Shown piece after piece: positions 1-64,000 of a stretch of 64,000 bases of DNA. The stretch is from assembly GCA_030248195.1 (NCBI GenBank), contig JASAND010005626.1, positions 59,434 through 123,433 of the forward strand. Reading direction: 5' to 3'. Position numbers and translations under genes: made by a program. Every line of letters begins with the position of its first letter. The stretch's first letter is position 1. The notes under the pieces were generated by a model, which saw only the letters and a list, made by a program, of their open reading frames with translations, was not told the origin of the DNA and searched no databases. The stretch is from Trissonchulus latispiculum (Eukaryota > Nematoda > Enoplea > Enoplida > Ironidae).

Positions 1-1680
1 AAGCGGCAAAGATCAAAGGATTTTGAAAATCGAAAAAATTGAATAACTATCGCAATGCTCGACGAAATCATCTGATATGCGGGATTCAAAATGTGTGAGA
101 CATGGGCTAATTTTCTACCGAACGGCTAGTTCCTGTCTTCTACTGATCTTTCAAAACCTAAAAAATCGGCTTCTTTTGATGAATTTTAATTTTTAAAAAA
201 ATTTTTTTCAACCAAAAGAAAGTTTATGCCATGACGGTTCAGAAAATATATACATTGCTGCAGCAAAAATGTACCGGTAGTTCAGTATAAACAAAACAAT
301 TTCGCTCCCTACATTTTTTGGTCAGACTTTAGTCATTTACGTGGTCATCAAAATATACACAACTCCGTCATTTTTTGTACTAAATATTTTCTGTAAACAT
401 TCTGCCATAATATATTCGCTAGGTGTAACAAATGCCAGTACAAGATTTAGGGATCCTCATAAGAATCCTTAAATGCAAAAGCGTCTGCAGCTTTTTACAG
501 CTACATTTTTCTTTATTTTGTAAAGTTTCAGCCTTCGCACTGTAAATTTAACTAATAGTGAGACAAAATTCTATGATCTCTAGCGAGTGCTTATTTATAT
601 ACAAGCAAAACTAAAAAACTGTAGTTAAAGCAATGCGGTTTAAGAAGTACCCTGTTACGAATTGGCGATAACTGGCTTCACATTGATTGAATCTCCTGGT
701 AGATTAATCAGGTTCCAGCACCATGAATTGTTTTGACCCTGGCTCTTCTTGGAAATGCAGACTTTCTTCAACACTACAGTGTTAATGGAACTGTGATTAC
801 GATGGTTTAGAGGCCTAGCTTTCTTTACGCTGTTGGAAAGTCTTGAAGTCTTGTACTCTGGCAGTTGGTACTAATTACGTTGCTATATCAGTCCACTAAT
901 GCTAAAGCACGATTAGTAATTTGTAATTATTTTTAACTAGTTGAAAGAACCTTGGACCGCTTATGTTCAGTCAGTGAATGTTAATTTAATTAGAAGTAGG
1001 GGAGCTTTCAGAATTCAAGAGTTTCTCTCGGGTAAGAAGTCTAACCGCCAAGAAGGTTGAACAAAACATGCAAGAGTCAAGCTAGATCCAAATCAATAAA
1101 AGTGAAAAACTGCACCTGGTACGCCAGGAGGTAGTCATGTTTACAATCTTAGTCAAATGACGACAATAGCCAAAACACCTGAAACCGTTTGGAAACAAAG
1201 TTGGCCACTGCCACTTACTTAGACAAACCATGTAGACTGAAATCATAGTAATGGAAATAGTTATCGGAATACAGTGACAGATTTGGTTACAGCTTTTTTG
1301 CTGCAAGAAATGTTTGACATTTGTTTAAAAATAGACAAAAATTTTACTCATACATTTATCGCCGCAAGTACATACCCCCGCTCATCTTGGGCTGCAGCAT
1401 GGCTCGGGGGTGGCCCAACAGCAGAAAATCCAAAGTATTCAAGACAACAGTTTCTACATGCCTCGTCTTCAGCTTCGGAACATCCTATGGCCTGTAGGTT
1501 CACAGCTTCCATAACGAAATTGTATCAGCAAACATGTTTTGTTGTCATCACAGCCATGTTTTCACTGGCATGACGTATTCGGTGTCCCTGAGGACATCTT
1601 AATTCATTGCGGCAGGTTAGTTTGATATATCTTGAAATATCTTGAAACTTCTGTGTCTACCAGGAATGAGAAATGATGAA
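1..1680. other. No gene recognised
   Basis: AT-rich sequence without a convincing open frame. The short open frames here have no recognisable motif or natural composition. I see no RNA gene, no inverted-repeat pair and no transposon domain. Confidence 0.5.
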
Positions 1681-1690
1681 ATAAATGTAA

Positions 1691-1912
1691 AAATGTTTTT
1701 GGCTCGTATTTTAGTCCTGTTGTCGTGTTACTGGAAGTCCAGGGACCAGTCACAGACGGGTGTGTTAACGAACGTTGAGCCATTGCATTTCTTGTCGATA
1801 GTTTTTTAATTAAAAATGTTTTTGGCTCGTATTTTAGTCCTGTTGTCGTGTTACTGGAAATACAGGGACCAGGCACGGCACAGATGGATGTGTTAACGCT
1901 GTTGAGCCATTT
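1691..1912. repeat. Direct duplication of about 100 bp
   Basis: A segment beginning AAATGTTTTTGGCTCG at 1691 recurs at 1814, and similarity runs through the GTTGAGCCATT stretch near 1784 and 1903. The two copies are offset by 123 bp and differ by scattered substitutions and a small indel. Apparent coding on the minus strand here only reflects the duplication. Confidence 0.75.
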
Positions 1913-2421
1913 CGTGTTGATAGCACAGTGAAATTGTGTAATTTGTCCCCGATACTCTTTTTACTGACTAAGACTAGCTGACTGGGGAAGAAACTAATCT
2001 ACTTAAGGAAACTAAGTGACAGTAAAGCAGGGACGTAGGCTAAATCCCTGAAAGGACATTCTACGCAATGTGATGGGGCAATGTCACTTATCTAACCTTA
2101 TTAAAATCTGGGGAGAGAAAAGCAAAAACTAAATGTAACAAACAACGCCACCTTGTGAATCTATTTTGTTTCAGCCGTTTTTGTAAGCACTATGTCGTTG
2201 TTTACTGCATCGATGACGTAGTCCGTAGTTACGTGCCAATGTGTTTATTATTTGTTTCATATCTCTATTCCATATGCGTTTCCGTCTAATTAATTCTGAT
2301 GTACTGGTTTCGTATGACTTGGCGCAACCCTGAGTTGGCAAAATAATCATGATTGGTTCTTTCAAATTCAACAATTGCCAATTAAATGCCAAAGAACGTA
2401 CAACACAAGTGTATGTATTTC

Positions 2422-2548
2422 GTGCGTAAAAGTATTTTTGCGTAATTGTAGAACTACGCAAAGACGTTTGCGTAAGCCTAGAACTACGCAAACGCCTTGC
2501 GTAATTCTAGAATTACGCAAACGCCTCGCGTAAATCAGAATTACGTAA
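2422..2548. repeat. Imperfect short tandem repeat around TTGCGTAA / TTACGCAA
   Basis: About four units of roughly 30 bp. Each combines an ACGCAAACG-type half with a TTGCGTAA-type half, so the array is both tandem and locally palindromic. No gene overlaps it. Confidence 0.6.
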
Positions 2549-2742
2549 AGATTATTGCTTAGTTATTAAAAATCTAAAAACTTCTGTTAAAATTGAATCC
2601 TATTTGACTGTAACAATTTGCCAGGCTCAATTTAATTTATCAAAGACTGTCTTTATATGTAGTGGATTCAATCTCTTTTTTTCACAACTTCATTCTTTTC
2701 TCTTCAGCTGTACTTGCCAGAGGTTGCTATCCCAGCAGCCAT

Positions 2743-2790
2743 TATATATATATCTACATACATACATACATATGTATGTATGTATATATG
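2743..2790. repeat. TATA / CATA-TATG palindromic microsatellite
   Basis: A run of TA dinucleotides followed by CATACATACATA and then its complement TATGTATGTATG forms a near-perfect palindrome just left of the inverted-repeat element at 2811. Confidence 0.7.
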
Positions 2791-2810
2791 TTGCATTGAA
2801 TGTGTACAAT

Positions 2811-3962
2811 CATTGAATGTATACATTCAATGGCCAAATCATTGAAAGTCTAACTTGGCACATTATTTGGCTCATAATTTAAAGTTTGTACCCTAAATAG
2901 TGTTGTCCGTTGGTCAAACAACGATGACTGTTAGCCGAACGTTTCCTGTTGATTTTATTCGTCTACCGGTTTGTGAAGTTTTCTGTGTGAACTTTGAGAA
3001 AAAAGGAGAACGTACGACTTTTTTATTGCAAAAAATGGAAAATAAGAATAGGAATTTGTCCGACAAAAAAGGAAATAAAAGGAATTTTCAGAGATAAATT
3101 AATCATTACTGAGCAAAAAATAAATATTCTGGCGAATCCGAAAAATTCTTGGAACTTACCACTGTAAGACTAAATTTTAGTCACATCTCTGTTGATTTTC
3201 AGAAAATTTTTGGGAAAAAAGGAAATAAAAGGAATTTCTGCAGAAAAAAGGACGACCTCGAAAAAAAGAAAAATAAAGGAAACAAACAAGATTGTCTGCA
3301 AACGCTTAATGTTTTCTGTTGCACTTTAGGAAATTGTAGGCCTGCTGCGCAGACAAAATAGGATCTAGGATGATTTTTTTGTAGTCGGAAAGGGCATGCA
3401 GTTGTTGCGTGCGGGGTATGCAAAATTTGCCACCGGAGCAACTTTAAAAGACCTGCTGCGCTGAGGCGCAGCAGGAAAAAAGAACTCTTTTAACTCTACT
3501 CTTTTCGTGGATGACACGTAGAATTAAAAACTTGCAGGGTTAAATTTAACTCTACCCTTTTCATGAATGGGTTAAATTTAACTCTTTTAACTCGCTCACT
3601 ACATTTTACATTGAATTTTAACCCGCGTCTCAGCACACGGGTTAAACGAGTTAAAATCTTCCATGCTGTACATTGTTATTGCCACATTATGCGCGCGCAA
3701 TAAAGCTTTAAAAATGACAAGATAATCCAACCATTTATAGATAACCTTATAGATAAGATAATCCATTTAACTCTGCCAGTTTTAACTATTTTAACTCTTT
3801 GATTTTTAGCCCTGCAGAGGTGAAAGAGTTAAAAACGGACAGAGTTAAATTTAACCCTGCGGGTAAATTAACCCGTTTAGGGTAAAAATTGCAAATTATG
3901 AGAGAAATAATGTGCCAAGTTAGACTTTCTATGATTCAGGCCATTGAATGTATACATTCAAT
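2811..3962. mobile_element. Non-autonomous inverted-repeat element, about 1.15 kb
   Basis: The left end (2811-2897) and the reverse complement of the right end (3876-3962) match over about 86 bp with scattered mismatches. Both carry the perfect palindrome CATTGAATGTA/TACATTCAATG, then AAAGTCTAACTTGGCACATTA, then ACCCTAAA. The interior has no transposase. It has AAAAAAGGAAATAAAAGG purine-rich stretches and many GTTAAA/TTTAAC words (3490-3880). I could not resolve a target-site duplication because the terminal palindrome blurs the boundary. This is a MITE-like or foldback element of unknown superfamily. Confidence 0.65.
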
Positions 3963-4038
3963 AAGTTTTGCTTTTACCTTAGTAAATAAAACATTAAGCT
4001 AACAAAAACTAAACTGTGAATGTGAACCAGATTTTCTC

Positions 4039-4089
4039 AAAAAATTTGGAACGCTTCACGAATTTGCGTGTCATCCTTGCGCAGGGGCC

Positions 4090-4127
<38 letters not shown>
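4039..4127 (-). ncRNA. U6 snRNA fragment (5'-truncated, probably a pseudogene)
   Basis: Read on the minus strand, the segment runs from ATACTAAAATTGGAACG through the ACAGAGA-type box (ATACAGAGAAGATTAGC), the AGC region, and GATGACACGCAAATTCG, to CGTTCCAAATTTTTT at 4039. This is the highly conserved U6 body and its 3' oligo-U end. The first 20 or so nucleotides of U6, which form the 5' stem-loop, are absent. A TA-repeat stands at that edge instead, so no upstream promoter is left. A truncated retrocopy fits best; a functional gene is unlikely. Confidence 0.85.
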
Positions 4128-4151
4128 TTTTATATATATATATATATATAG

Positions 4152-4202
<51 letters not shown>
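4128..4202. repeat. (TA)n microsatellite
   Basis: About 75 bp of nearly pure TA dinucleotides abut the truncated 5' edge of the U6 copy. The repeat may have arisen at the insertion junction. Confidence 0.9.
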
Positions 4203-5288
4203 TTATTTATTTGTATTAGGTCAAATAAAGAAGTTGGGGACTTATTTCTAAAAGTTAATGCATTTGCTCAGTCGCCCAGATAGCAGGGCCATCGGAGTGT
4301 TATTTCAGAAGTTTTGGGTCGATGTTACATCCGAGGCTTGCATATCTGTAATGACAGCTAAAATTTGTTTAATTCTCGGCCTCAGCGTCAAGTTCCTCAG
4401 TGAAATCCTCAGCACATTCTGACACAATCCTAAATTAGAACATCCTAATGGTGAAAACTTCATATGATTACGCTATACCGTACGTATGCAAACAGAACGT
4501 TTTCTCCACACTGGGACTTGGTTTGAATTTTTCCTTGGATAGCAGGAATATTTTTGGTTCTAGCTGCTAAGATGTGAAAATTCAGCTGAAATTTTATCAT
4601 CTACTCATCAATGAATCGCTTCGGTTTCATTAGTAATTACAACATAAGCAGACTAAAATTATCCTTCAAGATATGCATCTGTTTGACACAGAAATTTTCA
4701 CTTTGAGCCAGATTAGTCTATATTGCAATAATATTTTTCAGGTTTATCTTTGAAAATTACCCACGCAGAGCTTTGGCTTGTCTCCTACTTTTATGAAACA
4801 ATCTTCAACCCACTCTGAACTATAGAAAATAAAAGCCGAAACTGATATTCACTATATTATGTCGGCGTGTCGAAAACTGAGATTACTGTAAATTCCTTAA
4901 TAAGTAGGCTTTATTTATGAGCTGAGCATGTAAACGTTGGATAGCTTGTATTGATGTTATTTCAAGTTCTGGAAAAACGGGTGTATAACTGGAACGGATA
5001 TTAGTTTACTGAATTCCATAGTTTAGAGTTTACGGAAGGTGAGCGTTTAATACATAAAATGTCTGTATAATGAGTTTATGCTTAACAACGTGGCTGTAGC
5101 TATAAGGTTGGGATGGGAGACAAGAGTTTAAGAGTTTGTGGAAGTGACACTGGATAGGTTGGAAAGTAGAGACAGAATCTTTTGGATTATTTGCTTATAT
5201 TTCATTCAAAGACTAATAGTTCACACTTGTCTAAACTTTTAGAGGCGCTGCTCCAGTTTATCAAAAAGTTTTTGGTGTATTAAGTTAA
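4203..5288. other. Upstream region of the receptor gene
   Basis: No coding potential or repeat pair was seen. It presumably contains promoter and 5' untranslated sequence for the receptor at 5289, but I recognise no specific promoter element. Confidence 0.4.
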
Positions 5289-6275
5289 ATGAATAATAGT
5301 TCATCCATCGTAAATGGATCTGCATGGAATACAAGGGAATTTCTTACTTTCACTTATTATTGTTTGGCCGGAATCATCACGTTGGGTCTCAACACTGTTA
5401 TTGTTGGAACTATACTGAGGAATCATGAACTGAGACACAGGAAGGAAATGTTAATGATAACGGCACAATGTTTTGCAGACTCTGTGACAAACTTTGGTGG
5501 ACTGCCAATGTATTTTAACTACTTGAATTTACTTCGTCAAGGTAAAATATGGGTTCCTGTTTCGCCATGGACATGTATGAAGAAAGTACATAACTTCTTC
5601 TATATTACCGGATCAAAATGCTGCGCTTTAGTTAATGTTGTCCTAGCAATAGATCGCATAATAGCAGTTTGTTTTCTAAAGTATTATGCTCAGATACCAC
5701 TGAAATTTACCATAATCATGAATGGGGCTGCTTTCTCTATTGCATTTGTTTCCTACTTGGTTGGTGTAGGCATTTCATATACATTAGCCGATCAGTGCAC
5801 GGTATATGCTATTTGTTACAGCACTTGGGCATCTAGTCCAGGATATGCCTTTTATAGGAGCATGGTAATATGTGTCGGTGAATCTTTCGGTGTTGTTATT
5901 TACATGTTTGTAATTGTTGCACTAAGATTTCGATACGCGGGCACTGCTGACAATTCAATTCATGAAGCGCAACATAAACGCCAAGTGAAAATGACTAAAA
6001 TTATGGCGTTTACAGTTCTATGCACTCTAATCTTTTACGTAATACCGTATATATTTCAAGCCGTCGGGTCAGCAGTCGGTCTTACAATAGCTTATCCAGT
6101 ACTTGGAGACATAAGTTGGATAATCATAAGCTCGAAGGACATGCTTAATGGTCTAATTTATGTGGTTAAAATTCCTGAAATTAGAAATAAGCTATCGTCA
6201 ACTTTTGCGAGCACAAAAGCAACTTCAACAGTGTCTCTTACCAGGTCGAACAGAGTTAAATCAATAGCTCACTAA
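5289..6275 (+). CDS. Seven-transmembrane GPCR, rhodopsin-like, Srsx-type style
   Basis: One uninterrupted frame of 328 residues, a normal length for a compact rhodopsin-family receptor. The N-terminus carries likely N-glycosylation sites (NNSS, NGS) and no signal peptide. Seven hydrophobic segments follow: TM1 at about residues 20-45, TM3 around 100-125, TM7 near 270-295. TM3 ends in AIDRIIAV, a DR motif in place of DRY. A cysteine before TM3 (PWTCMKK) and one in extracellular loop 2 (DQCTVYAIC) can form the family's conserved disulfide. The TM7 motif is changed to LNGLIYVVKIPE, where NPxxY is expected; this is common in nematode chemoreceptor-like Srsx families. The ligand is unknown. The intronless structure contrasts with the many-exon channel gene downstream and could reflect retroposition. 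The start is the first ATG after a TAAGTTAA context. Confidence 0.85.
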   Translation: MNNSSSIVNGSAWNTREFLTFTYYCLAGIITLGLNTVIVGTILRNHELRHRKEMLMITAQCFADSVTNFGGLPMYFNYLNLLRQGKIWVPVSPWTCMKKVHNFFYITGSKCCALVNVVLAIDRIIAVCFLKYYAQIPLKFTIIMNGAAFSIAFVSYLVGVGISYTLADQCTVYAICYSTWASSPGYAFYRSMVICVGESFGVVIYMFVIVALRFRYAGTADNSIHEAQHKRQVKMTKIMAFTVLCTLIFYVIPYIFQAVGSAVGLTIAYPVLGDISWIIISSKDMLNGLIYVVKIPEIRNKLSSTFASTKATSTVSLTRSNRVKSIAH

Positions 6276-7360
6276 ATTAACTTCAAATTGAATAGACAAT
6301 TCAAAGAAAATACCATGAATTCAACCTGAGAACCTCCGCCTCGTAGTACTATTTATGCGCTATAGGTGTCGATCATTCCAAGTACAGTTTCAAAAACTCT
6401 AGCACCCTAGTTATAACAGAATTCTCGCTTGTGCAATTTGCAGAGACCTGAAGAGGTTGCCGGCTGTCGTTTGCAGCTACAACGGCACCTGGCCACGGAC
6501 GTAATGGACGTTCTGATTGCTTTGTAGTGCAAGTCAAGTCAATATTCAGTGTCAGGATTGGCGATTATCCTGTGATAGCATTTCTGTTCTCAAATTGGTT
6601 CACATTCCGAAGCGCTACCCTTCGTAGCATACCGATTGGACGTTGGTAGCTGTAACAGCTTCAGCGATGGCCATGCCATTGAACATACATAGTTGCGTTA
6701 AGGAGAACAGCTCACAGGTTTGTTTTGGCGATAACGATTTTTATAAGTTTTAACTGACGTTCGAGCTGGGCAGAAGTAGAAGCAACCAAAATAAATAAGG
6801 CTGGAATACACTATTTGCCACTATCCGAAATTGAAGTCTTCAAAGAAATACAGCTACTTTTGTGTTGCTTATCTTGCATCTAGGAGATATGGGCAGGAGC
6901 AGTTAATTGGGCAAGGAGTTAATGGAAGTGACAGGAAAATAGATTGTCGCACCGAAATCCCAAAAAGTTTTCGAGTTCTCCAGAATTTTTCCCTCGCTTT
7001 TTTAGTTGTTCCAAAAATCTATCAAAATTTTGATATTTTTATAGAAATTGATAATTCTGATGTAAGTTTACTAAACATTGCTAATTTAATTTACAACTAA
7101 AACTAATTTACATTTACGGTACTGAACTGCCTCAACAGTACATTCTTGTAGAATTTGTGCGGCTGCCAAACAAATCGAAGATTCCGTACACAGTCGTCAG
7201 CATCGAAATACATGAAAGTAAGCTAAATTGATGAGGACTACCCGATAGAACCACTTTTCTAACTTCAGTAAGACTTTTGAACTAGCAATTCAAAGTGCTG
7301 TTATGGAAGTGATGCAGTATGATAAGCTTAATGATACATGTTGCAGGTTGTCAGTAATAC
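6276..7360. other. Intergenic region
   Basis: No supported gene between the receptor stop and the last exon of the minus-strand channel gene. It should hold the 3' untranslated regions of these two convergent genes. Confidence 0.4.
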
Positions 7361-7754
7361 TTATACATTTCTAAGATTCTTCAAGTAAGCTGCAGCGCAC
7401 ACAAGTATTTCCACAAATGAGATAACTGATGCTCCTGCTGCTATTCCCATGAAACCGGCAAAGTTGGGAAACAATTCTGTTACCTAAAGCTAAGATAATT
7501 TAGTGTATGAACTTAGTGATATTTTATTCCAAGCAGGCTACTCGTTTTCGGCCAGCGAAAAACCCCTTTACTTCTAATTCCAAATTGTAATTGCAATTAA
7601 ATTATAATTTGAATTTAATTTGTACACACTTTCATGTGAGAATTTGGGATTGACCTGCTAGAACTCATATTAAATGTGAAACGTTCAGGTAAAATAATGC
7701 GATAGAGCTTACTGTATACGTCGCCTTATCGACATACTGTACGAATGTTGTAGA
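7361..7754 (-). CDS. Channel gene last two exons: TM2 and C-terminus
   Basis: Exon 7754-7713 is 14 codons (STTFVQYVDKATYT). Exon 7483-7361 has 40 codons plus a TAA stop and reads ELFPNFAGFMGIAAGASVIS and FVEILVCAAAYL. This is the second transmembrane segment with the GxS selectivity-filter motif (GAS) and the following S-x-x-E. The intracellular C-terminus is very short (KNLRNV), so there is little room for regulatory motifs. Confidence 0.85.
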
Positions 7755-10700
7755 CTGCAAGTAAACAGTTGTTTGGGTAACACTGAAGTAAACAAATTCT
7801 GATAAGACGCCAGAAGAAACAAAGACTTATAGACAAAATTACATTAATTAAATCATAGTTAAAAAGTTATAGTTAAAAATAAAAGTTAAATAAAATCAAC
7901 TAATTTCGAGTAATTTCGTGTTGAAGTTTCCTACAGCTGTTTGCATAGTCAGTCTTACAAAGTAGCCGAATGCAGAAGTTATTCTATAACCACATCGCCA
8001 GTACAACGTTGCATTGTTTACTTGCGCAAGCCACATCAATAACTGCGTACATGCAGCATTCGTTACAGGAGAAAATAGTATATGACTTATTTTGAACTTT
8101 GCAAATTGTTTATTAACATTTTCGACGAAAAAAGCCAGGGACTCATTTGAACTAGTTAATAACCACAAAATTATGTTTATTTCTCCTGCCTAACTAAACT
8201 GCTATATGATATAAACTTTTAAATAAACCATAAATTGAGTAGTCTGTTTTGGAGAAATAGTGCAGTAAACATAATTCGGGTCATTGATCGCTTAGTTACT
8301 TTTAATGGCTGAGTGTATTGGCTACAGCTAGACTCGGCCGTTAACAAATATTTACTTCATTTACCTCGCTTTTTGCTGTTATTTCAGTAGTATATAAAAT
8401 TGTTAATACAAATTGTTTTAGTAACTAATAAAGTTATTCTAACTTCAATATTATTCAAATCTTAGCGCCTTATCGACTTACTTCCCCCAGGCTTTCTAAA
8501 CAAACAAATTAAATTACAGCTGACGACTGACAGGGAAAACCAATACTTTTGTAAATGACGAGGACAACATTAAGAAGAAATGATTAATTAATTTGACGAG
8601 TCGGAGAAGTACTTTCAAATGATTTGTGCAACGAACTTGCTCATTCTTACCAGAGTTTGCTTAGCTGGTGCATTTGCGGTCACTGTAACATCATAGTATT
8701 CGTTTCTGCATCAACAAATCCTTAATGTACTGCAAGAAGGTTTATAAACCGGCTTTTCAACAGTTTACATCGATCTAATAAACGGGAAACTAGTAAACAA
8801 TCAGAAATTCAGTGACCTGAATTAACAGCGATCATACTTGTTTGCTGGAAGAAGTACAGACATATCGTATATTAAAATGTCCTCAACCAAGGAAAGACAC
8901 AAGTTAGCTGCTCAGCGCAAGCTGCTTGGCAATTGAGTGCGTGGTCATATACAATGAATAGGTAGGGGTATGTCAACAGAAATCCTTAAGTAAACATTAT
9001 GCCAATGTAAAGTGACAATAAAAGCTACCTGCATGGATGCGGGCAGTCACATAGACTTGTCCAATTATTTAAATTGTCTTCAAATCTTCCAACTGTATTC
9101 CAAACACAAGAAACTGCAACAATTTTGGGTACAAAAAGTATAGTGCCTTCAGCAGGCATTTCAATTCCTGGAACATTAAATTACAGCCTACAGAACCGGA
9201 AACTCGTGGAGTGTTGGATTTTGTACCGTAGTTATACCACAGTTATTTTTAATAACTTACAACATTACCCCAGACAAGTAGTGATTCTAATGAACCAGAC
9301 TTAGATATATTAGTCTGCAGGTGTTGAAAGAAATTATATAATTTATTAGTGCATACATTTGCTAGCATCTCTAAAGCATTCAGCTCCTTCAAATCCCACC
9401 GGAAGTGGAATCTTGCCAACGAAACATCCACATGTTTGATACATGTGATACTGATAACAGGATAAGTAGCACGTCTAAAACCATTTTTGAAAATACAGTT
9501 AAGTTACAGCCGATAACGGAGTGCCTGCCTTCTGTCACACTCATATACTATGTAGTGTTAGTAAAGGCAAAAGCTTATAATAGGAAAGTAAGCTTTCGAG
9601 TAAACTTTAACATTAACTTAACTTAACTTAAACTTTAACTTTAACTTTAACTAAACTTTCGCCAGATTGTATCTGGCTGCTTAATGGCTAGGGCGTTGGC
9701 CTAGGTCTCCAAAGGTTGTGTGTTCGATCCCCACCTCAAGTCAAAATTTTAGCGGTCTGAGATTTAGTAGTGACTTATCTTTGTTTCGTTTGTATTAATT
9801 AATTATTAGTTCTTAATTTATGAGAAATTATTGCTTAAGCCTAACACGACTTACCTGTTGTTGATAGTATTTTGGTCTGTAAACATCATTGTGAGGCGCA
9901 TAGCGGCAGTTACTAAACTTTCCACCAAGATGTCGGGCTTGTATCTAAACCAGAGTTTATGAGAGTATGATGCTGTTCTTAGTTTGTCTAATAAATCAAC
10001 CAGTAATCTGCTGTCTGCTGTATGTCTGACCATACCTAAACTTCGGGTCGGTTCCTGGGGGGCTTGCAATTTGAACCCGAATTTTCAATGTGTCTTGTAC
10101 CATAAGCATATATTCACGTAGAGAGTAATGTACATTCAAACTTTAATGACTTTGCAGCAAAATTAGCAATTTTTTAAAACTCTAAACTCTTTTGCCTCTA
10201 AGCTCTACGCTCTTCTGATCCATTTCCTGGAAAAATTACGAAAGTTTTGTGGCAACGTCTAGCGAAGCAGTGAATTTTTCGGAATTTCAGTGCGAAAATC
10301 TATTTTTTCCTGTAATATTTGCCTAAGTTACCCCCTGCCACTGACGGCCGTAAGCCCTTGAACCGTGTCTGGGGGGGGGGGTGGGAGTTTGACCCCCATA
10401 CGCCCGCCTTACTTCATGCATGTGACGGAACCAGTTTCTTTTAAAGTAATTCGAAACATTGCCTGCATATTTTTATGCAAAATTTTCTGCAAAACCACGT
10501 TATTCAATACTTACAAACTTGACACCAAATGAATAGGAATATATGAACGATAGTATCCATCCCTCAGACATGGGGACAGGTGTATGATCAGTAGGATGTA
10601 TAATGAGCCTTGTTCCTTCTGAACGTTGCTCAACCATGGTCTCTTGAAAGTATGTCATATTCACCCACATTTTTAGTCCTAAAAAGTAAAATGTATTGAA

Positions 10701-13700
10701 AGTTTTTTAAAATTTAAACTTTATCTTCACATATCCAGTGAAAGATTATCATTATTTAAAGTGTTTCCTGTCTAAGATTGTTTATTGCCATTAATTTTAT
10801 TCAATTTGTGTGTTAGTAAGAGAATCCAAAAACTCGGGTAAGATGTACATAGTGTAATTTAGACTGCAGGGATTGTTGAATGGTTTCTTATTGCAAACCG
10901 GAAGGGCTAGATCACCCAACTTGAGATCACATTAATTCAGTCCACTCAGCATTGACTTTTAGGAACCTCATCCAAACCAAAAGCGTATATTCATACCAAA
11001 GTTCGCTTTTGAAAGCTTAGAATAAATCGTATATTACTACCGTAGATTGTATGCAAGTTTTTCATTTTCTCAAATGAAGCTTAAGGTGGTGGTATCGTTT
11101 ACCGTATTTTAAAGCTAACGTTATAGCAAATAACCCAAATGACCTGAAATATCGCTTGATGACCTTACTAGTGTTCCCAATCATGCTGGTAAAACTTTTA
11201 ATCGTGTATGAAGAAATTTTTATTTTGACAAAAATTCCATATTTGACAAAAAATGGTGATAACGAGTTTTTAGATTTTGTAGTAGTTTTCGAATTTTTTA
11301 CCATTATTAATATAAGTGGACACAATTCAGACTAAAAACTGAAAAAATTAAAAACTCTAAATTTTTAAATTTTTAAGCTCGAACCAGACTACTTTCGGTG
11401 AGCGGACAGCGTGCAGCTGTATCTGCTCCACCGAAAATCGAAATTTATAAGAAAATGGAATTTTTCGTTTAATGTCACTCATTCATGCATATTAAATGAT
11501 TGTGGATAACTGGCAAATTAAAATAACTCATAATAGCAACAATCAGACATATTCTACGCTTGAAGAAGCGGGGCGAGTAAAATTACGAAGGGGAATAGAA
11601 ATAAAATAACGCTATTCGTCCCCCCCCCCCACAAATTCCAAAGTGTCCGTAAACATATATGGAAATAAATAACTCCGCCCCAATCGTTTTCTTCCTCTCC
11701 AACCAGTCTGTTTCACTATTTTACGATAACAAAATCATCAATCCTTTTTGGTCACTGCTCAGCGCCTATGCAATGGCAAGCCAGCACATAGCTAAGCACC
11801 AGTTACGTTGATCGTTGAATATTTTTATTAAAATAAATATTAAAATTTTATGCTTTAAACAAGGTTTTCTCACATTTCGAGTAATATCGTGTTTTCAAAT
11901 TTGACGTAAAAATTGACCAAAACCTATTGCAGGGTCATTTTTCTTAGTTTTCCGGTTGAGAAAAGAATAACTGAGATATCGCTTGTTGAATTTTAAAAAA
12001 TGGCGTCATTGTGCGTTTTTGGTAGTTTTCTTTCGATATGCTAAATAGTAACTAAAATGATGAAAAATGACCCTCGGCAAGACATTCCTGTCTTTAAATA
12101 CGAAATTTTAGTTTTCTAACGTAATTTAATCGAAGGTAGTCCTTGTTCAAAATTTCATTTTAGTTTTTCCAATTTGTGAGTTACCACCAAACTATGAAAG
12201 CTACATTCTTTGAGAATATGCATGTTTTTGGTTATTTAATGCTTTAAAGAGGTCAAATATATAGATTGCCATTACAAATTTTTCAGTCTACACCAGTGCG
12301 GTAAACGATACCACCACCTTGAGCTAGCCTTTTCTCAATTTGACAGCCACCTGCATAACTGCACATACACGTAAAAGCAGTAACGTTTACAATAAGAGTA
12401 CAGAAAAACGAGCTTATTATAAAGCGTAGATTTACTTTCAAACCGTACATACGATACGTTTCTAACAAGCAAACAACGGTCGTAATATACGGTTCACATT
12501 TAGACGAGGTTGCTTATTGTTCTGCTTGTACAATGCTTCAGACATATTGATATAATATGAGCAACTACGCAGGCTTAAGGCTGTATAATGAGCTTAAAGT
12601 GCCCAGAAAATTCTAAACATCTTGATTTATCCTGCTACTACAGCTATTAAGAACTAATCTGAGTAGCTCCCTGCATTAACTGGAAATGCATATAGCTAGT
12701 TTCTTTGATCTGAGTGACAAACGAGTTGGGATTTGATAACTTCAAGCACAGTCTTATGATTCAATAATCGCAAAGCAATCAGGCTAGTCATATTTAAAAG
12801 CTCCACCAATCCAAAATTTAAAATTGATATTTAAAAATGCAGTTTCTGTCAGTTATTACAGCATTAGTGACATACCATTGATTTCGCTAGCGTCGTTGGA
12901 TACAGACGATACCGTAAAGCAATCTCCTTGGGCTTTCTCCAAAAAGTGACTTGTGGTAACCGCATTCGAGTGCCTAGTTCAAATTAGAGCAGATCGAACG
13001 TGCATAATAATCATGAAACTTAAGCATGCTAACTGTCAGATAGTCAGAGGAATATCTACTTCACCCCCACAATATCTGAAATCGATTGTTAAAACTTTCA
13101 CCAAATCTGCTTAATTGGACAATAGGGTAAAAAGAAGAATTTAGCCGTTCTGTGGAGACTTCGCAAAAGCTTCTGTGTAAATACCCCGACCACATCCATG
13201 CATTTACGTAGCTGTTTGAACGTTTAAAGTGCCACCTGTGTACGAAGAAAATTTCGAAACAATCTGGTATCCGAATCTGGAGGGAGTGTTCTCCGAACCT
13301 GACGAAATTAGCAGAAGTAGCAACAAATGTCCAAATGTTCGTGAAAAATGACGATTTGTAGCGAGTTTTAAGAAATCTTTTCAAAAAATCGCTAAAGTTT
13401 GCTAAAAAAGGTTAAGGTAAGATAAGGTTAAGGTGCCAAGTGGTGTACTATTATTTCGCTTCTCGCTGAGGGGGTCTACCCCTTTTTTGTCGGCCTGGAG
13501 GAAATCTGCACCCCCTCCATTATCCCCACATTATCCTATAGTTTATACGATTGCAAGTATTGGGAAACAGTAGGATTGCGTTATCTTAAGCATGATTTCC
13601 ACAGTCATACCACGAGCTGCTAAAGGCTTAAGGCTGACAGGTACTTAATATTGCATTAAAAAGTTCCTTGTTTTATGTGATTAGCTGATATGACAGTTCC

Positions 13701-16700
13701 TCGATTAAATTGAGGGCCTTTGTTTCCCAAGGTAACTAGTAACTTTTGCTAGGTATAGACAACGGGACACTATAAAATGTAAATTAATGGCAGTATGTAG
13801 CTATATGTAACAACAGTGAGCAATATGTAACAACAGTGAGCAGTTTTCTGCAGCCGACACTAGAAGACTAAACATTCTTCCTAAACAAAAAACTTACTGG
13901 TCGTTACATTCCACCCCACGCTTTGTACAACGTGGAACTAAGTCTCCGAATTCGAGCGATTTAGGCTTCAACTGAATATCGTCCATTCTTTGAAACATTA
14001 TCACAAAATCTTTTATTCCTTTCAAGTCAAAATCAGTTCCGATGTTAGCCTGAAACGCATATTTCCGGAATAAACCATTTAGCAGCCACTTCTTGCGACC
14101 ACGACTTACAGCACGAAGTCAGTATGATATCTTTTGTAAAAATCAACGAAGGAAATGGGGTAAGCAAACGTTCTTCTTTGACACTGATCAGTTCAACCAG
14201 GCCAACAGTTATAAACTCAAGAGTGAAAGTTTTGCGCATTCACATAGGCTGATATTTCTGGTTTCAGGTTTCGGATGGCCTTGCATGAGCTATACAAGTT
14301 AGTAGTCATCCCGTACAGTCTGGTTCGTAATTATTTCGTTTGGCTCTGCATCCAGATCTTGAAATGCATTACAGCATCATTGGTTTGCACTATTTCGAGA
14401 GGAGCGCACCGTGCCAGGTGACTCTATTCCACCGTGGCAGTTGTTCCTCATTTGCATTGATGCCATTTATCCTAGCAGTCCTCAACATTGAGAATCCTCG
14501 GTGAATCCTCAGCTTAAGCGAAAAAAGCAGGAGACTTTCAATGACTTCTTTTATCCATGCGGATTCATTAATTTCTACCTTACTATAGCTATCTGTTGTA
14601 ACGAACGTACTGATATGTGCTCTGCAACTCTAACGTGTCTAAAACATTTCATATCAAAACTGTTTCACATTTATAAGTTTTGAATTCACAACATTCTTCC
14701 TTCTTCTTTAAAATATCAACGTCTTTTCTTCAGTACACTTAGTTTCATCGACTGCCATACTTCTGTTGTTCATATTCCATTGGTGTCAAAGGATTTCCCG
14801 CTGATAAAACACGACGCGGCTACTCAATCTATTCTGTCTCAATCAACAACAGAGATATCAAAGTAGGAGTTCTAAACTGCACAGAATGTTAAGATTTATA
14901 CAAGATTTATTTTTATTTATATTTTTATTTATATTTTTATTTGATTTATACATTTATAGAGACCAGACTTCTTCATTTTCGCCTTTCCTTCAATATGGAC
15001 TTTCGTTCTTTTACGATCGCACAGGCCGGTCCGGTCTGTGAAATTGTCCTGATATTGGATCAAACTTTTCGAGACACCGGAGACGTAAATTGCAAAGCGG
15101 AGGCGCTATATCCGGCTCTTTTTCCTCAGCATGATCCTGTTCTACTTGGCGTGCCGGCGTGCCGGCGCATGGTCAGCGTCTGTATCCCAAAACCAATCGT
15201 CCCAGGCGTCAATGCTGGTCTTCTCTAGCAGGCGCCTTCCAAGTTGATCCACATGACGAACCCAGGTAACAGATGCTACCTGTACTGAGCACATCACTAA
15301 CACGCCACTTTTTGCGGAGATTATAACATGGTGCTTCAGCAATTGGTGAATTGAGTTGAATTGAATTCAATCAGCGGGTTCATCAGGGGCAAGATCAGTG
15401 TGTCCTATCGGTAGGGAATGTATATCTTCGGGAAACGTGTACCAATTCTAGTCACCAGGATCCTTGTTCCCCGATCTAGTCGTTGTCATATGTCCTGTAT
15501 TCCAGATTTTACAACTATCATTAAGAGATTTCGTGGAATGGAGGACAATTTTATTTCCAGGCGTGTTGGTCAGGTTAATTACGTAGCTATAACTTTTATG
15601 AATGTTTAGTGGATCCCTGAACTATTTATCGAATTTATCCATGGTAGGACAAATAACAGCAAGAGGAATGCGTTAAAAAATTTTGAAGGTGTTCCTCAAA
15701 ATGTATATATCTTACTGTCATTTATTTACCTTCGATTCTGTACTTTAAAATTGTGCATAAATGTAAAGAAACGGATTTCCTGTTAGGCAATGTTTTTAGC
15801 CAATTTAGGTACTGAGAGGTCCCTACCACGTCTCAAGTCTAAAACTTTCTTCTCTCAGCCCTTTCTGGTCGTACAAGTTTGGGGGTCGGGCAAACTTGTT
15901 TCAGTAAAACAACAATCTGAGCACTGGTTAAATGGCTCGAATTAGCACAATCTGAGCACTGGTTAAATGGCTCAGAAGTCAAGTCAATCTATCTTAGAAT
16001 TACCTAATAATTCGTGGACCGCTCAATGGAACTTTGAGGTCAACTAATTATACTACCTAAACAAGGCTTCCGTAACTAACACTCTGGTCCACCTTGTTCT
16101 CAAATCAAAGCCCGAAACTAATACAAACAGGAGTCGCTTGATGATAGGATTCAGAATCACATTTACTATGGTTAGTCAGCTTCATGTAGCACAAATCCGA
16201 TCAGAGTAACAGGGTATAATTCACAAGACAAACTGTATACAATTTTTGATAATGGCGACCTTCAATAGTTTTTTACAGACATTAAAGAGAGAGATCTGCA
16301 ACTATTTCACTGATACAAACCTTGTCCAAAACCCGAGATTTACCTTGATCAGACCGTAATCCAAATTGGCGAAATAGGGCAAGCAAAACACTAAACAGAA
16401 TCACGTGACGCAGATGAGAGTGAGGTGACTAGGTGCAGGGTAGAACAAACGAACTTCAGCAATCCTCGCAAACAGGCACAACTGGCCAACACTCGACGTG
16501 AGACAGAATCGTACAGGCGTAACAGCCTCAAGACAACAGATATAAGACACGGTCACAAAACCGACCAACTTGTAGGAGAGTCAACCTCAAACTGATTTGA
16601 AAACGGGGTTCAGTCACCTACTCCCCTCTCACCCTTGTCCACGTGAAAAACTGCAATTTCGGTCTTTTTGATCTCTTTTGATGCGGAGGCGAAAATCTAC

Positions 16701-19700
16701 GAAAGAAAGGCATAACGAAAGATAAGCATGACGTATGAGATTGCTTTTGGGCTCATGGGGCTCCCAAAATTTCCAACTTAAGACGATTAGCCCCACTTTC
16801 TGATTTTGAACTTCTTAGTCAGCAAAACATCCCAATTAAACGATTCTGCAGAGCAAATAATTTAACAGGCGAACATAGACTATCCCCACAAAACATAGAT
16901 TCAGCTGGACATGCCATTAGTTGTCAACATTTGAAACGCATTCCTCTAGTTAGTTTGCAAATATGATACAAATATGCAAGATCCTCAAGTTAGTTTACAA
17001 ATATGCAGAAACGAAAAGACAATTTGGTTAATATTAAGTCGCAACAACTTCATGAGTTAGCTTAATCCACATAGGGTCACCAAAACAAAGAAACACAGAG
17101 TCAAGAGTTTGAAAACAGAGGAAAACAAAAACAGAAAACAGTCATTTTTTAGCCGGTTTTAACCTGTGGGCTATAAGATTGAATTTTTCTTGCCCTTACA
17201 CTCTCCACCGCAAAAAATGGTGTAGAGTTGCACTAGTAGTCGAAAGGTATCAAGCGAAAGTGATAATAAAGTGCGAATATATGCATTAGTCAAGCTATAT
17301 AGTGCAGAGGACAACAATGTATGTGCGACACAAGCAACTCGGTGTAAAACAGGCACAATATGGTACAGAAACAGTGGAAAGTTCAGCTATTTACAGGCAA
17401 TACTGGTGCGGTGCAGTTCATAGTGGTGGCGATGACAGCGATGACTGGAAGACTGAGGCAACAGAATCGGAGGCCAGCGGAAAAGTCAATGGCCAATCTT
17501 TGGAGGCCTGAGCAGTGGTCTCAGCTGGGAATCGATCAGGAGGCTGTGGGCAGGATCGCGCGTGCAGAGGTGCTGCAGACACGATGACTGGTGGATCGGA
17601 TGTTGATGATTGGTTTGCGAGCAGTGATGAAAATGAGAAGGCGGGGGTGTGTTTGGAGGTGGAGGTGACGACGTTGAGGGGGTGTGGGAGCGGAGAGTGG
17701 ACGTGGGATGCTGGCTTGATGGCGCAGCCAGTGACTGCGGTCGGTGAGCAGTTCTTCCGTGTGCCGGGAGAAGCCGGCGGAGCGACGAGGTGATGGAGTT
17801 CGGTTGATGATGCTGACATGCCGGGTCAGCCGGCGAGGCGGCGGAGACAAGGATGACGACGTGAGCCCGGGATAAGCCGGCGGCGCGGCGGTGTGTGCTT
17901 ATCCCAGACAGGCGGTACCGGAGGGAACCGGAAGGATGGCGAGGTGTGATTCTGGCGATCAGGACTGCACGACTGATCCGACCAGGCGCAAGGAACGGCG
18001 ACCACATCAGAAAAAGAAAACCATTGCTGAGAAACAGCCTAGAAATACATTGAACAACAGGGATAAGTAACAGTGACAGTGACCGGTGGGTGACTCTCAC
18101 CCACCGTAAAAGAAAAGACAGGGACAGCAGAAACAGAAGCAGAGGTTCGTTGTGTAGCAATCAAGCAGAAGGTTCTATTTCTAAGTGAGCTTTTGTTGAC
18201 TTCACAGGTCTCCATCGTCAAGTTCACGCGATACAACATTTAGTGCAAGCTTCGTTAAAATATGTTAAGGTATCGACTATCTTTCGCAGCAGTAACACGA
18301 CTTTACTTATGCGTTACTTCAATGACGGGTCATGCGAATTGTGCAAACACTCTAGCTTTCAAAATTCGTGCAATGCTCGGATGCTAGACCGGTGTGCGCA
18401 GTGCAAAACTAAAAAAAACCGACTAATTAGTAGACAGAAGAGTTAGTAAACAACGGTTAGTAGGATCCCTCCATCCAGGATTGTAGCTCTTGAATTTTGT
18501 TGCAGACCAGGCATCCAGTGAGGTGCAGAGGTGAAAACAGAAGGAAACACTGAAAATACTGCAGGCATAGGCACGGCGCGAAAAAATACTACTCCCAAGT
18601 TTATTCTTGCTTTGTCAACTCAAACGTTTTAATTCCTTTCTATTTAAAATTCCTATATTGCGTGTCCTTCACAAAATTCTAGTTTTTCGCATCGTAAGTT
18701 AAAGAACAGTAGGCTGAATTCATCTCGTGTAAACTACAAAACATCAAAACAGCGGGTAACCATCTGGTGGGCAGGAGGTTGGTGGCAGCAAACAACTGAA
18801 AACACTGAAAAGAAACAAAATACGGAAAACAACGTGGCATGATGGGCGTACGTAACAATAAGCAGTCGTAGCTAGCTAGCGTAAGGGATCTATCGGTCCG
18901 ACCAAGACTGGGTCGTATTATCTGGGACAGTTACCTGTAAAGCTTATTGTTACCCAAACCAAACAGTCGCGTGTTAGTGCGTGCGACAAACATTCCAACA
19001 GACAACGGGACAAAAGGACAGAACAAAACAGAACTAATCGAGTAGGGGACGGGGATAGAGGGATCAGCTTTCATATCTAGCTTTCACGCTTTTAAATGGT
19101 TCAAACACACGTTTTCAGAACAGTAACTCTCTCTCGGATTTTCCCATGGGGATTTTCAGACAACCCACTGGTTCCACCTTCAAATTTCACAACCCACTTT
19201 TAAACATTCTTCGGGAATAACCAAACCATATCATCTTAGGGACGGGGACCACAAACGCAAGAAAACAACTTAAAAGTCAACAGAAAGGATGTCAGGCGGA
19301 AAGAGGGGGTGGGCGGTATGGGCGTTAGCAAGCAACGAGTAAACATGCGGGGCGGCATGCCGGAGGAAAGACTGACCACGCCCATGATAGGCGGGCAGCT
19401 CATGCAAAATTAGAACCGAATCGCTCATGCACAGGCGATTCGGGCAACTGAGATTGGCAGGGCGCATCTGCTCAACATGCTTCAACAAAAGGGCCTTAGT
19501 TGGAAAAAGCCAAACTGTAACCTAAGAGGGACAGGGTAAAAACGGAAAGGAATAGAAAAGCAAGAAAACTTAAAACGCCAAAAACAGTGAACGCAGAGTG
19601 CCACACAACAAGAAACAACTTCCGGACCAAGTAGACTGGCCGGGCGGTAGGGACGAAGAAGACCAGCTGAGGCAGGTCCACAGTATACCTTCTGTATGTG

Positions 19701-22700
19701 ATGACAGACCTTGAGCTCAGGAGGGAGACAGGCGGACGCAAGTTGAGGGCCTTCCTGTGCTTCCGTCAGACACCATCGGCCATCCGGGCCGGGCACATGG
19801 AACAGGAACTGGAGGACGACGCGGGGCACTGGAGAGACAGAAGAAACTGATCGGTCAGAGGAACTCAGAACAAGGGGATCAAGCTGGTCATCAGGATCGG
19901 AGGACTCGGAACTGGCAGACTCAGAACAGAAATGACGGACAACCCAACTGGAAGCACGGGCAGACATGATACTGTAACAAAAGGATAAAGGTATAGAATG
20001 AGCTTACTCTTTCCAACAGGGACTTAACGAATCAGTCAGTTTAGGGTTACAGTTCAGTAAGAGGTTAAAGTTTGTATCATTGTTATCACTACCTTCCAGC
20101 TAGAATTAGGGATAAGGAATGAAGAAGCTTTTATCTTGACAATTGCTAGCTTACTAAAGGTTATAGGATGAAGTAAGGTTAACAGAGATTACAGAATCAA
20201 GAACATCAACAGGCATAAAGTCATGCAAAACTAAGGGAACATGGACAAGCAACAAGCGTGCTTCTTCACACAAAAACTGCAACCCGTTGGTGTAAGACCA
20301 ACCTTCCGACTCATGCAGGATAACAACATACGGAGACTGACAACGAACATTGGGGCAACGGAAAATCCCACCTCCAGAAGATGAAATTAAACGACGTAAA
20401 CGCAGTTTGTGTGGATCACGGGACAAGCGAATTTCGTCATGCACCGGAAAAACGGTAATAGGGACACCATAAAAATTCAAACTAGTACGCCACCAACACT
20501 CAACGCAAAGAAAAATGCAGATTTGGGCTAAATTAGGACATTTCAGATGGACTCGCGTATTAACCTCAAACAGATGCGACATACGAGGATCAGTGTAGAT
20601 ATCTACAGTGCCGGGCAACATTTTCAACCCATCCGGCAGGGAATTAGGATTAAGGATTAGGAACGATAAGGACCACACATTTCAACAGTTCAATGCAACA
20701 CAACAGGAAAATCTGGCTCATTTTCTCCTTCCAATTTTTCAGCAGATTCAGAGAGTACAGAAATCAATTTTGGTGCCATAGCCTTTTCGATTCACTTTTC
20801 TGCAAAAATGTTAACGCTTCTGTATGAAACCATTTGGGACTTCGAGAGCACATTATCAAATTTTCTGCTCCCCCCGCAATTATCCTAGCTAAGATTAGAG
20901 AGCATGCAACAGAACCTGGGTTAGGCAACAAAGATTACAATAATTCCATCTAGGTAAACAAGGCAAACAAAAATAAAATAAAGCATTGCATTAACATGTA
21001 ATTAGTATCATTGCATAACATTGCACAAATATTATCTACAAATCATTGCATAACAAGAATAAGTAAAAGTAAATAGTTTGGTTTTGTTTATATTGCTTTT
21101 TAGGATTTTATTCATCGAATATTACTTTTTCTAGGAAGTTTGTACGCTTTTTCAATATAATCTCTCTATACAGGATATGTTACAATTAGTATTCGTAGCT
21201 ATACATTTACTATAGTTAGAGACAGGTAATAGCCATATTTTTTATCATTTTTCTACGTAATTTCATGTCTATTTTTTGGAAATTTTAGCAGCGTTTGTTT
21301 CTGAAGCCACAATCGGTAGCTGCTACCCGAGCGCTTCTAATGGGCGTAAGTGCCCGAGAACCAAATATTTCTGCGAATGTGTGCCTATACCGTCGGGGAG
21401 ATGGTGAACCCGAGGTACTGTGCCCAATATGGAGCGGTCGGCACTCACATAATTCACTTCATAACCTGCGGTGTAGATGTAAACTACCGAGGTACAATGC
21501 CCATCATGGAGCAGTTTCAGTTCACAACAACAGTCTAGATCATCGGCAGAGATGTTACAACCGAGACCTTTCATACAAATACAATTCAATACAAACAGAG
21601 CATTCGCCACCAGGAGATATCCAGTCCCACAAGTTTACGTCAATTCAATAGCTATACAAGTTTTTAGCGTGCAAGGCACGGAATCTCGAAAATTATCATC
21701 TGTACAAAGTTCAATTTTAGCCACTCTGTTTACAAAACTTTTACAATTTTAGCTATTTTACAGATCACAATTTTGTTTAGCGTCCAAGACTATTTCTCAG
21801 ACGGTGGTTTAGTCCCTGGAGGGACTTGCGGAATGCGTTCGACGCTGCGACGCGCGGAACGGATTTCGAAATAGCGGCGAAGGACCCGAAAAAAGGGGAC
21901 TCGTAGAGAAGATCCTACGTAAGTCCGGGTCTTTCGCGGATCGAGCAGGTTTGTTCTCGGTGTCAGGCGAGGATTGGGTTGAGTCACTGGTGAGCTCGCG
22001 ATACAATACCTTTGGTGGTTTACCGGTAGGCCATGTGCCATGATTCGGCTCCCTCACAGACAGAACGACCATAAAGTGGTCACTGTTAATGTTGTACAGG
22101 TATAGAGTACAGCGCTCATGCTCGATATTTTTACCTAGTAGGGCCTCAGGTGTGAAGAGTTGCCAAGCCCATTCCTTTCCAAATTTGGAGTAGGACATAA
22201 TGGGGGTTCGCAACCAGGCGGCCGCCAAAAATAACTCATCGTCGGTGGCGAACTCAGCAGCCTTACTCAGTCTCCACTTGACCTCTGCCATTTGGGGAAA
22301 CGTGTTTCGAAAACGCTTCTTATCCTCGTAGGTTGCTAAAAAGTCGTAAAGTGCATTTCGGATGTCGGGCCAGGAGTCTTCTAACCCGGTCATGGCAAGA
22401 GAAAGTGCGCGATAATAACAGTTGCCATCCCCTAGTACGTTCAATACCTTATAAGGCTCATATAGGGGCATATGTTGCATGAGCACGGGTAGTTTGTGTC
22501 GCACCCGGAACCCACGAAGGATGGCAATCCTCTGTTGCCACCTATCATCAATTGGGTTGAAGAACTTTCTCCTATTGTAATATAGTAGATCCTTTTCAGG
22601 TGATAGTGACTCATCCGACAAATACTGAGGAGGGTCGCAAGCCTCAGTTTCGGAGCTGGTGTCCCCCGTTCTAAGGACAGGTCCCTTCCCTTTCGGTTGT

Positions 22701-25700
22701 TTCGGCGACAAGGGTTTGCGGGCCAGGGAAATCTCAGGTGTCACTCTTCCCTAAACTAATTTATGCTTATAATCCGGGGCAGCTTGCCGCAAGCTGCGCC
22801 TTCGAGCAGTAGGTACTGCGGGAGACACAGACTTCGGTACTTCGGCAACAGTCTTTTTTGTCTGCACGGGCTTCTTACTCTCCGGTTGTGGATTTAGGGG
22901 TGGAGCCCGGGTCGGGGCCTCAGGTTCGGAATGCTCAGAAGAAACTTTATCCTCATCGTGTTCGTGTACCGGCGCAGTAATGGCACGGGGCTCAACACAC
23001 GGTTTCTTGTTGTTAAACTGCACATTGAGTCGCTTAGCCCGACGGTTTCGGGTCGGGTAAACGGTAGCTACACACCCAAAAATTTTCTCAATTCGATACG
23101 GCCCAATATGTTTGTCCAAAAGTTTGTAAACTTGATTCCGCTTGGCTACGTTAGAGGCCTTGATCATGACCAAATCCCCGATTTGGTAATTTGGTTCAAC
23201 AGCTCGCTTATTGTACTGCTCATCCTGAGCACTCCGGGCAGCAGCAGCTTTCTCACGGGCCAGAGACCAAGCTAGTTGGATGGCTTCAGTAGCTTCTCTT
23301 ACGTAGTCAAATCCAGAATATTTACGATCGGTGGGAATCGCCACATTGGTTGCGCTGGGGAGGACAGGATCCCAGGCGTGCAATAAATAGTGTGGGGTTT
23401 CCCCCGTAGTTGCGTTAATAAAAGTGTTATACGCAAACTGACAGAAGGGGACCGACCATGTTGTCCCACTCCAGATGGTTTTCGGAAACGGTGGCAAGCA
23501 TGTCCAATAAAGTGCGGTGCCAACGCTCAATTTGACCATTAGCGGCCGGGTGATATCGTGTGGTTTCGAGCTTACGAGCTTCGAGGACCAGGGAACAAAT
23601 TTCCTTATTGAGTTCGGCCACAAATTCTTTTCACTGATCAGAGATAAGAGTCTTTGGGGAGCCGTACTGTAAAATAACGAATTCTAGAAAGGTTTGAGCT
23701 ACAGTGTACGCTTTCTTATTCTTAATAGGAATTGCTATGACATATTTGGAAAGCATCAATAAAGCTAAGGATATGTTTCATACCACTCGTAGAGACTTTG
23801 GAGATGTCCATTAGGTCGCAATGTACCCTTTCGAAAGGTTCGAGTGCAGGCGGGGGGTGTCGCAGGAGAGCTCGGGGATTGCGCGGGGGTCCTTTTCGCT
23901 TCTGGCAGCGCGGACAAGACTGTATCCAATTTTTCACGTCTGTACGCATACCGGGCCACCAAAAATGTTCCGAAAGCTTATAGGAGGTTTTATTCTGCCC
24001 CCCATGAGCGGCGTAACGACTGTCATGACATGCGGCTAGTGCCTCTTCACGTATTGCTTCAGGCACGGCCAGAACTTCCAAAGTAGTATTCCTGACTCTC
24101 TCGAGATGAACCAGTACACCCTCACGGAGATCGCAATTTTTGGCCAGGGCAGCTATGCGCACGGCTCGGTTGAAAGTACTGGGCAACTCATGGGTCTGTT
24201 TGTACTTGATCACTTCCTCCAGTAACAGATCCTCCTGCTTCAGGTCTTGCAATCTGCTCCATGACTTTGGGTTCAGAGAAACGTTGGAACTATCACGAAC
24301 GGCTCGTTCGAAAACTTCGCCGAAATGAGCAGAAGTGATGCTCTTCCGTTGTGGTCGGCCCGTTTCGGCCGAAATGAATTCCGGTCTCACATCTTCCTCC
24401 TGTACGAGTTCTGAGTCGGGTTCGCGGCTTGGACCAGCCCGTGGTACCGAGTCTCCCGAAAGAGCCTCTGGCTCACTATCCGTCTTGGTCGGATCTTCCC
24501 GTGGCGGTAACCGCGGTTGTTTCTTGGGAGTGGGCACACTTCGTTCAGAACCACTAGACTCGGATGCTTGTGAAATTTTGGAGACTTTGGTTCTTACTGC
24601 TGCAGCACTTTTCTGCGCTCGACTCTTAGAAACTTTCGGTGTAATAGTGTCGCAAGTGGGTCCCCTTTCCCGCTTGGCAACTACCGAATTTATGTGTGCT
24701 ACAAATTCCTCACTTTCCTCCTGATGTAGGGCGACTCCCTTGCGGTCGTTTTCTCCTTCATCCCCTTGGCATCCACAGGTGGACAAGGGGGGGAAAGGGG
24801 GGGGGGAAATTTCCCCCCCTCGGCGAAGTAGCCCACAAGGGGTCGCGAAATTGCTCCCACAAGGGGTAAGAAAATTGGCCACAAGGGTAAGAAATTTGCC
24901 CAAAAAGTAGGTTTTACGACTAAAATTTCCAAAAATTTTCCGGCTTCGCCGGAATTTTTCCCTTAAAATTACTATTTTTAGCTAAAAAAACGTCCAAAAA
25001 ACGTTTGTTAAAAATAGGCTAAAATAGCTTAAAAATCGCTTTCAAAAGTGCACCTAAGAAAAATCGCTCTCACAAGGGGTACCCAAATTTGCTTCCACAA
25101 GGGTCAGTGAAATTTGACCTCCCGTTCAGGTATGTTGGCATCCCTTAGCGACATCCGCAAACAAGGGGTTTCTTGATAGCCCGTCGGCGTTTCTCAACTG
25201 TGGGTTGTTCCTATGTTTGATTTCGAAATCATATTCGGAAAAGGTCATCTGCCAGCGGGCATGTCGATAATTTCGGGGCGGGTGCTTCATAAGCCACCTT
25301 AGGGTCAGTGAACAATGTGAATGGCGGTCCCCCGTAAAAATAGTGTCGAAAGTGTTCAATCCCGGATTTCATAGCCAAACACTCCTTGTCATGGGTGGAA
25401 TAATTTCGCTCGTATTTCTTCAGAGACCGGGCCGCGTAGGCCACCGGATGATATTTGCCATCATCTTGTTCCTGCGACAAGACAGCTCCTAAGCCTAAGT
25501 CGGAGGCATCTGTATGTAGGACAAATCCCTTGGCAAAGTCTGGGCGGGCGAGTACTGGGGCCTCAACTAGACTTTTCTTCAATAGATCGAAAGCTTGCTG
25601 ATGTGTGTTATTCCAAACGAATCGAACCCCTTTCTTTTTTAACGAATAGAGCGTTGCGGCCAGATGGGCGAACCCTTTGATAAATTTTGCGTAGTAGGCG

Positions 25701-28700
25701 CACATACCAAGGAAACTTTCAACATCCTTGATCTGTTTAGGTACAGCCAAGTCATGTATGGCCTGGATACGTTCCTTTAGCGGTTCTACCCCTTTGGCGG
25801 AAATAATATGCCCCAGATAAGTGACGGATTCCTTAAGAATGTGACACTTATCAGGGTTCATTTTCAGATCAGCGGCTCGCAAGCGGTCGAAAACCTCCTG
25901 CATAATTTCGAGGTGCTCATCGAATGTTTTCGAAAATATCAAAATGTCGTCAATGTAGATGATACATTTTTCCACTGTAGGTCCCCCAGAATTCGCTCCA
26001 TGCACCGTTGGAAATTACCCGGCGCACACTTGAGCCCAAAGGGCAAAACGTTATACTCAAATTGACCGTGAAACGTATTAAAACTCGCTTTTGCTTTGGA
26101 TTCTTCGTCTAATTCAATTTGGTTGAACCCTTTACTAAGACCAATAGTTGAGAAAAACTTTGCGCCCTTCAGTGTGGTCATGATGTCGTCAATTCGCGGT
26201 ATGGGGTAGACATCGGGGTCACTAATTTTATTAATCTTTCGAAAGTCTACGCACAGTCGAAGTTTGCCCCCAGGCTTGGGTACATAGATCATAGGCGAGC
26301 TCAAAGGGCTCGTAGAAGGCCGTATAAGCCCATATTTTAGCATCTCAGTTAACTCTTCAAGTATAGGCTGTCTGAGGTGCACCGGGAGTCGATAGGGGGT
26401 CGCCTAAATAGGCTTGGCTTACCCCGTGTTGATATGCGCTTGGAAAATGGTGCATTTGCCGATATCGAATGGATGTTGCGAAAAAACAGTTCAAATTTTC
26501 GTTTAGCAGGCCCAGAAATTGGCCACGTTCATGTTCAGACAGTTTCGCCTCATCAAATGAGATCTTTCTCATAGGTGGGGGCAAGTCGGAGAGCAGACAC
26601 GATTTTATGCCTCTGCAGGTCATGACTTGGTGCGAGCAGTTTCCGGTAGAGGCGGGTCCTCGGCCTCGAAAATAGCTTCCCAACTTAATAACCTTGCCCT
26701 CGGCGTTGCGGATCTTAGAGAAATGTGTCGCGTTTTTGCCCCTCCTTAATTCCCGTTGGGGAACAACGTTCCCGAGCGTGGTATTCTCATGAACGACGAG
26801 GTCTGTTCCGGTCTCATTTCTCATAATGACAGGAATGTACTGCTGTTCTAGGTTTACCATTGCTGGTAGGACCTGAAAGGTAGATTGCGATGTCTCGAAA
26901 TTTTGTGTGTCCGGCTCAAAGAGTCCCTCATAATTGAGTGGCTGTAAACTCTCTACTAGTCCAGGAACAGCGACTTCCGCATAGGCGGGCACGGTAACTT
27001 TTCGCATAGCAGATACTCGAAATGCAGTCTCAGTCAGAGGTGCGTGTTGAATAAGTTTGGCTTGCATGGGAGGGCGGCTCGGCTTATTCAGACTCAATTC
27101 GCCCTTTTGAAAATTTAGGTTGCATTCCCCACCGTGCTCGAGGATAAAATCAGTGCCAATTAAACAGTCCTCAGCTAGTCCCTTAGGGACCAAGAAGGTG
27201 TGCATTTTGCTGATGCCCGGAGTGTCGTAAAACCCGACAGGTACCCGTACGGCTCCCTTAAATTTAAGAGTTTGTCCGTTGACCCCTTCTGCGCGCGGAG
27301 CCTTTTCCAATGGCCTTACGGGCAGCTTCAAAGATCGTACCAGTCCTTCACTCATCAAACTGAGGTTTGCCCCTGTATCCACCAGGGCCTGAACAGGTTG
27401 TTCGCTGACATTTACCAAGATCATAGGCAATGGTCGGTGGGGGACGGTAAGAGCAACTTCTTCCCTATTCCTAATTGACTTATTCTGGTTGGCTATACCT
27501 ATGAGATGCAAATCAGGTCGAGGATTCGCGTAGGAGCCTGGAATGGTATTACTTTGAGACCTTGACCTTGAGTGGAGGGCCAGGTTACTGTGTGCTGTCC
27601 TAGATCCAGGGAGATTTCGCCAGGGTAAGTGATCATGTAATCCGAACCCATCACACAGTCAACGGTTAGCTGTTCCACTGCCACAAACTTCCACCTTCGG
27701 CTAGGGATCTGTCGCTCGGCTCCTTGGAAGAACACAGGTACTGTGACGCTACCCTTAATCTCACACCGACTTCCGTTGGCAGTACGAATGTATCTGGTCG
27801 GCTCTAGGGGTTCTAGAGGTAAACCTAATCGCTCGGCTAGTCTTCCAGACATAACAGAAACTAAAGCGCCTGTATCAAAGAGGGCTTGTACCGGCTGTCC
27901 CAGGATCATAAGGCTGATAAAGAGGGGAACGGTCCTGACCATCAGGACGGAATGCGCATTCACGGGCCTGCGGAAGTTACGAGAGGAGGCCCTGGCTGGA
28001 GTACTACTTCCCCGAGGATCCAGGTCCACCTGGGGTCCTTTACTAGCTCTCTTGATGGGACTAGTGGCCATGTCGGACTGTTCAGTACTAACCCGACCCT
28101 TAATCCGATCTTCCTCCGAATCTGTGTGTTCCCTAGTATCCTGGCGTGAAAATCGAACAATCCGGCAGTCTGAACCCTTTCTGTTTCCTTGATGCAAGTC
28201 GATCAAGGGTCAGGTCCTACTATCCTGACTGTCATCAGTCAACAACTGGGCACTAGCGTCCAGCTCAGCACTATAATCGGACATAGAGGAGGCTATTGAA
28301 GCATCTCTCATCAAAGGTCTGTAGGCAGGTGAAATCTGACAGCGGTTGGCGGCGGCCTTAGGAATCCTATCTAAGTGCTCGTTAACCGGCGGCTCCTTTG
28401 ATCGCAAGGGTATTGTCTCCATTTCCGGTGAGACGGATCCTAACTCTCGGTGGGCTCCTCATCATCGCTAAAGACCGCTTCGCTAGCTCTGCGAACATCT
28501 ACGGGGGCTGAAATCTTCGGCCTAGAAGGAGGTGAATCCCTTTTTGGTCGCCTGCGAATTCTATCCCTACACTTTCGTCCACAAGGCGTGACCCACCATA
28601 CAATTACTCACCCTATCAAAATGATAATGATAACAACCGTGAGGCCATGGTTTAACTGCAGCGGAATTAGGGGTAGGTTAACGTACTTTCGCATTTGGTT

Positions 28701-31700
28701 GTGAATTAAGTTTCGCGCTTACTCATTTTCGTATTCGGCGGTCGACAGTTCGGTAAAATGTAAAGGGATCCGGCCCAGCGGGGCCGGGACGACCATTTCC
28801 TTAAGTTCAGCCGTGGTAACGGTAGTGCGCGCTATGCCTAAAGTACTAGTGAGAATCGTGTTTCCGATGATCAAATGCAAATACCGGCCGTGCTCGAACC
28901 AGAGTGTGCCAGTGCTGGGAACTGCAACCCGTTCCCCTTCAGCAACGTGGTTCAAGGCGGGTGACCGAGCGACGACGACTTCCATATAATTTGTACGGAT
29001 CATTACTCCAGCTGGGGTAGTGCGATAGACTGTAGAATTATCCAAAACTTTAACCTGCACATATTCTGAGCAGCTGGCATATTCTTTTTTAAGCGTGTCG
29101 TCGGAAAACGAGATCAAAATTTGTAAACACCTAGCTTTGAGACTGGTCACGATGGCATTCGGAGGGCAAAACCAGAGTCCCGGAGCCGTTTTATATTCCG
29201 AGAAGTCAATCTCACGGATCTCCCCGGTATCAAATCGCTGTGCGTAATCAGGCATGGGAGCGAGAGCTGTAACCCCGCGTTCCCTAGAATTATATCCCAC
29301 ATTGTGCACTGCATTGAGGGGTCGGACCTCCTGTGACAGTGGTACCGGCATCTCCAACATGAAGCCGAATCGCAGAGTTTCGAAATCAATTTTGATTGGA
29401 TATACCTTTCCGAACTGATATATGAGGCTCGGCTCCTGACTTAGTAGGGAATTTCTCAAGGTCGGGTGATTGCGTATTATCTCTTTCAAGGTTTGTAAAT
29501 TCACTAAACTCGGTGTGACTTCAGAACGCAGTCCAGCGTGCATGACAGAATTCAATCCATCCCGTAGAGATGATGTGAAAATATGGGCGAGCAGTTGCAT
29601 ATAGATTTGCCTCATGTATGAGAAATTTGAACAACGCGCACGTATAATCAGAGTTGTCAGATCCTGCACCGTGTGATGCAGGAAAGCATAAATTTCCTCA
29701 TTTGCGTGAATAATTTTCTTGACCGAATCGGTAATTTTCAGTTGCTCTTCTCGAAGAGTATGGAGATCCTGCTTCTTCTTCTTCTTCTTCCTGTTCCTGG
29801 GCCAATCCTAGAAATCCAATGTGGCTGGGACGGCTAGAGCCGGCCCACATCCCGGAGAAAAGCCAGTACCCTTGGAGGACCCTTGGAAAGAATGTCAAGC
29901 CTTGGCCTGGTTCCGAGATGGCGTCGTCGGGGGTTTCTGTGGGAAGGGCAGTGCAGAAGAAGGTGGGCTAGGTCTTCCTCTGCATGTCCACAATCTGGAC
30001 AGGCAGGGGTCTGGGATATCCCCATGCGGAATTTCTGAGACGCAAGGAGCAAGGAATGTTCCTTGCAGCGTAGCTGGGAGAGAGTAACTCTTTCTCTCCG
30101 GTTCAAGTTCGCTTTCAGAGCTGGGTCGACGGGGACGTTCCCGTCGAAGATATTTTCACTGTCACATTGGGCCCAAAGTCTGCGGCACTCTTCCCTGACA
30201 AAGCGTTTGATGGCTGCCTTAGCAGATAGCATATCTATCCCGATGTTGCTTTGGTCCAGGGAGGCGGCTGATTTTGCAAGTTGATCTGCAGCTTCGTTTC
30301 CATGTATACCCACATGGCTGGGTACCCATTGCATTGTAATGTGGGTACCTCGAGCGGACACCGAGCAGAGATAGTCCCAGATTTCCTTTTCCAGGACTGT
30401 TACAGGTTTCAAGGGGCCGCTTTGGATTTTTTGGACCAGAGATTTTGAATCCGTGCATATTCTTATCTCCGCCGTGGTTTCAGGAGTGTTGTGCGAGACC
30501 CATTTCAGACAGCTGAGGAAGGCCGTTTCCTCGGCCCTTAGGCTGGAGCACAAGTGTCCCGCAGCCGTTTCTAGGTTTGCCAGGATGCTTCCTCTTCCAT
30601 CGGTTACGATGGCTCCAGTTCCACCGCTTCTGCCTTCGCCGGTGACGGCACCATCGGTCCAGATGGTGTAGTCGGCATCTGGCAGTCTGCTGAGGGCCTC
30701 ATAGGTGGCGGTCCGCAGTTCCGCGTCGGTTAGTTCATCTTTGCGTCTGTTCCCCAGAACTGGGACTGAGTCGAAGCAGGATAGGTTTTTAGGGTAGTCG
30801 CAGGGACAGACGGTTGGCAGGCATAGAGGTTCTCTTCTTTTGCCCGTCAGTTCCGTGGATTCCAGATGTCTTTTACCGCACTTCCTCCAAGAGTCTTGGG
30901 AGGGCAGGCGTTGTCGGATAGTGCGTTCGCAGATTTCAGCTCTGGGGTTGGCTTCCGGGAGCCGCCGGCCCTTCTCGACTCTAGTGTAACAACCCGGACT
31001 TTTGTCAATAATTGTTTTCAGTTTAATTAATTCTTATTAATTTTTATTATTTTGAGTACAGCCTAATGTCACGAGTTCAGCCTAGTTACGTATGTTTTGT
31101 CTAAAGCGTCGAGTGCAGAACAGCTTAAACTATCTTTCATAGTTTTGTTTAGTCTAGTAAAATCTCTGATAGGAGCAAGTTGCGTTTCTCTTCGAAGTCA
31201 GCTACATATTTTGGTGGCCAGTGTAAAAGTTTGCTTTAGATTTGCGTTAAGTTTGGAAATGCTTTGATTTTAGAGAGGCTTGATTTGATGAAATGGCCAT
31301 TCCGTTTTAATTATTTTTATTGTTCTGATGTTTTATTTGGTTAATTAATTAATGCCTATTGAGACACGTAGTATGACAGCAACATCCGAACAGCTTCAGG
31401 CTATGTTTGAAAGCTTCAAAACTGATATTTTGAGGCAAGCTAATGGTTTAACTGCAAATGTAACTGAACTAAATCAAGAGTCAGATGAACAGCAGCACCA
31501 TCGAATTGAGTCTCTGCTAGGAAAGTTCTCTAACGACATTGATGAAAATTTTTCCGAATTTTTGGAAAACTTTGAGTTTTATACGTCTGGATTCGGTTGG
31601 TCCGAATCGAAAAAGGCTCGCAAACTGCCTTTGTATTTAGATGGAGCTGCTAGAGACCAGTATCGTCTCCTCGACAGCGCAACTAAAGCTGACTTTGCCA

Positions 31701-34700
31701 GATTGAGGCAAGAACTGAAACGCGTTTTCATAAAACCGGAAAATAAGAGGTTTTCGACCCTGAAACTGAAAAGCAGAGTCAAATCAGAATCAGAGACTAT
31801 TGCTATTTACGCTAGAGATATCAGAAAGCTTTGTAAGGCAACTTTCTCAGATGAGCTTAGTGACCAAGCTAAGGAGCAACTTTTGCTGAACGCTCTTGAA
31901 AATGGCTTACCAGGAAAGTTCAAGAAAATTTTACTAGACAAGGAGCCTGCCACTTTCGATGAAGCTGTTCGGATACTGCAAAAGCGTGAAGCAGCTGACA
32001 CGTATTTGCAAAGAGTTTCTGTAGATTCAAACAATACTGTTGTATCGAAGCAGATGAGTTCACTTTTTTCTCAAATGGACGATCTTAAGCAACTAATTCG
32101 TGAACAACCTGCATCAGCTGCACAGCATTCTGTATCAACCTGTGCTGCAGTGTCGGAATCGGACCTGCAACAGCGGATCGAACGACTAGAGAGTAGAATC
32201 AATAAAACTTTACAGACAGGGTCTCGACGAAGTCGAGAAAATCAGAGTAACCGGAACGAATACTCTGCACCGAAACAGTCCAAATTCCGGTGGACAGCTA
32301 GTGGTCGACCTATATGCGCGAAGTGCAATCGTGTCGGCCACCGGCGTTTCGAGTGTTATTCTGCTACCGGTAATAATCAAAGAAGTAGTTTTCAAAACGG
32401 GAATCGACCTAGACAGACCACTGGTGATAGTAGTTTTCAAAACGGGAATCGACCTAGACAGACCAGTGGTGATAACAAAGGTCGTCAGAAAACTGCAGAG
32501 TTCACAAGGTCCAGAAGGACAAATGCTAATAAGCAAACAGTGTGTAGCACAGATACAGACTCTGACACCAAACCGTCTGACAGTGAAGAGGAACTGATAG
32601 CTTCTGCAGAAGGGACAAATCTGTCTCAAGAGTTGTCGCTACTGCAGGAGCAGATCAGAAATCTGAGTAGTCATGTATTTGCTGACACTATAGCTTTTGT
32701 TGGTGAGTGTGATACTCTCTCGCTGTCAGAGAAACAGAACTCGAACAACCTCAGTCTGTGTACTCCAATCACTCAAACAGTAAATAGTCACATGCTGGCA
32801 GTTGCAGACAAAATCTCTGCCACCCCTGAACGCCAGCTTACTGAACCAAAGGTTCACGACGGCTCCATGCTGACAAGTAATAACAAAAGATGGAAATGTC
32901 GGCACTCTGGCTCGTCAAAACTTTCAGGCACAGAGTACCAAAGAAACTTACCGAATACCGCACTGCCGTTATCCTCGTGCGGGAGCCAAATTTTTGCATG
33001 CATGCTTGTAGTATTGATTGCATTGTTCTGTACTGTACGGTCAGTTTCGACTAAACCAAAACTGAAATTGCTTGCTTGCTTTCTTTGTTTGCTTGTCCAA
33101 CCGGTGTATGCACGTGACTTTCAGTTGTGTGGGAGATCTCGGGGCAGCTACGCCTTGCATGTGCCAGTGGGCATTCAGTGTTCACTCCCAACAGTTGCTA
33201 AGCCGCTTTCAACTCAGGCTTTTCTGTATGTTACTAACTCTGAGCCCAGCACAGTCGAGGCCTTCAGTTGCTACAAAGTAGTTACCGAAGGGTGCACCTA
33301 TACAGGAGTGTTTAATACAGGAGGCTTAATCAAACCAGCCACCAAGACCCAGACATCCCTTACCCCCGCAGAATGTGTTTCAGTGCTTAACACAAAAAGA
33401 TTTGCAAATCAAGAGTTAAAGGCCGTTGCTGATGGTCTCTGGATGACAGAAAACCAGTTTCGACTAAGCTTCAAGTATTGCTGTTACACCTATTGTACTC
33501 AGGTGACCAACTACGTCCTTGAAAAAGGTTATGTCGCCACTATTGATTCAAGATCACTCTCAAGTGATCTTGGCTCTTTGGGTGGGTGTCACGCAAATAG
33601 CGGTTACTGCCACGGTACTGAAAACGTCATCGTATGGAATGCATCGAAGCTCGCGAGTTCCTGCAAATTCAAACTTCACGGAAAGTATGATATCGAGTTA
33701 TCAGGTAAGCATGTCTTGATAGACGAGGTCCAAGGTGCATTTCAGTTACATAAAACTATAAGTGATCGTTGCCTGCCGCACCACTGTTTCGATACCGCAC
33801 AAGGTACAATCATCTGCCTAGCTGGTGATTCTGCGAAAAACACTGAGAGCACAATGCCTGCTGGCAACGACGTTTATCCGCAGTTTGCAAATGCTAACGT
33901 GAGTGATCCAGTTAACGCGAAGTTAAACTATTTATATGACCTCGTTTCTAGACAGCATGCAGCTGACTTCCGTCGAGTTTGGTTAGCATTATGCAGCGTA
34001 ACCAGCCGCCAGCTTCAGATTATCTGGCAACTAGCACGTGTGGATGCGACACTTGCGGCACGGGTCATGCTCAATCGCAGCGACATCACAGCCCAGTTCG
34101 CAGGAGAAGCGCTGCTAGTTTGGCCATGTAATCCTATTACCCCAAGTAAAATTTATTGGGATTACAAGGTAGATGGCACTTGCTACGAGTATTTGCCTGT
34201 ATTGCATGAATCATCTCTGTTTTTTGTTGTACCTGGCAGCAATGACTTAACGCTAAGCTCGCTAACTATTAACTGTGCGCACCACCCTAAGGGAATCTAT
34301 AAGGGTCTCCATGGCTGGCAAAACTCGGACGGTGACACTGAAGTCGTGGAAATTCCTATCCATCTAGCATGGACAGCACAATGGCAAGTACCCAATTTCA
34401 GTACTCCAGCACTGTTTACTAACCTACTAACTCAGCTTCACACATCACCAGGATTGTACCCATCTCATGAAGCGAGGCTTCGGAAAATAGAACTCCAACT
34501 GGGCGGTTTGATTAACTATACCGCCGAATCTTCCCTTGACCCAAGGATCATAACTACGACCTTGAAAGGCCTAGGAGAGGGGGCCGGAGTCATACTGGAA
34601 CACGGCTCCCACGCCATCGGTCAATTAGTCGAGAACACTGGGGTTGGTCTCGGTAGTTTGTTAAGTGGGTTGGGTCATGGGGCTGGGTCCCTGCTGGGTG

Positions 34701-37700
34701 GTATGTTGAAAGGACCTATCCAATTACTAATTAATTTGGCTGTTCTGTTACTAATTCTTGCTGGCTTTGTTTGTTTAGCGTATCTTCTTTTCGTGCATAG
34801 AAATCGAGTCAAACATTTTTGCTCCAGGAAAAAGAAACCTGGTGACGATGAAGGCGACTCGAGTACACCCATAATTGGTATGAAGTCTCTTGCAGAATCG
34901 CAGCCACCTATTCCAAGGTTAGAACCAGAACTCCCAACGTCTGCCTTACCTGAGTCACAATTGTCCTACGACTTCCCACCGGAAGGATGTGGATGGAAAC
35001 GCCAGAGCAATGCTTCGATGTTTGTCAGCGAACCAGAAAATCCTCCGAGTAAAACACCTAGTCTGATTTCTGTCCTTGTCAATAGTAAGCCTGTTACCGC
35101 TTTGCTAGATACGGGATCAACTTTTACCCTCATCACTGAAAATCTTGTCTCGAGCGGGCATAAGCTAACACAGGCAGCAACAAGGGTGAAAGGTATAACT
35201 GGACACCATCTCGTATTATTGGGCACTATCCTCTCGTTGTTCCAAATTGGTCCACTGCAGGTGCACCATGAAGCATATGTCCTGAAACAATCACCATATG
35301 ACTGTATAATCGGTACTGACTTGATGAAGCACCTTGGACCGATAGTTATCGACTTTTCACCACCTGAGGCTGTCTACATTTGTGGACAAGCGGTGCCAAT
35401 TGTCAAATCAGATATCGCCGGAAAAAATGTCATGCGAAGCAGATTTTTGTCTCCATGTGTGCAACTTAAGGAGGATGTAGTGATTCCAGCTCGAACGGAA
35501 GTATGCGCTTGGATAGGGAAGGCTAGTCAAATATCGACTAAAGAGGAGCATCAATACCTCGATCCCAATCCGTTAGTAACCGAGAAGTATGGTTTATTGG
35601 TGGGAAGAGTGCTTTTACCGAAAAAGGAAACTTTACCAGTTCGCCTTCTGAACCCAACTAAGACTGCCGTCACCCTGCGCGCGGGTTCTGTCGTAGGTCA
35701 TTTAGAACCAGTGGATACCCTGGATCAGGTGAGCCAAGTTTCTAGCTGGTTGCCGAGCAAGATGTTCGACCTAGAAAGCGCATCTCTGTCCGGTGACGAG
35801 AAGGAGGAGCTGAGAAAATTGATTGATGAGTTCAGCGATATTTTTGCTAAGCATGACAGGGACACAGGCCGAACTCATCTGGTAAAACACACCATAAACA
35901 CTGGAGATTCGCTGCCAATTAAGCAGCGACCCTATCGAGTTCCTGTGTCACAGGTGGAGAAAGTTAATGAACATGTTAGGAACATGGCGGAGCGCAAAGT
36001 AGTTAGACCCAGTTCCTCGCCATGGGCTAGTCCAATAGTAATTGTTAAAAAGAAGGATGGCTCGGATCGATTTTGCGTCGACTACCGGAAACTCAATGCC
36101 CTGACAAAGAAGGACGTATATCCTTTGCCTCGTATTGATGAAATTCTGGATTCTCTTTCTAGGGCCAAACTTTTCAGTAGTTTAGACCTTATGAGTGGCT
36201 ATTGGCAGATTGAATTGGACGAAGCCTCTAAGGAAAAGACAGCTTTTGCAACTCCTCGTGGAGGGCTCTGGGAATTTAATGTGCTTCCATTTGGGTTGTG
36301 CAATGCCCCCGCCACTTTTCAACGGTTGATGGAGCACGTTTTGGCTGGATTGAACTGGCATAACTGCCTTGTCTACATTGATGACATAATCGTTTTCTCG
36401 TCGACGTTTTCACAACATTTAAAAGATCTTAAGCTTGTTTTTAACAGACTGCGCCAATCTAAGTTGAAGCTGAAACCGCAGAAATGTGAGTTCTGTAAAG
36501 CTGAAATACATTTCTTGGGCCATGTCGTTAGTGCTAATGGGGTCAAACCTGATCCGAACAAGACTACCGCTGTCTCTAACTTTACGACACCAAAAACTAT
36601 CAAACAACTGCAAAGTTTTCTGGGACTTTGTACTTACTATCGACGATTCGTAAAGGCCTTTGCTAACATTGCGAAACCTCTGTATTCTCTGCTGCAAAAA
36701 GATCAGTCTTTTGTCTGGACGGAAGGGTGTCAGTCAGCTTTCAATAAGCTCAAGGAAAGCCTTGTCAACGCACCAATCCTTGCTTACCCGGATTTCAACA
36801 AAGAATTCCTCCTTCACACTGATGCTAGCGGGACGGGATTGGGAGCGGTACTAAGCCAGCGTGACTCGAACGGCAAAGATCATCCGGTCGCGTTTGCTAG
36901 TAGAAGTCTGCGTCCTCCTGAAACCCGATACCCGGCTGTGCACAAAGAAGCATTGGCGGTAGTTTGGGCTTTGAACAATTTTCGCCACTATGTTTATGGT
37001 AGACCCACCGAAGTGGTCACAGACTGCGCTCCACTGAAGTGGCTCTTGAATGCTAACCCTAAAAGCAGTCGTTTAGCCAACTGGTCCTTAATGCTGCAGG
37101 ACTACGTCAAACACCTGAAAATAACTCATCGACCAGGTAAGAGCAACGGAAACGCGGATGCTTTGTCGCGTCTTTGCTTAGTTACAACCTCCACAGAATT
37201 CACCTGGCTGGATCTGCAACAGGAGCAGAAAAGCGATCCCTACTGCAAAGAAATTCTAGTCAAGATTGGTGACGACGATGCTGGCGTCAAGGATTATCAT
37301 ATTAAGTCAAACGGACTTCTCTACTACAGGCCACTGATCAGCAAACAAGCATCAAAGCGCTACTATCAAGGACCTGATCGTCTTGTCGTTCCGGAAAGCC
37401 TTCGATCGAGTGTCTTGCATGGACTCCATGATGACGTCTTTGCAGGCCATCTTGGCTTTGGTAGAGTTTACCAGACCCTTAAAGCGTACTATTATTGGCC
37501 TAATATGAAACAGGATGCGAAGGAATGGTGCCGGGCATGTGCCACTTGCGCCAGTAGGAAAGACCCTCCTAAGAAAATTCGCTGTAAGCTTCGACCTATG
37601 GTTGCTGAAGCACCTTTTTCTCGGCTGGCAGTTGATATATTAGGCCCACTCCCTACTTCATTGAAAGGAAATCGGTATGTGCTCGTGGCCATGGACGCTT

Positions 37701-40700
37701 TTTCCAAGTGGCCGGAAGTATTTGCGTTACCTGATCAGAAAGCTGAGACGATAGCTCAAATTTTGATTGAACACATCGTTTGTAGACACGGATGTTTCCG
37801 AGAACTCTTGTCTGACCAGGGTTCAAATTTTCAGAGCACATTGTTGAAAGACGTCTGCAAGATACTAGCCACAAGGAAGATTCGCACTACTGCTTACCAT
37901 CCAGAAGCAAACGGCATGGTTGAGCGCTTTAACCGCACGCTGCTTGATATGCTTTCTATGTATACTAACCAGATGCAAACTAACTGGGACGAGTACCTCC
38001 CTTTTGCGTGTTTCGCTTACAGGGTCTCCAAGCATGAAACATCAAAAGAATCGCCGTTTTTTGTTCTGCATGGACGCGACCCTCTGCTCCCAATAAGCAG
38101 CGTCCTGCATGCACAGCAGTCGGTTTACGACGAAACGGACGACTTTGTTCGTGACCTAGCAGTCCGTTTAAGGTGTGCTTGGGAAACTGTTAGAAAAACT
38201 ACTGCAGAGTCCCAAAATAGGAGAAAGGAGTTTTATGATCAAAAGGCTGAGGATCCTAACTTTTGTGTTGGAAATCGAGTTTATCTTTATACTCCTGTGA
38301 TTAAACGATCGGGCTCCAATAAAGATCCAAAGCTTTCCCTCACACCAAAACTTGCTAGGTTCTGGACGGGTCCTTGGAGGATCATTAGTCTGTCCGTCCC
38401 GGACGCTGAAATTCAAAGCATCGATGAACCGTCGAAACCATCACTGTTTGTTCATATTAATAGGCTCAAAATGTGTAACGATCTGCACACACCATACTTA
38501 AAAGCACCTGAGGTTCCCAACATTTATGCGTCTGTCAAACTAACTAAGGTACACCATGTGCAGCAATTGTATAGAAATGCATTTTATCAATAATCAAACT
38601 ATAAAAATGACGGGTGGAGTGTCTTTTTTCAATATAGCGGTTTATCCTCCAACGTGCGTTCCCTTTTTTAATTCTAACGTGCGCTTCTCTCCCCCTTCGC
38701 CATGTCTGCCTCCTTTTTTTTTCATTTTGGGCCCCCCTTTTACATCTCCTTTTTCCTCTCCTCCACCCAATTTTATGCAGTTTTATTGCAATCTGTGTAG
38801 ATATATTTCTTACTTGCTGCGTGTCTTTATTTGACAGACGCATTACTATGAGACCTCTACAGAAGAGTCTCATGATGATTCACCAGACTCAGCAGCTGTA
38901 CCTCTGCAACAACGTCATAACTATAACCTAAGATCTAGAAAGTCACAGAGTGAAGCTTCTAGTGCATTCCCTGTTTGTGTTATATTTCAGGCTTCTATTG
39001 CTATGTCACGTTATTCTCGTGCCAATCCGGATCGATATAGAGTGAAGTTATCGGATCATCGACATCATCCATCCAATGTCAGCAATCACTCTAGAGATCG
39101 CAGTGTTGAACGCACTCGACCGCCAATCAGATCAGTTGTTCATTCAGTTTCGGGTGGCTCGTCTTCCCGATTCGAAATCATCTGCGGCAGAAGCCACCCG
39201 CTGTCTCTCGTCAATGGGGAGAATCCAATTCGGATGGGAAGATGTATTTTCACTAGTTGCCTCCAGTTGTACGAGTACATACGCTGTATTCAACATGGTC
39301 AAAACGATGTTGCTCAGATTCTTCTTGATCCCAAGTATGCGGAAGATGCCAGTGCTATCCCTGGATTTCTTTCCGCGGAAACGAAAAGGTTGGATCCTTC
39401 TCTACCTAACTTTGTATATCAGCGTGAAAACCTGATTCGCTCTATTCTGGTCGAAAAGTTTTCTCAGCATCCACATCTCTTAGACATTCTCCGAGCCACT
39501 GGATCGAAAACGATTGTGTGCTGCCATCTCAAAGATCGATGTCTTGGAATCGGATGCAGTCCTTCCGAGGTTGATAACTTTCCGCTGGATAAATGGGGCG
39601 ACAATATTTATGGCCTGAGTCTCCAATCTTTTCGATCTAACCCCCACTGTTCTAGCGCGGTAGATCTGAATGAATGGATTTCTCGCCCTCTGTTCTCTTC
39701 AACGGATCCTAAGCGGACTTGCCTCCTGCTATCTGACTCTTTTTCCCGACACATTTCGGAGATTGAGTCTGGCTCTGTAGTCTCAGTCTCTGGGTTGCGC
39801 ATGCGATCAGTGCCCTTTGAAATTGAACATCGTAAAATCAGTGTATCCGATTATGATTTTGTTCTCCTTCATGTCGGTATCAACGATCGCGGAGGTACGG
39901 AAGACAGCTGGGATGACGATCTTGCCAAGCTAGCTAGCGCTCTAAAGTTAGCCCGTCAAGTATACTGGTGTTCACCCGTTCCCCAGCCGTCTGATGTTAG
40001 CAGCATTAGATTTGAGAACTGGCAAAAGCATGCCTGCCGTCAAGTCCATTTCCAGTACATCGATCTGGCTGAACAACGGCCAAACCCATTCCTCCATGGC
40101 AGCAGCATTGCTCGGGATTTATATCATAGCAGCCCTGGTCAAGTCCAACATCTCAACTTTGATGGCACAAAGGTTCTGTTTAACCAGTGGGCCAAGGCTA
40201 TCCCTAATTTAGCCAAATGTAAGCGATTCTATTCTGCTCTTTGGTATCGTCAGCGGGAAATTCCCGAATCGCCCGCCTGGAAGATCCTGTTCGCTGCGTC
40301 TGCCGATTCAGCTGTGACTGAGCCTCCGGAACAAGTGATCGTCACTGCTCCGAGCCAGATGATTCAGGGTCCAAGTTCATTGCGTCAAGATCCACCTGAT
40401 GCAACCTCGGTAGTTGGCAACACGCCTGGCCCTATCCTCTCCACCTTTGGCGCGTCTTTGCCACAACCTGTCCAGGTTCCGCAGCAGCCGATGCTCTCTA
40501 CTGCAATCGTGCCACGCCCATCGCTGTGGCCCTTGACATCTCCCTGGCCGCCGAGTCAACCGTCGACAGCTTTGTGCATCCCAGCGACGCTGCACTTGCC
40601 CGATGGTCAAGCCATTCCTATGGGTACGCTGTCATTCGGTTTTGGTAACATTTTCTGGCGAACTCACTAACTCGCAGGATGCTTCGTTTTTTACCCCCGG

Positions 40701-43700
40701 CGAATGTAACAACCCGGACTTTTGTCAATAATTGTTTTCAGTTTAATTAATTCTTATTAATTTTTATTATTTTGAGTACAGCCTAATGTCACGAGTTCAG
40801 CCTAGTTACGTATGTTTTGTCTAAAGCGTCGAGTGCAGAACAGCTTAAACTATCTTTCATAGTTTTGTTTAGTCTAGTAAAATCTCTGATAGGAGCAAGT
40901 TGCGTTTCTCTTCGAAGTCAGCTACACTAGTCATGACCAGTTCCCTGGCCCGAAGCGAGAATGGCATGAGGTTTGCCTCCAGGCGGGCATAGTCAGCGGG
41001 TGTGCCCGGTAAGCAGCCGGTAATCTTCCTTATGGCCTGATTCTGCACAGATTCTAGCTTCCCTGCTGTTGAGGCAGAAATAGATGGAAACCAAGCTGAG
41101 GCTGCATACTCCATCAAAGATCTGATGTAGGAGATAAAGATCATCCGCAGATCTTCTTTAGAAGGACCCCAGCTGCGCCCTGCCAGGGCGCTGAGGATGG
41201 CGATGCGCTTCTGCGCTCTGGATCTGACGTCTGCTACATGGGGGGCAAAACACAGTTTGCAATCAAACTTCACGCCCAGGAAGCATGGGTGAGGGTCGTA
41301 TGGTATTTCCTGGTCACTAATCCGGAGGGAGGGTTTGTGGGTGGACTGCCGATTATGGGTGGTGAAAATGCAGGTTTGGCATTTGCCCACATTTATTTTA
41401 AGGCCCCATTTGTCTGCCCAGGCTCCAACTTTGTCCAGTGCCAGCTGGAGTTTGGCCTCTGCAGTAGCAATAGTGGGATCTGATGACCAGAGGGCCAGGG
41501 ACCAGAGGACCAGAGGGCTGCCGCATACTCCCTCCGGGAGGTCGTCCAATATGCTGTTGATAAAGATGATGAATAGGAGTGGTGATAGGACTGATCCCTG
41601 AGGCACTCCCTGATGGAAAATCCTCCATTTGCTGAGTCGACCATTGTAGGAGACCTTTGCTTTCCTGTCTGTCAAGAAAGCTTTGATCCACTTTACACAG
41701 CAAATGGGCAGGTTCATCTTCAGTAGTTTGCTGATTAGAGCGTGTTTGTGGACTGTGTCAAACGCTCTAGAGAAATCAATCATGGCCAGTGCGGTTCTTT
41801 TCGCCGGCGGTTTCTTCTGGAATCCATCAGCAACATCCTGAGTTATTCTTGCGATTTGGCCTTCTGTTCCGCGAAGTTGTCGAAATCCGGCTTGGAAAGG
41901 GCTGAGCAAACCTTGGTTCTCCAGGGTGAACTGTAGCCTGTTCTTCACCATTGACTCCATGAGTTTAGCCAGGCAACTGGTGAGGCTAACAGGACGGTAG
42001 GAGGACACTTCGGTTGGGGGTTTTCCCTTCTTCGGTATTGGTATGATGGTAGCCCTTCGCCATGCTGTTGGTACTTGTTGCCGTTTCCAGGATTCATTGA
42101 TCAGGCGAAGAAGGTAGGCAGACGCTGACTCAGGCTGATGCTTTATCATTTCATTTGTGATTGCATCTGGGCCAGGGCTTTTTCCTGTCTTCAGGGACTT
42201 CAAGGCCAGGTTAAGTTCCATTCTCGTAAAGGGCCTGCAGAGGAGCGGTTGGTCAGCAGCTGCTCCTTTGCAGCCGCAGGTAGCCTTGAGGGACTGAGCG
42301 TTCTGGATTTTCAGTGCCTTCATTCGCGACTGGGTTTGGCATAGCTGACTCGGGCATATTCTTTGACGAATGCATTGGATTTGGCAGCGTCTGAGATCAC
42401 TTCCTTTCCATTATGCTGGAGAGCCGCCCCTTTGGTGGTGGGGCGTTTACCATCAATAGCATGAATCACTTTCCAAACTTTGCCAGGATCCGTTCGCGGG
42501 TCGAGTTCAGTCGCATATCTCTGCCAGGCTTCAGACTTCAGTTTGAGGATTGTTGATCTAGCTTCAGCCTTGGCCTGGACCCAGGCACTCCGCTGAGAAG
42601 GATCCGCTTGTGCTGCACGGTATGCCTCCTTGCACTTCTTTACCGCAGCAGCTGCTTCCGGTGACCACCACGGCTTGGGCTTCCTTAGTCGCCCTCTGGG
42701 GATACTGCGCCTGGCAGCTTTCAAGATGGCTTCCTGTAGGATGGTGGTAGCCCTGTAGACTCCTATATGGGCCGGGTTCCGGCAGTGCTAGATATAGTCA
42801 TGCAGGAGCTTCTGGAATTTTGGCCAGTTCGCCCTTCTGAATGCCCACCGGGGGGCTTTGCGGGGCCGGCTTTCTGAATGATCCAAGGCGCTGTAGCTGA
42901 TTATGATTGGTAGATGGTCGGACAGAGTAGAGTCTAGCAGTTCCCAGCTAAATCTACTGGCTTTGCTAGAGTGACAGAGGGTCAGGTCAGGAGCAGTTCC
43001 TTGTTCCTGTGCAGTGACAGGGGGCCTGGTCAGCTTTCCGTCGTTTAGTATGACCATGTCGCTGAGAAGGGACCAATTCGCAACTGCATCGCCCAGGTCA
43101 TCCCCAGGCCGTTCTGGTTCCCACAGATCTGAGTGGCAGTTCAGATCCCCACCGATGAGGACATTCGGGGCTGATGGTAGGGCAGCAGGAGACCCTGCTC
43201 AACTGCCTCGACCTTCCCGTCCAACTTGCCCATGTGATACGTGTTAACGAGACTGCTAGCTATCCCACCTATTCCCAAAGCACCGGCTAGTAAAAACTCG
43301 ATAAAACGTTTTTGCCGTTTCGGGGCTTCGCTCGTCATCGGATAAGAGGAACAGACCCCCGGGGTAGATCTACACAAGCTGGCTAGCAACTTTGAATAAA
43401 AATGAGTATTCAAAACCCCAGAATAGAGCTTTCTGTATTCGGCTTTTATCTGTTCAATTTCTTTGTCCAAAAAGTTATGCTGCGGGCAACTTTGGTTGAT
43501 CATTCTAACGCAGTATTGGTCGTCTTTCGATTTCCCCGTGGTCAAGTCAATGCAATCCTCCTCATTTGCCCACTCAGGCGGCTTCCAATTTGGAGTGATG
43601 GGGGTACGGCTATTTGCACTATCAGTGCCAAATATTCAGTTTTTTTGGGAGATGACCCCAATACCCGCAGGACTTAACACGGCTCCCCACCTAGGCAAAA

Positions 43701-46700
43701 CAACAGTTCCAATTTTGGCAATCTCATCGGCTAAAAAATGAGAGGAGGACATGTCGGAGGCGGTTTGCGCGTGTGCGCAGGCGACGAAAAAAGTCATGAT
43801 CATCCAAAAAAGTGGTACTGCAAATTTTCGAATAGCCCCCAGCCCCACATACACAGACAAGAACGGCAAGAACACAATAGCTAACACATTGCTAATCTCC
43901 CTCTCAGGAGAGCATTCATCTCTCTCATTCACACGATCTATTAGCTCATCGGTTCGGATTTCGCACTGAACTGCTGTGGTGGAAACGTAGGTTTTCTGAG
44001 CATTCGTTCCTATAGCGCGTTTTAGTCGGACATCTTCTTGCCGACGTGCCTGTCGAGCAGACACAGGAATAAAAAGTTCTTCCTCCGTAGAAGTTATAGA
44101 ACTCAAGCTCAGTGAACGTTCAGGGGAGATATTTCTCGCTTTATAGATGGTACTCGGGCAGGTACACACCAGCGGCTGTTTACACATCATCACTCTATGC
44201 TCGAAGTGAGGCGAAACGAGGCAGCGCTTAGCATGCATTATACAGTTACGGGACGCGTGTCTCACGGACCGCACAGAGTATTGATCTGAGTAATCTGATT
44301 CTGAATTGGGTCTACAGCGATTCTGTCGGTTTTCTTGCGACCGGTCGGAATGTCGGTCGCTGCCACTGGAATCCGAGTTACCAGACCTCCGGGAAAGTCG
44401 ACGGGTACCCTCCCAACTATGGCCACCTCCTTGTAATTTTGAGCGTGTCACTGCAAACTTTGGGCCGTGCTCACGTTTCATTTCGGGAGGCATCCGGTCT
44501 CTGGGATCTCGCCGATCCCGGAATCTCGCCCCAGGAATCTTGATTAGCCCGATAATTTGACGGACGTGGATTTTCTCGACGCTCAGAGTAATTTCCTCTG
44601 TTGTCACGCCAAATTCCGGTGTCGTTTCAATACGAAAAGTTCCTATCATTGCCGTTTCGTTGGGAGTAATTTCCGTTTCGCCCAAAATTTCGTGTATCTC
44701 GGTTTCCACCCGGATTCCGATTATAGTTGCGATCAGAATTTTGATTTCCTCCCTTATACGCTCCTCCGCCAGGCTGGCGGCATTCTCACGAACATGTCCC
44801 GGCTTATTGCAATTGAAACAGGTGGTGCCAGGCGGTAACTCTCGGCCACGGTCACTACGGCCAGAACCATTCAATTTTTTGGCCGTTTCGGCCTCCAATT
44901 TTTCAAAACGGATTTTCAAACCCTTCATAGCTTTTTCGGCCTCTGCAATTTCAACGGGAGCCTTTTTCTCGCTCATAAAATTTGTTTCAAGAAAAGAGGG
45001 ATAGGCCTCGCCTGGATACTCTCCCTCGGCCTGCAATTCCTTTTCAACCGCCCGTTCTAAAGTTTTGCAACCAGGCGGCACCCGTACTTTCAAATCGTTA
45101 CGCAACCCAAATAAGAATAGTCGTAATTTCAAAAGTTCTAGCTGTTGATCACTGAACCCATCTGTTTCCTTGAAGCTCAACCGGGCATAACGGTTTAAAC
45201 GCATCAAATAGTCGGTAACAGTTTCTCCCTTCTCTTGTTTAACTTGAAACATCAAAGACGAAGCATGCAATGCAGTGTGCGGAGGGGTCATAACCTTTTT
45301 AGCAGCAGCTACGAACTCATCCCAGGTACCCAGGCAAGCTTTTGGCACTGAGCGAAATAATTCTAGGGCCCTCCCACGTAAAGGACTTGAAAAGGTTAAA
45401 ATGGTCTGCCCCTCATCGAAACTCATAACCAGGCAGAACCGCTCATAGTGTCCGACGTGCTCGTCGAAAGACTCTGATGGGTGGGCGTGGTAAACAGGCA
45501 CCGAACTGTATGCTGCAGCCACTCCCTGGGCTCGTATAGCCGAATGAAATTCAGTCAAAGTTTCAGTCAATTTATTGAGCGCTTGATTTTCCGCGCTTTC
45601 ACTTTTAGTACTTTCCGCTTCAGAATTGGCGTTTTCGGGAACTTCAGGTTCCTCTGAGTCAGACATCTTTTTAGGCTTTACTAACTGTGAGCTTCAAAAA
45701 CTTTGTTATGCTATTTTGAACAATGTTTGCTAAGGTGCAGGTTTGCAAACTTCAAAGTTTAAACAGTTTTCCAAAGTTTAGTTTCACTCACACGCCTATC
45801 ATAGCTATGTAGGTAATCCTAACAGTCACACTCACAATCATACGCTGAAATAAAACAAGCACTTTAAAGTACGCACTGTAGTAAAGGAAATTAATTCAAT
45901 AATTGATAATTAGGTAAAATTAAATAAAGTTCAATTATTCTTGTAAACCAGGGGGAAACGAAGTTCAGATCAAAATCAAATCTGTAAACTGTGAGTTCTT
46001 TTAAAGGAAAATTGACGGAGCCACTGTTTATATTCAACCAAACAACAAATTTGTCTTGCGAGTAGTTTTGAATAATATCAGTAAGTTAACTCACGTCCTA
46101 TAATTTTCCTCTCAGGCAGGCTCCACATGTAAAGAAACGGATTTCCGGTTAGGCAATGTTTTTAGCCAATTTAGGTACTGAGAGGTCCCTACCACGTCTC
46201 AAGTCTAAAACTTTCTTCTCTCAGCCCTTTCTGGTCGTACAAGTTTGGGGGTCGGGCAAACTTGTTTCAATAACACAACAATCTGAGCTCTGGTTAAATG
46301 GCTCAGAAGTCAAGTCAATCCATCTTAGAATTACCTAATAATTAGTGGACCGCTCAATGGAACTTTGAGGTCAACTAATTATACTACCTAAACAAGGCTT
46401 CCGTAACTAACACTCTGGTCCACCTTGTTCTCAAATCAAAGCCCGAAACTAATACAAACAGGAGTCGCTTGATGATAGGATTCAGAATCACAATTTACTA
46501 TGGTTAGTCTGCTTCATGTAGCACAAATCCGATCAGAGTAACAGGGTATAATTCACAAGACAAACTGTATACAATTTTTGATAATGGCGACTTTCAATAG
46601 TTTTTTTACAGACATTAAAGAGAGAGCTCTGCAACTATTTCACTGATACAAACCTTGTCCAAAACCCGAGATTTACCTTGATCAGACCGTAATCCAAATT

Positions 46701-49700
46701 GGCGAAATAGGGCAAGCAAAACACTAAACAGAATCACGTGGCGCAGATGAGAGTGAGGTGACTAGGTGCAGGGTAGAACAAACAAACTTCAGCGATCCTC
46801 GCAAACAGGCACAACTGGCCAACACTCGACGTGAGACAGAATCGTACAGGCGTAACAGCCTCAAGACAACAGATATAAGACACGGTCACAAAACCGACCA
46901 ACTTGTAGGAGAGTCAACCTCAAACTGATTTGAAAACGGGGTTCAGTCACCTACTCCCCTCTCACCCTTGTCCACGTGAAAATCTGCAATTTCGGTCTTT
47001 TTGATCTCTTTTGATGCGGAGGCGAAAATCTACGAAAGAAAGGCATAACGAAAGATAAGCATGACGTATGAGATTGCTTTTGGGCTCATGGGGCTCCCAA
47101 AGTTTCCAACTTAAGACGATTAGCCCCACTTTCTGATTTTGAACTTCTTAGTCAGCAAAACATCCCAATTAAACGATTCTGCAGAGCAAATAATTTAACA
47201 GGCGAACAAAGACTATCCCCACAAAACATAGATTCAGCTGGACATGCCATTAGTTGTCAACATTTGAAACGCATTCCTCTAGTTAGTTTGCAAATATGAT
47301 ACAAATATGCAAGATCCTCAAGTTAGTTTACAAATATACAGAAACGAAAAGACAATTTGGTTAATATTAAGTCACAACAACTTCATGAGCTAGCTTAATC
47401 CACATAGGGTCACCAAAACACAGAAACACAGAGTCAAGAGTTTGAAAACAGAGGAAAACAAAAACAGAAAACAGTTATTTTTAGCCGGTTTTAACCTGTG
47501 GGCTAAGATTGAATTTTTCTTGCCCTTACATAAAATTCAATATAAACATTCAATTGTAGATTTGGATAGATTGGCTTGCAGTCATCCATTTTGAAAATTC
47601 CATGGTAAAATAGTTGTTAACTCTTTTTGTTCAAAACTAATTTATTAATTGCTAATTATAATTAAAATTCTTAATAATAGACGCAGTTAATAACATTAAG
47701 TGCAAGAGGTAGAGAAAGAAGCTTTACCATAGCGAAGAATTTGGCTGCGTGCTCTAGTTCGCTTGGCGACATTAGTAGCATGGCTTTCCCGAATAACGGT
47801 ATGTCCATTTCTCTGTTAAATAGACGACTAAACACATCTGTTTTCTCAATGTAAACACGGTTAGGTACTGCTCCTAAAACAGAAGGTAATGACTGACAGT
47901 CTTATTGAATTCATGCAATTGCTGCCTCACACTTCTTCAGAAAATATTCCCTAAGCTTCAGAAAATCCTCACTAATGCTTTCTCAAACTGTTGTCATCAA
48001 GAGTAGCGTTAGCCAATAAATCGCAAATCCGTTAAAATGTCAATTCATGTCCGACGTTTCACAACTTTGTAAAGTTGTTAATATGTGATCAATGGGCTAA
48101 CGCAAAATTGCTTTTTCGATACATTGAACCGTTCTGTGTACATCATTCTGCGTGTCCCACTGATTCTTTAATTGGCGTTCACGGTGTTGAATCCAGAAGG
48201 GAAATCGTTTGAAGGTGGTTTGCTTTTGAAGGTGCTTTTCTGCATTTCTCGCTCCGCGCATACCAAGAAATAAATAAGGCTACAAACTACATCATATCTG
48301 TAAAATATTATACCTTATCTACTAGATTTAACATTTGCTTTGTTTGCAAAATGCTGAAACCGCCGTAAAACCCTTGGGCTACAAGAAAAGTAACGCCATG
48401 ATTAAGCTATGTTCAACTTAAGTTTGCAGCCATTGAGGAACACAGAAACATATCTTTTGGGGGGAATTATGTGAAGTTTCAGCTTGGCCTCTGCTTTACT
48501 CAGATTTATCGTCGGCGATTACATTTCAAGTAACACGGAAAGTACTAACAACTACCTGCCGTAACACATTCGTCAGCTTTTTGAATCTGGCAAATAACTT
48601 TTGTATAAGCTATTGGAATATCGCATTGGAAGTTAGCAGCTGCGCGGCTGTTAACAACAGTTGCAGTGTTGATGCATTCTGTAAACTGAGTATCCATGGG
48701 GAAACCCTTCGCAAACAGCAAAAACCTATAAGAACAAATAATTCTGTTTGCTGGATTTTTTAGTTTCTGTTGGCCATATCGGATACACTTACTTTCTAAC
48801 ACAGTTTAGGGCAATGTACAGCACGAGTGCTTCTCAATTGGCTGCAGTGGAAATTGTGGACAGCTCTACTACGTCTTGTACAACGTTTATGCAGGAAATC
48901 AACATACTGGTTATCTGATGAAGCGTTTAACTTCTTCATGTTGTTTCAACAGTTCATGTCCATCATGTGAAATTATCAGGCACCCACCGTTCGGATATGA
49001 TTAAAATATACCCAAATTACCTGTGTTGCTATATGCAGAGCAGTAACCTGACAAGATCTAATTTGCACAGTTAAATTTGTTCTATTGAGTTCCATATTAC
49101 ATGTTTTAAATGTCAGGGATTAAACTACCACAAAAGACTTGCTTGATAATGCAGCTGCTATTCCAATGAGCTCTGTAGTCGTGAACGTTACACTTTTTCA
49201 GGTGCATGCAGTCAGTGGTACTGGCAGAATCATTACTGAATTTAGAATATCCGGCCAGAAATGTAGTAGTCACGTTATCAGCAAGAAGGCGATTTCTGAA
49301 ACAGTCCCAGAAAACAATGCATTAGTACAACTTCAACTGTATAAAGTTGCATAGTGCATGCAATCTAAGGTGGTGATTCCTTTTGGGGACATATTAATAG
49401 TTGTCGGCTCAAATCAAGATGAAACTTGACAATACTTTCCCAAATAACTTGTTTTTGCGTTCTAACAGCCTCTACTTGATATCGCGTCAGAAATTCAACA
49501 TTTCCGTTCAGGACAGTGTTTACCGATTTCTGATAGTAGGACAGCAGTTGTATAGCTGTAACTAAATTCAGAGCTCTACATTTTTGGTTGTGAAGCAACT
49601 TCCTAGCATTTCTCTATCGTGACATATAGATATAGACCATTTTCTTATTTTATCGCCGAAAACCTCCCATTTTTGCAAAAATCAAATAATCGTTATTAAA

Positions 49701-52700
49701 ATTAAACTAAGGGTGCGGAATTGCAGGCCAATTGCTCGAGGTTTGACCATCTTCCAACAGTAATTCTGTACGCTGCTTCATAAAAAAGCTTTACTAAAAA
49801 ACAAAAAATTTGCAAAACCATGACCAAATTTTTCCAACGATTGTGGTGCATTAACTCTGCAAGTTGAGGGTTTCTACATAGCATACGTGTTTTGCACAGA
49901 GATACCACGGGACTCATTTTAGTTGCACCGATTTCTCCTTTCTAGCTAGAATGGTCGCTTGTCAAATTTGGGAAATGTAGGCAAAAACCAGGTTGCACAC
50001 ACATTTTGGCGAATTTCTCCTTTGCAAAGAACGGTTTCAAAATAACTGAAAACGGTCCCCAGGTATTTGATAGTGGTATCAATCGATATACCCGATGTCT
50101 CATAAAAACACTTACTTAAGTCTGCAAGAAAATCTGGAAAATTATACTCCTCCTGAAATTATTATTATTAATATTTTAGTAAAAACTTTTGGAAATCTAA
50201 AATTCGTTTCACTGTATTCATTAAAAAGAGGATGTTGAGCTCTATTTTGACATAAAGACGGCTTTTTAGCTCCACGTAATGAATGAGTAATCATGGTTCA
50301 AAGTTGATGTCTCCAAAAGGAATCAGTATTAAGTCTTAAGTATTAAGTCAAAGTCGAAAAACTGTCGGTATTACAAAATTGTACAACTACAATTACTTAT
50401 TCGAAGGCTTAAAGTATTTGAAGTAATTATTATTATATTCGAAATAAACCGAATTGCTTTTCAATGTACTTCAAGTTCTTCATGCCGTATACTTAGTACT
50501 TGAACAAGGGCTATAAATAGCATAACCTTCTATGACTAATACAGATTATTCTTTTGACGAAAGCAGTTTTGATGGAAGTTTAGATTTTGAAGGAGTCGGT
50601 AGGTCTATTTCTTTTGCGATATAAGTAAATTAAACTGTTAGTCGTTAGCACATTTACAACCGAACACAGAATTAATGTTCCGTTGATTTGCATCCTAAAA
50701 AGGACCCGTCTGGAGAAAACCACGCTCTAGCAATCGCTATTACTTTTGTATAATGTAACACATAGTCGCGCTTACGAAATTACTATGAAATCATAGTACT
50801 GTGGCCAGTCATGGAAGCTCGGCAAACGAGAACCGTACAGGCTGTAACAAAGATTGTCTGCCCTGAATGAGTTGACGTGCAGCTTTCCATCAATCTCAAC
50901 TTGAGCCCCTATTTGCTCCGTCGAATTCAGCAGGATATAGCATGCCCGATCCCCTGATGTCCAACCCTTCGGGCAATCAGACAGTCCTAAATGATAATCA
51001 AATTGAATTATTTACACCACGTAGTAGAGCACTGGAAATCGTAATTTAAGAAATAACAGAGGCCTGTGTCGAGACGTTTGAGACTGAACTAACCGTGTAT
51101 ATTAATAAGATATAACAAAAGAAATTGTACACTGAAGCCTAAACTGCAAAGTAAAAATTTGACAAACAAAAATTCTTAGATGTTCAATCACTGAGTTTTT
51201 GAAGCTACGAGTTAGTCGGTCAGGCATGGGTAGCAAATCATTTGTCCAGGTTCAATTATTCCGCTTCATGAGAAATCAATTCCGCTGTAATTTCAATGCG
51301 TGAAATGTTGAAAATGTTAAAGCGAAACCGATATTTCTAAAGCAAATATTTTCTTAATTCAATTTGGAAATTCGAATGTTCGACACAACACTGAAGTTGT
51401 CTTCTTTAAAGATTACTACCTAATATATTTTTCCTGCATTAGTCTCAAAACTCACTATCGCTCATAGCAGCTCTACGACTACGTTCTAGTACCTCGCCGG
51501 CCAAATGAATAAGTACTGTATCATTTCCCTAAAATGCAGTAATAGAACGAGACACTAAACTTGAATAATGCAATGTAATAATTAAGAGGAGCTCAACTGT
51601 GAACTAAAATTTTTTATTCCTGCATCATACATACATACATGCTTCAGTTCTTGTTTACTGCAGCATTTACTAACAACTCCTTTTCACATCATAAAACTAG
51701 GTTGTGCAAACATCATCCAGGATTATCAATTGAATTTTCAGAAAATCCAATTTTAGGTCAAATAGGCAAAGTAGGAAAACCAGGTTTCGCAAACATAACT
51801 TTTTATTGAGAAAATCAGGAAAGCCCTGGCGAGTGTGGGGATTTCGGATACTAAAAGAAATCTTAAAAGAAAAAATATATAAATGTTTGTGTTGTGCGCC
51901 GGAACTCCGCTCCGAAAATTGTTGCTCCGAAGTGACCCTGAGAGTCTGCTATAGAGCCCCGAGCAAGAGCAGAGTTGGCCGCGGGCGTGGTTCACCGCGG
52001 GTACCCGCGGACCCATGCGGGAGTGGACACAACTCTGTTACAGCAACGACCGCTAATTTTCTCTTAATTTGCCTTCTAAGGCCTGTTTATAGGCATTGTT
52101 ATGCTAACTTTATCTTAATATTTAAATGCCTGTTCCTGACAAAAATATTTTTGCTTAACAGCTTCATTGTCAAAACAGTTGCAATGTTTTCTAGATAAAA
52201 GTGGTTTTATTTATATCCGTTTCCTCAATATTGCAGCGCAATGAATTTTGAAATGCTGCAGTTTACTCTACCATAGGCTTAAACATTATATTATACTGGT
52301 CGCAACGAAATCAAACCAGCCGAGTTTGGGTTGGGTGTCTTAACTGTTGTTAACAACTATATAATACTTTGTGCTTAGAGAAATGTTTGTAATATAATTC
52401 AGGAATGACCGAAAGGCTAAAGAAAATCGTTTAGTTCAGGCTTCAGAAGTATCTTGCTGAGAGTTGAAACTTCACTGAAATTCGCTTTCATGCTCGAAAT
52501 GTTAAAATAACTGCAAATATGTACTCTTTAATTTTCCGTCAGAATTTTTAAATTTGGATGCTTTTAATTTTCCAAAGCATAAACACTATATATACTTAAT
52601 TCCTGAAAATTAGACCTCATTCGTACAAATTAGCCCTCATCAAATGCCGGATAGCCGATGGCTATTTTATAACCGCTATCAACTAATCCATATAATCTGC

Positions 52701-54352
52701 GATAAAACAATCTAATACAGCAATTTACAAAATTTGGCTTTTTTAATTCAGTACTAGATTATTGGTTCACTTTACAGCCCTTGCGCTTATTTGAGCTGTC
52801 AGTTGGCAATATTTGACCTCTCAAAAATTGATAGTTCTCTTCTACCCTTTCTCATTAAACTTGCAGCTATAACCAAATTTAATTTAGATTAGTCTTTATC
52901 CATTGAGCGTGTGCCAATGGTGTACAGAAATCATAATTTTGCTTCTTTCAGTTAAATTTCACCTGGTGACATAAACCTTAAACCAAAACTTCATCTTATA
53001 AACACGGTGGTCATTGCGGTCAAACAAGTTTCATGCGGGCTGCGGGCGTGGGCGCGGGGCGGGCGCGATCATTGAAAAATGTGTCCATTGCCAACTCTGA
53101 GCTATATGTTAATCGGAAATTTTGACTTTCGACACTTTTTGACATTTCTCCTCATCAACCAAAGCTTTTCACGTTTTTTCAGAATCACATAAATCTATTT
53201 TACTATTATTGATTGTAATTACAAGCTGTTATTACTCATTAGAAGAGGGTTGAGACGTTATCTCAATCCAAAATTGCTATTTTTTGCAACTCGCTTATTT
53301 CTTTCATTATGCTCAGATTGGGACATTATGATATGGAATTTTGCTCGGTTCACAAAAATGCTAATTTTCATGTTTTATTTTGGTTTTGTGTGAATGAATT
53401 TTGCCAGAAAATGACAACTAGGTCACGCCTCTTCATATTTCTGTGTTTGGATGACCTCTTCATGCTATCTAAACCTTGATTCTGCGCTTACTGCAGAATA
53501 ACAGGTTACACTTGGCTCATATTCCTTTCTGGATTATTTCGGCCAATATGTGCTTATGTAGCTTAGCATAGCTTAGCTTATGCTTAGCTTCAGGCATGTC
53601 TGACAGAAAAATACACATACCAGCCTCATAAAAGATTCTGCCCAAATAGCGGCTGATTTTATCATAGGGTTAAAGTTGCATATGGTCACAGATGAAAATT
53701 TAGCATTGGGTACTATCTAAATAAACGTAGAAATTGTTAACTGATTAACCGAACCCCTTGAGTGTAAATATGCTAGACAATAACCGGAAGGAAGGACGAT
53801 GCCACAACAGTACCTCCCACCAGTAACATTCGAGTCAGAGATATTGATCGAACGTACAACTGTCGATTTAGTACACCGTAGTACACAGTACAGTACAGTA
53901 TTTAGTACAGCCATCCACTCGCATTCCAACCTGTAGTACGACCAAAAAATGTGCGTACAAACTTTGGCCGTTTATAGCAGATTAACCCTTGGAATAAACC
54001 CCTACAATGTATATCTTTTTAGAATCCTCAGGAACTCGAGATTTCGAAAGTCCGGAAATATCTGAAGTTTCAGATTTCATTCCCGATTTTATCGCATTTT
54101 TTATCGCAATAAAATTTTTAATAATATATTTTAATAATATATATTTTAACAATAATACAATTATAATAATATTTTAATAATATAAATAATGGCCTAAACT
54201 GACTGGGGAGGTTTCATTACCAGAACATTCACAGTAATACTGTGAGCGAAATATTTTCCAATCAGTGAAATCGAAATTGTCAGAGCAAATATTCCAACCG
54301 TAACCAGTAGAAACCGTCCAGTGATGTGGTACCACTTTCCACTGCGAGACAT
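7361..54352 (-). CDS. DEG/ENaC-type cation channel with a C-type-lectin-like domain, 16 predicted exons
   Basis: Gene model built by eye from GT-AG exons with matching phases. Exons in order: 54352-54221, 51528-51456, 50986-50776, 48725-48556, 47873-47728, 14049-13898, 12973-12876, 10678-10515, 9944-9855, 9474-9357, 9092-9029, 8705-8651, 8189-8067, 7754-7713, 7483-7361. These 15 are the ones I could place; a small exon may be missing after TM1. The product is about 586 residues. DEG/ENaC proteins form trimeric, usually sodium-selective channels with two membrane spans and a large cysteine-rich ectodomain. Diagnostic pieces are LVPRCTKRGVEC, GDCFTV, GLKMWVNMTYF, TCYLSC...CGC, CDCPHPCR and the TM2 motif GASVISFVEI, which contains the GxS filter. 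A lectin-like domain sits between TM1 and the channel ectodomain. The classic FPxxTICN motif after TM1 was not found. The 31.8-kb retroelement stack occupies one intron. Further 5' exons are possible. Confidence 0.75.
8067..8705 (-). CDS. Channel gene exons: pre-TM2 ectodomain
   Basis: Exon 8705-8651 (1 nt + 18 codons, donor CTG|GTAAGA) reads NEYYDVTVTANAPAKQTL. This is the Y-x-x-x-x-S/T-x-A-x-x-P stretch directly after the last cysteine pair in DEG/ENaC. Exon 8189-8067 (41 codons) contains ESLAFFVENVNKQFAKFKIS, leading into the strand before TM2. Both are phase 0 at their downstream ends. Confidence 0.75.
9029..9944 (-). CDS. Channel gene exons: conserved cysteine cluster
   Basis: Three exons. 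9944-9855 (30 codons, ends CAG|GTAAGT) contains ARHLGGKFSNCRY, the position of the LPxPYxxC motif. 9474-9357 (39 codons + 1 nt) contains TCYLSCYQYHMYQTCGCF then IPLP and ECFRDASK. 9092-9029 (2 nt + 20 codons + 2 nt) contains SLCDCPHPC. The CxxxC...CxC...CxCPxPC order is the family signature. All phases agree. Confidence 0.8.
9603..9660. repeat. (CTTTAA)n-like repeat
   Basis: Reiterated AACTTAACTTTAACTTT words of 5 to 6 bp. It lies in an intron of the channel gene, just upstream of a tRNA-like segment. Confidence 0.7.
9675..9740 (+). other. tRNA-like segment (SINE head or tRNA pseudogene)
   Basis: A box-A-like stretch (TGGCTAGGGCGTTGG) is followed about 35 bp later by a B-box-like GTGTTCGATCCCCACC. 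The T-arm pairs with one mismatch, but I could not build a clean acceptor or anticodon stem. A tRNA-derived SINE head or decayed tRNA copy is more likely than a functional tRNA. Confidence 0.4.
10515..10678 (-). CDS. Channel gene exon: palm/beta-ball segment
   Basis: 2 nt + 54 codons between TTTTTAG and GTAAGT. The translation starts G-LKMWVNMTYFQETM and continues EGTRLIIHPTDHTPVPM. This is the well-conserved GL-x-LxL ... G-x-x-x-IH ... P block of DEG/ENaC ectodomains. Phase joins exactly to 12876 (G split across the junction). Confidence 0.8.
11082..12321. mobile_element. Non-autonomous TIR element in a channel-gene intron
   Basis: AAGGTGGTGGTATCGTTTACCG at 11083 is repeated in perfect inverse orientation ending near 12320. 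AGCT flanks both ends (11078-11081 and 12322-12325), compatible with a short duplication. The 1.2-kb interior has no transposase; it includes a local palindrome around CGGTGAGC / GCTCCACCG near 11395-11435. Superfamily not assigned. Confidence 0.6.
12876..14049 (-). CDS. Channel gene exons: cysteine-rich ectodomain, first part
   Basis: Exon 14049-13898 has 50 codons + 2 nt, from a CAG acceptor to a GACCA|GTAAGT donor. It ends with the DEG/ENaC pattern LVPRCTKRGVECN, i.e. C-x5-C after a hydrophobic residue. Exon 12973-12876 (1 nt + 32 codons + 1 nt, donor GTATGT) continues to AQGDCFTV, the equivalent of the G-x-C-F/Y-T motif that follows in this family. Confidence 0.75.
13800..13843. repeat. 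Tandem duplication of about 21 bp
   Basis: ATATGTAACAACAGTGAGCA occurs twice in a row inside an intron of the channel gene. Confidence 0.8.
14050..15761. other. Intron sequence left of Gypsy element A
   Basis: Lies between channel-gene exon 14049 and the left edge of element A. No exon or transposon was recognised. A TATTTATTTT-type repeat is at 14905-14945, and AT-rich sequence follows. Confidence 0.4.
15762..17200 (-). repeat. 3' LTR of element A
   Basis: Runs TGTAAAGAAACGG to TGCCCTTACA on the plus strand and is nearly identical to 46128-47530. It contains an extra direct duplication of about 38 bp (CAATCTGAGCACTGG... twice at about 15909-15985), which explains its greater length. The sequence just inside it (minus-strand GGTGGAGAG) is purine-rich, as expected for a polypurine tract. 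Confidence 0.9.
19482..19967 (-). pseudogene. Possible membrane accessory protein of element A, frame broken
   Basis: The frame starts with a Ser/Asp-rich stretch (SESASSESSDPDDQLDPLVL) and continues to about 19740. There an overlapping frame (19496-19741) gives a better continuation, with a long hydrophobic span including FGVLSFLAFLFLSVFTLSLL. A single frameshift between them is likely. No family recognised; low confidence that it is translated. Confidence 0.3.
20154..20678 (-). CDS. Hypothetical accessory protein of element A
   Basis: 174 codons with a natural amino-acid composition, several paired cysteines (LKCPNL, FLCVECWW, FRCPNVRCQ) and histidines. The cysteines could bind metal or form disulfides. 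There is no signal peptide I would trust and no recognised family. The frame is in the element's coding orientation. The function is unknown. Confidence 0.4.
   Translation of the reverse strand: MWSLSFLILNPNSLPDGLKMLPGTVDIYTDPRMSHLFEVNTRVHLKCPNLAQICIFLCVECWWRTSLNFYGVPITVFPVHDEIRLSRDPHKLRLRRLISSSGGGIFRCPNVRCQSPYVVILHESEGWSYTNGLQFLCEEARLLLVHVPLVLHDFMPVDVLDSVISVNLTSSYNL
21809..22744 (-). CDS. OTU-type cysteine protease domain of element A
   Basis: 311 codons. An N-terminal linker is followed by LGDGNCYYRALS (catalytic Asp106 and Cys109 of the DGNC motif), then the helical stretch SWPDIRNALYDFLATYE, the conserved ATDDELFLAAAWLRTPIMSY, and SDHFMVVL with the catalytic His near 223. OTU proteins usually cleave ubiquitin or ubiquitin-like chains. 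The frame is the same as integrase, separated from it only by one TAG at 22751-22753, so it was probably the C-terminal part of the polyprotein or is reached by readthrough. It has no start ATG of its own near the beginning (first codon GTG), which supports fusion. All three key motifs are intact. Confidence 0.8.
   Translation of the reverse strand: MTPEISLARKPLSPKQPKGKGPVLRTGDTSSETEACDPPQYLSDESLSPEKDLLYYNRRKFFNPIDDRWQQRIAILRGFRVRHKLPVLMQHMPLYEPYKVLNVLGDGNCYYRALSLAMTGLEDSWPDIRNALYDFLATYEDKKRFRNTFPQMAEVKWRLSKAAEFATDDELFLAAAWLRTPIMSYSKFGKEWAWQLFTPEALLGKNIEHERCTLYLYNINSDHFMVVLSVREPNHGTWPTGKPPKVLYRELTSDSTQSSPDTENKPARSAKDPDLRRIFSTSPLFSGPSPLFRNPFRASQRRTHSASPSRD
22751..24774 (-). pseudogene. Integrase of element A, broken frame
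   Basis: Contains a Ser/Glu-rich spacer, then the HHCC zinc domain (HFWWPGMRTDVKNW, CPRCQKR), then the DDE core and a C-terminal GPY-like part (HIGPYRIEKIFG), ending in a basic tail. Breaks: a frameshift near 23755, an in-frame TGA near 23630, and a frameshift near 23455. The core therefore cannot be made as one chain from this copy. The 5' edge abuts the MITE-like insertion at 24775. Confidence 0.85.
24775..25134. mobile_element. Non-autonomous element with 9-bp TSD, copy 1
   Basis: Starts ACAGGTGGACAAGGGG and ends CCCGTTCAGGTATG, 360 bp. The flanking duplication TTGGCATCC is exact (24766-24774 and 25135-25143). Inside are repeated CCACAAGGGG words at both ends, a G-run/C-run hairpin and the palindrome CCGGCTTCGCCGG. 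It has no coding capacity. It interrupts element A between RNase H and integrase. A 9-bp duplication points to a Mutator-like element, but terminal inverted repeats are weak. Confidence 0.8.
25135..26382 (-). pseudogene. Reverse transcriptase and RNase H of element A, broken frame
   Basis: RT motifs in order: LRLCVDFRKINKI, VYPIPRIDDI, FNQIELDEESKAKASF, YNVLPFGLKCAPGNFQR, then the catalytic YIDDILIFSKTF. RNase H follows with VLHTDASDLGLGAVLS, and NADGLSRNP marks its end. Frameshifts lie near 25970, between fingers and the YIDD motif, and near 25300. The catalytic residues themselves are present. Typical of Ty3/Gypsy pol. Confidence 0.9.
26357..28422 (-). pseudogene. Two tandem aspartic-protease-like domains of element A
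   Basis: The upstream frame (28206-27499) has ALFDTGALVSVMSGRLAERL. The downstream frame (27511-26357) has ALVDTGANLSLMSEGLVRSL and, further on, LIGTDFILEHGG. Both show the retropepsin D-T-G and a second hydrophobic strand. Single-copy protease is the rule because retropepsins work as homodimers, so this could be a single-chain arrangement or a duplication. Breaks are a frameshift near 27505 and an in-frame TGA at about 28210. The segment 28422-28210 is a spacer linking envelope tail to protease. Confidence 0.7.
28440..29773 (-). pseudogene. Envelope of element A, C-terminal (transmembrane subunit) part
   Basis: Continues the envelope on the far side of the LINE. Right after the insertion point comes a charged heptad-like helix, then a mixed ectodomain in the frame 29669-28719. 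A hydrophobic anchor is coded at about 28611-28645 with a TGA stop in it (28608-28610), followed by a basic tail. The frame is shifted near 28710. The layout (helix, ectodomain, single anchor, short tail) matches the membrane subunit of class I-like envelope proteins such as errantivirus/baculovirus F. Broken and not expressible as is. Confidence 0.65.
29792..30980 (-). pseudogene. LINE RNase H and C-terminal Cys/His domain
   Basis: The frame 30553-29834 has RAEETAFLSCLKWV, IRICTDSKSLVQKI, ITMQWVPSHVGIHGNEAADQ (RNase H Glu, Asp and His-containing motifs) and then CPDCGHAEEDLAHLLLHC, the CxxC-H-C motif found at LINE C-termini. The sequence between 30554 and 30980 is the RT to RNase H connection with frame breaks. 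Confidence 0.8.
30985..31206 (+). repeat. 5' LTR of element B
   Basis: 222 bp, identical to 40705-40926. It starts TGTAACAACCCGG and ends CAGCTACA. I see no clear TATA or polyadenylation signal in it. Confidence 0.95.
31212..31229 (+). promoter_or_regulatory. Possible primer-binding site of element B
   Basis: TGGTGGCCAGTGTAAAAG starts 5 nt inside the LTR. Its TGG can pair with a tRNA CCA end. The tRNA species was not determined. Confidence 0.35.
31352..38593 (+). CDS. Gag-Env-Pol polyprotein of element B
   Basis: 2413 codons from the ATG (MPIETRSMTA). Approximate residues: capsid-like gag 1-230; zinc knuckle CAKCNRVGHRRFEC near 321-334; a duplicated 15-residue unit SSFQNGNRPRQT near 346-375; hydrophobic signal-like segments near 545-586; a cysteine-rich glycoprotein-like region 587-1120 with several N-x-S/T sites; a Gly-rich stretch and membrane anchor LINLAVLLLILAGFVCLAYL near 1124-1150; a basic tail; aspartic protease LLDTGSTFTLI near 1250; RT with FCVDYRKLN (1574) and YIDDIIVF (1675); RNase H with LLHTDASGTGLGAVLS (1820) and NADALSRL (1935); integrase with HHCC, then VDILGPL, SDQGSNF and ANGMVERFNR carrying D, D and E. 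An envelope between gag and protease is not the retroviral order. No furin-type site was seen in this glycoprotein. All catalytic motifs look intact. Confidence 0.9.
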   Translation: MPIETRSMTATSEQLQAMFESFKTDILRQANGLTANVTELNQESDEQQHHRIESLLGKFSNDIDENFSEFLENFEFYTSGFGWSESKKARKLPLYLDGAARDQYRLLDSATKADFARLRQELKRVFIKPENKRFSTLKLKSRVKSESETIAIYARDIRKLCKATFSDELSDQAKEQLLLNALENGLPGKFKKILLDKEPATFDEAVRILQKREAADTYLQRVSVDSNNTVVSKQMSSLFSQMDDLKQLIREQPASAAQHSVSTCAAVSESDLQQRIERLESRINKTLQTGSRRSRENQSNRNEYSAPKQSKFRWTASGRPICAKCNRVGHRRFECYSATGNNQRSSFQNGNRPRQTTGDSSFQNGNRPRQTSGDNKGRQKTAEFTRSRRTNANKQTVCSTDTDSDTKPSDSEEELIASAEGTNLSQELSLLQEQIRNLSSHVFADTIAFVGECDTLSLSEKQNSNNLSLCTPITQTVNSHMLAVADKISATPERQLTEPKVHDGSMLTSNNKRWKCRHSGSSKLSGTEYQRNLPNTALPLSSCGSQIFACMLVVLIALFCTVRSVSTKPKLKLLACFLCLLVQPVYARDFQLCGRSRGSYALHVPVGIQCSLPTVAKPLSTQAFLYVTNSEPSTVEAFSCYKVVTEGCTYTGVFNTGGLIKPATKTQTSLTPAECVSVLNTKRFANQELKAVADGLWMTENQFRLSFKYCCYTYCTQVTNYVLEKGYVATIDSRSLSSDLGSLGGCHANSGYCHGTENVIVWNASKLASSCKFKLHGKYDIELSGKHVLIDEVQGAFQLHKTISDRCLPHHCFDTAQGTIICLAGDSAKNTESTMPAGNDVYPQFANANVSDPVNAKLNYLYDLVSRQHAADFRRVWLALCSVTSRQLQIIWQLARVDATLAARVMLNRSDITAQFAGEALLVWPCNPITPSKIYWDYKVDGTCYEYLPVLHESSLFFVVPGSNDLTLSSLTINCAHHPKGIYKGLHGWQNSDGDTEVVEIPIHLAWTAQWQVPNFSTPALFTNLLTQLHTSPGLYPSHEARLRKIELQLGGLINYTAESSLDPRIITTTLKGLGEGAGVILEHGSHAIGQLVENTGVGLGSLLSGLGHGAGSLLGGMLKGPIQLLINLAVLLLILAGFVCLAYLLFVHRNRVKHFCSRKKKPGDDEGDSSTPIIGMKSLAESQPPIPRLEPELPTSALPESQLSYDFPPEGCGWKRQSNASMFVSEPENPPSKTPSLISVLVNSKPVTALLDTGSTFTLITENLVSSGHKLTQAATRVKGITGHHLVLLGTILSLFQIGPLQVHHEAYVLKQSPYDCIIGTDLMKHLGPIVIDFSPPEAVYICGQAVPIVKSDIAGKNVMRSRFLSPCVQLKEDVVIPARTEVCAWIGKASQISTKEEHQYLDPNPLVTEKYGLLVGRVLLPKKETLPVRLLNPTKTAVTLRAGSVVGHLEPVDTLDQVSQVSSWLPSKMFDLESASLSGDEKEELRKLIDEFSDIFAKHDRDTGRTHLVKHTINTGDSLPIKQRPYRVPVSQVEKVNEHVRNMAERKVVRPSSSPWASPIVIVKKKDGSDRFCVDYRKLNALTKKDVYPLPRIDEILDSLSRAKLFSSLDLMSGYWQIELDEASKEKTAFATPRGGLWEFNVLPFGLCNAPATFQRLMEHVLAGLNWHNCLVYIDDIIVFSSTFSQHLKDLKLVFNRLRQSKLKLKPQKCEFCKAEIHFLGHVVSANGVKPDPNKTTAVSNFTTPKTIKQLQSFLGLCTYYRRFVKAFANIAKPLYSLLQKDQSFVWTEGCQSAFNKLKESLVNAPILAYPDFNKEFLLHTDASGTGLGAVLSQRDSNGKDHPVAFASRSLRPPETRYPAVHKEALAVVWALNNFRHYVYGRPTEVVTDCAPLKWLLNANPKSSRLANWSLMLQDYVKHLKITHRPGKSNGNADALSRLCLVTTSTEFTWLDLQQEQKSDPYCKEILVKIGDDDAGVKDYHIKSNGLLYYRPLISKQASKRYYQGPDRLVVPESLRSSVLHGLHDDVFAGHLGFGRVYQTLKAYYYWPNMKQDAKEWCRACATCASRKDPPKKIRCKLRPMVAEAPFSRLAVDILGPLPTSLKGNRYVLVAMDAFSKWPEVFALPDQKAETIAQILIEHIVCRHGCFRELLSDQGSNFQSTLLKDVCKILATRKIRTTAYHPEANGMVERFNRTLLDMLSMYTNQMQTNWDEYLPFACFAYRVSKHETSKESPFFVLHGRDPLLPISSVLHAQQSVYDETDDFVRDLAVRLRCAWETVRKTTAESQNRRKEFYDQKAEDPNFCVGNRVYLYTPVIKRSGSNKDPKLSLTPKLARFWTGPWRIISLSVPDAEIQSIDEPSKPSLFVHINRLKMCNDLHTPYLKAPEVPNIYASVKLTKVHHVQQLYRNAFYQ
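38549..38837 (+). other. Predicted intron joining pol to the NADAR/SGNH frame in element B
   Basis: The donor AAG|GTACAC at 38549 interrupts the end of pol in phase 0. The acceptor TTATTTGACAG at 38837 is preceded by a long pyrimidine-rich tract (38680-38760). Exonic sequence from 38838 to 39002 is open for 55 codons in phase 0, contains a pol-tail-like HNYNLRSRK, and is in frame with the ATG at 39003. Splicing would extend integrase directly into the accessory protein; unspliced RNA would end at 38593. A second acceptor-like TTTCAG stands near 38990. Confidence 0.55.
39003..40670 (+). CDS. NADAR-like plus SGNH-hydrolase-like accessory protein of element B
   Basis: 555 codons. After a basic N-terminus, residues about 57-210 look like a NADAR (YbiA-type) domain: FEIICGRSHPLSL, TSCLQLYEYIRCIQHGQND (with the family's conserved Glu), LVEKFSQHPHLLDILRATG, and HLKDRCLGIGCSP, the equivalent of the D-x-x-W/L-G-x-G motif. 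Residues about 238-400 look like an SGNH/GDSL hydrolase: LLLSDSFSRH (block I), VLLHVGINDRGG (block III, G-x-N-D) and VQHLNFDGTKVLF (block V His). The rest is Pro/Gln-rich. NADAR enzymes break N-glycosidic bonds, and some reverse ADP-ribosylation; SGNH domains are known in some retrotransposon proteins. The combination in an LTR element is unfamiliar to me. The frame is intact. Confidence 0.6.
   Translation: MSRYSRANPDRYRVKLSDHRHHPSNVSNHSRDRSVERTRPPIRSVVHSVSGGSSSRFEIICGRSHPLSLVNGENPIRMGRCIFTSCLQLYEYIRCIQHGQNDVAQILLDPKYAEDASAIPGFLSAETKRLDPSLPNFVYQRENLIRSILVEKFSQHPHLLDILRATGSKTIVCCHLKDRCLGIGCSPSEVDNFPLDKWGDNIYGLSLQSFRSNPHCSSAVDLNEWISRPLFSSTDPKRTCLLLSDSFSRHISEIESGSVVSVSGLRMRSVPFEIEHRKISVSDYDFVLLHVGINDRGGTEDSWDDDLAKLASALKLARQVYWCSPVPQPSDVSSIRFENWQKHACRQVHFQYIDLAEQRPNPFLHGSSIARDLYHSSPGQVQHLNFDGTKVLFNQWAKAIPNLAKCKRFYSALWYRQREIPESPAWKILFAASADSAVTEPPEQVIVTAPSQMIQGPSSLRQDPPDATSVVGNTPGPILSTFGASLPQPVQVPQQPMLSTAIVPRPSLWPLTSPWPPSQPSTALCIPATLHLPDGQAIPMGTLSFGFGNIFWRTH
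40705..40926 (+). repeat. 3' LTR of element B
   Basis: Identical copy of the 5' LTR, followed by the CTAG duplication. No convincing polypurine tract precedes it (the sequence reads ACCCCCGGCGAA), which is unusual. Confidence 0.95.
40931..42323 (-). pseudogene. LINE reverse transcriptase, catalytic motif lost
   Basis: Motifs: LKTGKSPGPDAITNEMI, TIIPIPKKGKP, YRPVSLTSCLAKLMES, FQAGFR, ALAMIDFSRAFDTV, GVPQGSVLSPLLFIIFIN. At the catalytic position the expected A-D-D preceding LALWSSDP is replaced by a partial duplication (LVLWSLALWSSDP), so the enzyme would be dead. The frame is cut at its 3' side by the LTR of element B. Confidence 0.85.
42320..43187 (-). pseudogene. LINE endonuclease (partial) and linker
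   Basis: The frame begins inside an APE-type endonuclease: VLIGGDLNCHSDLW (the GDLN motif), and later TLSDHLPIIISY with the catalytic Ser-Asp-His. A break between 42788 and 42724 and another near 42322 separate endonuclease, the KPWWSPEAAAAVKKCKEAY linker and RT. The N-terminal endonuclease residues are lost by 5' truncation. Confidence 0.8.
43188..43850 (-). pseudogene. Envelope of element A, N-terminal part with signal peptide, cleavage site and fusion-peptide-like stretch
   Basis: A hydrophobic segment near 43830-43770 (FAVPLFWMIMTFFVACAHA) resembles a signal peptide at the end of the gag-linked frame. After a frameshift in a 7-base homopolymer (43640-43646), a cysteine-containing surface part follows. 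Then KRQKR at 43306-43320 is a basic furin-type site, immediately followed by an Ala/Gly-rich hydrophobic run typical of a fusion peptide. The LINE insertion cuts the gene at 43188, and the reading frame on its two sides agrees. Confidence 0.7.
43851..45666 (-). pseudogene. Gag of element A
   Basis: From the ATG at 45666 comes an acidic N-terminus, then a capsid-like helical region (ESFDEHVGHYERFC, TWDEFVAAAKKV, ETVTDYLMRLNRYARLSF) as in Ty3/Gypsy gag. The zinc knuckle CFNCNKPGH lies at about 44780-44820. The last knuckle cysteine is lost through a frameshift there, and a second shift near 44530 restores the frame, so about 80 residues between are read in the wrong phase. An Arg/Ser-rich linker then runs into the envelope signal peptide without a stop. 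Confidence 0.8.
45667..46107 (-). other. 5' leader of element A
   Basis: About 440 bp between the primer-binding site and the gag ATG, AT-rich, with no other feature seen. Confidence 0.5.
46108..46127 (-). promoter_or_regulatory. Likely primer-binding site of element A
   Basis: Directly inside the 5' LTR the minus strand reads TGTGGAGCCTGCCTGAGAGG. Its TGG near the LTR edge can pair with a tRNA 3' CCA end. The tRNA species was not determined. Confidence 0.45.
46128..47530 (-). repeat. 5' LTR of element A
   Basis: 1403 bp, the partner of the repeat at 15762-17200, with scattered substitutions (for example CCTGTTAGG versus CCGGTTAGG near the edge). Transcription of A would start in this copy and run toward lower coordinates. 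I recognise no TATA box with confidence. Confidence 0.9.
47728..47873 (-). CDS. Channel gene exon just upstream of the retroelement-filled intron
   Basis: Phase-1 start (GTTTTAG|GA) and phase-0 end (GCTATG|GTAAAG), 48 full codons including VYIEKTDVFSRLFNREM and SPSELEHAAKFFAM. The phase fits the lectin-domain exon before it and the exon at 14049 after it. Composition is that of a soluble helical ectodomain segment. The next intron in the gene runs from 47727 to 14050 and holds Gypsy element A. Confidence 0.6.
48556..51528 (-). CDS. Channel gene exons encoding the C-type-lectin-like domain
   Basis: Three exons: 51528-51456 (24 codons + 1 nt), 50986-50776 (2 nt + 69 codons + 2 nt) and 48725-48556 (1 nt + 56 codons + 1 nt). 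The middle exon holds CPKGWTSGDRACY and LCYSLYGSRLPSF, the N-terminal half of a C-type-lectin fold. The third holds the C-terminal cysteines (FTECINTA, FQCDIPIAYTKVICQ). The spacing gives a short, complete domain without the WIGL and calcium-ligand (EPN/WND) motifs, so calcium-dependent sugar binding is not expected. Splice phases join both to each other and to the channel exon at 47873. A TIR element (49366-50332) lies in the second intron. Confidence 0.65.
48803..49365. other. Intron sequence of the channel gene
   Basis: Part of the intron between lectin-domain exons 50776 and 48725. No repeat pair or exon seen. Confidence 0.35.
49366..50332. mobile_element. Possible decayed TIR element related to 11082-12321
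   Basis: The left edge TAAGGTGGTGATTCCTTTTG resembles the start of the element at 11082 (TAAGGTGGTGG). An inverse match to GATTCCTTTTGGxGACAT occurs at 50308-50328. The outer right end is degraded, so the boundary is uncertain. Lies in a channel-gene intron. Confidence 0.35.
51970..53099. mobile_element. Possible hAT-type non-autonomous element
   Basis: The left end CAGAGTTGGC and the inverse of the right end (GCCAACTCTG, ending 53099) match over 10 bp and have the CAGRGNTGG form of hAT ends. GC-rich clusters with GCGGGCGTGG occur just inside both ends, in an otherwise AT-rich area. The 8-bp flanks AGCAAGAG and AGCTATAT share 5 positions only, so the duplication is weak. The interior has no transposase. 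In the intron after TM1. Confidence 0.45.
53100..54220. other. Intron sequence after the TM1 exon
   Basis: AT-rich, with TTAATAATATA-type repeats at 54105-54190 and AGCTTAGCAT repeats at 53560-53590. A short minus-strand stretch near 53800 hints at a Leu-Pro-containing exon, but no coherent splice pair was found. Confidence 0.3.
54221..54352 (-). CDS. Channel gene exon: start codon and TM1
   Basis: The ATG at 54352 opens MSRSGKWYHITGRFLL and a hydrophobic span ending near GKYF. This matches a short cytoplasmic N-terminus followed by TM1 of DEG/ENaC channels, including the tryptophan just before the membrane. The donor is CTG|GTAATG in phase 0. An acceptor-like CAG lies just inside the exon, so an alternative upstream first exon cannot be excluded. 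It is only 174 bp from the Polinton-like element at 54527. Confidence 0.65.
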
Positions 54353-54526
54353 ATAGGAGACAGCATGAAGCTGAAATCAGCTACTCTTAGTTAATGCAGG
54401 AGTACTGTATTTATATTTAGGCGAGGGTTAATGAAAAGCTAATGTTAGGTTAGGTAGCAGTGACTAGGGTTGTTCGCGGGCAGGTGGTGGGGACGGCCCC
54501 TGATGGCCTTTTGGCAAACTTATCAG

Positions 54527-54914
54527 AGTAGTATAAAAATACCGATTCTAGGACAGAGGCGCAGGAGACGCTTGAGGCAGATCCTACGTAGCTAGTTTGT
54601 AGTGGTTGTGGCACGTGCTACCATTATTATTCTACTATTTTGTGTTGTCGGAGGCGCTTCCTTACCTATTAATATACTACACTAATTAAGTTAATTTAAG
54701 ATTTTGAGGCATCTTAGACTTCTTTCCAACATCAGCACGCTGCTACAATAGAACCGGTTTAAACCAGTTTCGTTAACCTATTTTCCTACCTATAAATACA
54801 ACTCCACAAAGGTAAGTTTTCAGTCATGACTACTGCATTTGTTGCTGTTGCATGCATTGGAGTTCAGAAGTTGGGAGATATCCCTTTAGAGGTGACTGTG
54901 TTAATTCAACGGCC
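54527..54914 (+). repeat. Left TIR of the Polinton-like element
   Basis: Includes a copy of the first 29 or so codons of the 57683 gene and its upstream TATAAATA, ending where the two copies diverge after TTCAACGGCC. Confidence 0.85.
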
Positions 54915-55373
54915 GAGAAGCTATTAAATTCATCATTCCTTGAAATAATAATAATAAAATATAAAGTTAAACTAATTAATTATATTATTAATAATGAAAA
55001 CAAGAATACTTACCGCTGAATTGTTTGTGGCAACACCCTGTTGAAAAGAAAACATTGAATAACTAAGAAAATGCATTAAACTAAAGAAATTGAAAAATAG
55101 GACATTGATCTATGTACAAGTTTAAAATTTTAATCACTTTTTAAAAGGGGACTTTGTGAAAAAACAAGTCCCAGCCCCTCCTCTTTACAATTCACACATT
55201 CATTAATTTAGTTTTTACACACACAGACATACAAATTTTCAACCCAATTTCAAAAATTTGTTCTCAATCTCTGCCCCACCACCCCAATTATTTAACCTCA
55301 AATTTTAGTATAAAAACAAAGGATTTTTGAGCCCAACCACAACTTTTCCAAGCTCCACAGCAACATCATCAAA

Positions 55374-55424
55374 TTTATCATCATCATCATCTTCACCATC
55401 ATCATCATCACCATCATCATCATC
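55374..55424. repeat. (ATC)n microsatellite
   Basis: Reiterated ATC triplets; the nested element at 55425 is inserted in it and ATC triplets resume after 55810. Confidence 0.9.
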
Positions 55425-55810
55425 ACAGGTGGACAAGGGGGGGGGGAAGGGGGGGAAATTCCCCCCCTCGGCGAAGTCGCCCACAAGGGGTCGCGAAATT
55501 GCTCCCACAAGGGGTAAGAAAATTGGCCACAAGGGGGTCAGAAAATTGCCCAAAAATTAGGTTTTACGATAAAAATTTCCCAAAAATTTTCCGGCTTCGC
55601 CAGAATTTTTTACTTAAAATTACTATTTTTAGCTAAAAAACGTCCAAAAAACGCGTTTTGGCTAAAGAATCGCTGTTTTTTTGCTAAAAAATGGCAAAAA
55701 TCGCTTAAAAATCGCTTTAAAAAGTACCCCTAAGAAAAATCGCTCTCACAAGGGGTACCCAAATTTGCTTCCACAAGGGTCAGTGAAATTTGACCTCCCG
55801 TTCAGGTATG
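55425..55810. mobile_element. Non-autonomous element with 9-bp TSD, copy 2
   Basis: 386 bp, same orientation and same ends as copy 1 (ACAGGTGGACAAGGGG ... TTCAGGTATG). Both flanks read ATCATCATC (55416-55424 and 55811-55819), consistent with a 9-bp duplication, though the host is itself an ATC repeat. It has about 26 extra bases relative to copy 1, around the poly-T/AAACGCG part. Confidence 0.8.
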
Positions 55811-56211
55811 ATCATCATCATCACAATCATCAGTCATCACCAGCATCATATAGTAAGTTTTACATCTTTGTATCGTATGCTTAAAATTTAAATTCAATTC
55901 ATGCTTACAGCTGCACTTAAGACTTGCCTAGCGATGCTGAGTCTGGCATCGGACTGTTATTTGTTTTCATCTATAAATTCTAGACTATTTTGCTGATATT
56001 TCTTAGTAAGTAGAAAATCTTCCTAATTAGGAGCAGGTTGATAACCTTGACATATGGAGATCTATAAGGTAGTAAATATTGTCCTACCCAACTACGAAAC
56101 ACACTTAGTAGCTACTATGTTTAATATACATTAATTACACTGAATACATTACAGTACAATACATTACACTACATTATACATGTAAGGGTCAAAGACTTAT
56201 AACCTTCAGTT

Positions 56212-56781
56212 TTACTCTTCGTCTTCACTCGAAAGAGGCATCCCAGGTAGAACTTGTTTGATAATATCCGGTGATTCTTGGAATGCTTTAATGTATGAAG
56301 CCTCCAAATTTGATGATTGGCCTCTCTTGCGTCGCTTCTCCTCCAACTTTGTCACCCTTTGTTCAATTTCTTGAAATGCGGATGATTCCTTCACTCGGTC
56401 AAATGATGCTGCCAAGCGAGATGTCGTTTTTAGTAGTTCCATTTGCATCTCTGAAATTAGTTTGTTGTAATACTAATAAAGAGTGTTATCATTTCTTTTA
56501 CCACTGCTTGCAAGCTTTTCATCAATAATCGGACTGTATTTATCAGCGACGAGGTCTCTACAGACTTTCCAGAAATATTCATAAGGATCCGCTATCGACT
56601 CATTACTGGAATCGCTGCAAGACTCCGACTGATCAGATTGGTTTGACTTTGTATAAGCATTTGTTTCCATATCAGAATCATCAGAGTGCACATCGGATTC
56701 TTCTAAGTGATCCATGTGAGAGTGACGATGCAATGACAGACGATGCAAGTATTGCTTACCACACACTTTACAAAGATACAT
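56212..56781 (-). CDS. Spliced C2H2 zinc-finger protein of the Polinton-like element
   Basis: Exon 56781-56502 encodes YLCKVCGKQYLHRLSLHRHS, a C2H2 finger at the very N-terminus, then an acidic Ser/Asp-rich stretch and DPYEYFWKVCRDLVADKY. A 51-nt intron (56501-56451, GTAAAAG...TTTCAG) joins in phase to exon 56450-56212, which has a coiled-coil-like EIEQRVTKLEEKRRKRG and an acidic tail. Total about 173 residues. A DNA-binding regulator or capsid accessory role is possible; no specific match recognised. Confidence 0.6.
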
Positions 56782-56887
56782 TTTTCTTTAGTTCATAATA
56801 ATTTCTTTCAATATAATTTAGCAGCATAACCTGTATAGGTTTCATAAATCGCGAAGATGTAAACCTGTCTGTGATATAAAATTAAGC

Positions 56888-57056
56888 ATGCTGACGGTCA
56901 GTGTAAACATGTTGACGTAAGCATGTAAGCATGCTGACGTGTAAGTGTAAACATGCTAACGAAAGCATGTAAGCATGCTGACGTGTAAGTGTAAACATGC
57001 TGACGTAAGCATGTAAGCATGCTGACGTGTAAGCATGTAAGCATGTTGACGCCTAA
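56888..57056. repeat. AAGCATG / GCTGACGTGTAAG tandem repeat
   Basis: About four units of roughly 44 bp built from AAGCATGTAAGCATGCTGAC and GTGTAAGTGTAAACATG. It lies between the two genes of the Polinton-like element. Confidence 0.8.
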
Positions 57057-57173
57057 TTCCTAGCTATCAATAAACACCAACTAGTTTGATTTTTATTGAA
57101 TAACATAATAATAAGCATACTGTATACAACAAGCATTATTGACATAAGTGTTATTCACTGTCTTGTTCTTCAT

Positions 57174-57683
57174 TCAGGATTGAGTGTAGCAGCTGATGAG
57201 CTCGGTGAGCTGAGCAGTATTTAGCTCATCTCTTAGCATGTGGTCCGGACAGCAACCATTGCCTTCGTCATCACTCAATAACATGTAGCTGGGAACCCCC
57301 AAGGTACCAGCCTCCATTACCCTGACAAAGTATCCCCTTTCCATCAACCCAGGTCGAATTAGGTTCCACTGGGAAATACCCTTGGTTATAACCTTGTCAA
57401 CATTAGCTTCCTTCAAGATATTGGAGATGAGGTCCATTGCTTGATCCCAGGTTCGTAGATGAAGACTGCAATCCCAGTCGAAACATGATCGCCTGGTGAC
57501 ATAGTGGATTGACTCCTGTTGATTTGATGTTAGTTTCTTCAGATCGTAGGAAGCTCGGATAAACAAATGATGTATATCCGGTTGATGAGACTTGGGCCGT
57601 TGAATTAACACAGTCACCTCTAAAGGGATATCTCCCAACTTGTGAACTCCAATGCATGCAACAGCAACAAATGCAGTAGTCAT
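57174..57683 (-). CDS. Hypothetical protein of the Polinton-like element
   Basis: 169 codons, starting MTTAFVAVACIGVHKLGDIP inside the right TIR. Features include SCFDWDCSLHLRTWDQAMD, VDKVITKGISQW, and a C-terminal CCPDHML...TAQLTELISC with a CxxH pair. The conserved-looking Asp, Lys-Gly and Cys/His positions suggest a compact enzyme or metal-binding protein. I do not recognise a family. The first part is duplicated in the other TIR, so a truncated version may be expressed from the opposite end. Confidence 0.6.
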   Translation of the reverse strand: MTTAFVAVACIGVHKLGDIPLEVTVLIQRPKSHQPDIHHLFIRASYDLKKLTSNQQESIHYVTRRSCFDWDCSLHLRTWDQAMDLISNILKEANVDKVITKGISQWNLIRPGLMERGYFVRVMEAGTLGVPSYMLLSDDEGNGCCPDHMLRDELNTAQLTELISCYTQS

Positions 57684-57982
57684 GACTGAAAACTTACCTT
57701 TGTGGAGTTGTATTTATAGGTAGGAAAATAGGTTAACGAAACTGGTTTAAACCGGTTCTATTGTAGCAGCGTGCTGATGTTGGAAAGAAGTCTAAGATGC
57801 CTCAAAATCTTAAATTAACTTAATTAGTGTAGTATATTAATAGGTAAGGAAGCGCCTCCGACAACACAAAATAGTAGAATAATAATGGTAGCACGTGCCA
57901 CAACCACTACAAACTAGCTACGTAGGATTTGCCTCAAGCGCCTCCTGCGCCTCTGTCCTAGAATCGGTATTTTTATACTACT
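57595..57982 (-). repeat. Right TIR of the Polinton-like element
   Basis: Contains the start of the 169-codon gene. CTATAAATA at about 57708-57716 could be its TATA box, roughly 25-30 bp before the ATG at 57683; a leaderless or very short leader would follow. Confidence 0.85.
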
Positions 57983-58105
57983 TATCAGATTTCCCCTTAT
58001 ACATAGCTTCATGGAAATGCTTTCTTGGAAAAGTTTGAAAATTGTTGTCGAAACAATGGATTAATCGGAAATCAGTTCTTATCTTACCAAGATGTATATA
58101 TGGAA

Positions 58106-58883
58106 CAGAGATGGAACCGGGTCACCGGGTCACCGGGTCAGTTCGGGTCACTTTTTGGACCGGGTCACCGGGTCACTGGGTCAAGAGCTTCGACCCGGTC
58201 TTGACCCGGTTTTCTGAATTTACCCCAAATTTTAGAAATTTTTGACTCACCAAGCTAACATTTTAGCTTAAATTTTTGTTCAGTGTCCAATATTAATTGG
58301 CATTTTTTCTATATTTTAGTCTTGAGCATTTTCGCAGCATGATGTCATTTGAATCTGTCTGTCTCTGGCAAATTATTGTCTAGCGTTTCAGCTTTAGCTT
58401 TATAGGTTTTATGATTATTGCATAACTCTATTCAGTAAAATATGGTTTGCAAATTATTTTGGCAACCAAGGTAAATGTCGAAGGTAAGTGAAAAATTTAA
58501 TTTAATTTAATGCAATACATAATGAAAACCAATTTTTTAAAAATACTCCGTCTATTTGGACAAGTACTCATATTAGACCCTGCAAAATTTCGCAGACGGT
58601 TTATTTATTGGTTTGCTATTAAAATCTGCATAAATTTAGAAAAAGCTACAGCTACCATCAAATGAATTTTAAAAAACTTAGTGCAAACATATACGTCTTA
58701 GTTATTCTTTTCGGGGTGGTGATGGAACATGGAAGCCAAAAATTTAGTTTTCCCTGGCAAAATCAAAAATTTTTTGCAGATTTTGGAATTTTCTGGAGAA
58801 CCGGGTCACCGGGTCACCGGGTCAGGGCTCAACCGGGTCACCGGGTCACCGGGTCAAGCCTAAGTGACCCGGTTCCATCACTG
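58106..58883. mobile_element. hAT-type MITE with CCGGGTCA subterminal repeats
   Basis: The ends CAGAGATGGAACCGGGTCA and (inverse) CAGTGATGGAACCGGGTCA match with one difference and have the hAT consensus form. The 8-bp duplication ATATGGAA is exact (58098-58105 and 58884-58891). Six or more CCGGGTCA units cluster at each end (58118-58205 and 58799-58873). The 778-bp element has no transposase. Confidence 0.9.
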
Positions 58884-59065
58884 ATATGGAATGTATGATG
58901 TTTATTAGGATCTAATTTTATATTTCCTGAACATAGACAGTCTTGTGGAAGCTATAGGAGTTTTTTCAAATTTCCTTACCATAGCTATCCTGTACAGCCG
59001 TTGGAATGTTTCGTAATTTTTTACAAGTTATTGTATATAATTTCTGCCTGACATTCAAATAGTAA

Positions 59066-59165
59066 AAATCATTAATATAAGATATACATACATATATAGA
59101 ATATATATATGTACAGAATATAGAATATAATATATAGAATATACATATATAGAATATAATATAGA
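59066..59165. repeat. ATATAGAAT-type AT repeat
   Basis: Reiterated ATATAGAATATA and ATACATATA words, no coding signal. Confidence 0.7.
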
Positions 59166-59579
59166 AACATATACATAAGAACCTTAAGAAACATGTAGTT
59201 CTGCTTGCAAATTTGGGGTAGTACAAAACGAACTTTAAATTTCTATTGACCTATATCTAGAAAAGGAGGACAGCTGGGAGGATGCCCTCTCCCAAAATCT
59301 TTCCGGCAAGGAGTGCATTCCATTCACCTGTCTATTCTGACTCCTACAATTTTTTATCGTAATATATTTATTTATTGTAACTGTAATCCAATTTATTCTA
59401 ATTTGATGTGCCACTGCATTGGCAAGATGGGATTAACTTGCCTAGGTACTGTTGAAATATGTATTGGAGTCACTTATTTTCACAGGGCCAAGAAAATAAC
59501 GCAAACTTGCAACGTAGGTGTATAAAATCATGCAAAAATTTACTAAATTCAAATCATTATATCCATGAGGAAATTTTTT

Positions 59580-59740
59580 CTGGTATGGGGGCCGTGGGGA
59601 CCGGTGGTGGGGCCGGCCCCCGGAGCCGCCCCCTCCCCCCCCCACAAATGAAGCTGCCCGGTCCCCCAAGTTGGGGGTCCCGGACCGACCCCGGTCCCGC
59701 TTTTTTTGGTACTCAGCACACCCCTAGCACTAGCAGTGAC
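59580..59740. other. GC-rich patch of unknown nature
   Basis: GGGGACCGG, CCCGGTCCCCC and GGGGGTCCCGGACC words alternate in an otherwise AT-rich neighbourhood. CACACCCCTA at its right side resembles a hAT end in inverse orientation, but no left partner was found. Confidence 0.3.
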
Positions 59741-60212
59741 ATAAAGTGGCTACAGTGACCCCTCTTGCTGACGCATTCATCGATTCATATATACAGCAGC
59801 CGTTATAAATGCAAAATCGGCTTCAGCTGCACTCACCGTTCCAATGTATTTTTCCATTGTCCTATAAATAATTGTTCACTGATCAGAAACAGTCCATAAA
59901 GCCTGCAACAAAAGTTTGTTAAGATATTCGGTCAAGCCTGTCGGCCACAGGATATGCAAGAATGTGGACGCAGACCTCAACTCGCCGATTAGGAAGCATT
60001 TGGGAACTTTTTGAAACGGGCCAAATGTAAGAGCAGGCCTACCAAAACAAAATTTGATTTCACTTCTTAATATTTGAAGTAATTGATCCACATAAATGAT
60101 GTTTTAAATACTTTAAACTGTTGACAAGTACCACTTGCTGTTGATGTTTTTAAAAAATATTACAAACCAAAGTGTTAATGAAATAATTTCCGCATATAAT
60201 ACTGGGATAATT

Positions 60213-60435
60213 TTATAAATTAACGATTAACATCTGGGTAACTGAATGTAAATTTGAAATTGTCGAACGGAAAATCTGCCATAGAATTATCACTGAAATT
60301 TCTTGAAAGTCCCAGGTGCTTTCTGAAAACAGTGTTGCAATGAGAGTGCACATGATATAAGCAATAAGAATTATGCCATGCAGCCCTGAATGAACCAGGC
60401 ATGCACTGAATTTTGCGGTAGACGGCCAATTTACA
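60213..60435 (-). CDS. Tentative last exon of a multi-pass membrane protein
   Basis: From a TTAG acceptor at 60436 to a TAA stop at 60213-60215 the minus strand is open. It encodes two hydrophobic spans, one around SGLHGIILIAYIMCTLIATL and one around ISVIILWQIFRSTISNL. The layout resembles TM6-TM7 of a receptor. No upstream exon could be joined, so this may be chance. Confidence 0.25.
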
Positions 60436-61520
60436 CTAATTTGATTTCAAAAGTAAGCAAAAACGATGGCTCACTGGTTTGGGAACAAAGCCTTCACAGT
60501 TATGTCAGAATCAGCAATTAATCTGAGATGTAAATCCAGTCAGACGTGACATCTAGGATGCAGCTCCAGGAACTAAATTACTGAAGCGTCATTGAAAAGA
60601 TGGCTTGGTGAGACACATGACAATATACGACCTTGTAAGAGTAAGCATTGTAGTTAATCAATGTATGAGCATCATACAGTGTTTAACAATTAACAACGAG
60701 CTTGGTCTTTGCCTGCACAGACGCAGATCTCACGCATTTTTATTTTTTATAATTTCGCAATTTTTATAATTACGCATATTAGACGCTGACAACATTTCTT
60801 GCGTGATTTTTATACTTGACTATATTTTTATACTTGACTTTATGACTTGACTTGACTTGACTTTCGTGTTTGGCATATTGTTATACTTTGATCTCAGTAT
60901 GATTATTGTGTGCTGTGCTCTTGCTTGACTATTAGGCCATTAAGTGGTAAGTTTTTTGAAAAGTTTTAAAAGGATATATAATTCTGTGGCCACAATAAAT
61001 GCATAATACAGCTAACATTTTATTTCAGTTAAAGAAAAATGAAATTTAAAGAAAGAAATTCTGAATTTCAAGAAAAGAGAAAGAAACCTTCATTTTATTG
61101 CTTTCATAACATTCTGACAGCTGATATGCTCTTATTCTTTGAGAGTGACCTTTGCCCACCTCCTTACCACTAGACTAGACAAGCACAAACTAACAGCTGT
61201 GTTTCTTCAAAGTCGGCAATCAAGGTTTTGTCAGTCAACTGTTACAGAATACGAGTTGCTGTCATTATTGCCATTGATATTTGATGCATACATTTAAATG
61301 AAAGAAAATGAAAAGAAAATTTTTCGAAAAATAAATGAAAGAAAAGTTAACTGAAATTTAATGTTAGCTGTATAATTGTACAATTTATTTGTACAATAAC
61401 CATGGATTGGGCGAGAGAAGCATCGACTCAGTTGTATTTTATAATTTCAGCTATATATTTAAGCATGTAATTAGCTTAATCTTCAAACACCATCTTGTAA
61501 TGGAGCATATTGCCGTCCAG
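60436..61520. other. No gene recognised
   Basis: AT-rich sequence with GACTTGACTT repeats near 60825-60865 and AAAGAAA-rich stretches; no supported coding region. Confidence 0.35.
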
Positions 61521-61943
61521 GGGCCCGTTGCATAAAAGTTATTACTAATAAATTATTAGTGATTAGTTGATTAGTGCAGTAGTTTTATTGAAAACAACTA
61601 AAATTATAGACGAATTATAGGGATGTGTTATATGTCGTTTTGTAGCTTTTGAGATGCTCCAGCGAACTGAATATTCAAAATTGATGTGCAATTAAAATTC
61701 CGGCTGTGTCAGAGGAGAAATCTTAAAAATTAACGTTTTCCTTGATAATATCGACCATTCTGACTGAGTATGCGAAGACTATTGAAAATCTTCGCTATTT
61801 TTAAGTGAGCTAGTTCATTACCTACATAATAATGCCAAAACCGTCAAAACATGTCGCTTCTATCAATAGTGTTGCTCATTACTGCTACACTAATCAACTA
61901 ATCACTAATAATTTATTAGTAATAACTTTTATGCAACGGGCCC
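61521..61943. mobile_element. MITE with 56-bp perfect terminal inverted repeats
   Basis: GGGCCCGTTGCATAAAAGTT begins a 56-bp stretch that recurs in inverse orientation, ending AACGGGCCC at 61943. CAG stands on both sides (61518-61520 and 61944-61946), fitting a 3-bp duplication as in PIF/Harbinger-like elements, where TNA is more usual. The interior is non-coding. Confidence 0.8.
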
Positions 61944-61949
61944 CAGGCG

Positions 61950-62400
61950 CCGATCCTATCAATATGGGGTTGAGTTCGATTCGATCCGGATTTAGCGGAT
62001 TTTGGGATCCATTTCCAAAATTTTTGGATTGGCTTAATCCTATTTTGAACCAAATCCTATCAAACATTTTTGAATCGGGAGTAACTTAGGATTCAAACCG
62101 GTCCTATTAAAGCGGGTTTAATTTCAGTCCGACTACAGCCAATGCCTTTTTAGTTGAATCTGTAAAAATAACTAAAGCCTGAAAAAACTGACTGAAACCA
62201 CAACCATCCTCTAGATGGGTTGAAGTTAGCCAGATCCATTCCCGTTTCAATCCTGATTTTTCAATTCGGATTCATTGATAGGACTGGACTAGGATTGAGT
62301 GTTTGGCCCGAATTGAATCTCTGTGTAAAAACCTGGATTAAGACATCCCCATAATGATGGGATCAGGGTTGAATTTTCGATGTCCTTTTGAATCCCGATT
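61950..62400. repeat. Degenerate GATTC / GAATCC-rich repeat
   Basis: Many spaced GGATTC, GAATCC and GGTTGAA words in both orientations. TCCTATCAAT near 61953 has an inverse partner near 62275, so a small inverted-repeat element is possible. Confidence 0.35.
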
Positions 62401-62754
62401 CAGTGTACATATATTTATATTTACAATTGTGTACGTTGTGCATCATATACTGTTGATGCAATCAGCAAGTTATTTGTTTACATTTATGAAATAATAAAGT
62501 ACCACTAACTTCTGTGGTTGCCGCTAAGCCACTAATTGACACAACACAGCAGTTGTTTACCTATTATTTCTGTACTACTCCGAACCTGACGACGTTAGCT
62601 AACATGGCTTTTTTCGTCAAGTATCTTTCAAGTATACACGACAGTCACGTCATAGTTATCTTAGTAATTTTCAGGCTAGTTTTAATAAGCTGCAATTGAA
62701 TTAAATATTTTGGCTGGAATTTAATATAAATAAAATACTCAGCACATGTGTAAT

Positions 62755-63772
62755 ACAACTTAAATTTATTAATTGGATCGAATCCTTTTTGTCAAACCGG
62801 TCTCAAGTAGTGACAGTGGGGGGTATTGATTCACAACCGGCACAAGTATTGAGTGGAGTCCCACAAGGTAGTGTTTTTGGTCCCTTACTGTTTCTGGTGT
62901 ATATAAATGATGTTGTAAATCGGGTTGAGTTTAGCAAAATCCAGATATATGCTGACGATACTAAGCTGTATCTCCCCTGTAAGACTGCTGCTGACTATGA
63001 GAAGTTTGTTAAAGATATAGATGGTGTTTTTAGGTGGGCAAAGGAAAATCAGTTAAAAGTCGCTCTGGAAAAATGTGTAATGATGCATTTTGGTTTCAAT
63101 AATCCTGGTCGAAACTATGAAATTAATAATGTTGGTATCCCCTGCGTAGGCAGTATTTGAGATCTAGGTGTCATCTTTGATAATAAGCTTACGTTTTCTG
63201 AGCAGTGTGAAAAAGTCCATGTTACTGCATCGACTCGTGCAAATACAATTTTTAAGAGTTTTAGTTCTCGGGATTGGGCTTTTCTGGTGGCTATGTTTGT
63301 AACGTATGTCAGACCTCTCCTCGAGTATAATTCCTCTGTTTGGAGTCCTTACACTAAAAAGGATATTATTTTGATCGAAAATGTCCAAAAGCGGTATACG
63401 AAAAGAATTCCCGGTTTAAGAAATAAATCGTACTACAAAAGACTGCGAACTTTAGGTCTTGAAACGTTGGAATCACGCCGTATTAAAGCTGACCTCTGTC
63501 AATGCTATCGTTTAGTGAATGGACTTGATAAAGTTGACCTTACGGATTATGTTATGTTTAGGGGTGACTTGGGTTTACGGGGTCATAATCTTATGTTGCA
63601 GGCAGCTCCATGTCGTAGAAACGAGAAAAAGCATTTTTTCGGTAACAGGGTTGTTAATGTCTGGAATTCTCTCCCTAGAGAAACCGTAAATGCTACTAGT
63701 TTGCAATCCTTTAAACAAAAATTGAAAGATACAGATATATCGGTGTTTTGTAAGGTTTTTAAGGCTGACTGA
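62755..63772 (+). pseudogene. LINE reverse transcriptase fragment with one in-frame stop
   Basis: VLSGVPQGSVFGPLLFLVYI and IYADDTKLYL are RT motifs with the catalytic A-D-D intact. DLGVIFDNKLTF and LLEYNSSVWSPYTKKDI follow, as in CR1/Jockey-type RT C-termini, and the frame ends KVFKAD. A single TGA at 63158-63160 interrupts an otherwise continuous frame. No RNase H domain, unlike the LINE at 29774-43187, so it is a different family. Confidence 0.85.
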
Positions 63773-63948
63773 CTGAGTTTTATTCTGTTTTATGCAGTTT
63801 TGTTAATATTATGCACGTATATATGTTTTCTCAATAACGTTCACGTTTTATATTGAGGCGCACGTAAGTAATTGTCTGTACAATTCTGTGTTGTCCTATT
63901 CAGTAAACGTTTTTATTATTGTACAAATTTTTGTGACTTACTGAATAA

Positions 63949-63976
63949 ACTGTTTGTTTGTTTGTTTGTTTGTTAA
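63949..63976 (+). repeat. (TTTG)n tail of the LINE
   Basis: Seven or so TTTG units directly after AATAAACTG mark the 3' end of the LINE. Confidence 0.8.
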
Positions 63977-64000
63977 ATATGACTAAATACCAAGCTTGGA

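What the first reader, a model, noticed from the sequence alone, without database searches (positions are those of the whole stretch)
31352..38593. One open frame with gag, envelope, then pol in a young LTR element
The sequence directly shows a zinc knuckle, then signal-like hydrophobic segments, a cysteine-rich N-glycosylatable region, a membrane anchor with a basic tail, and only then protease, RT, RNase H and integrase, in 2413 codons without a stop. Vertebrate retroviruses and errantiviruses place env after pol and make it from a spliced RNA. A built-in envelope between gag and protease would have to be inserted into membranes during translation of the polyprotein, with gag and pol both left on the cytosolic side.
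Basis: partly seen in the sequence, partly recalled or inferred. Interest (0 to 1): 0.92.

Follow-up and report, generated by a model that had tools for sequence, protein, structure and literature searches.

The report
Retroelement with envelope inside Gag-Pol
A young virus-like jumping element in an unnamed invertebrate genome carries a herpesvirus-like membrane fusion protein in the middle of its one long protein, between the capsid part and the enzymes, and many related families keep that odd order, which suggests that the whole protein is threaded through a membrane as it is made.

The parts
30981..30984 (.). target site duplication CTAG, left copy
   Evidence: sequence read
30985..31206 (+). 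5' LTR, 222 bp, TG..CA
   Evidence: 100% identical to 40705-40926
31352..38593 (+). single open reading frame gag-env-PR-RT-RH-IN, 2413 codons
   Evidence: pieces translated
31628..31897 (+). Gag capsid region (Retrotrans_gag, weak)
   Evidence: Pfam PF03732 E 0.0017, below its cut-off; gag homologues precede env in relatives
32315..32356 (+). CCHC zinc knuckle
   Evidence: pattern C..C....H....C; Pfam zf-CCHC weak
32990..33034 (+). extra upstream hydrophobic segment
33068..33112 (+). signal-like hydrophobic segment just before the ectodomain, with a basic N-flank; conserved in position
33110..34732 (+). envelope ectodomain, class III (gB/chuvirus-like); 16 Cys columns invariant in 20 aligned families; ends in a Gly-rich stretch and KGPIQ motif
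34733..34795 (+). transmembrane segment
   Evidence: hydropathy, conserved in alignment A1
34796..34840 (+). basic cytoplasmic tail
   Evidence: sequence
35063..35338 (+). aspartic protease (DTG)
   Evidence: Pfam PF00077/PF13650
36044..36526 (+). reverse transcriptase
   Evidence: Pfam PF00078 E 7.5e-39
36716..37105 (+). RNase H
   Evidence: Pfam PF17919, PF17917
37388..37903 (+). integrase: H2C2 zinc domain and rve core
   Evidence: Pfam PF17921, PF00665
39003..40670 (+). 3' ORF, 555 aa: NADAR domain (39213-39638), then SGNH/GDSL hydrolase-like domain (about 39780-40097)
   Evidence: Pfam PF08719 E 7.1e-12 over cut-off; PF13472 E 0.0011 below cut-off; DSFS, GIND and HLNFDG present (their link to the SGNH blocks is recalled)
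40705..40926 (+). 3' LTR
40927..40930 (.). target site duplication CTAG, right copy

Best explanation
This is a young, structurally whole Ty3/gypsy (Metaviridae) element whose class III fusion glycoprotein sits inside the Gag-Pol polyprotein. It most likely works as a membrane-threaded polyprotein, on the plan of flavivirus or alphavirus structural polyproteins (analogy from general knowledge). Gag is made in the cytosol. The internal signal segment then brings the ribosome to the ER and the Cys-rich ectodomain is translocated and glycosylated. The TM stops transfer, and PR-RT-RH-IN are made on the cytosolic side. Signal peptidase would free Gag, with the signal segment as its membrane anchor, from Env. 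The element's own protease would free Pol from the Env tail. Gag and Pol would then meet on the same membrane without a Gag-Pol frameshift. Shown: architecture, young insertion, envelope family, conserved order and frame, purifying selection, co-divergence of env and pol. Inferred: one-piece translation, topology, cleavages, particle budding, infectivity.
Against: No RNA or protein data. The signal-peptidase motif test does not discriminate (27 of 27 families against 23.9 expected from shuffles; L013's anchor was misplaced there). This copy has two hydrophobic segments before the ectodomain, which complicates its topology. The gag-env linker scores above other coding stretches for splice-like sites (mean percentile 0.66-0.72; elsewhere 0.41-0.63), and the window copy has an in-frame donor-like/acceptor-like pair (33040/34828) around the ectodomain and TM. 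12 of 27 families had no fetched copy open across all three parts. Linkers could be measured only where the flanking motif lies in env's frame; of the 9 loci without a measurable env-PR linker, 5 show stops after the TM. For the same reason the finding that all linker length differences are multiples of three is true by construction and proves nothing. The structure model is modest (mean pLDDT 53, pTM 0.36). One RNA making equal Gag, Env and Pol would be unusual for a retroelement.
Confidence: 0.62

Rival explanations
1. Splicing separates the products: an in-frame intron that contains env is removed to give cytosolic Gag-Pol, and a leader-to-linker splice gives Env (with Pol as its tail). The continuous frame only keeps unspliced RNA harmless or translatable.
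For: Splice-like sites are somewhat enriched in the gag-env linker. The window copy has donor-like 33040 and acceptor-like 34828, 1788 bases apart and so in frame. Other LTR elements splice (Cer1, PMC10309623, passage seen).
Against: Acceptor-like and donor-like sites in the env-PR linker are near chance (0.56 and 0.47, SE 0.06). No stop stands between env and PR in the 29 of 38 loci where the linker could be measured, so a spliced Env would still carry Pol. The one near-identical copy that lacks most of gag and the start of env (L002) has a 4-base microhomology at the junction and no AG at the intron-like end.
Confidence: 0.27
2. Env is started separately by internal initiation at a Met near the signal segment, giving Env-Pol without Gag.
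For: The window copy has a Met inside the extra hydrophobic segment; 10 of 27 families have a Met in that zone.
Against: 17 of 27 families have none there by the script (16 with L013 corrected by eye). Pol would still be attached to Env.
Confidence: 0.05
3. The middle region is a captured glycoprotein now kept for something other than entry, such as anchoring Gag and Pol to membranes or cell-to-cell transfer, and the elements are not infectious.
For: No infectious particle was seen or searched for here, and the elements are multicopy in one genome.
Against: Conserved Cys and constraint across the ectodomain, and presence in other assemblies, fit a working fusogen better. They do not prove entry.
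Confidence: 0.15

Closest known systems
Burro / GYPSM1 giant gypsy elements of planarians (PMC6431247, section 7 read)
   Same: Gypsy-type LTR element with an env region in frame between gag and pol in one polyprotein; extra host-like domains.
   Different: Burro exceeds 30 kb with a 4873-5140-aa ORF, BCL2, MATH/TRAF and dUTPase-like domains, and env homology to gypsy Env and mononegavirus fusion proteins. Here: 9.9 kb, 2413 aa, gB/chuvirus-like env, none of those domains in the Pfam scan, a NADAR-SGNH 3' ORF, many families in one genome and relatives in other assemblies.
Dingle elements of the annelid Dimorphilus (PMC7854359, passages seen)
   Same: Ty3/gypsy with an envelope resembling herpesvirus gB.
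   Different: Dingle's envelope-like protein is described as downstream of the integrase.
Anakin (BEL/Pao with a chuvirus glycoprotein; PMC7642597, passages seen) and Cer7 (BEL/Pao, herpesvirus-derived env, named there)
   Same: LTR elements that took up a glycoprotein of this broad kind.
   Different: BEL/Pao rather than gypsy. For Roo, Tas and Cer7 that paper gives env downstream of the polyprotein; Anakin's order was not checked here. PMC10084718 (passages seen) found no clear capture of such glycoproteins by Gypsy in arthropods.
Errantiviruses (insect gypsy, ZAM)
   Same: Enveloped Ty3/gypsy elements.
   Different: Env of baculovirus type, after pol (recalled; PMC12440569 passage for its origin).
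Vesta elements of bdelloid rotifers (PMC5408684) and NADAR-bearing gypsy elements of Ectocarpus (PMC12477816), passages seen
   Same: Each has one half of the 3' ORF: a GDSL/SGNH ORF3, or a NADAR domain in Pol.
   Different: Here both are joined in one ORF behind an env-in-the-middle polyprotein.

Membership tests
Metaviridae / Ty3-gypsy | LTRs with TG..CA ends and a 4-6 bp target duplication | tested here: met
Metaviridae / Ty3-gypsy | PR-RT-RNase H-integrase order | tested here: met
Metaviridae / Ty3-gypsy | RT closest to gypsy-type Pol | tested here: met
   among the best 120 of 7744 hits the named ones include Pol of transposons 17.6, 297 and 412 and K02A2.6-like; exact clade unresolved
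Class III (gB-like) viral fusion glycoprotein | sequence profile match | tested here: met
   PF24664 53.4 bits against cut-off 27; gB PF00606 only 16.2 bits, below its cut-off 43; PDB gB by profile E 4e-7, with a few non-gB rows at E 0.3-1
Class III (gB-like) viral fusion glycoprotein | fold | tested here: met
Class III (gB-like) viral fusion glycoprotein | trimer, fusion loops, fusion activity | not testable with these tools
   none
Errantivirus-type enveloped gypsy | env as a separate ORF after integrase | tested here: not met
   env lies before PR; the ORF after integrase is NADAR-SGNH; 0 of 73 RT hits followed by an env hit
Burro-type element | env in frame between gag and pol | tested here: met
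Burro-type element | giant size with BCL2, MATH/TRAF and dUTPase-like domains | tested here: not met
   9.9 kb; none listed in the Pfam scan at E<=1
Burro-type element | common descent with Burro | not tested
   Burro sequence not held
Flavivirus/alphavirus-like threaded polyprotein (works like, not member) | internal signal after a cytosolic capsid protein, then TM, all in one frame | tested here: met
   anatomy only
Flavivirus/alphavirus-like threaded polyprotein (works like, not member) | signal peptidase and viral protease cleavage | tested here: inconclusive
   motif test not discriminating; protease sites not tested

The most novel reading that the evidence does not exclude
A large, old and unnamed group of invertebrate metavirids makes Gag, a gB-like fusogen and Pol as one protein threaded through the ER. 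Gag is left anchored by its C-terminal signal segment and Pol is delivered as Env's cytoplasmic tail, so membrane, genome enzymes and capsid are brought together without frameshifting or a separate env mRNA. In some families a NADAR-SGNH enzyme pair is fused on as well, making one frame of up to 3183 codons.
Probability: 0.45. Interest if true: 0.9.

Novelty: new variant of a known kind. Interest (0 to 1): 0.78.

Why it matters
All enveloped retroviruses known to me make Env apart from Gag and Pol, by splicing or from a separate promoter. A diverse and selectively maintained group with the fusogen built into Gag-Pol would mean that reverse-transcribing elements can use the membrane-threaded polyprotein strategy of positive-strand RNA viruses. 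It would also raise directly testable questions about how Gag-to-Pol ratio, assembly site and protease timing are managed. It extends the single printed case that I found (Burro) to a different fusogen class, to compact elements and to many lineages, and ties it to a recurrent accessory ORF with NADAR and esterase-like domains.

Tried and rejected
Chance insertion or non-envelope middle region: rejected. Stop-free 2A-type (NPGP) separation: none found in the 40 env pieces. Spliced-retrocopy reading of L002: rejected, microhomology and no AG at the junction. Linker indels as proof of translation: withdrawn, because linkers were measured in env's frame and so differ by multiples of three by construction. 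RT tree to decide one capture or several (145 sequences kept; L001-L003, short matches and those with stops dropped): 36 sequences group at support 0.84, 32 of them labelled env carriers (one, L054, with only gag seen), but the backbone is weak, four env-less proteins sit inside and one env carrier (L062) outside, so no claim. First AlphaFold model (4 sequences, pLDDT 32) discarded; second model (7 sequences) used with caution. Searches without result: IMG/VR by single protein and by profile, GTDB contigs, protein database with the env region of one sequence at E<=1e-5. Signal-peptidase motif test uninformative. Host species not identified. Retroelement clade within gypsy not resolved.

Paper searches for the arrangement: (listings and starts of abstracts seen). 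Only PMC6431247 was found to describe env in frame between gag and pol. The library holds open-licence PubMed Central papers only, so subscription papers and Repbase reports were not seen.
Full report
WHAT IS THERE. The window (strand + of one contig of an unnamed 733.8-Mb assembly) holds an LTR element at 30985-40926. The two 222-bp LTRs are identical, begin TG and end CA, and are flanked by CTAG on both sides, so the insertion is recent and structurally whole. ORF 31352-38593 has 2413 codons.

THE ORDER IS CONSERVED. The own-genome search scored 70 of 674 first-look candidates, all 70 matching. I fetched stretches for 40 of these 70 and checked frames: gag lies in env's open frame in 30, PR/RT in 25, both in 18. 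At 70% env identity the 40 loci form 27 families: all three in one frame in at least one copy in 15, gag-env in 22, env-pol in 19, and neither in one (L025). The rest are broken by stops or frameshifts or cut by the stretch. In the two capped lists none of 73 RT matches has an env match within 6 kb downstream, and 36 of the 70 env matches have an RT match within 3 kb downstream. Thirty-seven RT matches lay on contigs without an env match. I looked upstream of the protease in 12 of those. Eight carry a diverged homologue of the same envelope (20-26% identical by BLAST, profile E 1e-29 to 1e-90), one (L043) the end of an envelope, one (L042) showed gag only, and two (L046, L052) go straight from gag to protease. 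So env-less relatives exist. Outside this genome, P0006 joins gag and env, P0008 joins env, protease and RT, and P0093, P0100 and P0103 carry gag-env-PR-RT-RH-IN in 2293-2327 aa. The five bear no animal name in the listings; P0008 is filed under a bacterial MAG.

IT IS UNDER SELECTION AS A CODING UNIT. Of 24 pairs asked, 23 gave values. Ten close pairs had usable env dN/dS: 0.06-0.22 in nine and 0.39 in one (L029-L035). Thirteen distant pairs, saturated at silent sites, had env pN/pS 0.21-0.35. PR-RT gave pN/pS 0.04-0.65 where it could be read. Env and PR-RT distances correlate over 21 families (Mantel r 0.77, 0 of 5000 permutations as high), so they have travelled together. The linkers change fast (26 silent and 55 replacement codons in the gag-env linker, 30 and 31 in the env-PR linker, some pairs not independent), yet only one of 61 linkers that could be measured (L022, gag-env) has a stop. 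Linkers could be measured only where the flanking motif is in env's frame (32 and 29 of 38 loci). Five of the nine loci without a measurable env-PR linker show stops after the TM. Length differences are multiples of three by construction and are not used as evidence.

HOW IT MAY WORK. In all 27 families a hydrophobic core stands just before the ectodomain; the window's family has a second one further upstream. Ten of 27 families have any Met in the zone before it (11 with L013's misplaced anchor corrected by eye), so a conserved separate start is unlikely. Where no stop follows env, any RNA that makes Env also makes Pol unless spliced. The simplest reading is a polyprotein threaded once into and once out of the ER: Gag and Pol cytosolic, Env luminal, cut by signal peptidase and the element's protease. 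This is inference. Against it, the gag-env linker is mildly enriched in splice-like sites (mean percentile 0.69 donor and 0.72 acceptor; 0.66 and 0.71, where other coding stretches gave 0.41-0.63). The env-PR linker is not (0.47 and 0.56), but the window copy has one in-frame pair of candidate sites around the ectodomain and TM. RNA data would decide.

THE 3' ORF. The NADAR-SGNH protein has 80 matches in the genome. One lies downstream of 25 of 70 env matches within 9 kb, mostly 3.8-4.8 kb away, and none upstream within 6 kb. At contigs C14947 (3183), C17734 (2826) and C19115 (2763) the env, RT and NADAR matches report the same open-frame length, which implies that all are in one frame. Single NADAR or SGNH domains in LTR elements are in print (PMC12477816, PMC5408684; passages seen). 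Their role here is unknown. A guess is that they modify or hydrolyse host-derived marks or lipids during assembly or entry.

COMPARISON AND NOVELTY. The nearest printed case is Burro of planarians, for which PMC6431247 says that env is in frame between gag and pol, 'the first case' (section 7 read). Burro is giant and its env is described as gypsy-Env-like. gB-like env in a gypsy element is in print for Dingle, but downstream of the integrase (PMC7854359, passages), and chuvirus glycoproteins for BEL/Pao Anakin (PMC7642597, passages); PMC10084718 (passages) found no clear capture by Gypsy in arthropods. In ten searches I found no paper that combines a gB-like env with the middle position. I therefore call it a new variant of a known kind. 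The surprise lies in the depth and spread of the arrangement, the fusogen class, and the possible one-piece fusion with NADAR-SGNH.

HOST. COX1-like fragments with stops in the assembly read with the invertebrate mitochondrial code. AAA stands where lysine is expected, for instance in PTGIK (expectation recalled), which argues against a flatworm. The species was not identified.

Noticed in passing
window 39003-40670: NADAR domain joined to an SGNH/GDSL-like hydrolase in an ORF between pol and the 3' LTR; 80 matches in the genome, 25 of 70 env matches have one downstream.
   Followed up: partly
window about 29837-31033 and 40872-42410 (-): The LTR element seems to sit inside a LINE-type element: RT on one side, RNase H and zf-RVT on the other.
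   Followed up: partly
window 21812-27658 and 43639-45693 (-): That LINE in turn seems to lie in an older, broken gypsy element with gag, protease, RT/RNase H, integrase zinc domain and an OTU cysteine protease-like ORF (OTU just under its cut-off).
   Followed up: no
window 28722-29807 (-): 362-aa open stretch without a Pfam match, between the LINE end and the older element's protease; it did not match the two envelope profiles, its position may suggest another envelope-like region, and the genome search for it did not complete.
   Followed up: partly
L002 (G000:C18474): Copy 99.9% identical to the window element over 3137 bases of env-pol, with most of gag and the start of env deleted at a 4-base microhomology.
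   Followed up: yes
L046, L052 (G000:C11856, C14907): Related gypsy elements in which gag runs straight into protease without env.
   Followed up: partly
G000:C14947, C17734, C19115: Env, RT and NADAR matches share one open frame of 3183, 2826 and 2763 codons.
   Followed up: partly
L065, L066 (G000:C17523): Mitochondrial COX1-like fragments with stops, perhaps a nuclear copy, read with the invertebrate code.
   Followed up: partly
P0008: Public protein filed under a Desulfobacteraceae MAG that looks like an animal-type env-protease-RT protein: likely contamination.
   Followed up: no
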